Assembly (NCBI RefSeq): GCF_029227915.1
Contig: NC_079882.1
Location: forward strand, 8,556,001-8,620,000
Direction of reading: 5' to 3'
DNA from: Hydractinia symbiolongicarpus
Taxonomy: Eukaryota; Cnidaria; Hydrozoa; Anthoathecata; Hydractiniidae
DNA length: 64,000 nt
Under the pieces are notes generated by a model. It had not been told where the DNA came from and ran no database searches. It was given only the letters and a program-made list of their open reading frames with translations. A program made the translations under genes and the position numbers. Positions 1 to 64,000 of the stretch are shown piece by piece (the stretch's first letter is position 1; each line of letters begins with the position of its first letter).

Positions 1-3000
1 CGCTCCGCGAAGAAAGCAGCTCTGTCAGATGCACATTTCACTAAAAGTTAAAAAAAAAAAAATGAAAAGATGTGGACAGGTTCTTCAAGACACAAAAGGG
101 ACATTATGATTTTCATTTTAATAATTTCCTTAACATGAACAAGTTAAATCAACCAAAAAAAAGTTAATTTTGAGTATTCGGCGGGGTCAGAAATCCTTTT
201 AAAAACGAAGCAAATGGTAAGCAACACTCTAGTTTGAGTAAAAAAGCAAAAACTGGTATTACATAGCAAGCGGTTTCGGGACTTGTTTCACCAGTTACAT
301 GAGTTTCAAATGACATGTGATTAAAACTAATGTTTCATTTTAGTTGACGCACGAGCCAAACAAAGCCAACAAACACGTGAATTTGAACTTCCTAAATAGA
401 CAGTCAACTGGCAGCATTAGTTAAGCTCGTAATGCCACTATCGTGGAGCTTTTTTTTCAAATTTTTTTTCGATACTTTGTTAGTCGCAACTTTATAAGGA
501 AATTGAAATTCTGCAAAATCTCCGATTTCATTTCTCTTTAGGTAGTATTTTTTAACGCCTTCAAGATAAATCTTTTATATAATTTCGAACATGTTAATTC
601 ATTGTTTGATCTTACCGACAGCTTTCATTCCGTCCTTCAGATCACCAGACATTTCACTCGAAATGGCCTGTTGCAAGGTTCGTTTAGAGATCTATTAAAC
701 AAATCGAAAAAAAATATCAAGTGCCGAAATTAAAATGAGTTGTATCATTATATTAGGGGACTTTACGAAACAAGAATGGAGACGATCCAACGACATTGTT
801 AAAAACTTTTCATTGAAATCCGACATATAAAAAGCGCCAAAAATTTATTACGAAAAATTTAAACGAAAGTGACAACGTGAAATACAATAAAAACAAACAA
901 AGACGTTGAACACACAAAATTTAGAAGAAAAAAAATTATATTCACTTTTTCTTCGTGCTTTTATCAATAGTATATCCATATGACATTTTTACTTCGTTAA
1001 AATATCCGACATTCTATCCACAACCTCAATCCATTCTTTTCGAGTCGAAGAGAGAATGGCAACTTTGCTTAAGGGTTTTACCCTGATCTGCACATGCGCA
1101 TTGAAAAAATAATATTTACGCTGTCATAAGAAATAAAGTCCTTGTTTCGCAAGGTCATTATTCGTAGGAGAAATACGTATAATAAGTAATGCCGAAAATG
1201 ATCGCTACCTTCCTGTACTCTTCAAACGTAAGACGAAGTTGTGGAAAACTTCTAGTAGCAAGTATAACATTAAATCTAAAATAAAAAAAATTGTTAAAGT
1301 TATAAGCGGTTGTTTTCTTAAGAAGTTTTCGCTGCAAGAATACTACAAGTAAGAAAAAAAAACACTACCTTGATTCGTCTGTTCCCCATCTCGCTTCGCC
1401 TGCTTGATATAGTGCCTGAGGAGTGGTTAAAAAATAAACCCTTATCAACATTTTTATTAATACGTGATGCATGGTGCCTACTAGGTGTTAAGTCCTCATT
1501 TTTCTAACATTTTTTGATCTGAAACGTCCTATTTATTGGGACCTTTTTTTACCCTAAAAATGCAAAATTATTACGAGAAAACAGTGTAAAAAAATAATGT
1601 TTTTTTTTAAAGAAGACCTGAAATTCTATCCTTCCCAATTTTTCAAAAAAAGATACTTCTGATTGACTATTTCAACCTAGATTCCTGATATTTTTCCGAC
1701 ATATTTAACAAATTGCTTTATGCCTAACTTTTTTTAATACTTTAACAACATTTTGAAAATTCGTGACAATTCCTGACTTGCCTGTCACTCACAGAAATTG
1801 AAACCCTATAATGCGATTTAAGAGAAAATAAAGAAGGGCGAAAAAATATAAATACCGTAATGCTTCGAATAAACGCCCGGGGCGTTTATTAAATTTTTTG
1901 ACATTTTTGAGGGCGTCTATTCGACACAACAGAAAATAAAAGATATTTACATGTTCTAAAGAATGAACTTCAAAAGGGAAAAACTAAATTTCCAACCTTA
2001 ATCCTAAGATTTAGGAAAAAAAGTAAGTAAGTATACTTTTATTATCGCCTCGAATAAATGCCCCTTATGACGGAGGGGCGCCTATTAGAAAGGGGCGTCT
2101 ATTAGAGGAGGCGTTTATTTAAAAAATAACTGAAAAGGAGGGGCGTCTATTCGAGGGGGCGTTTAATAGGAGGGGGCGTTTAATAGAAGGGGGCGTTTAT
2201 TCGAAGCATTACGGTAAATAAGAAGATATAATGAATATTAAATAAGACAAAATAAAATCATACTTGAGCATCCTCTGCTGCTTTGCGATGATCCAGCGGT
2301 TGGTTTTCTAATCGAGAGCCCTATTTCAAACAGTATTATTATTGCTATGAATAGAAGTATAGCAATAAAGTTGCTAGCTTAATTTTTTGACATGCTCCAG
2401 CTATAAAAATAGATATTTTAAAATAGAGTCAAATTTGAGGACTTTTACTGAGAATTCTTAAGCTTTTTTGGGCAGGTGACGGTAAATTCATATAAAATTT
2501 TGAGGAGAATTGAGGATATTTTAAAGGTAATTTCATGAATGAGGAACATTCATGAAATTATTTCTGCGTTCTTGTAGTATTTCTATGCATTTTGGAAAGA
2601 AATACATAAGAAATATTGAGGAGATTTGAGGAGGAAGTTGTTAAAAAGTCTATTTTAGGAAATTTGAGGTGTTTTGAGGAATGATTTAGAAACGTTCGTC
2701 TTACTCGTGTAAAAAGTCAATCAGTATCGCAAAAAATATTTTCTTTCGTTATTGTAGATAACAGCTGCATATAACTTAATATATCAATTTATATTAAGTT
2801 AAGTTGAACAAACAATATAATGCATGCCTTTTATTTAATTTTTTTTAAAAATAATCAAAGCACATTCCTACTTGTACTAAGGACACCAACAGTCTTCTAA
2901 AATGACCCGATGTTTCGCCATGAATTTCTTTTTCCAAATCTTTACGATACACTAACAAAAGAAATCAACAAGAGTAGAAAATTTTTAACAACAAAGTAAA

Positions 3001-6000
3001 GATCAAAACATGTGTGCAAAATACACAAAACATACGCCTTTTGTATGCATGTGATGCCGCTTGTATTTGTTTGTTTGTTCTTGTGCATAATACTTCAATG
3101 AGAGCTGCTTCATCTGTTCCCAAACCCTAATAATAAATGGTATTGAAACTGGAATAATACCAACAATTAGGATTAGAGTTGAGTGTGGTGGACTTCACCA
3201 GAAACAAAATTAGAAGAAAAACCCGATGCAGAAATGTTAAGACTGGTAAATATCAGGCAAGATTTAGTAAAAGAGTATACCTTCATGGCAGAATATAACT
3301 GATATGCATCGTATTCATCAGCTGGACACATCAAAGCTAATATTGCAGTCTCGTAATTTCCACTCAACTCGCTTCTTAGTTCTTTTAATAAGTCCTACAA
3401 GAGAAGTAAAAAATTATATAAATAAATATGAAAAATATACAGCAATTTCGCCAAACCAAAAAAATCTAAGGTCTTGATAAGTTTTTAAGGTTCCCTTAGG
3501 TATATTCATCATCATCATATCATATGTTCTGGGGTGTTTTCCAATGCTTTTACTATACTTTAGAAATATTCATATTTTTCTTAAAAGAATGATGGATATT
3601 CAGGTTTATCATAGTCATCTAGTCTGATTTTAAGGTTTTCAGAAACAAAATTAGTTGAAAGCTTGACAAAATTAATTGAATTTTTCACAGCGAAAAAAAT
3701 CTAACCAAAATGAAAAACAAACAAATCGAGTTTTAGACCTACTTTTCCATATAACGTTGCGAATTCTAGCTTGATTTGTTGTCTTTGCCTGTTGGAGCGA
3801 GTGGATATTATGTGAGTAACAGCCTTTTCATCAGTACCTATAAGCACAACAATACCCTAGTGTGACACAAATGCACAGAAAAACAGATGTTATACAATTA
3901 CCAGAGTTTTTTAATACATACCAAATCCTTTCATTGCTTTTCGTAAAACTTCAGCATCCTTTTGTGCATTAAATCCCTGGAAATCCTTAACTGTTCCTTG
4001 AGTTTCTGGTTCTTTCGGTATATTGCTCTATATCATTAAAATAAGGTAGCCTAAAGTCTGTGGAGAAATCCACTTAGAAAGACAATTGTTTAAAAGATAA
4101 TTGATTTTAAATATATTGATGGCACATCAATACACAACTTATCTTAAAATAAATATTTAAACATTAGGACTTGTTGTGTAGAGCTTAAAATGCTGATCAA
4201 AATAATGTATATGATCATGCGCTTTAGGCAAAAGGTTAAAGGTATTGGTGCTTAAGCACATTTTTGTGATGCCATCAACCTTTTCATTTTAAAACGGAAG
4301 GTTGGTTCATTTTTAGTCTCAGGTGGCCCTTATACCCACATAGGAGAGGAGGATTATTGAAGATATTATTTCGGTTTGTCTGTTCAGTATTCATATTACT
4401 GTGGAAAGTTTATCATTTCTTGAACATGATAGTTTAGTAGGCGACGTTTCCGGAGATCCTTCTCCCATCATCGGGCAAAGTAAAATGATGTTGAGCATGT
4501 ATTTATATAAACAGGAGAGGATTTATTATTTATACAAACAGGAGAGGCAAGAAGAAATTCGACGTGTAAGAATGCATTAATCGCAAATGGATACAGTCAT
4601 AGAGTCATCACGCAAGTAGAAAATAAAATGAAGAGAAGATGCAACGGAGACAACAAGGAAACACCAGAGGATTTCATCGCATCAGCATTCCTACCCTTTG
4701 TACCAGGTACTAGTGAGATCCTTCATCGAGTTTTAAGGCAACACAAGATCAAATGCATTCTTAACTCTAAAGATACCCTAAGAAGCACTTTGTCTAAACC
4801 AAAAGACAAAATAAACCTGGAAGAACAATGCAATGTTGTTTACGAAATCCCGTGTAAAGATTGTGATGCAGTGTACATAGGCGAAACTAAAAGAAAGTTT
4901 AAGCAACGAGTACAAGAACATATGCGCGCAGTGAGAAACAAAGATGTGAAGAAAAACGAAATTGCGGACCACAGCTGGAGCAGAAGTCATCAGTTTAATT
5001 GGGATGTGAAGAAAATCATTGACAGAGAATCCAGAACAATGGCCAGGAAGATTAAAGAAACCATCAACAGTGTAGCACATATAACAAACACATAAACAGC
5101 ATCTCGTATCGTATGATTTGGTTACCAGCCCTACAGAAGAAGTAGTTACCTACATCTAGGTCCGAAAATGTTAATTACCGTAATTAACTGTAATTATCAG
5201 CTCGTTTCTGATTGGTTAATTTTTATGAATTTCGATCCTCTGCAATTTATAAATACATGCTCAACATCATTTTTACTTTGCCCGATGATGGGAGAAGGAT
5301 CTCCCGAAACATCACCTACTAAACTATCATGTTCAAGAAATGATAAACTTTCCACAGTAATAAGGAGAGGAGGACTTTAACTTTTCTGAGCAGTTATATA
5401 TTTTGGCCTTAAACTTACAAGTGCAATGAAATTTCTCCACTGATTTTAATAATGTCATTAGGGTATAATATAGTGTATTACAATTACAAATTCTAAGACC
5501 TGTCTTGAATTAAAAAGAAAAACTGTAATTATTGTTGCAAAGCATCAGCATCCATGCACACAAACAAGGTGAATTAACAACCTGCTTTTAACATACCAGT
5601 ATAAGTTAAAAAAAAGAAACTTACCGACGACGGACTAGGAGAGTGACTTGCTGTAGGAGTAGAGTATGAAGGTTTGGTTGATGCCCCACCAGCATATGGG
5701 GGTTGTGCAGGTGCTCCTCCATAAGACTGCTGTGTAGGTGCCCCACCAGCATATGGAGGTTGTGCAGGTGCTCCTCCATAAGACTGCTGTGGTGGTGCCC
5801 CACCAGCATATGGAGGATGTGAAGCAGCTGGATAAAAACCTGATGTTTGCTGCTGAGAGTACCCTCCATGGCTAAAATTAACAGCAGCAGAAGCAGCAAG
5901 TGCCACACCCTAAAATATAAACATTTTTAAGTTGTCAAATATATCACTTTACTGAGAACATTTTGATTAACCACAGACTGTCTGAGTTCATTACATTCCA

Positions 6001-7580
6001 CAAAAACATTAGTACCCAGATTTATATCCATAATTTGCATCGAAAAGCATTTGCAAATTTATGTCCCACGAAATCTACCTTTTTTAGATTAAAAGACTTG
6101 CTTTATGTCTTTGTACATCATTTGACAGATACATATTTTTGTTGTTGGTTGTCAGATTATCCTTTATATGAGATATTCTCTTGGTAAAAAAGCATTTGCT
6201 TTTAACACTTGATGTTTTTTTCTTGTTTGTATAAGTGGCACTGGTGGGCATGTTTCATTGTTTTATCCCTCAATTGAACTGCCTTGAACGCAGCTGCCAG
6301 AGAGAAAAATCTGGTAAATGTTTAATTTTACTATAAAGAATTTGAATCATGACTCCATATGCTGTGCAATACCATTTCAATGTATTCTTTAGGACACTTC
6401 TCGCATTTGTTCACCTCCTTGTTACTAGGCCTAGTCTCCTTGTTTTACATTTGAAAAAACAGTTATTTTACAAAAGTATTTATAAGTATTTGCTAGCAAA
6501 GAGTTTACTGCTTTATATAGGTGTAAAAGCACTATAGTATATTTCACTCATACATACTGCAGAACACTCACCTGCATTGAGGGAGGTCCAGGTTGACCAT
6601 ATGGTGCCCCAGGTTGACCATATGGTGCCCCTGCACCAGGCATTGGCATTCCTATAACATTAAAAAATACAAAAAATCACTTTAAATAAAAAGTTAGCAA
6701 TTTTGTTGACGAATATTAATATAGCTTTGGGTCCCATGAAGTTGATAGACAAAACTTAAAATGATTCATAAAGATAACAAAATGTCACCAATGAATTTAT
6801 AAAAAAATTACAGGTTTAGATAATCTCAACAACTGAACACATCGCCATGAAATCCAATATTAAAACTGCCTTCTAAATTCACTAGCATTTTTTAAAAAAA
6901 TGCTGATTAAGAAAACCTGCTAATTTTTGGCAAAACTAGTTTAATACATAATATATGAAAATAACTCTCTCTTATTTTCTCTAGAAACGTGCATTTTTAC
7001 ACAATTGCTATGATTTTAATAGACTTTACATGGTTTATCATAAAAAATATTTTCTGGGAATTGCATTCCTAGTACATTATTTCAGGACTTTAAACCTAAT
7101 TCAATTACATAGGTTAATATTTATCATAGCACATCCGTATTTCATTCTCAAGAGAGAATGCTTACAATTGATTAAACTTAATAACAATAAAAAATTGCAT
7201 TCACACATGGAGTAAAAATTTTATTTACGCCATATGGTTAAGCTGTAAACATCAATGTACCATCAAAGTTTTGATATTTCATCCTACCGTACCTCCACCA
7301 GATGGATAAGGGGTTGCTTGTCCATACCCAGCATTATAACCACCTCCTGGCAATGGCATTGAACCACCCTAAAAAACACAAGAGTAGAATTTTACACTCC
7401 ATACAACATTACATTATATAAGTTACATAACTATGATATTATAAAAACAACAAAACAAACCCCTCCAGGTTGTGCTAGGCCATCAAAACCAATAGTAGGT
7501 GCAGGAGCTTGTTGCTGTGGTGGTGGTGGGTACCCTGGATTTGGTGGATAGCCATAGCCGCCAGCAGGAGGATAACTCAT
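1..7580 (-). CDS. Annexin (A7/A11-like), 3' end beyond window
   Basis: Calcium-dependent phospholipid-binding annexin. Fourteen exons join in phase with GT-AG introns: 7461-7580, 7293-7368, 6572-6651, 5625-5909, 3922-4027, 3743-3837, 3281-3394, 3036-3126, 2872-2951, 2264-2320, 1369-1415, 1209-1275, 616-691 and 1-40 (cut by the window edge). The first about 187 residues ([18 protein letters not shown]...) are Pro/Gly/Tyr/Gln-rich, as in annexins A7 and A11. The core follows: repeat 1 ([20 protein letters not shown], then FGTDEKAV), repeat 2 ([18 protein letters not shown]... [16 protein letters not shown]), and most of repeat 3 (WGTDES... [16 protein letters not shown], then AAFFAER). GxGT calcium-loop motifs are visible. 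Repeat 4 lies outside the window. The start is the first ATG of exon 1. About 444 residues are present. The family is secure; the exact orthologue is not. Confidence 0.93.
1853..2216. mobile_element. 364-bp inverted-repeat element (MITE-like)
   Basis: The ends are perfect 26-bp inverted repeats: the left end starts taccgtaatgcttcgaataa and the right end is its exact complement. The inside is made of degenerate GGGGCGTTTATT(A/C)GA-type units in both orientations, with no ORF. It lies in the annexin intron between 1415 and 2264. A short target duplication could not be fixed because the flanks are A-rich. This is a non-autonomous DNA-transposon or foldback element; superfamily not assigned. Confidence 0.75.
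4394..4508 (-). repeat. Left inverted terminal repeat of the Penelope-like element
   Basis: Read on the minus strand it matches 5248-5362 almost base for base, with a few substitutions and one length change in a T run. It carries the motif pair GATGA / GAAAC described for the right arm, with substitutions in the last strand that keep a GATG:CGTC pairing possible. Confidence 0.85.
4628..5095 (+). pseudogene. Penelope-like polyprotein C-terminal fragment with GIY-YIG domain
   Basis: The fragment encodes the C-terminal linker and a GIY-YIG endonuclease-like domain: [47 protein letters not shown], then a later [12 protein letters not shown] segment. In the family this domain nicks target DNA during retrotransposition. 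The reading frame stays open upstream of the first ATG for about 90 bases (including [18 protein letters not shown]), so the ATG is probably not a real start; this is the 3' remnant of a longer ORF. No reverse-transcriptase motifs are found upstream before the left terminal repeat. Non-functional on its own. Confidence 0.88.
5248..5362 (+). repeat. Right inverted terminal repeat of the Penelope-like element
   Basis: Inverted copy of 4394-4508. It begins with tttataaatacatgctcaac and ends with tttccacagtaata, directly followed by the aggagaggagga direct repeat. Confidence 0.85.
5281..5314 (+). other. Hammerhead-ribozyme-like core in terminal repeat
   Basis: The segment reads C-C-GATGA, one spacer T, a 5-bp stem (GGGAG / CTCCC) with loop aaggat, then GAAAC and ATC. 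This resembles the CUGAUGA-stem II-GAAA core of minimal hammerhead ribozymes reported from Penelope-like elements. The U4 position is C here and stem III is not obvious, so activity is doubtful. The other arm carries the same motif on the minus strand at 4446-4475. Confidence 0.35.
5680..5815 (-). repeat. 57-bp coding tandem duplication in annexin N-terminal exon
   Basis: Within annexin exon 5625-5909 a 19-residue unit ([19 protein letters not shown]) occurs twice plus a partial third copy, with near-identical DNA. The low divergence suggests recent slippage or unequal exchange in the disordered N-terminal tail. Confidence 0.85.
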
Positions 7581-9120
7581 TTCTATATATTCTAAAAATT
7601 TTAATTATCAATAATTATCAATATCAGAAACACATTTTTCAAGGTCAGCAAAACTTCCAGACAAAAAAGTTTTTCCAATTTGAGTTAATATTAAACTTTT
7701 AAATTGTTTGGTTCTGTTTATAGAAAGCCTTTTGTTGTCATTTAGCCCTAAGACATGGAGTAAAAAGTGGATGCTGTTTATGATAATAAGAGAATGGTGC
7801 CAAAACCAACCTGAGTTAAATTTTTATGGAAATAGATCTATTAATCTGCAAACTGATATTCAACTAAGAGACAATTCATTTTAATTGTTTTTTTCATTTC
7901 ACTTATGAACACCCCAGAACTTAGAGCACTTGTGTTCACTTGGACAGCTTAAAACTATCCTAAAAAAGATTGGTAACATTGGGTTAGCTAATATCATCAT
8001 AAAATTGATATAAAAGAATGTCTCTTTTCGATATTTATAATAAAAATACCAATCTAAAGAGAAAAAAGTTGTTTTACTTGAAACTATCACAAAAATATTA
8101 TGTTATTCAGGGTTTGAATAAGCAATTCGCAATTTCCAATTTGTGAGACGAAATGCCATTTTTGTGAATCACTTTTCGAAAAAAACGATAAAATTGTGAA
8201 TTGAATATTTTTGTATCACTTTGTTGTCTTTTTTTGCAATATTAAAAATTAATCATTCCTTCTTTTTGTTTGTTGTGTTTCCATTTAATTCTCATGTTTT
8301 GCTTAATTATTTCATGCTGAGAGAAGAAATAATATCTCTTTCCGTTAGCGTGTTTCACTTCTACATATTTAATGAAGCTTGAACTGAAAATATGTGAGCA
8401 AGTTTCGTAACATTTTCTTCTGAAAAGCCAGGGTTTTTTATAAGAAATACACCTTTCCTGACTTTCATAAATTATAATAATTATGACATCATCCAAAATT
8501 TTATAATGGCTCTATGCTCTTCAAATTAGGTATTTAGATAGAATATCAAATTATCATGACAAAGCTGAAGTTTTTAGAGCAATATGATACTCCGGTTGGA
8601 TTTCATTTAGATTTGAAAAAAATAATTATTTTGAAAATGAGGCTATTCTTAGAAAGCTCGGCTATATGAAGGGTTTGACCATAACTTTCAATGATTGCGC
8701 AAAATGTTTACATGTTAATTTATCATAAGGCCGTTGTTTAGATCCAAATATAAAATCAAACCTAACATTTGCTTCTAAAAAGGTGTTTTTATTATAATAA
8801 ATTGTTATTAAAACCTTACTTATCAACCACAGCTCATTAGAAATGATAGCGGAAAATATTTACCTGTTAATTTATCATAAGGCCCTTGTTTAGACAAAAT
8901 TATAAAATTTAAATGTTTTTTTTTTTAAGTTTTCAGTTTCAATATCATCAAATAGTTCAATTAATATTATTAACTTCTTATGAGTAAAGTTGTGTGTGCA
9001 AAAAAAGGCTAAAAATATAATAGATAAAAATAAATAAAATAAACTTGAAAGGTGAAAACATGGTGGCGTAATGATTTATTCGGGAAATTTTAATGACCAA
9101 CAACGCAATTTTATTGCATA

Positions 9121-9152
9121 ATATATTTCGAGTTTTTGTAACTCATCATCAG
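9121..9152 (-). other. Second hammerhead-like motif (Penelope-type repeat remnant)
   Basis: On the minus strand: CTGATGA, spacer T, stem GAGTT / AACTC with a short loop, then GAAA and TATATT. The layout (CTGATGA-T-stem-GAAA) matches the motif in the terminal repeats at 4.4-5.4 kb, although the stem sequence differs. Here the canonical CUGAUGA is intact. No coding remnant is seen next to it. Confidence 0.4.
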
Positions 9153-9226
9153 ATTTATTCTCTATAAAACAAATAAATAACAGTTTAAAAAACAGTTTTA
9201 TTAAAAAAAATTATGCACAGCTTAAA

Positions 9227-9344
9227 AACAAATACTAACAAATGTTCATTAGTATTTGTTGTCACTTCTTACTCACAATAATGTGAGTAAGAAGTGACAT
9301 CAGCATTAATTTTTTAATGGTCATGCCAACCATTAAAAAATTAA
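9227..9344. repeat. Cluster of three perfect hairpins
   Basis: Three adjoining inverted repeats with exact arms: 9227-9237 / 9250-9260 (11 bp), 9261-9276 / 9283-9298 (16 bp, 6-base loop aataat) and 9306-9321 / 9329-9344 (16 bp, 7-base loop). The arms are unrelated in sequence to one another. Confidence 0.85.
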
Positions 9345-9597
9345 CTTTTTATTCTTGAAGTTGTTTGCTTATTTCTGTTTTAAAAAAGGAAGTATAGAAA
9401 GTGAATTTAATAGAAGGGTTTGACTGAGGCAAGAAATATTCCTCATTTTCTCACGAATGTTTACCAACATGAAATATAATAGTTTTTCCCATGGTCAGAG
9501 CCTTGTTCTTACAGTTTATAACGGTTTACTTCCTTTTCTAATTCCCAATAAGACGATTTTAAAAAATTCAAAAGATGTATTCAAATGTTGCTTGACT

Positions 9598-9625
9598 GAA
9601 ACTGTGTGTAGCTACACACAGTTTC
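9598..9625. repeat. Perfect 28-bp palindrome
   Basis: gaaactgtgtgtag is followed directly by its exact reverse complement, with no loop. No gene overlaps it. Confidence 0.9.
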
Positions 9626-10335
9626 TTCACTATCATAGCTGAAAACTTCAAAATATTAGCTACACACTTTTCTTGAATTCACAATGTGCTCTTTTAATAT
9701 ACAAAAAGTCATAAAGAAATAGTGGACAACTTAAACTCTGAAGAGCTGGCACACACTACTGCTACTCGACTTCTTGTCTTGTGGGCTCTTGTAGTGTGGT
9801 GTGTCCCCTTTTTCCTCGTATAGATGGCTTCATGTGTCACTTCTGCTGTTGTTGCTAGCTTGTCATAATTTTCTTTATTTGAACTTTGCTAAATGTTATA
9901 AATTTCACTTCTCTTACCTGATTATTGTAGTTTATCTTTGTGATTTTTTGGGCTGTCCAGTGTAGTTCTTTGCAAGCTTTTTTATGTCCGGCAAGTCAGC
10001 GCAGGGGAATTTTTCCAAGAATGCAAAAAGAGCACTCTACGCGCTTCATTTTGAAGTAGTGGTGGTGTTGTGATTGTGGTATAATTAATAACCATGGTGG
10101 AGTACAAGTATAATTAAATTCAGGACCCGGATATCCTGCATAAAACTAAATGTTTTTCTTCTGTATTACATTCTCTGGCTCATAATAGATGAAATAATAC
10201 TGTGACCGAGTACTTTAATTCTGATTTTAGATTTCAAACAAAAAAACAGTGAAACAATTCATTTTCCTAACTTTCAAATATATTTACCAACACAATTCAG
10301 TTTCTGTTTACATGAAGTCGTTATTTTCTTCCAAC

Positions 10336-13300
10336 ATGGCGGCCAAACAGATTCCGTTAACCTGCCCTGGCCATACAAGACCGGTGGTTGATTTAGGTTT
10401 CTCAGAAGTAACGCAGCATGGGTATTTTTTAATCAGTGCTTGTAAAGGTAGGATTTTGTTTGTTAACTTGATTTCTGGTATTTTTATCAAACAGACCATC
10501 TGTTACTATATTTCATTGTGGTTTGTGTCTGTTCAATGTTTTTTCCTTCAAGTCAGTCTGTCTGGCGCTGGCATGACAAAGATAGATAGATAGACGTGCA
10601 TGTTTTACATGGCTAGCCTCACAAATATCGAGGGATATACCCTGTCTATTATTTCCAGGAGGGTCCATGGATTAGATAGAGAGTCTTAGAGTATTTAATG
10701 CACGGCTGTTTCGCTACGGTCAAATCGCGGACAAAATTAAGATGGCTTCCACAATTTTTTTGGAAATTTTGTGTTTTTATCATTTTTTAAGTTATTGAAA
10801 CTTTTTTTGTGTTGTTTTAATTTTACTGAATTAAAAAGTATTAAAACGTTCTGCTTTTCCCCTTTTTAAATATATAAATATGTTATATATACATGTGTGT
10901 TATAAATTTCGAGTTATTTCGTCGAACAAAACACACAAAACTAAAAAAAACATTATTTTTGGCGAAAGTATACCATCTTTCCAACCTTGTGCCAACACCG
11001 CGCTACTAGCTACGGACTTGAAAATTGGTATGGGGGGCCTGGAAACATGGTTCTATTGGCCGGTACCGTGCACCGTTCGTCTCGCAAACTATAAACTACT
11101 TAAATTTTAAGTTAAAGTCTTCTTTAGGCGCTAAAAAAGAGGAGAAAAAGTTGCCAAAGTGGTGCACAGCAATTTGATGTAGTGTGATCCCTTTTCTGTT
11201 TAATTAAATAATTATCTAAACTTCTAAGCAAGTCACAGTGATGGCGTTTAATGTTTTAGTAGGTATGGTTTTTCCCAGCAAAATTACGGCAACCCGGTGT
11301 TTACTTTTGACTTGATTGCTCGACCCGGGAATTCTAATCCGAAACCGGGATTTTTTAAAAATGTTGGAATAAGCGAGACAACAGTGTCTTAGCAATTTTG
11401 AAGCTAGCTAAAGTTTGGCAGAGCACGAGGTAAGGGAAAAACAGTAAACTACTTTATTTTGTAGGGATTTTAATATTATTTTTTGCTATAATATTACCCT
11501 TGGTTTTAAGAAATTGTTTTATAGCTTGTAAAACTTTAAACGTGGCTAATTGTTATCTTTTTTAATCTTTTTTCTTCTGTTTTGTATTTTTCTGTAAAGA
11601 GTAGCTATTTTTTGGTCCTACAGTTTTGCATTTTGCATCGTGTTTTGTAGCTAAATCACTTAATACTTCTTTTTTATATTTAGTTAAGACTTTGGTGGGC
11701 TCTTTCAAGATAAAAGTGTTGAAATCAAAGATGTTTATGGCTAGCTAGCTAGCTAATCTTGGCTTTATCACAAGATTGGGTGCTATTTTATACAATTTAT
11801 AAAGAAACACAAAATGATTGCTTTGTATATATTTAATGTATATAATAAATAAACTATTTATGCACAACTTGAGATATTTTCTACTAACATGATAAACTAG
11901 AATGTTGAAACTGTCGACTCTGAATGACGTTTTATTAAATGTATGATGTCACATATTTGGCCCGAAAACCCTTAGGACCAAAAGTGACCCTTTGGACAAT
12001 TTCGGACAGATAAATATTACATCTACATCATCTTTAATGGCCTCAGAATCCAAAGTAATGTTTTTTATTCAGTTAATAAACAAATTTTAAGCATACATTC
12101 AGGCTCTAAAGGCCGTTTTTCACATAATTTCTCACATTTGGCCCAAAAATAACCCTTTGGACAATTTCGGACAGACTAATATGTCATCTACATCATCTTT
12201 AATGGCCTTAGAATCCAAAGTAATGTTTTTTATTCAGTTAATAAACAAACTTTAAGCATACATTGAGGCTCAAGGCCGTTTTTCACATAGGTCTCACATT
12301 TGGCCCAAAAATAACCCTTTGGACAATTTTGGACAGTAATAAAATTAATTAATTCTTATTCCAGATATTTAACCTAACCTGTGGACCATAAAAAACATGT
12401 TTCCTTAACTTTATTCTAGAGATATTGTGGAAGACATTCATCTAAATGATAATTTTTAAGTCATTTTTAGACATTTTGGCCTAAATATACCAATTTCGGA
12501 CAGGTGTCCAAAAATTTTTTTCTTTTAATAATATGGACAATTTATCTGAGATTATTATTCTTTTTACAGAATATAAAAATTTTATTTCGTTCTTGAGATA
12601 TCTTGTTTTAACTGAGAGGGTAATTCGAATTATTTTTTCGTAACATTTTTGTCCGCTTCAAAACAGCTGTGAATGCTCCTTTCAAGGCCAGACCACGAGG
12701 GTGCCGACTCGCAACAAACGCTGCAAAAACCACGGGGCTGTCGAACGACTTCCGACGTTTTAATAAAAAACTTAAAATTTCGAATCAACCTGAAACAACA
12801 ATTTTTTAAACATTTATTACCATGATGTATATAATTTATTCTTTTAATGTCGAGCAGTGTTAGTGGATGTTAGACTTAATCTCTGGTTATGATGAAGGGT
12901 TAGTAAATAAAATAAGAACGCGTATTTTTATATAACATAAATGTCTGTCTTCTGTGTAAAAACAAAGTAGATACTTTACAGAACAGCTACCACACCATTA
13001 TAACGCATTATTTGCATATGGCACATAATGGCAAGATTAAGGTACCCAATACCAAACATAAACATAACGGTAGACTAATAGTCATATAGCTACTTAACAG
13101 TTCATATACTAACAGCTCTGAAAAAACTCTTTTTCATATCATTTATTCGATAAATATACCTGTAGTAAAATCCCACAATTAATAAACTGAGAGTAAAATG
13201 ACAAAATAGCACCTTCCTTATTTGCGACAAAATTCAAATGAGAACAATGAGCCTTGCGCACATTACATTTCGGGCGGTCAGGGAATTCCATGAGACGCGT

Positions 13301-14960
13301 GCGATCGCACGCGCACACGCCCACACACGCTATTCAGGCGTGCAATTCATTGCACGCGCTAATTACGCTCTTTACTTGCGTAAAATAAAAAAAATTAACG
13401 AAGGAATTATAAAAGTTGATTTTCCACAGCATAGTTAATGTCACCGCTTAAGGCTATGCTTTAAGCATTTAACTATTAAAAACTGTATTCCAAAAACCAA
13501 TCATTTTACATCGACAGCTTCAACTGTATCATTAAAAACAGTTTATAACCACTTGTGGTTAAATTAAATTTTTTTAAAAACACGTTTTTTTCCCGTGTTT
13601 AAATTAAATGTGTTTTTTATAAAAGAACATAACATATATTTATTGCCTTAAACCCCAGAAATATTTGCTAATTAACTATGAAAAGGCAAACCTATAAAGA
13701 ATTCATTAAAAAAATAACATACTTGTTTTACTTTTAAAAATCTAAAGAACAACTTTAAATCTAAAAACAACTTAAAACTATTCCAAACAAGCCGTCTCCC
13801 AAAAGCTAACAAACAAAACTTGAAACCTCAATAAATAAAAAATGACTCCCATTTTTACCATTTTTATAGATAATAGATAACCTACGGAGAAAATATAACC
13901 CTGGGAACAAGGTTGGGGATAAATAGCACTACAAACAAAATGGCAGACCATTGCAGTAAGTGCTACGTGTGGCACGTGTCAGCGTCTCTTCGTCCACTGT
14001 TTAAATTTAATTATATGTTATTTACCTATTATAAATTACTTCCTACAACGAACAAAGGTGTTTTGTTAATATATTTAGCACTTTTACACCACTTAAAGAA
14101 CACTCACGGGACTGATAAGAGTGAAATAAACCAGGAAAAAAATCGAAAAAACGCACACACAAATTTTCTAAAATAAATTTACGCGTGCGATGTGTAGCAT
14201 GTGTGTTGTTTTTTTCGTGGAATTCCCTGGTTTCAGACAGGCCAGGTTTTTCCTGTGGTTACAGACAAAAAACTTAAAATAAACCTGGAAAAACGCCCGC
14301 AGACGCCCTAACATATACGGCGCCTTCAGGGAGTCGGCACCCTTGTCACAGACCCAATTAGGGCCCACGATCAACTAGACAACTCCTGGCAACATCCAAC
14401 AGCCCACAAAGTGTGCCGTCTCCCCAATTTCCCTCACATGGCTTGGATTGTCCCGGGACTATGGTAACATTCCCTCACCCATGTTAAATCAACGTCAAGA
14501 GGAATCGAACCCCAGTCTCCTGCACAGAGTACGAGAGCTATAACCTCTAATCTACGGCGCCACAAATATTACATATTTTATTACATATCATATCATATCA
14601 TATCATATTACAAATATAAAGAAAACAAGAATTTGAGCCTCTAAGGAGTATTAAAACGCACAAGCAGCCGCATCGTAAAAAGTCTGGGTGTACTTGATGC
14701 AATAGCTTCCATTGCGTCACAAATCGCATGTTACATCATAATCATAACGTTACCAAAGCGTATAGCTAGCTAGATATTAATAAAATGAGGGTGATTTGTC
14801 ATTTTTTATCGGGTTAAGCAGTTCAGGATAATGTACAGATATAGAAACAGTTTCCTTGTTGAGAAACAGTCTCCATGTTTAGAAACTTTTTTGTGTAAAA
14901 ATAGGAAATAGTTTCTGCATATGGAAACCAATTTCAGTTTCCATCTTATATTCCACAAGC

Positions 14961-15008
<48 letters not shown>

Positions 15009-18000
15009 TATGTACCTTATTCCAGACTGTTAAATTTAGCCAATAATAATTTTTCTGCATAGGTTTAGGAATGCTTAATTGAGCTATATTATATAGCTGA
15101 AGCTTTTTTTTAATTTTTAATTTTATATTTTTTTACCCGAGAATGATCTGCTCAGGTAAAATGGAATTAACTAAATCCCCAGAAAAGACCTGGAATGTCC
15201 TGGAGCAAATCTTGGAATCTGGCGTATTTTTCCAGGGTCCGTTCACCCTTGTTTAATAAAATGTTTTATATCTTTACCTATTTAATCAGATGTTTATAAC
15301 CTGACTCAAAACATTTTAAAGCTTACCTAAAAACAATTTGATTTTATATGAGCTTAAAACGTTTTCTATGAATCTTCTCAGTCTTGGCTTCCTTTTCTTT
15401 GTTTGCCAAAATAATAATTGAAATTAATTTAAACTAATCGATCTTTAGCTAATACCAAAAGTACTAAATTATAAGTATTAGACCCCTGGAAAAAGAGATA
15501 ATTGTCAATTACTCTTCTGTTTTTTGGAGTGGAGAAATGAAGGAATGCAACAAAATTCTGAAGACTTTATGTTAACTTTAGGTTTTGCCAAATACATCAC
15601 AAAACAAACAAACAAACTGAAAAACAAAAAAACTTTACTCTATCAGGTTAGGGTTAAACCTAAAGTAAAATCTCTGTTTTTATCTATATTTAAGTTTTTT
15701 TGGCATAACAACATAATATTGTTTTGTAATGTTTACATAATTTGCACAATGTCTGCTTTGTTTATTCTGCACAATTGTATTAGGTTGTTAGTACTACAAA
15801 TAAACGAAAAACAATGCACAGAAGATTCTGTTCAAAAAAAAGGAAAACTTGACTTGCTCGCACCAATAAACTTAAAACTTTAAATTTTGCATATATAATA
15901 TATTATGTAATATAACCATATTATAACCCGCACCAATGGAATCAACATATAACCCATGGGTTATATACAGGAAAATACGGTACTAAAGTTAGACTGATAA
16001 TGGCAGGACAAGGGGTGTTTAATTTAAGCATGTTCATTCACACGTTGTTTAAAAAAGCTGTTGCCTTTACAAACAAAAACTTTCCCATCCTTTTAATTAC
16101 TGTAACAGTATTTTTTTAAAAAAATTGTTGAAATATTTTTAGATGGAAAACCAATGTTGCGACAAGGAGACACTGGTGATTGGATTGGTACTTTTGAAGG
16201 GCACAAGGGTGCTGTATGGGGTGCTACTTTAAATAAAACAGCCTCTCTTGCAGCTACCGCAGCTGCTGATTTTACAGCGTAAGTCTAATTTTCTTTTTAT
16301 AATTTCCTTTTTACTTTTACTTTCTGCAATATTCACATTAGTGCCATATTTTAGTATTACTGAAATTCCTTGTAGTGGTTACTTTAATCATAATGTGAAC
16401 AAAAATCGTTATAGATTTTGAAGTAGTATCAAACTGATTTCTTCATTAAACTGCTAGTATCCTTGTTTTTTCCAACTGTGTTTTTATGACATGGGATTTG
16501 GCAATAACAGAATGAGTAGACGGTTTCCCAATTTTGTTGTCACAAACTTTTCATTCATCTAAATTGCTAAGGGAAATTTACATGAAGTATACTACTATCA
16601 AAAAAATTGCTTTTAAAAACTTATGCAAGTCTGTTGTTTATTATTGTTTAAAACCTTTTTATTATTTATAGAAAGGTTTGGGATGCGATTAAAGGAGAGG
16701 AAAGGACATCTTTCTCGCACAAACACATTGTGAAAACTGTGGACTTCTCACAAGTAAGTAGTGTCAAATTTATGAGTACAACAGCCTTTTTACAATCATG
16801 GGCATAATTAATGACACAAAGTCATTTATTTATACATGTTGGCATTTGCTTTTGGTAATTGCTGAGTGCTGCCATGAATTAAAAAGGGTGTTGATGGATC
16901 AAGCGTCTTTTTTTAGGATGACAAAAAACTTCTTACCGGAAGTAATGAAAAGAAAATGAGAATATTTGATGTTGAGAATACAGATAAAGGTGAGTAGAGT
17001 AGTAATGATGTAATCTGTTCCTTCTGCATAGTCATTTGCTCATGTTGTATATTCAGTTCAACACAGACAGTTTTGCTGTTTCTTGTTGTGCACTTATGTA
17101 AATAACGTAATTTAATGCCAAACCTTGCACCACCTGATTTTCAGTTTGCACGTTCATTATAGAGCCAGTCATTTTGGAAGGTCTTGGTGGAAACCCTAAA
17201 GCTTGCATTTGGTTAAATGATGACAAAAACATTATAAGTGGATGTGATGAGAAAGTCATCAGGTTGCTTTTTTGTTTCTTTTATGCAGGAAGGTGTTAGT
17301 TCTTGTTATGTATAGATGTATAGTTGCATATTGACGAGCCTTGGGACAAGTTAAGTTACAAAAAGTCAATATGAATCATCTTTAGAAGCACCTTACATAA
17401 AAATTAAAATAATGTTAAGCTATATTATTGTTTCTTGTAGTAAAAACGTTTTTGATAAAAGTATTTTTAAAGTAGAATATCACCGCGGCTCTTGGTCACA
17501 CTGTCTTTAAACTTTATAATGGGAAAATTCTGCCGTGGTATTTTTACCTAATAAAACTGCAGCTAACGTGGTCATTATTCACTTGAAACGTTTTTGACGT
17601 AAATTTTAAGGGCTAGTTTTAGTTAGAATTTGGTTCTGTTGTCGTATTTAATCAAATTAGCAAGTATGGGATGGTTATGCGGAGTTATGAACTATTTATT
17701 TTTAAATTTGCTAGGTTGTGGGATGTGCAGACACTGAAAGAAGTGAACAGTATAACTTTAGACAGACCGTTACAAGGAATGCAGCTGTCATCTGATAAAA
17801 GTGTTTTGGCTATTGCATGTGGAAAAACGGCGTTGTTTTACGATACACAGAGGTATGTGTTTTTATGATTAATTAAAACTGAGTAAGCTTTTTTCTTCTG
17901 TGTTGGGATTCTGTAATCTCTTTGAAATAAGTATTAAACCAGATTTTGAAGTTAAAATTAAATGTTGCGTATAAAAAATATGAAGTTTGTAACTCTTTGT

Positions 18001-18536
18001 AACTCCAAAGATTTTGATTGGGTAAGCAACCTGTTTGATAAGCTTAATTCAAACCAGTATTTATTGTTAGCTGTTTTGAATGTTATTTTTAGCTTGCAGC
18101 AAATACAATCCTGTGAAACTAACACAAATGTTTTCTCCGTATCACTGAGTCCAGATAAGACAACTTTTGTGGCAGGTGGTGAAGACTTTATATTATATAA
18201 ATACGATTACCAGACTGGAGCTAAGCTAGGTAAGTTGTTCTTGTATTGATTTATTTGTTTAGATGTCGGTAGTAATGTCGAAATTGTCCATTCACGATTC
18301 TTATTTTTGTTTATTTTTTAGAATACTATCACGGTCATTTCGGTCCCGTGCATTGTGTTAGATATTCTCCCGATGGGGAGGTGTACGCGTCTGGGTCAGA
18401 AGATGGCACGTTACGCTTATGGCAAACCAATGTGGGGAATACTTACGGTCTGTGGAAAGCTAATATAAGCGATGAAGAAGAGCAAACGAAAGGTTTAGAT
18501 GAGAATCATATAACTGAAGTTGCAGTGGAATCGTGA
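10336..18536 (+). CDS. STRAP: Serine-threonine kinase receptor-associated protein (STRAP/Unrip), WD40
   Basis: WD40 scaffold protein. In other animals STRAP/Unrip belongs to the SMN complex and to TGF-beta receptor signalling. Eight exons join in phase: 10336-10447, 16143-16278, 16672-16753, 16917-16989, 17163-17262, 17715-17852, 18093-18229 and 18322-18536. They encode 330 residues (human about 350). The start is the ATG giving [20 protein letters not shown], matching the N-terminus of the family. Further diagnostic stretches are [51 protein letters not shown] and [16 protein letters not shown] / [15 protein letters not shown]. The C-terminal tail after YGLW is short and acidic. The first intron (10448-16142) is 5.7 kb; the others are 0.1-0.9 kb. 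Confidence 0.97.
11949..12338. repeat. Tandem repeat, unit about 164 bp, about 2.4 copies
   Basis: The string tttggacaatttcggacag recurs ending at 12009, 12174 and (with one change) 12337. Intervening blocks (catctttaatggcct, gttttttattcagttaataa, gccgtttttcacat) repeat in the same order. It lies in STRAP intron 1. Confidence 0.85.
13897..13915. mobile_element. Half-copy of the palindromic MITE family
   Basis: aaccctgggaacaaggttg matches the right terminus of the MITEs at 19.9, 27.1 and 34.6 kb. No clear left terminus was found. Confidence 0.45.
14330..14573 (-). mobile_element. tRNA-derived SINE-like element
   Basis: On the minus strand the head has an A-box-like TAGATTAGAGG (14544-14554) and a B-box GGTTCGATTCC (14501-14511), 32 bp apart, as in RNA polymerase III promoters of tRNAs. 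A non-tRNA body of about 170 bp follows. The head does not fold into an intact tRNA, so this is a retroposon head and not a tRNA gene. The 3' boundary is approximate. Confidence 0.6.
14961..15005. repeat. (TAA)n microsatellite
   Basis: About 15 uninterrupted TAA units in STRAP intron 1. Confidence 0.95.
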
Positions 18537-18646
18537 CCGAGTATTGCATAGTTTTTTTTATATAAATTTTTATTTATTATTTTAATTAAAAAAAAAATGA
18601 TAAAATTGGATGGACTGCGATTTTTGGTGTGTCAGTGTGTTGTGGC

Positions 18647-18652
18647 AATAAA
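18647..18652 (+). terminator. Polyadenylation signal AATAAA (STRAP)
   Basis: Canonical hexamer 111 bases after the STRAP stop codon in T-rich sequence. Confidence 0.6.
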
Positions 18653-19066
18653 CATAAATATTTGTTAAAAAAGTATTTTTACATATATTTTAGATGATAT
18701 ATGTTGTTATTGCAGTAGCTATCTCTTTATCTTCTCTTCGTCTTGGTGTTGGGATCGCGTTTTCTTTAACGTTTTTGCAAAATTCTAGTTATATTTCAAC
18801 TGCGAAAGAAAAAGTTTAGATTGAATTTATAATTTTGCAACCATATACATTGTTGTGTTTTTAAACATAGAGCTTGCCAATGTGGAAATTGTATTTATTT
18901 TGTCACAAAAAAAGATAGAAAAATTCCAACTATGTGATTTATTTCTAAAATATTATTTATTTTACACTGCTGGTGTGAATCTCTAACGTGCAGCACTGAG
19001 ACTACTTTGGTGAAGAAAAGGATGCGCACGATTCATCATTAAGACAGTTTGTTATCTATGTATCTG

Positions 19067-19072
19067 TTTATT
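19067..19072 (-). terminator. Candidate polyadenylation signal (GluN1-like gene)
   Basis: AATAAA on the minus strand 35 bases after the stop. Two more copies lie at 18956-18961 and 18938-18943, and either could be the one used. Confidence 0.35.
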
Positions 19073-19106
19073 TACAAAATAGAAGCATTTGTCTCTTTTT
19101 TTCTAC

Positions 19107-22100
19107 TTAGAATTGTTGTTCTTCGGCTGTTTCGTACACCGGGTTTTGGTGGCTAACAGAATTTCCATTTTTTTCGAGATTGCCATTCACTTGCGTCGAA
19201 TTGTTTTCGTTTGTACTGCCATTACGCGAATTCATTTGGTAAGAGTTGTCGAAACGATTTTTTCGATCTTGAACATGTTCCTGCCATTGCTCGGTAGTTT
19301 TCTTCAATATTTTTTGTTGTTGTTTACGCCAGCCTTTGTGTTTGTAGTAAAGCACTTCCAATATCACGATAATAATGCCTGCCCCAATGCCAGCAGCTAC
19401 CATTATGAATACACCTGCATAAGAGAGAGAACAAAGTGAGGTAGAAGTGAGGCAAGACAACTATTGATGTATACCAAACCTGTCCCCAGGACATTTAATT
19501 TTTTTAGTGAGACGGGGAACCTGAAGTCATAAGAAGGAGGGTGCAATTTGAATTAGCATACCTAACATATGTTTTAATCCCAGGGTAGTGGGAGAATTAG
19601 AATCGCTGGGACAATTTCCAAAATCTATCCATGTCGACTCTAACTCCTCCATGGTACCGCTCTCATGAAAATGAAGGACTGCCAATGATATTTCATTACT
19701 CCAAGGTGAACCTTTTGGCATACCAATACCGTAACCAGAGCGACCAAATAAATCTCCGACAGTCGACACGTCACAGTCTTGAGACGTCTCGTGAAACAAA
19801 ACCGGACTATCCCATATAAAAGCTTTTAGATCGCTAAAATGTATATTGTGACAGTATATTAACAAGATGGAGTGATTTTAGACCTCAATCTCGTCCCCAG
19901 AGCTTCTTTTTCCCTTTCTGATATGCGTGCTGGCGCGCGTCAGCCACATATCAGAAAGAGAAAAAGAAGCCCTGGGAACGAGATTGTTTAGACCTATAAA
20001 CTTTCTTTAAACCTACAGGTACAAGTGACACATGGATGAGTTTCAACTTACCCAGATTTGACCATGTCGATTCCTTGCTGTTCAGTTTCTACGTTATACT
20101 TCTCCATGAACGTATACATGCTTGAAAGTTCGACTTGACGTCTAAAATAAGCGTCAACACTACTGTTGGCGACGGTTGCGTATTTAAAGCCGTCCGACGG
20201 ATTACGAAGCTAAATAAAAAATATAAAAACACATAATCAAATGTTGTCTACTCAAAAGAATCGCAAAGGTTTCTAAGCTCCAAGAGGCGAATTTAACTTC
20301 TTCGCTTAGCATATTATTATTATTATTCCGAATGTTTATACAAGATATGGCTACTTTAGTGTTGGAAACACAGCTATCAATGTGTTCTCTCTCATGGCAT
20401 GGGTTGACCCGTAGCTGTGGCGAAGACACTTGCTAAACATTCCCGCACTAAGGATCGAATCACGGACCTTGTGACTACATCGAAATTCATAACCACATGG
20501 CCACGTTCCACTTATAAACAATTGTCTTGAACTTTATGTATTTCTAAATCAAAGAAACTATTCACGGGACCAAACAAAAATTATTGTTTAGCCTGATTTT
20601 ATTAATACTTACACTCGGGTCATCAACCCCACTCACAACAGGCTTTGGACGGTCCAGTACTAAAAATGCAGCTAAATTAGCTGTGTAACTTGCGACAATG
20701 ATCATAGCAAAACCTGCCCATACCATACCAAGAACTCTTGCACTGAAACTTCGTGGAGTGCCTAGAATATTCAACTATTTATTATCGCACAAAAAGTAAA
20801 CAATCAAAACAATCAATGGCGTGGAAAAATCAAAAAGTGACAAAAAACCTGGTGACGCAACCTCATCCCCAGGGATTTTTGCCGTCAGAGAGAAAAAGCC
20901 ACAGGAGAATGTTTGCGTGTAAACGATGAGCCATTTGAAAATAGTTTTACAAATGTTAAGACTTGGTTACCTTCCCCAATTCCACTGTTCAATAAAACTC
21001 CCCATGAAAACCACATGGCGCTGGATAAATTTAAAGCTGTTTCTTCCTTATTAGACTGTGCCAATCGGTACCGGCCAAATGGACTGAATCGATCCAGTAA
21101 ATATAAAATTACGGCGACGACATGAACAGATAACAAAACTAGAAGCCAAAGTTCGGTTTTAAAAGGTCGTAGAAAGGAAACCAAGCTGCTTTTGTTTGTG
21201 TTTTTCTTCACCAGGATTGTAATTCCTGAAAATAAAAACCATAACATTTTTTCTGTTATGCGTGCTCACGCGCTGAAATTTAACAACAGGAAAGGTCCTC
21301 ATCAACCATATAAGAATTTACAAAAAAGCATACCTTGATATTTAAAAGGTTTAGAGAACTCGATATACTGAGCACGTTCGTTATTGATGGTTAGTGATGC
21401 TACTATCAAATCAGCTTGTCCTTCCACAATTTCTCCAACCATGCCATTCCAACGTTTGATATTGCTCCCATTTACCTAATGAAAATAAAATGAATAAAAA
21501 ACCAGGTTCTAACCAATCCCATAGGGAAAACATTCCAATATTTTCTTACGCGTTTCAAAGATCCAAAATGTCCATCTTCCACTAAGTGCAAGTCGTAAGT
21601 GAAATTTACACGCTTAGCAAGTCTTCTCAGCAGGTCGATGCAAAAACCTAGAAAATTCTTTTTTTTATTACACCATATACTAGCTACAAACTTTTTTCAA
21701 AGCTGTGTATGCTGTTAATAAAGAACACTGAAAAAGTGTGTCCTTCATGGAGTTCTACGTTACGAAGTTACCTGTGCAGCAATGCTCACGCCCATAAACT
21801 TCTTCAGGAAAATCTCGAGATGGCCCACGACAAGGGACGTGTTTGTGATTTTTATTCGTCTTTTCTAGATCCAAAACTGTACAATTTTTAGATGCAGGCA
21901 TTTTCTTGACATATATAAATGGTCGACTTTCCACCGTTACGATCTATGATTTGAACATATACAGTATAAATAATAAATAAAACGTATATAATGCTGCTAA
22001 GATGATAACTTTTATCTTGAAGGCATAAACCTCCAAGCCATGTGCTTTAAAATTAAACTTTAAGAACTTACTCTTAGATGATTGGATATAAACACACCAG

Positions 22101-25100
22101 CTGGTACATCCGTTTGGTTACCAGGCCACAAAATATCAGTCAAGTTTACTTCAATGTCGGTACTGTCAACAAGATAGCCAACATTTTGTAGATAATTTGG
22201 TAGGCCTTTCTTTGCGACCACGTTCATCAAGTTATATTTCGGGTTCTTCCTGTCTCCATACCAATCAAAACTAACGGATCCTGTCTGACCAGTAATCGTT
22301 TCATTTATAAGTGATCTAGAAATTATAAGAAGGTGAACGTTTTAAAATGCCGCTTTTAACTTTTTCTTCTCTTCTCTCGATTTTGAAAATGTTTGTTCTA
22401 CACTATAATAAAGCTAGTGATTTATGTTATCTGGTTATTTAGACACTCTAAACTTCAGTTTGCAAAAAAAAAACAGAGCACATTATGTTAATTGCGTGAC
22501 TTACTCGTAGAGCGTTTCTCCGACCTTCCACTGAGCCGATGGTTCATGACATGATGCAGGTGGTTGAGCTGTAAGTTTTTTATCTTTCTGAAGTTTAGCA
22601 AGAGTCATGACGATCACGTCAATCGCATCTTGTATGTGGCCTTCTATATCTTTTTCTTGATTTAATGTGACTGCAAGTAAGCCTAACAGAACAAAACAGA
22701 AACATATTTATTAGTATTTGAGTTTTTGTGTTACATGCTACAAAAAAGTAAACCAACCAACCTTGAGGTGCTGCTGGCAATGCATTGCCTGTTACTGCTT
22801 GCTGATTGGATATCCATATGTAACCTTTTCCTGTAATTCCCAAATCGTGTGAAGATTTGTAAACTGCTGATGCATCTTGGGAACTATGAAAAGAAGGGAA
22901 AAGAAGCATTAGAACCCACAAACCGTCAGCCTTCCTTATGGATTTTGTAAGAAAAACCTTCATGCATACGTTTTTCTTTAACGAACTTTTATATTTAAAT
23001 TGCAAAACTTTGTTACATTTTTAACGATGTTGACGTACGACGATTTTTGCAATTGTCGGTCGAAAAGATAGGAAACGACGAGAAATGGCAGTGAAGGTTC
23101 AATTACCGGAAATAATAATGAGTAAGGCGTTGGTGGCTTCTTGAATCTGGTCTAGAACTGGCAAAGTTAAAAGACTCTGCGGGGAAGCGTGACAGAAGAA
23201 AACAAATTACTAACATTTTTAATCCAAACTCAATTTTTTCTCAAGATTAACATACAGCCTCATTGCTCGCAACCTCTAATATTCATGTGTGTTTTTTTTG
23301 TATGAAAAAAACCTAGGGCGAGTAACACGTGATAAGCATTATTAAATGTTGTATATATATAAAAAAAACTTTTTCTTTTTTTAAACACTGCCAGATAAAT
23401 GTTATGTTCTGTTAAGAAAAACAAAATGTTGAGCCAAATAATCCAAATTTATTGAAGTGCTATATAAAAACTATTTACAAACTTGTTAAGCAGACTCAAA
23501 ACGAGCGAATCCGATCAATAAAAACTCCAAACAAGAGTAAAGTTTCGTGATGAGCTATGAAATGCCCAAATTTGAACTTTTTATCCAATGTTACTAGGTG
23601 TTTAAGCAACTTCAGATAGAAAAGATGTTCAGATGGCGCATAGTGCAGTGGTGGGCGTAGAGAATGACGCGTTTGTTGTTTTACTGAATTATTTTGGTAG
23701 ATTACTCGATGATGCAGATTCCACGAATTTCACCTTTTCCAAACTTATCGTTTTTGAAATGAAAGAAATATGAACGACGTATATTTTCAGATATCACACT
23801 CAAACGAATTGAATATAAAATAATTTAACTTAATCTAGCTTAAAAGTGGTCTCTAACTTGAAATAAACAATAAATAAACCAACAAATGTTTTTTGTAAAT
23901 GAGTTATGGTTTTGTATTTACATTAAAATCTGACTTTACAACAGGGCATCTGTAATCTGTAATATACCGTTTTACTTAATTATCCCCGCTTTTCTAATTT
24001 AACAGCCTTTCTAGTAATCACACTTTTACTCCAGACAGATTGGGTTCTAAATATAAGCTCTTTATAACTCTGAAATTTGTTATAAACTTGATATAAAGTT
24101 TTTCTCCGTTAAAAGTAATACTAAATCAACTGAATGATTAATACCGCCTTCCTGATATTCCCCCCTCTATAGTAAATCCGCCTTTATTCCATAGATTGAA
24201 ACCAAACCTCGCCGCGGGAAAAAGTAGAGTAGATACAGTTTATATAAAAATAAATTTACATTAGAGTGCATGTATACAACAAAAGATAATAAAAGTTTTT
24301 AAAATAATCTTTATATAAAAAATATTTCGTGCGATTGAAGTGGCGGTGTTGGTGGATATCTCAAGTATCGACACTTTCCTGGTCTGTGATGGTAATTCCA
24401 TTTTGTATGGTCTGCAATCTGTTTGAAATTCGGACAACTATTTGTATTAATTGGAGATGATGAACGAATAGGAAGAGTGAAAGTCGGTGCCACCTTCTCT
24501 ACTTTTTTAGGTTTTCTATATCTCAATGAACTTGGAGGTTTTCCTGGTATCTCTTTCGTCAAAAAATCTTTTACTCGTTCGCACAAAATGTTTCTTTTGT
24601 ATTCTTCTGTTCGGTAAAATGTGTAGCATTGCAAAGTATCGTTTACAGTTCCCGCTCGTTTTTTTTCTGTTTGTTGAGCATCGTTAACTGTAAAAAGTTT
24701 GTTTTTGTTTTTCAAAGGTGGCAAGATGTATTTTGACTGTTCACTTATCTTTTTTCTCCCCATACCAGAAGTATATGTATTGGCTCTTCTACGACGCGTG
24801 TCTTTCCGTGAAGTTTCACTAGCACTTGAATTCTCCCAGTTATCTTCTCCCAGCATAATTTCTTTCATGTTTTTTTTATTCAGATGGGTGACGGTTTTAA
24901 GACAAATGATGTAAATAGAACTTAAATGTTTATTTTTCAAGATATAATGGTTTGTTCCTAATAACTTGTTCCTAATAGTTAACGTGAAAAACGTGAATCA
25001 AATCCAAGTGGAACACATTCTTTATCAATATTTTTCCACTCTTAGCATTCATGTACAACTTCAATCTTTATCATTTTTGCGCGAAGTACTACCCTATTAT

Positions 25101-28100
25101 TAATAAAGCCCGCGTTTCACTGAGTATAATCAGAAAGAACTGAAATAAAATGATAAAAGTTCAAATAGAAGATCCCATTTTTCCTAAAAAACTAAAAAAG
25201 CATTTCTATCACAAAGTTCAAAATTCAAAATGTAACAAATTCGTAGATTTTCTGCGGAAAAATTGCTTTATGCAATAATAATTTTTATTAAGTAAAACAG
25301 GCCTAAATGGTTCAAGTGGCTCGTGTGTCTGTGCCACGAATATTTTCATGACTCAAATTCTCCTCTCTCCACCGTAGGGTGGAGATGTATTTTTAGCACA
25401 AGTGTCTTATTTTTTTAAGAGTGTTGTTGTATTATGTTGCATTGGTTTGCATTTGGTTTATTTATTGATTATCTGTTATTTGGTGGCTAGAAAAGGACAG
25501 ATATAAACGAAATGACGATACACCGGAATGACGTCATTTTTAATTCGCTATGACGTCATTGTTTTTATTTTTGCTTCTTTGAATGCAGTATTTCTTATGT
25601 GCAAAGTTTAATGACATGAGAATCAATATTTATTGAAACACAAATCTATATATCGTCGCTACAAGAAGAGTCTCTCTATCGTGCATAGATAGATAGTTAG
25701 ATAGATTTTCGCATTACCATTAGTGCGCCAATAGTGTCCAATAAAAAGACAGGAGCAAGTAAAAGGCATTGAGCCTTATAATCAAGCCCCTATTTTTTAA
25801 GTATTATGCCAATAATTGTTATTGAAGATTCACTACGAAATATAAAATATATATTTATATAAATAAGTCGTTCTCATTTATTAGTATTTCCGCACATTCT
25901 CATATATATGACGTCGTTTTTGATTCTAGTGATATCATAAAATTACTATTTGATGTTAAATCAATTATTTTAAATCTGGTGCACAAGTGTCATATTCAAG
26001 ATCATAAAAGATAAGAAAAATTAGGCTATAAAAGGGTCCATTTCTAATATCTATTGACGCTACCAATGTTTACCTGGAATCTATTTGTGGATGTGTTTTG
26101 AATTAGGTAACGCCAGACGTCAAAAAATAAAATTTGCATAAAAGGATAAGTTAACTCATTTTCAAAGATTATAGACATTATATTTTCTGGTTTTAAGCGT
26201 AAAACTTGTTAATTGTGAATTAACTTTATTATGCGGACCCCAACACCGTTCTAACTATTGTGTTTCGCAGTTCTTAACGTCAGTCCAGACTCATGAAAAT
26301 GTTATTACAGAATCACTTTGACATTTTAACTTTTATTTTTTTGATAAAGTCATTTTGCCACTGTTTCTAGTAAATTTAAATCTGATATTTTTCAAGTATG
26401 CGCTTACAAATAACGAAAACGTACGTCCAACAGTAAATTCTTTCTTGAAAATAAGATTTCAGTGAGTGAAATTGTTTTCAAAACATGAGAAGTAGTCTAA
26501 GTATCAATGAATAACATAAAATGATGTTTTTTATTCAAACTCGTCATAAAAACATAGCGATTCAGGATAAACGATGATATATTTTAAAAAAGTACCAACA
26601 TACTGCACAACTGTACTAAATTTCAAGACTTAAACAGAAAGAGTTCAAGAGATACGACCTGCAGAGGTTTTTTCCCCTTTTCCACTGGTCCTAAACAGTA
26701 CTAAAATGTCTTCTTTCAATAGGATTACGATGGTGCAAATATTTGAGACCTGGAAACGAAGTTTGAAAAGATGCTAAAGCGCTATCATCACAATTGATAT
26801 TATATTTATAGATTACTTTTAATTTTGTATTTTATATTTACTTATCGCTATCATACTTCCATCAGCATTATTGAATAGCTGCTGTAGATAAAAGAGGTGT
26901 AACAGCTGAAAGAACAGTTGTTAAAGCAAACGACTGGAACCTAGTCTTGCATGTTGGTTAGTGTACTGCAGGCACGAAAATGTGTTTTCACGGTTTTTAT
27001 ATCCCCTCTCCCCCTCTTTTTGACTGCTTTATTAACACACTTGGGAAAACCCTATTTTAGCAGTTACTTGGCAACAGCAGCTCCTCTTTGCACCAGTCGT
27101 TTTAAGTTAGAATAATCAGAATAGTCACTTCATTGATCAACCTCATTCCCAGGGGCTCTTTTCTTTTTGACATTGAGCGCAGCGGGCTATTTAACGATAA
27201 CGGCTCTAGCAACAGGAAACAAACCCTGGTAATGAGAACCTTCATTGATTGTACCTTCAGTCAAATGATTTAAAATCATGTTCTATGTAATAAAAAAATA
27301 AAGTATCTTTGTTCAAGCAATTTTGCTATCTATAGCTTATTTACACGTTCCGTGTAATTTAGGCTTTAGTTTAGGTCGCGATAGGCTACTTTTGTGCAGT
27401 AACTGTGATTACAAATTTCGCGCATGTGTATACTACGTACTAATTTTTTAAGGGTAGGGTCAAAAATCGTGCGGAATTGAATGCCTTTGAATCCCGCTAT
27501 GATTTTGCATCTGCAAAATGTTTACCGCCTTTAGGTTTTGTAATTAAAATTAGTCATGATAAAAAAAATTTTAATTAAATATATCATTGAATGTATATAA
27601 AGTACGCCAGATGTCATTTAGGAAAAAAACATGACTACATGCCCATCTTCACTATCTGAACATCCTAAAAAAGTTCCATGGAGTAAAGAATTCAAGTATC
27701 TCTTCATTAACTTTTGTTTTCTTCGCATTAAAACTTAAAACCAAGGTTCAAAATAATTATACGGCAACAGGCGTTATATAACTTCGATCCCGGGCTTTTT
27801 GTCTCTTTTTCTCGCCGAGAAAAAAACCTGGAATCGAGGTTTAGCGTTAGAAACATTAAAAACGCCAGTTTTTTAGTTCCGAAGCGATGTGTGTAAAACT
27901 GATTCTAATTTCGGGATAAAAAAAACCCCTATGGCTAAAGGTATAAGACAAAAAGAGCACTGAAAACAAAGTGCTTGAAAAACAAAATGATTTTCTTAGA
28001 AGTTGATGAACTTTTCTTCACAAATATATTTAAGATCATTCTACAAATAATGTGTCGTTTCTATAAAAATTACAAAATAAAAGATATGATACAGAAATTT

Positions 28101-31100
28101 GATATTTTCGCACAGTTCATGAAAAAATACTCGACGCGATACTTCCCCGACGCCCCCGAATGTTTGCAAGTATAATCCGACACACTTCCTGATCGTTCCA
28201 GGACTCATCTTCTGTTTGTGTTGACTTGTGGTGCGTTTTGCGATGGAACGAAGGTCTCCTTTGCTTTAGAAATATTTTTATGTCATCTTCCAAAACAGCG
28301 CATCTTCTACCGCGAGCATTAGCATGAGCCTGGTGCATCTGTTCTCTGTACGTATCAATCGCCTTTGAGGAAAAATTCATTTTCACGTCGACTTCATCTC
28401 CGTAAGGTACCATCGTGGTTTTACGTGTAAGTATTTTGATTATAAATATTTGTTTATTTTCTTATTTATTTTTATTTTCCTTCTTCTCTATATCTATCCT
28501 TTTTCTTAGTCGGTTCAGTGATCTCACGCAAAATTTAGATTTTTTCGTTCGATTTTTTAAATGTTAACGATGGTAGTCAAAGCACAACTAAACTCAACAA
28601 AGCGTTTTCTAGGCGTTTTATTGAAAAACCCAGGTGAAGATAATAAAATGGAAGCCGAGACCGTGTGCTCCATCATGGATCATATTCAATTATCATGCAT
28701 ATATTATCCATTTCTTGACGTCATTAATTATTAACTTAGATACCAGGCCATTTAGAGAACTCAATGTAAATCGATAGCTAGGGAGACCTCGATACCAGGT
28801 TCAGAGATTTTTCTTTAAAATTACTAAGATCCACCTGCGTACATTTAAATTTTTAGTTTGAATAATTGAACTAGTTTAACAAAAGTAAAGGGTTTTCGCA
28901 ATTTTATGTTTTTTATGCTACTTTTGTAAATATAGTTATTGTTTAGAAAGCAATTGTAAAGAATTACTATGAAAAGTAAAATACGTCGGAGTTATTTGTT
29001 CGCGTTTAAATTGAATTTCTTAGGCGCAGTTTCTCGCAGCAAGTGGCATTGCCAAAGTTTACCCCCGCGCATAGCGCACGTTTAGCAATGTGCTATACAT
29101 AGTCCAACTGTGTGCGGAAAGGAAGTAGACATATATTGTAGCAATATGCGCATGTGCATATTCAGTATTTGTCTTAAATGTGGACAAAGTAAAATACAAT
29201 GGCGGTTAAGTCCACACGTAGTAAAACATCTTGGTATATGTTACAGTTTTTTTTCCGAACGGCCACATTCTAGCGTTTAATTTTGTCAAATTTTATTTAA
29301 GCTGGTTGACTTTTTCAATGACATGACCCGTCAATATCTTGTTTGTTTTTTGTTTGTTTTGTAAGAACGCAAAATCATTTATTATGGCAATTCACAATTC
29401 ATCTCTGTTGTATAGATAATTTGATGAAAAGCAAAAAGGAGTAAACAACAGCGCGGCCTAAAAGAGCGCCAGTTTTACACAAAATGGCGAACAAATTGAC
29501 CATCGGTTTAAGGCTAGGTTTCTGGAAGAAACACACGTGCAAAGACAACCAAAAATTCGTGCTAAAACAAACACACAAGCGAAAACGAATTAAATCTACC
29601 TGCAGGCAAGCAATATAACTTTGGATTGTGTCTCGTTCAACGGTTCTAAGTAAGATGAAAGATTTGTGGTACCTGCAGGAAACATGATAGATTTTTCGAT
29701 CTAAAGAAGAAATTAGAAACAGCAAAATAAATAAATGGTTTAGGAAAACCGCTTTAAAGAAAAATCAAGGACTTTAAAATGCGTTATAATAATCTCAGGT
29801 CACAAAATTGTCCCCCGGTGAATTCCTCCTCGCCCTTAGAAAATGCACCCCTCCGTAACTTCAGATTGCCCCCTACCCCCAGAAAACAAATAGCTTCCTG
29901 GAGAATTTCTCTTAAAAGATTGGAGATTTCTCATTAATTTCTATTTTTTTTGTACATTTCCTATAAATATAAATTAGGATATTGCGTAATATGCATGTTT
30001 TTTCTTTAAAAAAAATACACTTTATAGGAATATTCAGGTTATAAACAACAGAACAATAGTTCTATTGTTTAGAACAATAGATTAAAAAAGAATAATAACT
30101 AGCCTGGTTTAAATTTTAGTATTGTTATCTTCTTAAAGAGTGTGCATGCATATAGGAGACGTGTAAAAACTTTGATAAAAAAAATGCCTACACATATCCA
30201 GGATAAATTTTTAAGGACGGACAAAGAAAGATTACGGCAATTCATACAGCGAACTAGCAGATACTTTAAAAGTCATTTCCATCATTAATGTTTAAATGCT
30301 ATAAAACATATACAAAGGATGGCGATGCAACAACGGATCAAGAAGATGACGAATTTTGAAATCTTTAACTGATTTTTGCGGTCACATTTGTACGAGCGAA
30401 TGTAGTCAAAAGCTAAGACGAGCTATTCATACTTAGAAAGTTCAAACGCAACGAACCTCGTCAATCACTCATTTTAAGCAGCGATGTTTTGAATATAATA
30501 AACAATAATGTTGAGGAATGGCACCGAAGTTTCCAAAAAAAGTTCCCTGGAAAATTGTGGTTGTGATGACAAAAGTAAAGGCTATTTACGTGTTTTTAAT
30601 ACTTTAGAATGATCATCTTTGTAGATGATTACCTTATTGTCGCATCGCAGAATACATACACACTATTGATGATAAATTAACTTTATGAGGTACTAGCCGT
30701 TAGACCGTGAAAAAAAATCACAGGAATTAGTCCATCGCTAATCGGAGCTACCATCTTTACCTCACAAACGAAACGTCGGGTATTTTAATTTCGTCTATAT
30801 ACTTTCATATTTCAACATTTTTTTAAGACATGTGTTGTTAAGTCAATTTGTTTCTTTTATTGCGATCAAAAGTTAGTTCTCAGATTTATCGTTTAGTATA
30901 AATCTTTGTGGTTTAATAAAAGAACACGTACATCTATATCCTCAAAGCAATTTTCAAAAGTGTTGAAATTTGGTAAAAATGACTGTGCTAAAGTCGGCAA
31001 CAAGTAGCACATTCATATAACCCAATAACCTAAAATCTTAAGCCCGCCCAGAATAGTGACAAGTGAATTTTGACAAATATTCAAAATGCGTAAATCTAAC

Positions 31101-32740
31101 TGTAGAAAAAGCCTATATAACTTGTCGAAACATATAACAATACGACATATATTTGACCAATATTGTAGTTAGAAAATAGTGTGTCATTTGATTGGTTCAC
31201 GGAAGGGAAGCAGTTCTCCAGGGGGAAATTTACTAAGTACCTTCAACTCCTTTCAAATTTCGCAACCAATGTACTAAGCCTGTGTGACACAACGGGTATT
31301 ATTATTATTGATAGAAATTATGAATGCCTTTTAATAAAAAGTAAATATAAAAAAAACAGGGAAAGTAGAATTCGTTTCCATGACAACGACTGTATAATCA
31401 GACATGGTAACAGACAGAGCAAGCGAGTATTATTTATCCGTACCTCGGAAGAACCGCGGTTAACGTTTTGGAAAATAACATAAAAACCATGTTTAACCAC
31501 TTACAACAATGCTGTATTTATAAGCCCAAGATGTAAATTTGATGTATGTGATCCGACCATCATAATCGTTACTGGTAACCAGGTTGACCTTGTTCCATTT
31601 TAAATGACGAATCAAATCGGCCCATACTCTCGCTTGATCGGAGTACGGTGGTACAGTACGGAGCAGAGTGGGATGTAATGTCTATGTAAAGAATAAAAAA
31701 CAAAATGATTCTAATGAAGAAACTTTAAGTAAAGTTTTTTATATTCTTTTGAGGGCGACATTTTATCAGTAACGCGAGGCTCAGATCATTCAAAAAGCGA
31801 AGCAATTGCTAAACAACAACTCAGCTTGAAGGGAGTGAATATGAAACAGAAAAGTTGAACAATTGGAGATATAAAACAGCACTAGTTTCCAGGGCTATCT
31901 ACAATCCCAGACAATATAGGTGGTAAAATGTGAAAAATCAGTGTACTCCCTCCCCCCCTCCCAATACCAAGGTTGATTTACGCCTTGTTCTGTGCCCTCA
32001 CACGTAGAGACAATACTGATACAGGGGAGGGGAGGAAAAGGAACACTATTTTCAAAGAATTGCCGCTTATTTTGTTTGGGATTCTAATTCTAAAAGTTAT
32101 GTAGGTGTTCAATGACGTCATTAATAAAGCTACAGTTTGACTCGATTGGTGCACCAGCTTAATTGAGCAAGAAAAACACATAAATTTGATTTTAAGAGTC
32201 AACAAGCAACAAGTATGCAACAGAACAAAAGTCTGTAAAAAAAAAAACACTAGCAAAAATAAATTGGTTTATAGTACTCTTCCAAATATCAGATTTTCAA
32301 TATTTTCATCGAGTACTTTTTAATGTTTTAAATATAATATTTTTAATTATTTTAAGCATTACCTTATCTGACAACTCTGATTGTCTCGCCTGCACTGCAA
32401 TCGTTGGTATGTTATAAAACGCGCATGCGTACGAGACAATATCTGGAGAGCTACTTGAGTTGTAAGCATTTGTTGTAACAACTGCGTACACTTTATTACG
32501 GATCAAATGTTCGCATATATCTGTAGTAGCTTGAACTGGATTGGACGAAAGATTATACCATGATGCATTTATTTTGCTGGAGCCCAACAATATCGCATGA
32601 TGCATGTTGTAATATTGCACACGCTCCTTTATAATGTTCTGCAAATTATTATCATTCACCAGGAAACCAATCTGATAGACCGTCTCAGCAGTGACAACAT
32701 AAGCCAAAATCGCCAAGAAAAAAATACGTAACAGTTTCAT
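19107..32740 (-). CDS. NMDA-type ionotropic glutamate receptor subunit, GluN1-like
   Basis: Ligand-gated cation channel subunit. Exons: 32363-32740 (signal peptide, ATD start), 31505-31681 (3' boundary uncertain), 29600-29672, 22762-22883, 22505-22682, 22072-22315, 21772-21943, 21550-21647, 21334-21475, 20971-21225, 20613-20761, 20052-20209, 19562-19833 and 19107-19414. All joins are in phase except one linker between 31.5 and 29.7 kb. The ATG at 32740 (MKLLRIFF) is preferred over an upstream non-ATG frame opening because it heads a signal peptide. Diagnostic GluN1 stretches: [59 protein letters not shown] (pore Asn kept), [37 protein letters not shown], and an M4 followed by a tail with VQDRKN like the GluN1 C0 region. 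Total about 909 residues plus the linker (mammalian about 938). Confidence 0.93.
19886..19986. mobile_element. Palindromic MITE with 9-bp target duplication
   Basis: Near-perfect 40-bp arms (caatctcgtccccagagctt... and its complement ...gggaacgagattg) surround a short GC-rich centre. The 9-bp direct repeat tttagacct flanks it exactly (19877-19885 and 19987-19995). It lies in a GluN1 intron. Confidence 0.85.
20395..20512 (-). mobile_element. tRNA-derived SINE-like element
   Basis: On the minus strand there is an A-box TGGCCATGTGG (20493-20503) and a B-box GATTCGATCC (20452-20461), correctly spaced. The body shares GGGAATGTT with the unit at 14.3-14.57 kb, placed just after the head. Boundaries are approximate; a longer body toward 20300 is possible. 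Confidence 0.55.
20858..20905. mobile_element. Degenerate copy of the palindromic MITE
   Basis: Starts caacctcatccccaggga, like the other copies. The right arm (gagaaaaagccacagg) is only partly complementary and has lost its terminus. Confidence 0.5.
24311..24868 (-). CDS. Uncharacterised basic protein ORF inside GluN1 intron
   Basis: An ORF of 185 residues from the ATG at 24868 ([10 protein letters not shown]). The frame stays open about 100 bases upstream, so the ATG may not be the true start and this could be a 3' exon. The protein is Lys/Arg/Pro-rich, with segments [14 protein letters not shown] and [16 protein letters not shown], no signal peptide and no membrane segment. I do not recognise a family. 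It lies within the 6.7-kb GluN1 intron (22884-29599), same strand, downstream of the ORF at 28117-28413; the two could belong to one nested gene. No AATAAA is evident just after the stop. Confidence 0.45.
   Translation of the reverse strand: MKEIMLGEDNWENSSASETSRKDTRRRRANTYTSGMGRKKISEQSKYILPPLKNKNKLFTVNDAQQTEKKRAGTVNDTLQCYTFYRTEEYKRNILCERVKDFLTKEIPGKPPSSLRYRKPKKVEKVAPTFTLPIRSSSPINTNSCPNFKQIADHTKWNYHHRPGKCRYLRYPPTPPLQSHEIFFI
27138..27240. mobile_element. Palindromic MITE with perfect 9-bp target duplication
   Basis: Starts caacctcattcccagggg and ends ccctggtaatgagaacc. The flanking 9-mers ttcattgat at 27129-27137 and 27241-27249 are identical. The last four bases of the right terminus have diverged from the expected complement. 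Confidence 0.8.
27780..27842. mobile_element. Short copy of the palindromic MITE family
   Basis: About 63 bp, starts aacttcgatcccgggctttt and ends cctggaatcgaggttt; the inner arms (ctttttctc / gagaaaaaa) pair. The flanks share gcgtta on both sides, fitting a diverged 9-bp duplication. Confidence 0.65.
28117..28413 (-). CDS. Uncharacterised small ORF inside GluN1 intron
   Basis: An ORF of 98 residues from a true ATG ([16 protein letters not shown]). It is hydrophilic, with a basic stretch [15 protein letters not shown] and QTEDESW. Possible donor sites near GAA|GTGTGT and GGAA|GTATCG would shorten the exon and could splice to the ORF at 24311-24868. No known domain is recognised. It sits in the same intron and strand as that ORF. 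Confidence 0.4.
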   Translation of the reverse strand: MVPYGDEVDVKMNFSSKAIDTYREQMHQAHANARGRRCAVLEDDIKIFLKQRRPSFHRKTHHKSTQTEDESWNDQEVCRIILANIRGRRGSIASSIFS

Positions 32741-35700
32741 ATTTTCCTTTTTTTTAACTATCAACTTCTTCTGAAATCACAAAAAAATATTAAGTTAGCT
32801 ATTTTTACCCAAGTGAAATGAAGGAGACTAGGTCGAGATGGGCTTGTTTTGTAACCAATGAACGATTTGATAGCAAAGTAAAAAATAGTCAAATGTTAGA
32901 AAATTCTGATTTTAACTTCACCTAACTTTACTAAAACTTTCAGTAGATGGTTATACCATATATCTCGAGAACACTTTTAAGCTTTAATGGAACAAGAAAC
33001 AAATAAAATACTAAACCTTACTGCTCGAAGACCATGACTAGTTCAGCAGATCATTCACGTAACACTCAATCACACACACAAACTCAAGACATGGCAATTG
33101 TCTCTTCCATACAACACAAAAGTTCGTCCGGCCACTTTAACACACCAACAATTATCACACAAAATATATTCTCTGATTATAACTATTAGCTTTCTACGAT
33201 TATATTATACATTTTAGTAACATTAATTTTGCTTATAATAACATATACGAAGCAAAAAGTAAATCAATTATGGAATATCCTTCTAATTTTTATTTTTTTT
33301 GCGATCTTCTCTGATCAGCAAAAACAAATTTTTCAGTCATATTTTTATACATTCTTCAATACCGATAGGAAAGCGATGAATAACTTTTATAAAATATGGA
33401 TGTGATACTTCTAAATTATTTAAAAACTTGTACATCTGCGTGCGAAAGAATAACAAAAAAAGCAAGGTGCAATAACTTAGTTCCCAGTCCACTAGCAGCC
33501 CGACGATTTTCATTAAAAAAGAAATGAAACGGGATTCCAATAATTAACATCTTAATAAAAAATAAAGGATTCTAATTTTTATGAACGTTTTTTTCACGTC
33601 CTTGTCTTGTTAAAAGAAAACCTAAAAGATAAAGAAAGAACCTGAATATAAGCTTGTGTACTTTTTTAGAACTTTACAAGAATATGTAGAGCTTTTCAAC
33701 TGTTATTATACTGTGATTGGATCATGGGGAGCTTCAGTAAAAGTATTTGGTTCTATCTAAAAAAAATGCTCTCGCAATGCATTATTGTGTCCGGGCGTAC
33801 AAAGGGCGTACCTAGGGCGTACAAAGGGCGTATAAAGGGAGAGTTAAAAGGAAAGAAAGGGGAATATCATTTAATGGTAACATAACCAGATCTTTTATAT
33901 TCATTACCTTAACCACGAAACAGATAAATACAACTTTTTCTTGTCGCCTATATTTGCCCGTCCATAATTATATATTTTTATTATTTGATTTTCTTCATTT
34001 TCATGTTTGTGTCTGTAAATGATAACACATTATTTGCTTTCTCCCGATTTATGAGTAATAAATTTATAAAGGAATATTCTCACTTTGGCGCTGTAAGGAA
34101 GCTTCTGTTCCTGGGTACGAGTTTGATATTTTTTGTGTTGGCTTTTTACCCCAATCTTTAGAAATAGGAGCGTGATCAAAAATTGAAAACCACGTCAAGT
34201 AATTCAGCACGGCGGGTGTAAAAAAATTTATTTTAGGAATTATTGCATCATAAATGATTTAGTGTATTTCAACCGTGTTAATTTTCACGAGGTCACGGGT
34301 CACGTCCCTATTCATGTTGCTCCGTATAACATCTAATCATCATTATCATCACCAACCTACCTGACAAGATAACGCCTACTGTGGCAGTTATTATTTTATT
34401 CCTATTCGACATATTAATATCTATATTTTGCAAAGAGTAACATCGCTGCCATTATCTTTCGTGTAATGAATAACAAATTAACTAGAAATAAAAACCCACG
34501 GGCAAACAAAGGTCCAATACGTTCTCCCCCGTTTCGCGCAATGCTGCCATGATTTTTTTGGCCTCCCTTAATAAAGTAGACCTTTCCGAAATAATTTGGG
34601 TAATCAAATCCATTTTAATGCAGAATCAACCTCGTCCCCAGGACGTTTTGTCTCTCATCGGGGCTGCGCTTATTGATTCGTCTCGCCGTCCGATATGCAA
34701 AAAGAGACAACATGTCCTGGGTTCGAGGTTGATGCAGATGATCAGAAAATGAACTTTAAGAGCTTGCAATCATACATTTATTTATGCAATGACGTCACAA
34801 GTGATGACGCGAAATATGTATGTGACCTTGATAAGCAAAAAAAAGCAGAATAACTAACTTCACTATTTTGCTTACAAGAGAAATAAGCAAAAATTGTAGT
34901 AGAGATCGTTTTGTGCAGATCAGTAAGGATTTTTCTTTTGATTAATATTCTACACATCCCATCTTTCTCCCGGCCGCCACTAAGTTTATCATGGAAAGGA
35001 GGTCGATACTTTCCTATATATCACAAAATTCTCTTTTATTGTCGTACTTTTACTAACCTACTAACTCGGAATATAGATAAAAAAGCTTTCTTAAAAAAAA
35101 ACAAAGCTTCGTATTGTTTAAAATTGACATTTTGGATTTTGGATTTCTGTAAAACCATTCTGAAAATAAGGTGGACTACGAGGTTGTTTTTAAACATTTT
35201 TTACACATGAAAGTAAAAATTACATATTCAGTTCGAGGACGGCATGTCAGTATATATAACAGGCCTTTAATGCAAGTCATTTATGATGAATAAATTACAA
35301 TTTAAGAAAACACACTCAATCTCTTAAAAAACCATACTTTTTTGGTCTCAGTCATAAGAAAACTTATGCTCAAATGAACCAGTAATTACACTGTGTTTTT
35401 TATTCGTTAGAAAAGAAGGTTTTTGATAAGAATCTTCATTATTCATTTTCGTCAAAGTTTTTATTTATTACCGTATTGATGTTCAAAATATTGTTCTTTA
35501 ACCATCGAAGTGGTTCGCTCATCGCATGCATCTTTTTTTGCATGTTTTGATAGAAAAACCAAAACAATGGAAACAGCTTAACAATAAGCCTCTTGAAAAT
35601 TTCTATATAAAAGAACAACTTAATCAACTAGACTCATTTAAAAAAAGACAAACTTTATGTATGTATATATTCTCATTATCATATTACTGTAAGCCCACAT

Positions 35701-36228
35701 ATGAACAATAGAAAAACAATGTTATAAATATATTAAATTTTTTCTGTTCATGTATGATGCAGATATACCACATATTCCAGCATTTTCTCATTACGTTCAT
35801 GTTGTGAACGTTCAAATGTTCGTATATTCAAACAAGTGTTTCGTCGTTTTCATCTCCGCGCAATACAAATTCCTCTTGCTCTCTCCCATAGTTCTCTGAC
35901 CCTTCGAACATAAAACGCTGTCATTATAGTTTGTGTTTCGACTGTTGTTAATTCTTAAACGTACTTTTCCTTCAATATTCATTACCCAATTTAAATCTTA
36001 GTTTCTTCTTTTGATTGGTACATTTTCTATTTCACTAGATACCACATTTAACATTTTTCCATAATTTTCTTCTTCCATTCTTTTTTCTTCATTTTTTGTA
36101 ATTCCTTCGTCTTAATGTTGATTCCATATATGTGACGTCAGCATATTATAGAAACCATGCTAGTGAAAAATTTGCATTGTAATGTCTTTCTCGTCGTTTT
36201 GACGTGATGCGAAAATCTCTTTAAAAAG
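32741..36228. other. Spacer between GluN1-like gene and acidic-protein gene
   Basis: No supported exon in 3.5 kb. It holds a MITE (34.6 kb) and a short tandem gggcgtacaaa-type repeat near 33.79-33.84 kb. The two flanking genes diverge from it, so it should contain both promoters; none could be pinpointed. Confidence 0.6.
34627..34731. mobile_element. Palindromic MITE with diverged 9-bp target duplication
   Basis: Starts caacctcgtccccaggac and ends gtcctgggttcgaggttg. Flanks atgcagaat (34618-34626) and atgcagatg (34732-34740) match at seven of nine positions. The short ORFs crossing it are not genes. Confidence 0.8.
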
Positions 36229-39200
36229 ATGACTGAAAGGGGTAGATTTTTGTATAAAAAAGTAGAAGCAAATGAGAAATTTCATAAAAATAGAACAACA
36301 AAATATGTTGATACTGAGAAAAAGCACGCTGAAAATTCACAACGTTACTATGAAAACCGAAATCTTGTCAGAAATCGACTTAAAAGATTGAATGGAAGAA
36401 AAACTGAATATGCAGAAAGTAATAAGCCAGTAAAAGATGGCGCAGGACTTGATTCACCCTTAAAAGCAAATTACACAAAGGTAGACAAAGAGCTGGATAA
36501 ATTAAAAGTCCTGCGAGTTTCAGAGCAAGAATTAATAGATGAGCTAATGAAAAAGGAAGAACTGGAGAAGAATGAGAAATTAAAAAAAACCCATTACCCT
36601 CAAAATAGATTTTCATATGTAGCTAAAGGCAAAAACCAAAACGTTTTTTCTAAAAGAGATGATGAAAAGACGTTAAAAAAAGAAAGGGAAGTAGTCAAAA
36701 AACCGTTTCAAAGAGAATCCTTTAAACCGATGTTTTCTAAGAAGCCAAAACCCGACTATGTGACTGAGAAAGAAAGAAATCCAAAGTCTTATCACTTTGT
36801 TCCGAATTATAAATACGATCCAGGAAGATTCAAATGGGTGGCACCGAATGTAAAAAAGGAAAAACTCGTTGAGCAAAAGCAACAGAATGGCTTGCAAAAT
36901 AAATTACCTGAGGATAAATGCAGAAAAGCGGATACTTGTGAAGGAAATGATGAAGGTTTTACAGAGGAAGATTTTGAAGCCATGGATTGTATAGAAAGCT
37001 TCCAAAAAGAAGAAGAAGAACGAAAAGAGCTTTGTAAAAGTGTGGATGAGGAGAGTCTAAAGGAGACTTTTAATATTGAAGGAGAGACAGGCGAAAGCAA
37101 AATCAACGAATGTAACCTACAAGATAGTTCAGTTGACAAGTCTAACAACCAGATACAACTAACAGATTCTAAATTACAAAAACAGTCAATGCAAGAAGAT
37201 CCTTCTCAAGTTAAGAAGATTGGACAAGAAACTCCCGAAAATACTTCAAAATTACAAGAAGGAAACGATGTTCTACCCGTAAACAACATAGTTCCACAAA
37301 AAGAGATTCAACAGAACGTCCAACAAACAACAAAGAAAAGGTTAAAACTGGAAGATATATTTAAAGAGATGCTTGGGGTGAAATGTGATCCAGTTACAGA
37401 ACATAAACCATGGCAAAACTGTCAAAACGAAGGAACCAGAGGAAAAGAAGCTGATGGAGTAGCGGCACAAAAAAAGCCTCACTTGAGGAGTATTGTCATG
37501 GTTGCGGATCTGGAAAAGGAATTAATGAGAGGCTTAAATATTTCTGCTAACACAAAAGGATGTTTAAATGCTGATGTCAATTTAGAATCTACACATGGCG
37601 AAGATAGCAAAGATATAAAGAGTGAATGCACGCTAAGTGGGTCAAGCAACAAAGAAAAAGACGCAAAAGAAGAAACCCAAATTTCATTGGAAAGTGATTC
37701 AGGAATTGACTTAGCCAAAGAAAAGAGTTTGATACATAAAGAAGGTGAAAAAGTTAAAAAGGCTGAAACAATTAATAATCATAAAGAAAAAGATGTACAA
37801 GAAGATGAAGAAGAGAATGGTGAGGAAAAAAAAGAAGAAAAAGGAAACGAAAAAGAACAAGAACATATTGGAGATCTAGCAGTTGGTCAAAGTACAGAAA
37901 TTGTGTCTGGTGAAGTGACGCGACCAAGCAACCCGGCAGAGAGTGACGGTAATGATACCGAAAGCATTAAAAACGACGATGATTGCGACGATACAACTTT
38001 TACTGAAACTGGCGAGAGTGAAAGTAGTTTAAGCGATTCTTCCGAATACAGCCTAACAGATGATAGTAGTGCCTCTCAGAGTTACTCCGGGGACGATGAC
38101 CTTTCCGAGACAAATGAAAAAGACTGTACATCGAGCAGTGAAAATTTATCTGACAGTCGTGAAGGTTGCAGTTTAAATAAAAAAAGACGGCGAAGCCTAA
38201 AGAAAAGAAGCAACACTCATGTTGTTGACAAAAATAATCTGGATGACAAGACTAAAAACTTTTTGCCACAAAATTCCGTACAACGAAGAGAAACTACGCC
38301 GATTAGAAAAATACATTATTTGCCCAGCAGGGGAAGGAATTGTAAAAAGCTTTATAACTGGAAAACAAATCAAATTGAAGAGCTGAATCGTGGAAGACGT
38401 AAAACGTCTGGATACACTGCACCAAATACAAATGTAAGACTGCCCGTAAAAGATATAAGTACTGTTCCTAAAAAAGAGAGTCCTGCAAAAAAAACTACAG
38501 CTAAAGTGGAAAGTGCCAGCGTCCATCGATGTGATAACAAAACACAAGATAAAAAATCTGAGAGTGAAGACAGGATTCTAGCTGATGAAGTGGCAAGATT
38601 AGATGAGGAAATTCGAAACAATTTAGTTAATGTGCCGACTTTTGCTGATGTGATAAAGACTCCGCAAATGACGTCAGAAAAATCAATGATGTCGGCAAAA
38701 GAAGAGGAAAAATGTGATAATAAAGCAATCTTGCAATTGCCTGACGACAAACAGGAAATAGAAGAAGAAGAAGAAGAAGAAGAACAAGAAGACAAAGAAG
38801 ATGAAGAAGAAGATGAGCATAAAATCCAGACCAATAACAAAGCAATACGAACACCAAATAACACACCAAATAATTTAAGTCATGATGGTGACAGATTGAA
38901 AGAAATATACGAAGAAACTCTTAGAGTTATTGATAGGAATGACAGACCACCTGAAGACGTAAGTTAGACATGAATGTTCTTCCAAACAAACTGAATTGTT
39001 GTTAGAGGCTTGATATTTTCATATTGTTCTATATTTTTATTAATTTTGTGTATAGAACGTTGAAGGAAACGGAGCGAAGCATGCAGGTTTATGTAGAGTT
39101 TATGAGCCAAGGCCGAAAAAGCAAGATTTTAAAAATGATGTGAAAAGAGATGTTCTTCTGATGGAAACCTTGACAGTGCAGGTAATGGCGCGATTGAATG

Positions 39201-39913
39201 CGCATCCACGTTTGCGTTTGTACGAGATTAATTATTTCTGTTGGGTTATTTTTGCTTTTTTAGGGAGGCGAAGACGGAGTGACAGATCGTGTAGGTCAAT
39301 CATACGGCATGTTTCAATCACATTGGTAAGGTGGATACCACAGGATTAACTAATTTATTAAATATTTGCAGATTAACTGGAACCAACTGATTGACGAAAA
39401 TAATATTTTGACTTATGGGGCGGGACATTCTGTAACTCGAATTTTGACAAAAAATCGAAAATAACTCGACTTAGCGACAGTTTTTTCTTAACTCAAACGA
39501 TGTATATATACTATCTTGCCAGTTTTTGCAAGTGCCCTGTACTTTTATGTTTGGGTCTCAACTATCGGAATTATGTGGTGTTAGAAATGGAAATCTAGTT
39601 CTTTTTCTTAAAGAAAAGTAATTTTTAAAATTAGGTCTCCAGTGGAGGAAGAAGTTGCATGGTGGAGTGATTTATCTGGAAATATAGAATACGAAGGTAA
39701 GACAACTTAAAAATTGCTTTTCCAACTTTCAATTTCTTTTTTAGTTTTTGAAAGTATTGGTATCTTTTTTTAGAATTACTTTTATTGAACGAGAGGCCGG
39801 TCCCCAAGTCGTTGTGTGATTCAACAGTATGCAAGAAAGATTGCTATTTTGGATCTGGCAAGCAACTTTATTTGCATTCGCCTCGCCAACATGGTAAAGA
39901 TAGCTCAAAATAA
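36229..39913 (+). CDS. Large acidic Lys/Glu-rich protein, unknown family
   Basis: Five exons: 36229-38958, 39056-39181, 39264-39325, 39635-39696 and 39774-39913. They join in phase, close on TAA and encode 1039 residues. The N-terminal 150 residues are basic and probably helical (SEQELIDELMKKEELEKN). The middle is low-complexity Glu/Lys/Ser-rich and disordered. A basic stretch NKKRRRSLKKRS fits a nuclear localisation signal, and a Glu run (about 38757-38815) follows. The last about 100 residues look folded and compositionally different: SYGMFQSHWSPVEEEVAWW, DLSGNIEYE, CDSTVCKKDCYFGSGK. No family is recognised. The start is the first ATG in a frame open to the end of exon 1. An AATAAA lies at 40162-40167. 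Confidence 0.8.
38757..38818 (+). repeat. GAA-rich coding microsatellite (poly-Glu)
   Basis: A GAA/GAC-type run inside exon 1 of the acidic protein gene encodes a Glu/Asp-rich tract. It is prone to length change. Confidence 0.85.
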
Positions 39914-40849
39914 TTATAATTAATTTTTTTATCTTAAGACAAGAATTAGGTTTCATATTTAATTGGAAATCAGTTGAGAAGTTTTTACCTATCGTCTTTG
40001 TATGTAAGACTTGAATTTGTATTTCGCATGCTGTCAGTAAATTTTGCGGGTTTATTTGCCATTTTTTTTATTTATTTATTTGCTGTTTAAAAAATTAATT
40101 TCTGGATTTTACTGCTCGCCGTTGACGCTTATACGATTTATAAGTTTTTAAAAAGATCCAAAATAAATAAATTAAACGACAAACCTAAAAAAATATTTTT
40201 TACGCCTAATAAGTTGAAATTAGTAAAATCATTTAATTTAAAATGGTAGTCCTCAGGGCGAAAGGAAGAAAAATATTGTATATTTTCGTGTTTTGCAATG
40301 TTTTTCTGCCAGCGTTACAATGTCGCAAAGTTCGCGATTAAATTCTATTTCATGCAGAAAAAAAAATACTTAATAATTGTAATGGAATTATTTTTACTAA
40401 ATTAAAGAATTTAGTTGTTTTTATTAACAAACAGAATGCTCCAACTGTTTCCATCTCACGAATTCTCCTGTTTTCTAGCCAAAGCCGGACCAATCAGGCG
40501 CCAATCTCGTGTAAAATACAAACCATCTTCATGATAAACAACGGATATTTTCGACAACAATTTGTTCTCATTTTTTTTTGCATTTATCTTATCGAAAGAA
40601 TTGTGAATTTTATTACGAACTGAGAAAATTTTGGCTGAGATAAGAACTCCTTGCAAAAGAAGTTATAAAGAAAGAAATAAAATCATTTAAAATATATCTT
40701 GGGCTGGTTGAAATAAAAATAAAAGATGTATAGATAACAGAAAATAAGATTATATATCTTTCACAGAGCAATATCGTTTGGTTTTATGCTATTTGCTATG
40801 ACTGAAGCATATAGTTAAAACTGCAAAAAAAAAAAACGGAATAAGAAAC
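39914..40849 (+). other. Spacer before the GPCR gene
   Basis: No exon is seen. It includes the likely 3' untranslated region of the upstream gene (AATAAA at 40162-40167) and the 5' region of the GPCR. Short ORFs are judged noise. Confidence 0.6.
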
Positions 40850-42247
40850 ATGTTTGAAAATTGCAGTGAGATTATCCAGGAGTTGATTTACCATGACATG
40901 GACAACATTGATCACGCGGAAATTCTGGAAGCCTTAGAATATTTCTGCAGGCTAATCACGAGTGGAAATTTGACAGCCATAAATGAATACTTCCAAAGAG
41001 AATGCTGCACCGTTGGCATGCATTTGCAGTTGTGTCATGAATTCGCTGGCTCGCATTTGAACATGTCTCTTGATCTCAACTGCTCCGATATGAGGTCATC
41101 TCACGTCATGGGTGATTCCCTTCACAACGTGACGTCTTTCTCGGCGATAAATGATCATTTCGATATAATGACGTTTGCACTTATTGTCATCCTTCTTCCA
41201 ATTGGAGTTGCCGGAAACCTGTTAATTTTATACGCCATTTTGAAGATGAAATGCCTTCCGATACAAACAGGATATTTCCTAAACAATCTTGCTATCGCTG
41301 ATTTAGGTGTTATTGTTGAATTTATTGCATACTTTATATATCATAAAGATGACGGTCCAGTCTCGGAAAACATACATAAGTACTTATTCCCGTCGATCGA
41401 CATTTTTTTCGGTTCCGTCTCTTTGCTACAGGTGACGTGTATCAGTATTGAAAGAGCGGTAGCCGTAACATGGCCGTTGAAATATCCGTCATACATCTCA
41501 ATGAGACGTGCAAAGTATGTTGTTTATTTCATCTGGACATTTAGTTTACATCTTGTTGTGTTGGGTCTACTTCGTATTGTTATCACTGACAAAACCTACG
41601 CTCGTTCTGTGTTTTATTTCCAAGTTGTGGTACTTCTACTGATACCAATGAGCGTTATTGTCATAGCTTACTTATTTGTTTTCGTATCTGCGTATCAAAA
41701 TCTCTCCCAGGAAAGGCGACGATTAAAAATGCTGACGTTTATGTTGAGAAATAACGACGTCGTGGCACAGCAGGACGACGGCGACAGAAAACTTACTTGG
41801 AAATCCAATTCCATTCGATGTAAAGAAATCAAGTTATCCTTGAATGTTGCTATGGTAGTTGTACCGTTTTTACTAGTGTGGGGCTTCTTTTTTTTCGTGA
41901 ATGTTTATGAATCAGAAACAGAGCATCAAATTACTGGAGTGTACAACTGGCTAGTCACAATCCTACCCTTCTGCGTATCTACTACAAACCCAGTGTTGTA
42001 TCTAATATTCACTCGATCTTTGCGCAATGCTGTCAAATCCGTTATTAAACGAAAAGTACGGAAGAGACTTAGTCGTACAGAGTTGAGCACTATAACGCTT
42101 TCCTCAAACACTGGAAATAACAGTCGTCGACCGTCATCTGTTACTTATAACGTCACGGCGCTTAATAGCAGCGGTCGAAAAATAGGTCGGGATTTTACTT
42201 ACTTACTGGCGCCAGAAATCGAGGAGGAACAATTAGTCGAGTATTAG
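40850..42247 (+). CDS. Class-A (rhodopsin-like) orphan GPCR, intronless
   Basis: A seven-transmembrane receptor of 465 residues in one exon. Approximate helices: TM1 104-129 (GN at 122-123), TM2 141-165 (LAIAD at 147-151), TM3 178-203 ending ERA in place of DRY, TM4 222-243, TM5 253-281, TM6 328-350, TM7 363-388 (NPVLY at 380-384). A basic cytoplasmic helix and a Ser/Thr-rich tail follow. The extracellular N-terminus of about 100 residues has six Cys and five N-glycosylation sequons (N4, N40, N71, N77, N93). The usual Cys at the top of TM3 and its partner in extracellular loop 2 are not seen. The ligand is unknown; amine or peptide cannot be decided. ATG 40850 is the first in frame. Confidence 0.93.
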   Translation: MFENCSEIIQELIYHDMDNIDHAEILEALEYFCRLITSGNLTAINEYFQRECCTVGMHLQLCHEFAGSHLNMSLDLNCSDMRSSHVMGDSLHNVTSFSAINDHFDIMTFALIVILLPIGVAGNLLILYAILKMKCLPIQTGYFLNNLAIADLGVIVEFIAYFIYHKDDGPVSENIHKYLFPSIDIFFGSVSLLQVTCISIERAVAVTWPLKYPSYISMRRAKYVVYFIWTFSLHLVVLGLLRIVITDKTYARSVFYFQVVVLLLIPMSVIVIAYLFVFVSAYQNLSQERRRLKMLTFMLRNNDVVAQQDDGDRKLTWKSNSIRCKEIKLSLNVAMVVVPFLLVWGFFFFVNVYESETEHQITGVYNWLVTILPFCVSTTNPVLYLIFTRSLRNAVKSVIKRKVRKRLSRTELSTITLSSNTGNNSRRPSSVTYNVTALNSSGRKIGRDFTYLLAPEIEEEQLVEY

Positions 42248-43656
42248 AAACATGAACAGATTTGTTTGTTGCCGACATTTTTTGTAGGTTGTTACAGTTT
42301 TGCTGACGTTTCTGAAGAAATATTTCTGACCTGTCCATGTTTTTTTTAAGAAGTGAGAAATTAAATTACCTTACTATAGGGCTATGCATAACTGGCTTAG
42401 ATCACGTCATAACATTTTCTTTGCAAAAAAATAATACTTTCTTTAACAGAAACCATGATATTTGCAGTGCATTACCAATATTTGCGATGTAAGAACCAGG
42501 GTCGTAGCTTATACCCCCAATTTTTTTTTCTGATAGGGAGGGTTTTTGGGTTTTTAACCTTGGATAAAAACGCATTCTCTGCACTAGTCTCTTCCATATT
42601 ACCATGAGACAAGATTTTTTTGTCGTCGCTCTGAAAAGTAAGAATAAGTTCCACAAAATAGCAAAAAATTCTGCAAAAGAATTCTGCCTTAGAAGATCTA
42701 TTTCCCTATGTTGCTGCTTTTTTAGGAAAAAAAATAGAATAAAATTTCAGCCTTGCCATTGTTCTTATTTTTCTATCCTTCCCAGACTGATTGTTCTTAA
42801 AAATCGCTTTCTTACAAAAAAACGGTGCACAAAAAATGACCTGGACTCTCTTTCGATCAAACATCTTGAAGGAACAACAAATTAGTTGTATTTAAAAGAA
42901 GATCAATTCTTCCGTACTAAAAATTAATACATTGACATTGATAATATAATGTAAGTTTGAAACTAAAATAGAATTATTAATAAAAATAAATCGATATTTA
43001 AAACTACAAGGGTATTTGCTACAAATTGTTATAAATGTTAAACACTATATGACAGTGAAATGCGTAAAAAAGAAGCCAACCAGCTTCTAGTCACGTGAGC
43101 ATTAAAAGGAACAAAATAATGTACCTAAGCTAAATGTTCGAATTTTTTTTTTTAGATTTAGAGAATTTTTTAGCGAGCACATTAACAAACGACTACACAA
43201 AAATCGACTTTATTTTCGGATTTTTCACATAAATAGCGTGCGAGAGTTATTATAAGATATTTCCACGTACAAACGTTAAATAATATATCCATTGGTGAGC
43301 GTAGGAACAAATTACACAATACAGCAGCCATTTTTAATTCATGACGTTACAACTAACGTCACATTTTCACTAATAGCGACAAGCGTCCACGGTAACGTAA
43401 AAGCAACATAAAATGGTAAACACACGGCATGATCTGTCCATGGCGTGCATCGTCGTTGCTAGGTGACGCATACAGAGTATAATGGTGCGTCAGCTATGTA
43501 CAGTTTCGTCGCGCGTATTTTTCTATTTATTTCGCAAAAGATTTTCCAATTGATTATAACCTAGAACAACAGAAGCAAAACATACACAAACATAGCAACA
43601 ACAGTAGATAATTCAGCAAAAAGTCCGACGAGAAAAGAATAAAGACCTACCTCTTT
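42248..43656. other. Convergent spacer between GPCR and giant secreted protein gene
   Basis: No coding exon is recognised. A plus-strand AATAAA at 42738-42743 could serve the GPCR. Minus-strand AATAAA at 43526-43531 fits the giant gene. Confidence 0.55.
43526..43531 (-). terminator. Candidate polyadenylation signal of giant gene
   Basis: AATAAA on the minus strand about 125 bases after the stop at 43657. Confidence 0.45.
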
Positions 43657-45845
43657 TCATTCTTTCTTCACTTTCCGCTCTGACGATTTCGCATCTTCAA
43701 CTTTTGGTTTCTCAATCTTCGATTTTTCAGTCTGTATATGAACATGCACTTCAGGCTTTTCTTCGTCATCTTCATTGTTCTCGTTCACATTCACCATACT
43801 TTGACGCTTGTGATCATATGAGAATGTTCGAGGTGCTTGAGGTATGTACATGGAATGCTTCGGATACACCAGCTGCGGTTCATGTATTGATGGTTCGTTT
43901 ACCACTTGTCGCGAAAACGTGAGAGGTTGGTATTGTCGTCGATCCGCTTGTGCAGCCGGCCAGAAACGTGAACCGAGATTGTAAGCATTACCTACATCTG
44001 TAATCGTTTGAGGTATCTCTTCGTTTGCTGTTAAACGTTCATTTGACGTTGCAGGCATCGTTTCACTTGACACCACATGATCAGTGGTTTCAGGGAAACG
44101 CATGATGTTATTGGCCAAGTAGGGTACAGGTGGCAGCTCTTGTCTTGCTCGCAAAGTACTTCTCAACTGAGCATTCAGTTGTTTCCGCTCTTGATCCATT
44201 TCTTCCTGCTTAATTTCTTCACCAATTTGACGCTGCTTCAAAGCCTCTGCTTCCGCTTGTTCATTAATACTACGAGCTTCATCCATTTGGCGCAATTCTT
44301 CTTCATCTTGAGCTTGCTTCATTTCCCTCATGGCAGCCATCTCCCCAGCCAATTGTTGTCGCTGCTGCATGTTGTTTTCCCGTTGCATATACGGTTGCTG
44401 GAATATCCCTGATTGTCTTTCAACAGTATTTCGTTGCGGTAATAAAGGCTCTTCTACTTGTTGGGGTTGTTCTTGTGCAGGTGCATCCATTGAAGCTCTA
44501 TTTTGAAATCGTTCTTCAATGCGGGGTGTGTCTTCTTGTTGTCGTTGTTGTACGAACTGTACAGGTTGCATTGGTGGTATCTGCGCAATAATAGGTTGTC
44601 GCTCCAGTGGCTGTTCAAAATAATGCCGCTGATGGAACATAGGTAACAAGGGCTGCATAACTTGCGGCTCTTCTTGTTGGATCTGCGGTTGAACAACCAT
44701 TCGATTTTCAGCTACTCTTTGCGGTTCCGCGTACATTCTACTTTCCTGTTGACGTTCACTTGTCATCATCATGCCTTCTGGTTGCATCTGGGCTGGCATC
44801 TCATTTCTGACTTCACCCATTGGAGTTTGTTGAAGAAACTCTTCGTTTGTTGTAGGTTCTCGTTGTACTTGTTGAGCACCAGCCATCTCTTCTCTTTGTT
44901 GAATTCCTTGAGCTGGTTCTTGTAGCAGCTGACTATGGAACTGCCTCACCGGTACTCGGTTGCTCTGGATGAACTGTGGTCTTCTGTGACGAACATGTTT
45001 AATGTTGCCAAAAATCTGATCTTCGACAGCTGGGAACGAATTAGTAGGAGCTTCAGAAGAAACCTTGCCAAGGTTGTTATTCGCAACGTTACTACTTTCG
45101 TCAGGAAGAGGTCCTGGGAAGATGTCAAACGATTTGCTGTTCAGTCCAAGTATTTTTTGCGTTTTTTGTCCAGCCGCCGCTCGCAAAAGTTGAAGGATAG
45201 GGTTCTTCTCGGCTTTTTTACCGTGCACTATAGCTCTCACTTCTGGAGGTTCTTCATTCCACACACTCCCTTCAACATCTCTTTTGTTTAAACTAAGAAC
45301 TCTCCACCGTTTTTCACTTGGTTCTATTTTTTCATTTGAATGAGTGTCATGTATAATTCCTAAATTGTTTTCTGCTTGAACGGGAATGTTGACTGGTTGC
45401 TCGTACTCCATTGCTCTCCTCCGTCGTTTTTTTGAAGGTATGTCATGTCGTTTGTCAGTTTCAATGTTTACTTTGATGTGAGGCTTGTCTTCATCTGGGT
45501 ATGGCTGTGAGTATGGCATTGGATAAAGTCCACGATATCTGGCGAAAGTATTTCTGTAGAATGGTTGCTGTAATCTTGGACGCTCGGAGTATATAGCCGA
45601 AGAAGGCGAAATGTCTGTGGGTTCGTTATAATATTCTTGTCGTTTGTTCCGGATATTTTTATTGTTTGAGATAGACGATCTCTTTTGCGTGGTTTCAATA
45701 TGAATTTTTATGTGTTGATCGTCGTTTGCTATATGTTCTCGATTATTTGTTTGAAATAGTTTTTTCTCTTGGAAATCACTCCCATATACTGGAGTGTACC
45801 TAGCGGCCTCAGATTTCGGTCTCTCTGGATCGACCTGAGACCGCC
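43657..45845 (-). CDS. Giant gene exon 5: Gln/Glu-rich C-terminal region
   Basis: Encodes residues about 4901-5629, ending ERKVKKE. It has no His-heptad cassette. It is Gln/Met/Glu-rich with a probable coiled coil (around 44140-44400: AAMREMKQAQDEEELRQM...). A short motif occurs three times: HIKIHIETTQKR, HIKVNIETDKR and EVHVHIQTEK. The frame is open from the acceptor at 45846 and has no ATG near its start, so it is not a separate gene. Confidence 0.8.
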
Positions 45846-48800
45846 CTAGTATAAAAAATGATTTTTGTTTTTTTGACTTGAATGACTCAAAATGTCATCA
45901 CCTATTGATCGTTTTCCAAGAACATCGACATTCACCGTGGTTTTATGATGTCTGCGCGGTTGAAAATAATTATTAAATCCGTTATTGTATTCGGGAATAC
46001 TGGAATGACGGAACTGATATGGGTTGTAAAATCCGGCTTGACGCTTGGATCTTAATTTACTGTGTTTCGTTTTGAAAAAATTAGATTTTTTGTATGGTTT
46101 CTCTATTTTCTTTCTTTTACTGGCACTGGCTACGTCTTCTTTCCTTTTAAACGAGCTCTCCTCGCCTTCATCTTCTTCATCACTTTCCTCCATACTTTGA
46201 CCGTCAGCAGGTACTTCAGTTCTGCCGAAACCTCCTTCTTCGGGGACTTGACTGGCCATACCCTGTTGGGCAGCACCACTGTCAAACATCTGTTGTTCTC
46301 CCTGTGGTGCCATGCTCATGCCACCCTCCTGGTACATGTTTTGTCCGCCCATTTGATCCCGCCCTTGTGGCATAGAGAAGCCGGATGGTACATGGTGGTC
46401 ATTCTCAAAGTTTTCCACTACAGCATTTTGGTGACCAGCCATTTCTTCTCCTCCGACAAATCCAGATTCCATTCCTTCTGGATGCTGACTAGCGCCGTTA
46501 TATTCCGCCACGTTGCCACCGTGTCCTGCTTCCATCTCACCACTGTATCCTCCGTGACCTCCTTCAGGAGCATGGAAGAATCCCATGCCACCCTGATACA
46601 TAAATCTGTGTTCAGGTACTCCGACATAGGTGCCTGCATTTGTAACCATAGACCCCATGTGAGTTAAGTGAGCAGCAGGATGCATCATAAAAGTGTCATG
46701 AGACTTCAGGATTGGCTGACTAACAGCTGGTGGTGGTTGATGAAAGATCAACGGAGGTTGGTGATACACAACAGCTGGTCTGTGAACGATGACTGGGGGT
46801 TGATGGTAAATAATGGGTGGTCTACGGATAACTAAAGGTGGCCGGTGAACAATAATTGGGGGTCTGTGATAAATCTCTGGAGGGGGATGATAAATAACTG
46901 GAGGTCTTTTCACGACAATATCGTTCTTTTTGCTTGCTTTTCCTTTCTTTGTGTCATCCTCCTCAGCGAGTTTATTTTTCTTCGTTAATTTTGATCTCTT
47001 CTTGTTTTTTCCATCCTTTTTGTTATTGACTTCAGATCTTTTATTTATTAACTTTACTAATTTTGATTTTTTGCTCGATTTATTATTCTTAACAGCTGCT
47101 TTTGTTGCTATGGTTGATTTTTGAGCTCCTGCTTCTTCAGCAATATTGCTATCTTGAGGCTCAGCACTTACTTCTTCCTCTGTATTATCAGCATTTTCAA
47201 CGAAGTTATGTCCTCCTTCGCTATCTCCTCCGGTCTCTTGTTGTTCTCCTTCCCCTTCCGGCATACCAACAGCTTCATGGGAAGACATAACACCAGCACC
47301 ATCCATCAAATGGCTTGCATCACCATACCCAGCATGCGCAAAATGATCTCCATCTGCACCATAGTCAGTTTGACCAATCATTCCACCCACATGATGTAGA
47401 CGACTACTTACATGTTCATACACTGGATGCGTTACATAAGAATCATGTGAATGCACGATTGGTTGATGTATGGCAGGTGGAGGTGTGTAGAAGACAACAG
47501 GTGGTTGATGGTAAACGATGCTTGGTCTATGAACAACTACAGGAGGTCTGTGTACAACAACAGATGGTCTGTGGATTACAACGTCTGGTCGATGGACTAT
47601 CAAATCAGCTCGATGATACACCTCATCTGGTTGATGGTAAACAATAGGTGGTCTGAAAACGACAACGCGGTGCTTTTTAGTTCCACTTTCAGTATGTTCT
47701 TTATGGTGGTGTGATTTAGCAGGAATAGTTGATCGATCGTATCCATGACTATCTTCGTGTCCGCCTTCGTGACCACCTTCGTCCCCGTATCCTCCATGAC
47801 CCCCTTCATGGCCTCCACCACCATGACCTCCACCACCGAAATGGCCAAAACCATGGCCACCACCGAAGTGGCCGAAACCATGACCGCCAAATCCATGTCC
47901 ACCGCCAAATCCGTGTCCACCGCCACCGCCAAATCCATGTCCACCGCCGAAACCATGTCCACCACCGAAACCATGTCCACCGCCAAAACCATGTCCACCA
48001 CCGAAACCATGTCCACCGCCAAAACCATGTCCACCGCCGTAACCATGGCCACCTTCACCTTCTCCCTCACCATCACCACCTTCATGGCCCCAACCATGAC
48101 CATCACCTTCGTGACCATGAGTATCCTCATGATGGGCAATATCATGGCCTTCGTAATAACCTCCATGCCCAACAAATCCACCATCTGCATGCTCCAATTG
48201 AGATCCAACTTGCTCGTGGTTGTCATGCGTCACGTACATATCATGCGACACTACTCTTGGTCGATGTACAACAGGACCAGGTTGATGGAAGACTACAGGT
48301 GGTTGATGATAAATTACAGCAGGTCGATGGACTAAAACAGGTGGTTGATGGATTACCACAGAAGGTCTGTGAATAACAATATCTGGTCTATGTACAATGA
48401 TATCGGGACGATGATATAACTCAGGACGTGGATGAAAAACAATATCAGGTCTAGACACAACGATATTCTGTTCATCTGCATGGTGATGATGATGATCATT
48501 ATGATGCTCCCAAGTATTTCCATGACCATGTCCCCAGTCATGACCTCCCCAATCTTCATCAAAATCGTGATGCCCTCCGTGACCCCCGTGGCCGCCATGT
48601 CCACCATAACCTCCTTCATGGCCACCTTCTCCGTGACCACCATATCCTCCTTCGTGGCCTCCGTAGCCTCCCTCGTGACCACCATATCCGCCCTCGTGAC
48701 CACCATAACCCCCTTCGTGACCACCATAACCTCCTTCGTGACCACCATAACCGCCTTCATAATCACCGTAGCCGCCCTCATGACCTCCATATCCTCCTTC

Positions 48801-51800
48801 GTGTCCACCTTCTTCATGATCACCACCAAAATGCCGCTTCGAACCAGTAACATTTTTTTCTTTGCTAATGGAATGCTTTTTCTTTGAAGCCACCTTTCCT
48901 TTTTTGTATCCACCACACAACTCTACATTGTGAGCATCGTTACAATCTAAACCTGCGTTACCCCAGCCATCGTACCCTCCATGGCCCCAACTACCATACT
49001 GACCGAAGCCTCCATCATATCCTCCTAGATGTCCATTACCATATCCACCAAGATGACCTCCAAACCCTCCATATCCACCACCGTGTCCTTCGTAACCACC
49101 GAAAACTTGATTTCCAACATGCTCGACGTGGGAACCTACATGAACAGGCACTTCGTGGGTTGCATATAAGTCGTGTGAGTGGTGAACAGGTTGATGAACT
49201 ATCGGTCCAGGTTGATGGAAAACGATAGGTGACTGATGAACGACGATCGGAGGTTTATGCATCATCACAGGTGGTCTATGGACAACAACATCTGGACGAT
49301 GAATAACAACATCTGGTCTGTGCACAACTACATCTGGTCTATGAATTATTTCTGGTTTCTGGTGAAATATTACATCTGGTCGATGAATCACAGTTACATG
49401 GTGTTTCTTCGATGCCTTCTTTGCTTTTTTCTTGGGTATGGAAGATCTTCCTGAAGAGTCTTCTGTATCTGGAAGTTGCGGAGCAAATCCGATTGGTCCA
49501 ATAAGGTGCTCATTACCAACTGCCTCTCCACCTACTGCTCCTCCAAAACCCCCGCCATATGAACCAATTCCTGCGCCAAAGCCGCTATGAGAACCATCTA
49601 TTGCGCCAAATCCACCATTAGAAGCATCTATACCACCAGTTGAGCCAAATCCGATGCCCCCCATACCACCATGGCCTTCACCAACAAATCCACCGCCAAA
49701 TGCACCTTCTCCACCTCCAAAGTGGCCATCACTAACTCCAAAGTGGCCATCTCCGATTCCAAAGTGGCCATTGCCAAAATGAGCATCGCCTGTAGTGTGG
49801 GTACCAACATGTTCAATTTCTGAACCAACATGTACTGGTACGTGATGTGTGACAAACATATCATGTGAATGATGAATTGGTTGATTAATTACAGGATGTG
49901 TTTGATGAAAAACAATTGGCGATTGGTGAATCACCATAGGAGGCTTGTGTACAATAACAGCTGGTCTGTGAATTATAACATCTGGTCTGTGGATTACAAC
50001 ATCAGGCCTGTGCACGACGATGTCAGGTCTATGAATAACTTCTGGTCTTTGATGAAAAACTACGTCAGGTCGATGGATCACAGTAACATGGTGTTTCTTT
50101 GCAGCTTTCTCCGACTTACTTTTAGCGGGAGTTCTTTTGTTATCATCTAAAACATTGATCGAATCATCGGCATCTCTTTTAACTTTCTTCGACCTCTTTT
50201 TACTTTTTTTCTCTTTCTTCTTAGACTTTTCAACTTTTGATTTCCCAAACGCTTGACCGTCTCCATGATTTCCAACACCCACAGATAATACACCATCATG
50301 CCCAGTTTGACCATTGACACCATGGACTCCACCAAACCCATACCCCCCAACATTACCAAAGCCATACCCGTGCCCATCACCTCCCGTAAATCCATGTCCG
50401 TCACCTCCTGCATACCCGTGTCCATCACCTCCTGAATAGCCGTGACCATCACCTCCTGCGAACCCGTGACTGTCACCTCCTACAAACCCGTGACCATCAC
50501 CTGCATATCCGTGTCCATCACCTCCCGCATACCCGTGTCCGTCACCTCCCACAAGCCCGTGCCCATCACCTCCTGCATATCCGTGCCCATCACCTCCTGC
50601 AAACCCGTGACCGTCACCTCCTGCAAACCCGTGACCGTCACCTCCTGCAAATGCGTGGCCATCACCGTGACTAATGTCATGACCCTCGTAGAATCCTCCT
50701 TGACCTGTAATGTGTCCAGCGTGTTCCACATCTGAACCGACATGTTCATGAGCGTCGTGAGCAACATAGTGATCATGTGATACTACTTGAGGTCGATGAA
50801 CAACTGGAGGAGGTTGATGGAATACGATAGGAGGCTGGTGAACCACCACAGCAGGTCGGTGAACAAGTACTGGTGCCTGGTGGATTACAACTGATGGACG
50901 ATGAATAACTACATCTGGACGATGTACAACGATATCCGGTCGATGATACAATTCGGGTCGTGGATGGAATACAACATCGGGTCGATATAATACGGTGGAC
51001 TGTGTACCTCCAGTGTGCTCGTCGTGATGGTCCCAATTATTTCCGTGGCCCCACTGACCATGGTTAATATCATGAGCATCTGCATGACCTACCTCAGCAT
51101 GTCCAATTTCATGATCGCCTATGCCTCCCCCAAAACCAATGTGACCGTCTTCATGACCACTAAAACCAACGTCATGACCACCAAATCCACCACCGTGACC
51201 TCCAAATCCACCATCGTGCCCGCTAAAACCACCATAGTGGCCACCGAAACCACCATCGTGGCCACCGAAACCACCATCGTGGCCACCGAAACCACCATCG
51301 TGGCCATTAAAACCACTATCGTGGCCAACAAAACCATCGCCATGGCCACCAAAACCACCGTCGTGGCCACTAAAGCCACCTGTTAAACCACCATAGCTGC
51401 CTTCATGACCACCGATTCCTTCATGACCGGCAAAGCCTCCAACATGTTGTTTTTTAGTTCCTTTTGTAGGCTTCATTTTCTTTTTCTTTAGTGACTTCTT
51501 GTGAGATTTTTTGGTTGGTACTTTTGACTTTGTCCAAGGATGGTCGTTAAAGTTACTTGTGGCAGCACCGGCTACAATTCCTCCGGGAGGTGAAAAGCCT
51601 TCAGGTTGTCCTAAAACTCCACCTACCTCTCCCTCATGGCCATAACCATCATCTCGACCATAGCCTCCTTGATAACCATGACCAAAATCATTTCCATGGG
51701 CAAAATCATCCCCGTGGCCAAGCTCTTCTCCATAACTTCCGCCATGGCCGAATTCCCCTCCATGCGAATATCCATGGCCCAATCCACCGTCATGAATCAT

Positions 51801-54800
51801 TTCAGGACTTCCATGATCGAAATCTTCATCGTGTGCAATTTCAGCGTGACCATCCTCTCCAATTGGTCCAACTGAGCCTTGTAAAGGAACGTCATTTCCA
51901 TGACTAAAATCTGCTCCTGCATCACCGTGTTCTTCTTCGTCATACCCAACAGAAGCATGTCCCATATTTTCAACATGGCCATGAATAGGATATTGTCCTA
52001 TTTGCCCACCAACATGGCGAAGATGAGAACCAACGTGTTCTGGCACATCATGGGTGACGTACATATCGTGCGACACAGCATGTGGTCGATGCACAACAGG
52101 ACCGGGTGTGTTGAAAACGACTGGAGATTGATGATATATTATGGCCGGTCTATGAACCACAACAGGTGGCCTTCGGACCACTACGGAAGGTCTTTTAATA
52201 ACAATGTCCGGTCGATGAACAATCAGTGGTGGTCGATGTACGATTTCTGGAGCTTGGTGATAAATAATATCTGGACGATTTACAACAACTTTGTGTTTTT
52301 TTGATGTGGTTTCTTTTTGCTCCTCTTTTTTTTCTTCTTCCTCATCGTCATCATTATTGTCATCCTCTTTATCAGATTCAACAGATCGTCGAGTTCGTTT
52401 ATTTTTTTGCTTTGTAATTTCCCCACGCTTGTAGGCTTGTGGTGCAGCGAATCCGCCTTCTGGGAGATGTCCCACAGGGCCATTATCAAATGGAGAATTT
52501 TCGTGCGATGGTTCCGCTGGTCCATCACTTCCATAATTATCCAAACCTAGAAGAAATACGAAACAACTGTTAATGTCCGCAGTCCAATTACAACACAAAT
52601 GTTTTGCAAAATTTCAAAAAACTTTAGATAGAAGAAAGAAACAAAACGTATAATCTCATGTTCTAAAATGACAACTAACAGAACACACGCTGCAGAATAT
52701 AAATGTTTTGTATATGTCGATGATACTAATGGAATGAAGATGATTTTCTGTGATGTCTTTATGCCACCAATGGAAACATGCTTTTAAGAGCTCCCATAAA
52801 ACATCCGATTTTTACACTCTGTGCGGTATGCATGCAGTTCCTTTGTTATTACGGAAACAGCGTGGTACTGTCAGTCGTCATTAAAGTTGGCAGCTCATAT
52901 GTACATTGCTTTACCTTCAAGGCCTCCTCCAAGACCATGACCAAATCCACCGTGTTGGCTTATTCCATGATGTGGGAAACCACTGAAGGCTTCGTGACCA
53001 TATCCGCCGGCCATTTCTTCATGACCAAAACCTCCATCAAGACCTTCGTGACCAAAACCACCCATTCCTTCGTGACCAAATCCTGCCATTCCTTCGTGAC
53101 CAAAACCTCCGGCAAGACCGTCATGACCAAAGCCTCCACCAGCGCCGTTATGACCATAACTTCCTCCATATTCCTGTCCATAAGATCCTGAATATTCTTG
53201 ATGACCGCCGTATAGTCCTCCATGCATACCAGGTTCTCCTGGACTGTAATGACCGAACCCGTTACCTTCCTGCTCCCCTGGTCTGCCTGCCTCTCCGTGC
53301 CCCATGTTCGACATCGACATGAAAGGTTCATGGCCTTCGGAACTTTCTGGATCGGCATAAGGCACGTGGCCATTACCGAAACCATGGTAGCCTGAATTTG
53401 GTGCAGGGCCATAACCAGTAGTTCCGTAAAATGGAGAATGTGGGTAGTTTACAATTGGACCGTGAGGTACACCGACATAGCTACCAACTTTATTGACGAC
53501 TGAGCCCATGTGAGTGTAATAAGCGGAAGGATGGAATCTAAATGTATCATGCGACACCAGTAACGGCTGTTGTACCGCTGGAGGTGGTTGATGAAAGACC
53601 AAAGGTGGTTGATGATAAACCACAGCTGGTCTATGAACAATTACTGGCGGTTGATGATAAATGATTGATGGTCTATGTATAAGCAATGGCGGTCTATGAA
53701 CAACTATATCTGGCCTATGGTAAATTTCTGGAGGTGGATGGTAAATAATAGGTGGTCTGCTTACAACAACATCTTTTTTCTTCTTTTTACCTGTCTTAAA
53801 ATTGGTCGAATTTGTAATAGTACCTTTGCTTTTTAGCTTTAAATCCTTGTCAGAGTGAATTTTACTCCGCTTGACAGTGGTGCCTTGAACTAAGGAACCG
53901 AGATTAAAGTTAGCAATGTTTCCCTTAACAGAAGTGGTCTTGTCGCAAATACAGTCTTTTTTTCCAGTGCAGCTACATCCTGTAGGGTGGACATGCGGCT
54001 CGACATGATAATCATGCACATGGTGAGTAATCACTCGATGATGGTGAACAACTGGATGAACCACTATAGGTGCTTGGTGAACGACAACTGGTGGCTTATG
54101 TACTACCACCGGCGCTTGGTGGTAAACAATAGGCCTTCGATGGACAATTATAGGAGCTCTATGTATAACAATATCTGGACGATGAATAACATCTGGAGGC
54201 TGTGGTACTATAATGTCAGGACGTTTATAAACAGTAGTTTCGTGATGATCGTGATCGTCCCCATGAAATCCAACGTCATGCATTCCTCCTTCATGCATAC
54301 CTTCAACATGCACGCCACCATCTTGAATTCCACCATCATGACCGTCTAATGAGGTGTAATCTCCGTGATTATAGTTCATTTCCCCATGATCGTAACCAGA
54401 ACTGATAATACCACTGTTTCCGTCGTAGCCTCCTCCAAAACCATACCCATGTCCCTCAATTCCCCCGCCAGTCATGTGAGAAACAGGACCACCTACTCCG
54501 TATCCTACATTAACGGTCCCACTTGTGGGACAATCGTCATCACAATGGTCTCCACAATCTATACAGCGAGAAGATATATCTTGTTTTTTAGAATTAGTAA
54601 AATAATTACTTCCGTGTGCTGCTAGAAGGGACCTTTGCGTTGCATTAGCAACTTTCATCCTCTTGTCTTCGCTGTTTGGATCACACACGCAGTCTTTTTT
54701 GCCCATGCAATCACAACCTGTTTCGTGAGCGTGATTGTCTTCGTGATAATCGTGCACATGATGAGTGACCATTCTGTGATGGTGCACCACAGGATGAACA

Positions 54801-57800
54801 ACAATAGGTGATTGATGTACAATTACGTTGGGCTTGTGCACTACAATAGGCCTCTGGTGGTAGATTACTGGACGTCTGTGCACAATGATCGGTTTCCGAT
54901 GAATAACCAAATCTGGACGATGTACTACATCTGGAGGCTGTGGAACAACTATGTCAGGTCGATGATAAACCGTAGTATGACCATGATGTTGATGATGATG
55001 GCCTTCCCCAAGTGCTCCAACAAACCCATCGTGTCCATAAAATCCGCCATGTTCATATCCTCCATGACCAAATTCGCCACCAACACCAACACCAGTACCA
55101 AAACCACCAACACCAACACCACCACCAAAACCGCCAACACTACCACCAAAACCACCATAACCACCACCAATACCAACGCCACCATCGTGTCCAAAATCTC
55201 CAGCTACACCTGAACTAATTCCATGTCCGAAAGCATTTCCTCCTAAACCAAATCCATGCCCATAGCCATACCCTCCTATTCCAGCATCTACACCATGACC
55301 GAAGTCAGCGCCATGACCGAAATCACCGCCAATACCATCTCCACCAAGTTCAAATCCGCCATGTCCTAAACCGCCTTCCAAACCATATCCATGACCTCCA
55401 AAACCACCGTCAAAGCCCTCTACACCATGGCAGCTTGGATCGCAATGATCACCACAATCCAGGCATCGCGTGGAAATGTCTTGCTTTTTCTTTGCAGCTT
55501 TACCATGTGAAGTGCTCGTTTTCGACTTTTTCGTAGATTTCTGCACTGTAGATTTTCTTTTTGAGTTAGACACATCGCCTTGATCTAACTGCTCTTGTGG
55601 AAAACGTTGATCATCAGGAGCTTGTGCTGCTGTTTTAGCATCAAGTGTGTTATCATTTTCTGTTGAATCTGTATTTTCCTCATTTGGGGAATCTTCTTCA
55701 GATGGTTCATCTGAAGCTTTTGGTCCCACAGCGCCATTCAAATAATTTGATATATCATCATCTAGAAAAAGACATGTGAACAGTACGAAAACAGTGCGTA
55801 TTTAAACAGACACTTACAAAAATCTATCTTACAATAATTTTAAATGTTTACGCAACAAAACATAGAAATTAGTGCAATCAGTCTGATGCGTAGAAACATG
55901 TGCGTGTTTATTATGTGCGTGTCGAATCAGTAAAATCGTTGATCAATGTTGGCTGGGTCAGTAATATTTTTGTTTACCTGAAGTTTCGTCAGGTGTTGCT
56001 CTTTGTACAACATGAAGGATTTTAGATCGCGATTCACCTCTTTCGTCCGTACGACCTCCCTCCTCCTCCTCCTCCTCGTCCCTATCCTCCTCCTCTTCAC
56101 GTTCCTCAATTCTCGAGCGAGATTTGCCACTATCGTCATCATCATCTTCATCATTTTCTTCCTTATCATCTTTATCATCTTTACCTTTGTCCTCTTCTTC
56201 GTCTTCGTCATTCTTCCTATCTCCTTCGCCTCCCTCTAAGCGCTCACCCATAATATGACCATAATGTCTAGTACCGTATACATCTCCAAAGCCGTGTTCA
56301 CTGTACAACTCGCCTCTGTACATGGGGTGATGATGATGTCCAATGAATTCGTGACTAGTACCGTAATCAGCATGAGGCATGTAACCTCCGTAGAAGTCTC
56401 CAACACCAAAATGTCCTTCCCTCAGATTATCAAAGATGTGGTGACCATCGTAACCGTGAGAATAGCCGTGTATGTGAAATGGATTACCCATTAAGTCATG
56501 TACCTTTGTAACGTGAGAATGAACATGACTAAACCTAGGTACAGGTGCGTACATATCGTGTGAGTAAAACTTTTGATGGTGTACCATTGGGGGTGGAGTG
56601 TGAAACACAACATCTGGCTGGTGATAAAATATTGGTGGTCGATGGATGACAACAGGGGGTTGGTGAACAATAATGGGAGGACGTTGGACTAACAATGGAG
56701 CCCTATGAATCACTATATTAGGCCTATGAACAACTTCCGGAGGGGGATGAAATACAACACCGGGTCTGTGAAGTACCACTTCTCTTCCACCATCATGGCT
56801 GTGATGAAACTCAAAGGTACTGTGGCCATGATCGAACAAATACTGTCTTTTACTGCCAGTTTCTTCCTTGTGATGTTTCTTATGTTTTCCTTTAGATATT
56901 TTTGATCGCTTAAAACGACCCATGGCTTCCATGCCGTTTGGCACATCATTTGGATAAGCAAGGGGCTCCAAAGACTGATTTTCCATACTTCCTTCCATGC
57001 CTTGTTCACCCTGTTCTGGCTCTATAGCGCTTGGAGATTGGCTAAAACCAGGGAAACCTGATACGCCAGGTTGTTCCATATCCATTGTTCGAGTTTGTGA
57101 TGGTTGAAAAGCAGGTTCGTTCATAGCGAATGGTTCGTTAGAAGCGGAATCGTGAAGAGATCTCAAATCGGGAAGGGCACTATGATCAAACCCTAATCCA
57201 TGAATACCATTCTGTGTCATTAGAGCTTCGTTCAGGTTTCCGCCATTCATTTCTGCTGAATGAAAACCTCCTTCACCTAAATCATGTGAATTTGAGCTAT
57301 GTGATTCCTCTTCTAACTGACCTGCGAGACCTTGAAACAAAGGTTGACCCATGTGTGTTAAAAGACGTGGTGGGCCAATGTAATGGTGTGCTGTGCGTAG
57401 TATAGAGCCCAAGTGTTGTGCAACAAAGCTTGGGTGAACAACAAATGTGTCGTGTGAGTAAAGTAATGGTTGTTGTACGGCAGGAGGTGGTTGGTGGAAG
57501 ATAATAGGTGGTTGATGGTAGACCACAGCAGGTCTGTGTACAATCACAGGAGGTTGGTGATATATAATGGGTGGACGGTGTATGACTATAGGAGGTCTGT
57601 GAATAACTATATCTGGCCTATGATAAATTTCTGGGGGTGGATGATAAATAATAGGTGGCCTATTAACAACAACATCTTTCTTCGTACCTTTCTTGTCTTT
57701 CGTTCTTGTCTTCCCACCGCTGGCAGCCCGTCGCAATCGTGAGAGAGTTGACTTTTTCTTTTGTTTACTCTTCTTTCTATCTTTTCTTTTGTGAATATCA

Positions 57801-60800
57801 GACTTTCTAATGCCATTATCAATGCTGCCCTCACCTGGATTGGCTACACTCAACCCTTGAACCTCTTGCCCTCCAATTTGACCTACGGCACCATCCTGAA
57901 CACCCATTGATCCACCATCCACACCCATGCCCATATTCCCACCTTCAACACCTTCCGCACCTACTGCGCCACCTTCAGCACTCACCCCACCACCCTCAGC
58001 GCCTACGCCACCGCTTTCGACAGCCAAGCCACCATTAACACCACCAGCCATCATTCCATTGTTACCACCTTGTAAATCAGTCTCGCCTTCATGAAAATCA
58101 CCATGACCAAAGTTTATGCCGTTTGCGTTTGTTACGCCTTCAGAGTCCCACCCAAGTTGTTTGGGCACACCAGACCATACCCCTGCATGTTGTATCTCCG
58201 AGCCAACGTGATGAAGTGATGGAATTGGCATCCACGAGTCATGCGATCGTAGGAGAGGTTGATGAACAACAGGCGGTGGTTGATGAAATATCAAAGGTGG
58301 TTGTTTGTAAATTACTGCAGGTCTGTGCACAATCACAGGAGGTTGATGATAAACAATAGATGGTCTTTCTATAAGAATAGGTGGTCGGTGTAAAACTATA
58401 GCTGGCCTATGGTAAATCTCTGGAGGAGGGTGATATATCACTGGAGGACGATTTACGATGACGGCATTCTTCTTCCCACCTCTAGCTTGTTTTAATTTCT
58501 CAGTTTTGGCATATTTTCTCTTACTTTTTCTTGGCTCTCCATTTGCGTCTCCCTTCACATCACGTTTGTGCACAATATTACCGGCTTCAGTGTTGTTCTT
58601 AGCAGCAGTTCCATTTTTTGCATCAGCCACATCGTTTGTGCTTAATTTTAAGCTAGTACTGTTCTTCCCATCGAAGTTCATCGACTTACTTTTACCCACT
58701 TCAATGGTTATATCGTGTGCCTTACTGCTCTCCTCCTTTGGAGCAATTTGTTGAAGTGTATTATTTAAAGGTTCTGTGGAAAGAGGCGTGGTACTGTTGC
58801 TCCCAAGCACAGTTTCATTTGTGTTTGTAGAGTTATTTGGCAAGTTATCTTTCTTATATCCATGCTCGTATGATTCCTCATCATAACTCGGTTTCCGTTC
58901 AATGTGCGAATCTGTTGTAGGTAAGTCACTTTTTACATCGTGGCTATCTGCAGGGTACATGTCTGGTCTCGGTACATCTCCCAGAGGTAGCATACCTCCA
59001 ATTTTTTTGTACATCTGCTCTTGAATGTCAGTAATATGTGCGAATTCTTTGTCCTCCTTTGCCGCTTCTTCTTGTTCACTACTTTGCATGCCATAATCAC
59101 CGTGCACCTCAGGAAGAGTGTTTGCTCCTTGCTCCAAATTCTTTGCAGTGCCATCGCTCTCCTCCGTGGGAAAAGCAATGGGACTAAACGGGCCGTCTTT
59201 AGGAATATCAAATCGAGCTTTTCCGTTTTCATTTCTAAAATAAAATTAGATACAGTATCAGAATGAAGCTATTTGTACTAATTTTTCGCGCAGTTGAGTA
59301 AAAAAGGTCGTTAGTTCGCGAAATTTAGGGGAAGGGGTGTGTTTTTAGCAAAGTTTAAACGACAAGCTAAATTTTGTTTAATTTTTCAATTCTAGTACGA
59401 AAACTATAATCGCTAATTCTTCTCATACACATTTAATTTTTAAGAACATTTTTATAAGAATAACAAAATTCTAACCAAGATAGTCGTTATTCTTATTTCT
59501 TTATTATTCCAAACAATAGACCTAAAAGGCTGCTCTTATATTCTTATAAAGCATATTCTTATAAAGCATATTCTTATAAAGCATATTCTTATAAAGCATA
59601 ATTCTTTTAAAAGAAAAAAAAGCGTGCAAGTTGACATTGGGAATGAAATAAAAGACCTTTCAAAAATGCTTAGTCTCAACTAGGGCGATTAATGAGAGCG
59701 TAAGAGCGATTAACCTTCATATATCTACTTATATTATTTATAAATATGTTACTATTTATATCTATTACTATTAATGTTTTCATAAATAGTAATATAAAGG
59801 TTTAACAGCCAGACGCACGAGATTCAAAACTAAACCTTTTTTTTATAGCAGATCCAGTTTCGACAGCTTTTCAACTTTTACCGCGATTTTGTTTCAAAAG
59901 ATTTCTTGCCTAAGTTATCGAAATTCAGTGAGGAAAATGTAGGGAAACAGTATCCCATCTTGTACACATCTTTTTTAAAAACGCATCTTATGTAACACTT
60001 CAGTTATAAGAAATATTTTATCAGGAAGATCATTCAAAACTTAATACCTAGCTTACACTGCCAATTTTTAAGCTTTAGTAAAAATTTAAATTAAAAAAAA
60101 AAGCAACCTCGATCTCAGGGCCTGTAGAGCAAGGTTACTTAATCACTTTATGCTAACAGGGTGACCAAGATACACAAAATAACGAGGTGGGGGAATACAT
60201 GGGTTAATTCCCATGGATTTTTTCACAGGCTAATATTGTCCAAGGTAATAAACTTATTGTTATCTAATTGTTTTTATAAGAAACCACTTTATAAGCGACT
60301 TTTATCAGTTGTTAAAATGTAAAATTTTTAAGAAAAAAAAACTTTTTTAGTGCAAAATTTAGGAAACTTTTACAAGTTGTATGTTAACTTGATTTCCTAT
60401 AAGAAAAAAAAACGTTTACAGGAGATTGTTAGCGCATTATAAGCTTTTACTATATCGGCAAAATATAGAACTGTCTATTCATCAATCTGTTGTTGAAAAC
60501 ATACATCACTTTGTTATCATAAAAACAGCTAAACAAGGCATCTTTACTAGGTTGAATATTCCGAGCGAAATAAATTTAAGCAGTTTGTTTGGCTGGCGAA
60601 AATTTTTGCTGTTGGAAAGTAGAATCGATTCCTCGATTATGACGTTGCTAGGTAACGTATCTCTCATTGCTGCAAATGAGGCACATAATTCTCAAAGTGG
60701 AAATTTGTTGATAAATAAAAAATCAACATTAATTAATCTTTGATCATGTGGTGCGCACAGTAAAAAAAAAAAATTCACACTGTGCAGAAGGCTGTTAAGA

Positions 60801-63439
60801 AAGGTACATTTGTACCCACAAACACCGCCCATATTTAAAGAGGTAATTTGTACTCACAAACCTCACCCATATTAAAAGAGGTACATAGGTACTCACAAAC
60901 CCCACCCATATTAAAAGAGGTACATTTGTACTCACAAACCCAGCCGTATTCAACACTAAAAGCCGATTCAAATTACAAAACCAGTTTTAATTTGGGAAAA
61001 AATTCAGACTATTGCGAACATTTACGTCATCTTTTTTTATGAAGGGTATTTTCACACTACAGGCTTTTTTGTAAGAATAGTGTTTTTTCGTTTCAAAATG
61101 ATATTCTTCACGTTTGGGCAAATATCATCCTGATATATTCTTAGCACTTTTGAGATTGAATGACCTGAGAATGCAAACTGGTGAAAAAATCACCCCTAAG
61201 ATGCTTGTTTAACCAGTTTAATTCAACTGACAGACAACTAGATCTTATTAAGAAAAATACTTCAAACGTAAATCAATGATAAAATTTTTAAGATGACCAT
61301 ATACTTAGAATATTTTCAGTTTTTATTCCAATTTTATCTTGAAAATTCTCGTGTATAATACATCGTGGCAATACTGTGCAATATTTATCAATTATCTCTA
61401 ACATATTAATGGCAATGTATTGCTGTAATGTGAAACGGCCTTTATAACACAATCAAGCGAAGAAAAATAAAAGAAAGGTCTTTTTACCTGAAATGACCAA
61501 AACTTCGTTTGCTTCCCTTGTCATCTTTCTCAAAGGATGCAGCGTGTTGAGATTTAAGTTCGGCTGCCGTCGGTAAGTCTGGTATATACCGTCCTGGGTC
61601 ATCACTCATATGTATTCTATCAAGTTCTCTACTCGCATCATGTAGGTGTTCATACGGAGCCTTTCCTTCCAGCTGATGCGTTTCAGCTTCAACGACAGAC
61701 TCATGTAACGATGGCAATCTTTCAGTTAACCCTGAACTAGACAACGGAACTCCATCACTAAATCTAGCCAAAGGAACAGAATGGTGTGCGTATTGATGAT
61801 ACAAAGGCGATTCGTAATCTAACTGACGCTCTTTGTCAGCTTGGGTGTCTGCAAACTCGCGTATTGTAGATTCGTGTAACTGACGCAAGCGGGCCTCGTG
61901 CATGCGCTCTCGCTCTTCCAGATCTAAGCCGTGGTTCATGTACATACTTTCAGAGTCAGGTAAGGCAATGCCAGGGTTGAAACCATTGGCACTTTCTGAG
62001 GAACCTAATCTGGGATCGAGAGCACTTTCAACATTAGATCGGCCGTAGCCAGTGACATCACGCATAGGTAACATGCTTCTACCATACCCGCGTCCGTATC
62101 CACCGCCTCCATAACCACCTCCCCACCCTCCTTCTCCACCCATACCGCCCATACCACCCATTCCGTGACCCCAGGTATCTCCATAGCGAGGAATGTCGAA
62201 AAAGTGCGGCACATCGTGGTGTTCTTCGTGGTGATGATAGTCAAACATGTGAGGTTCTATGAACGATTCTGGAACGTAATGCACATGATGGGGGCGATGG
62301 TGATGGTGTCGTCTGTGGTGATGATGGTGATGATGCGGACGGTGATAATGCATTGGTTCATGATACATTTCCATTGGAGGGTGTACATAAGGTACACTTT
62401 GGCCGTGAGAACCCGGTCTTGATACAACTTGTAAAGATGCAGGCTTCGCTTTCACTTTTACACCAGCAGAATTTGCATTTATTTCCAAATCAGCAGACTT
62501 ATCGTCTACCTGAAAATGAGATGGAGCTCCACCATCTTGCATGTCATGTGTGTCTGCTACGGCATGCTCCCCGTCCCTCTTACTTAACACTACGGGGTCT
62601 TCATTCATAGAAATACTACGTTTCACAGTCGTCAAAAAGGGTTCGTTCATTTCAACGTCATGCTCCTGCTCTTGCTCGTAAAAATACGGATCATAATAGT
62701 CACGAGCATTCTCAATATACGAAGAGTCGCTGTCTTTAAATAAGCTATTAGCCGTCATGTCAAATGTAGGTGTCGTAACGTCATGACGCTTGTTGTCAAC
62801 GTCATTGATACCTAGCATTTCACCGTTAGATATGTCCTTTCGTTCGTCGTACTGTTTTGTGAGTTCAGTGTTTACCATAGGGTGATCGACATTAGAGTCC
62901 ATACCTTGACTGAGATGCGCTTCTTCTTCTTCCTTTTCACTTTCTTCCTTCGCTGAAGTAATGACGTCATTACGAGCTTGCGTTAGTTTCTTATCCTTAC
63001 GCTTACTTCTTTTCTCAGCATGTTTTGAACGTGTATTATGTTCACTGTTCTTGTGTTTTAAAACTACCTCGGGATGATCATCACTTTTCTTCTTCGTCTC
63101 AGTTTCATCGTCTTCACTCTCACTCTCAGTATCTTTACTTTTACTGCCTGCAAGCTTGGAGTTGGACTTAACAACGTCTGACTCAGATTCGTCGTCATCA
63201 TCACTGTCTATAGTTTTATTTATCACTTTATCTCTCTCTTGAGAAGGGACAGGGATTTCTTCCCTTTTATTTAATTCGGGTGTGTCGTATAAGGCATCAC
63301 CCACGAATTGATTTTCTTCTAAGTCTCTTTTCGATCTGCGTATTTGTCGTTCGTACTTGGTTTCCGCTACTATCAAGCCATTCAACAATACAATAACTAT
63401 AAGCAATTTTAAGCGAATATTTGGAGGAAAAACCCCCAT
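43657..63439 (-). CDS. Giant secreted His-heptad / Gly-His repeat precursor protein
   Basis: Five exons join in phase by GT-AG introns: 61488-63439, 55978-59234, 52915-55761, 45902-52546 and 43657-45845. They give 16,890 coding bases, about 5,629 residues. It starts at ATG 63439 with a signal peptide (MGVFPPNIRLKLLIVIVLLN, then GLIVA) and the furin-like RRSKR at residues 34-38. The body contains 13 cassettes of about 10 consecutive heptads (for example HRPDIVV, HRPDVVI, HQPPVVF), 11 of them closed by Ser-His-Asp plus an aromatic, often followed by HVGS. Lys-rich linkers with RSKR, VKR or RLRR sites and Gly/His tandem repeats separate them. No catalytic or transmembrane domain is seen. I know no family of this architecture. 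A structural extracellular polyprotein with metal-binding or cross-linking His is my inference. Confidence 0.82.
45846..45901 (-). other. 56-bp intron of giant gene
   Basis: Donor ATAG|GTGATGAC and acceptor TATACTAG|GGCGG; phase 1 is kept and a TAG stop that would end exon 4 is removed. It is very short compared with the other introns of the gene. Confidence 0.65.
45902..52546 (-). CDS. Giant gene exon 4: seven His-heptad cassettes
   Basis: A single 6.6-kb exon encoding residues about 2686-4900. Cassettes lie near 52000-52290, 50700-51000, 49800-50100, 49115-49400, 48185-48470, 47390-47680 and 46640-46930. They are separated by Gly/His repeats and Lys-rich linkers (KKVKR, NKRTP, RSKRQAGF). 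Most cassettes begin KK-H-x-V after the Lys-rich stretch, and most end in SHDMY, SHDLY, SHDSY or similar, then HVGS. Both exon boundaries are phase 1. Long antisense frames over this exon are composition artefacts. Confidence 0.88.
46640..46930 (-). repeat. His-heptad cassette 13 (most C-terminal)
   Basis: Begins KKNDIVVKRPPVIYH and ends with SHDTF and a THMGS variant of the HVGS motif. It belongs to the PPPEIYHRP subtype shared with cassettes 1, 2 and 6. Confidence 0.85.
47840..48060 (-). repeat. 18-bp coding tandem repeat (GGGHGF)n
   Basis: At least eight near-identical 18-bp units encode Gly-Gly-Gly-His-Gly-Phe in exon 4. The DNA is very uniform, so copy number may be polymorphic or mis-assembled. 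Confidence 0.9.
48570..48810 (-). repeat. 21-bp coding tandem repeat (GHEGGYG)n
   Basis: About ten 21-bp units encode Gly-His-Glu-Gly-Gly-Tyr-Gly in exon 4, with synonymous changes between units. Confidence 0.9.
50370..50670 (-). repeat. 24-bp coding tandem repeat (GGDGHGF/YA)n
   Basis: Roughly a dozen 24-bp units encode Gly-Gly-Asp-Gly-His-Gly-aromatic-x in exon 4; one unit has Ser for Gly (GGDSHGF). Confidence 0.9.
51170..51400 (-). repeat. 21-bp coding tandem repeat (GGFGGHD)n
   Basis: About ten 21-bp units encode Gly-Gly-Phe-Gly-Gly-His-Asp in exon 4, between cassettes 7 and 8. The unit is seven residues with one His, as in the heptad cassettes. Confidence 0.9.
52547..52914 (-). other. 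Giant gene intron 3
   Basis: 368 bp, donor GAAG|GTAAAG and acceptor TTCTTCTAG|GTTTGG. No other feature seen. Confidence 0.75.
52915..55761 (-). CDS. Giant gene exon 3: two Cys-bracketed and one plain cassette
   Basis: Residues about 1737-2685, phase 1 at both ends. Two modules have the order CxxCGDHCxxxC cluster, Gly-rich stretch, variant heptad cassette (with VVPQPPDV and no SHD end), HHHR...THHVHDYH, then GCxCxGKKDCxCD (cassettes at about 54710-54985 and 53965-54245). A plain cassette (53480-53780, ending SHDTF) and a Gly/His/Phe tail (GFGHEGMAG units) follow. These clusters hold the obvious paired cysteines of the protein, so disulphide- or metal-stabilised modules are likely. The first residues after the acceptor are DDDISNYLNG. 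Confidence 0.88.
53480..53780 (-). repeat. His-heptad cassette 6
   Basis: Begins KKKDVVVSRPPIIYH, ends SHDTF, then THMGS. Its sequence is very close to cassettes 2 and 13. Confidence 0.85.
55762..55977 (-). other. Giant gene intron 2
   Basis: 216 bp, donor TCAG|GTAAAC and acceptor TTTTTCTAG|ATGATG; phase 1. No other feature seen. Confidence 0.75.
55978..59234 (-). CDS. Giant gene exon 2: three His-heptad cassettes
   Basis: Residues about 651-1736. It opens with NENGKARFDIPKDGPF, a Glu/Ser/Asn-rich acidic stretch with several Asn-x-Ser/Thr sequons, and VHKRDVKG. Cassettes lie near 58205-58470, 57365-57680 and 56510-56790, ending SHDSW, SHDTF and SHDMY. Basic linkers between them contain RLRRAASGG and RFKRSK / TGSKRQYLF. 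A short Gly/Val repeat region (GGVGAEGGGVSAEGG) lies between cassettes 1 and 2. The 3' end is a highly acidic Glu/Asp tract (about 56040-56220). Confidence 0.88.
59541..59600. repeat. 15-bp tandem repeat, four copies
   Basis: ttcttataaagcata is repeated exactly four times in intron 1 of the giant gene. Confidence 0.95.
60799..60945. repeat. 39-40-bp tandem repeat, about 3.7 copies
   Basis: Units built on gtactcacaaaccccaccca and tattaaaagaggtaca repeat in intron 1 of the giant gene, with minor changes. Confidence 0.9.
61488..63439 (-). CDS. Giant gene exon 1: signal peptide and acidic/His-rich leader
   Basis: Residues 1-651. Signal peptide, then RRSKR|DLEE (likely proprotein-convertase site). 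An Asp/Glu/Ser/Lys-rich disordered stretch follows, then a degenerate cassette-like region with a dense His cluster (about 62240-62370: HRPHHHHHHHRRHHHHRPHH), a Gly-rich segment (about 62060-62170) and an Arg/Glu-rich end with LEERERMHEARLRQLHE. The frame is open upstream to a TTG codon at 63460, but the first ATG (63439) directly heads the signal peptide and is preferred. Confidence 0.85.
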
Positions 63440-64000
63440 GTTATACTCTCCGCGATGCAAGGTAATAAATTCTTGTTATGTCATAATACGTTCGAGGTGT
63501 AAAATTTATTCAGAAAAACATATTTTGTACGAGAATATCGCTTTTAGTTTTTTTTTGATAGCTTCTGGCTAGTTTTTTAAAAATTATCTTCGGCACTGGT
63601 GGGTGACCTCACTTGCATAGAACTCGTTTCGCCTGAGTGAGCTAGCTAGCGCGCCACCCGTAACGCACTGATCATTGATTGCACAGTGCAGCAAAAAGAA
63701 TTATACAGACATTCAACGTTAATTAAAAGAAGAATTAAACAAACAAAAATATGAAATTTTAACACGGTATTGTAAAAAATTCCAAGGGAAAACACACAAA
63801 TTCTTTTTTATAACATACAAACAAGAAATGCCAAAAAATTTTGGATTTTCTAATTTCAGAGATATCTTAGCAAACAAGAGAAAGAGAATTCCATAATTAG
63901 CGGTTAATTCTTGAATTCGGCATGATAAATTAAGCTTAATTATAACTGTTGTTAGTTTCGAGACATAATTAACAAGATCACTGTGTTACACATGAGAAAA
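63440..64000. other. Upstream region of the giant gene
   Basis: No ORF of note. This should contain the 5' leader and promoter of the minus-strand giant gene. A block with gagctagctagcgcgc lies near 63640; I could not identify a TATA box or initiator with confidence. Confidence 0.5.

Follow-up and report, generated by a model that had tools for sequence, protein, structure and literature searches.

Locus architecture

Five long stop-to-stop ORFs occupied the minus strand of the window (a 64,000-nt stretch of Hydractinia symbiolongicarpus contig NC_079882.1), at 61484-63475, 55958-59245, 52895-55801, 45846-52613 and 43657-45894. The proposal of an earlier note, that these ORFs are joined by four canonical, phase-matched introns, was borne out. 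Joining the exons from 63439 to 43657 gave 16,890 nt and a 5,629-residue product with a single, terminal stop, and all four introns were GT-AG, in phases 2, 1, 1 and 1. The exons and introns were:

61488..63439, minus strand: exon 1, residues 1-650 and part of 651; signal peptide, propeptide ending RRSKR, acidic region, invariant block, poly-His/Arg region
59235..61487, minus strand: intron 1, 2253 bp, phase 2, donor CAG|GTAAAA
55978..59234, minus strand: exon 2, cassettes c1-c3
55762..55977, minus strand: intron 2, 216 bp, phase 1, donor CAG|GTAAAC
52915..55761, minus strand: exon 3, cassettes c4-c6 and paired Cys motifs
52547..52914, minus strand: intron 3, 368 bp, phase 1, donor AAG|GTAAAG
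45902..52546, minus strand: exon 4, cassettes c7-c13 and Gly/His tracts
45846..45901, minus strand: intron 4, 56 bp, phase 1, donor TAG|GTGATG; open on read-through to an in-frame TAG
43657..45845, minus strand: exon 5, Gln-rich and C-terminal, stop codon TGA

All four acceptors ended in TAG, and the donor of intron 4 was, judged by eye, the weakest of the four. The G+C content was 0.43-0.47 in the exons versus 0.25-0.35 in the introns. Intron 1 also contained two minisatellites, at 60795-60941 (39 bp x 3.8) and 59538-59611 (15 bp x 4.9).

The product was expected to carry one signal peptide, and a simple hydropathy proxy, used in place of a signal-peptide program, agreed: only Met1 precedes a signal-like hydrophobic stretch (mean hydropathy 3.05, versus 1.25 for the next best Met). 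The AlphaFold prediction for exon 1 was not usable as a fold (pLDDT 43, with most of the non-helical rest below 50); it placed helices at residues 6-31 and, as the sole other longer one, 507-542.

Thirteen heptad cassettes and their conservation

A profile built from the 13 window cassettes themselves recovered the predicted 13 His-rich heptad cassettes in the product, of which exons 2 and 3 encode three each and exon 4 seven. The same profile found one to seven cassettes in each of the 30 homologue-search matches (30/30) and none in the other proteins examined. The cassettes, all located by the profile, were:

58154..58462, minus strand: c1
57359..57673, minus strand: c2, near-invariant among relatives
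56471..56779, minus strand: c3
54680..54973, minus strand: c4
53945..54235, minus strand: c5
53456..53770, minus strand: c6, near-invariant among relatives
51969..52289, minus strand: c7
50676..50996, minus strand: c8
49770..50084, minus strand: c9
49080..49394, minus strand: c10
48141..48464, minus strand: c11, near-invariant among relatives
47349..47666, minus strand: c12
46605..46919, minus strand: c13, near-invariant among relatives

In a tree of 94 cassettes, the nearest neighbour of 12/13 window cassettes was the cassette at the same position in a relative (positions in P0002 were counted from its end, the first exon-4 cassette being absent there). The exception was c10, which was closest to the adjoining window cassette c9. 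The near-identical P0015 supplied the closest, or equally closest, neighbour of each of c1-c3. Distances to the same-position cassettes listed were 0 to 0.14 for c2, c6, c11 and c13, and the nearest same-position counterpart other than P0015 lay at 0.26 to 0.73 for the other nine. Seven pairs of similar window cassettes used the same codon at only 17-30 of their 42-53 identical residues, so their likeness does not stem from recent copying. This near letter-for-letter conservation, in places, of a low-complexity His-Pro repeat across relatives is unusual, since structural repeats normally drift. The position-specific identity of almost all the cassettes suggests a built, ordered material as opposed to simple filler. 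AlphaFold returned no usable fold for one cassette (pLDDT 60, pTM 0.13).

Conserved blocks, cysteine motifs and Gly/His tracts

Outside the cassettes, the following features were recognised:

63365..63439, minus strand: predicted signal peptide, approximately residues 1-25 (hydropathy; AlphaFold helix 6-31; hydrophobic starts in exon-1 relatives)
62411..62524, minus strand: 38-residue invariant block, residues 306-343 (PSHFQVDDKS...VVSRPG), from exon-1 ORFs of relatives
50363..50666, minus strand: Gly/His tract, a 24-bp tandem array
45103..45204, minus strand: exon-5 block, residues 5115-5148 (NPILQLLRAAAG...FPGPLP), with at least 20/34 residues matched in 34/34 exon-5 search matches
43714..43761, minus strand: C-terminal conserved motif EKPEVHVHIQTEKSKI, from comparison with relatives

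The 38-residue block was identical at 38/38 positions in 23/24 exon-1 ORFs (P0031-P0054) and at 37/38 in the remaining one, and at least 28/38 positions were matched in all 39 exon-1 search matches (39/39). It was also present (28-29 of 38) in P0065, P0067 and P0068, which had no heptad cassette and were otherwise Met/Gly-rich; the block thus defines a wider family. Exon 3 (53945-55761) carried two pairs of Cys motifs around c4 and c5, in which CxxCGDHCxxxC precedes and CxCxGKKDCxC follows the cassette. The pattern, which is unlike that of minicollagens, was the same in P0021, P0024 and P0025 and differed in numbers in P0022.

Several of the Gly/His tracts in the window were tandem arrays at the DNA level, with units of 18-24 bp. 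In five of the six exon-4 intervals the Gly+His fraction was 0.40-0.66 in the window, versus 0.18-0.44 in P0001 and 0.19-0.46 in P0002 (four of these intervals). For whole exon products it was 0.32 versus 0.18 (P0001) and 0.22 (P0002) for exon 4, 0.29 versus 0.19-0.22 (four relatives) for exon 3, and 0.18 versus 0.09-0.20 (eleven relatives) for exon 2. Relatives also have Gly/His intervals, and it is in exon 4 of the window that they are amplified in comparison to P0001 and P0002. The Gly/His repeats named earlier in the combination of features are present, but they are weak as a defining part of the family, given the exon-4 excess over both relatives, although exon-2 products show no such difference.

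Predicted processing sites

Lys-Arg (KR) dipeptides were 2.6-fold enriched in the product (38 versus 14.6 +/- 3.5 expected; shuffling within 60-residue blocks, 2000 rounds), and none of the 2000 shuffles reached 38. The control dipeptide RK showed no enrichment (15 versus 14.5 expected), RX[KR]R occurred nine times versus 1.8 expected, and RR 14 times versus 16.0. The anticipated Lys-rich linkers were also found; KK was enriched (56 versus 37 expected), so part of the basic signal reflects linker composition. A KR or RxRR site was present in 9/12 inter-cassette linkers and absent from the other three. At the end of the propeptide, RxKR was invariant in 25/25 alignment rows. Enriched KR and RX[KR]R sites between units are a feature of polyproteins cut by proprotein convertases, shared here in the form of predicted sites, and the product is likely to be a polyprotein cleaved at Lys-Arg.

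Relationship to known families

Among the window's five ORFs and six relatives, Pfam gave nothing above cutoff except Chorion_3 (PF05387, cutoff 22), matched by the exon-4 ORF (27.8 bits) and P0005 (27.2 bits). Natural cassettes scored 8.2 (c13), 7.4 (c2) and 17.6 bits (c11; 14.9 for its 77-residue core), and versions with permuted heptads scored 14.3, 6.5 and 14.8 bits for c13 and 13.5, 9.7 and 8.6 bits for c11. A stretch comprising a Lys-rich linker and c13 exceeded the cutoff at 24.1 bits; no single cassette tested reached 22. The match looks mainly compositional, with a small effect of residue order for c11, and we set the chorion family aside on overlapping scores of natural and permuted cassettes, controls that are not fully decisive. 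DUF7732 in exon 3 (22.7 bits, cutoff 27) and Cuticle_3 in c11 (15.8 bits, cutoff 27.1) fell below cutoff. Searches of PDB sequences yielded one match to the cassette profile (E 0.64, nothing relevant) and one to the exon-5 profile (TBP, E 0.039, probably through its Gln-rich part). The exon-1 profile gave 35 matches, none relevant, in or close to the poly-His region and for the most part where chains begin, which are probably His tags.

In the open PMC literature, sequence strings matched no paper and the text examined held no description of the cassette family; phage records contained no relatives. Scans of viral_contigs (P0005) and genome_contigs (P0088) likewise returned no DNA of relatives with patterns that lay outside the most conserved parts. 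The only named relative was P0083 from Hydra vulgaris, entered at NCBI as 'signal transducer and activator of transcription C-like'. It is a homologue of exon 5 only, with 31/34 residues of the exon-5 block and the C-terminal EKPEVHVHI motif, and shows that the family occurs at least in Cnidaria. With an E limit of 10 it matched no STAT family (DUF7768 was the one match, 11.4 bits, cutoff 26), and exon 5 of the window matched 0 Pfam families. The STAT name looks wrong by this Pfam result; P0083 probably represents part of a larger gene. The view that no described family has this combination of features is consistent with Pfam and the open PMC literature, but it needs qualifying in that many relatives without a name exist and exon 5 is included in a Hydra gene model. 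Exon-wise ORF calls and the misleading Hydra name hide the family, which has no Pfam entry of its own.

Two kinds of described material offer a further comparison. In mussel byssal preCols and other silk-like structural proteins (PMC4944945), His-rich segments are thought to cross-link and are combined with Gly-rich flanks in a modular layout. The product differs from the preCols in having no collagen triplets, in carrying its His within a proline heptad, and in the positional conservation of its cassettes. Judged by hand, it has the signal peptide and low-complexity repeats of the silk-like structural proteins described in the same paper (PMC4944945).

Alternative readings of the locus

The ORFs are each long, and the database mostly holds exon-sized ORFs singly, as would be the case if the locus were a tandem set of separate intronless genes. 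We regard such a set as highly improbable. Besides the matching phases, the first ATG lies at codon 330 in exon 3, 161 in exon 4 and 109 in exon 5, with conserved coding sequence upstream of each, namely the c4 heptads, the c7 heptads and an HIKIHIET...KR motif with counterparts in relatives. Barring a non-AUG start, these regions would be translatable only by way of an upstream exon (exon 2, with its first Met at codon 49, is less telling). Nor does the product contain a second signal-like stretch. Exon boundaries, deduced in relatives from protein letters and not DNA, also look conserved. The last residue before the stop of exon-1 ORFs was Arg in 13/24 relatives and another residue in 11/24 (Arg overall 6.4%), as expected if these ORFs read through a conserved AG|GTAA phase-2 donor. 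In the exon-2 relatives P0007, P0010 and P0017, whose ORFs extend into the intron, Arg precedes a GKARFDIP-like sequence, as a phase-2 acceptor would give. At the acceptor sites of exons 4 and 3, LG occurs in P0001, P0002 and P0022 where the window has LG or LD (P0025 is ambiguous). Homologues of different exons shared contigs of equal size, a proxy for contig identity: 420242 (exons 1, 4 and 5), 818469 (1, 2 and 5), 5058551 (1 and 2), 408965 (1 and 2) and 164507 (1 and 5). None of the matches placed all five exons on one such contig, and exon 3, tied to no shared contig, is linked to the others by position, phase and its conserved start only. Two relatives combine modules in a single ORF. P0005 joins the 38-residue block to a signal-like start and five cassettes, and is the sole one of 40 block carriers also to have cassettes (the exon-1 search was limited to proteins of 0.55-1.75 times its length). 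P0003 has six cassettes and an exon-5-type VNVNIETxKS motif. Since both look like paralogues, they are evidence that the modules form a set, but not that this locus is spliced in the same way. Taken with phases, late ATGs, boundaries and contigs, these fusions point to the five exons likely being one gene and are in keeping with the single secreted polyprotein originally proposed, with retention of intron 4 possible in some transcripts.

Such retention is the basis of a further reading, in which intron 4 stays in the main transcript, and exon 5 either is added in some transcripts only or is a separate downstream cistron with a trans-spliced leader; we think this improbable. Without splicing, exon 4 extends 18 codons further to a TAG, the same one that serves as acceptor, giving 4,918 residues. 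The read-through tail of the window aligned better with the tails of P0001 and P0002 than all shuffles (0/1000 each), and shuffles matched or beat the alignments of window-P0023, P0001-P0002 and P0001-P0023 in 1/1000, 0/1000 and 5/1000 cases. In all three relatives that cover the end of exon 4 (P0001, P0002 and P0023; 3/3), the ORF stops 18-19 codons past a conserved GKR, compared with 20 in the window. The NCBI model P0083 presents exon 5 alone, as 568 residues, and alternative stops have a cnidarian precedent at the Hydra spinalin locus, where spinalin is reported to arise by splicing as the short version of a longer transcript of a single 50-kb locus (PMC2687796). Yet the first 108 codons of exon 5 are conserved and contain no ATG, and the exon lacks a signal-like stretch. 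Counterparts of its KR sites and of its VHIQTEKS motif occur in P0003 and in P0061, the latter with a signal-like start. The tails themselves end in pyrimidine-rich codons followed by a stop, as for a 3' splice site, and a pyrimidine tract ahead of a TAG acceptor would be able to produce similar tails. Moreover, 17-codon stretches of introns 1-3 were open by chance in 811/2786 cases (29%), and the P0002-P0023 tail alignment did not stand out (122/1000 shuffles). Splicing of intron 4 is our main reading, and the 4,918-residue retained form is a serious possibility beside it.

As to function, the product might be packed into the stinging capsule and form spines, tubule or matrix there, like spinalin, which we consider doubtful. 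The signal peptide and the propeptide ending in Lys-Arg favour a nematocyst protein, although KR propeptides are common outside nematocysts. The minicollagen Cys-rich domain pattern (CxxxCxxxCxxxCxxxCC) was found in 0/105 proteins, the window product included, as were collagen Gly-X-Y tracts, taken as five successive G-X-P or G-P-X triplets (0/105). The product has just 18 Cys in 5,629 residues, and the excess of Gly+His in exon 4 over P0001 and P0002 likewise speaks against the capsule. According to the cnidoin paper (PMC4321713), a propeptide ending in Lys-Arg is conserved in diverse nematocyst proteins, and cnidoin combines it with a signal peptide in a repetitive structural protein, as here. 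The repeats of cnidoin and the minicollagens differ from those of the product, which has neither the minicollagen Cys-rich pattern nor Gly-X-Y. The Gly- and His-rich composition resembles that of Hydra spinalin, a nematocyst spine protein, which is the nearest described cnidarian Gly/His structural protein as described in PMC9205923. Spinalin also parallels a possible feature of the present locus in its alternative stop codons; its transcripts are approximately 1 to 3 kb, versus 16.9 kb of coding sequence here, a comparison by description (PMC2687796).

Proposed nature of the product

We consider it probable that the locus is one gene for a secreted precursor of 5,629 residues, comprising a single signal peptide and 13 His-Pro heptad cassettes, that would be cut at Lys-Arg and likely assembles into extracellular structural material. 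The structural role is deduced from composition and conservation. Proprotein convertases would cut in the linkers, freeing cassettes singly or a few at a time. A cassette may form an extended strand made up of some ten H-[RQ]-P-x-[VI]-[VI]-x repeats, in which His side chains aligned every seven residues could bind metal or allow cassettes to pack side by side. The Lys-rich linkers, together with Tyr, might supply covalent cross-links, with the Gly/His tracts acting as fast-changing filler and the 38-residue and exon-5 blocks as putative assembly or sorting signals.

Cuticle, perisarc, capsule and mucus were the candidate sites put forward earlier. Hydra polyps have no perisarc, which makes a role in the perisarc only less likely, and use in an epithelial coat or matrix is slightly favoured over the nematocyst. 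More speculatively, and to our minds unlikely, the cassettes could represent a new metal-binding or pH-sensing His-Pro heptad fibre domain, 13 of them in a row within a polyprotein of ancient origin; retention or removal of intron 4 would then switch its assembly by omitting or adding the conserved exon-5 assembly module. As one gene in a laboratory animal, the locus offers a tractable handle on what may be an undescribed biomaterial.

Neighbouring features

Tail to tail with the polyprotein gene lies a rhodopsin-type GPCR in one ORF (7tm_1, 1.8e-27). This and the other features noted in the window were:

40802-42244, plus strand: the rhodopsin-type GPCR
36208-38964, plus strand: highly charged ORF of 919 residues, with no Pfam match at E 0.01
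32309-32776, minus strand: weak, sub-cutoff match to ANF_receptor (receptor ligand-binding region), with a signal-like start
4514-5095, plus strand: GIY-YIG fragment

The GIY-YIG fragment may derive from a Penelope-like element, and the ORF at 32309-32776 is perhaps the first exon of a glutamate-receptor-like gene, the receptor type being a guess.
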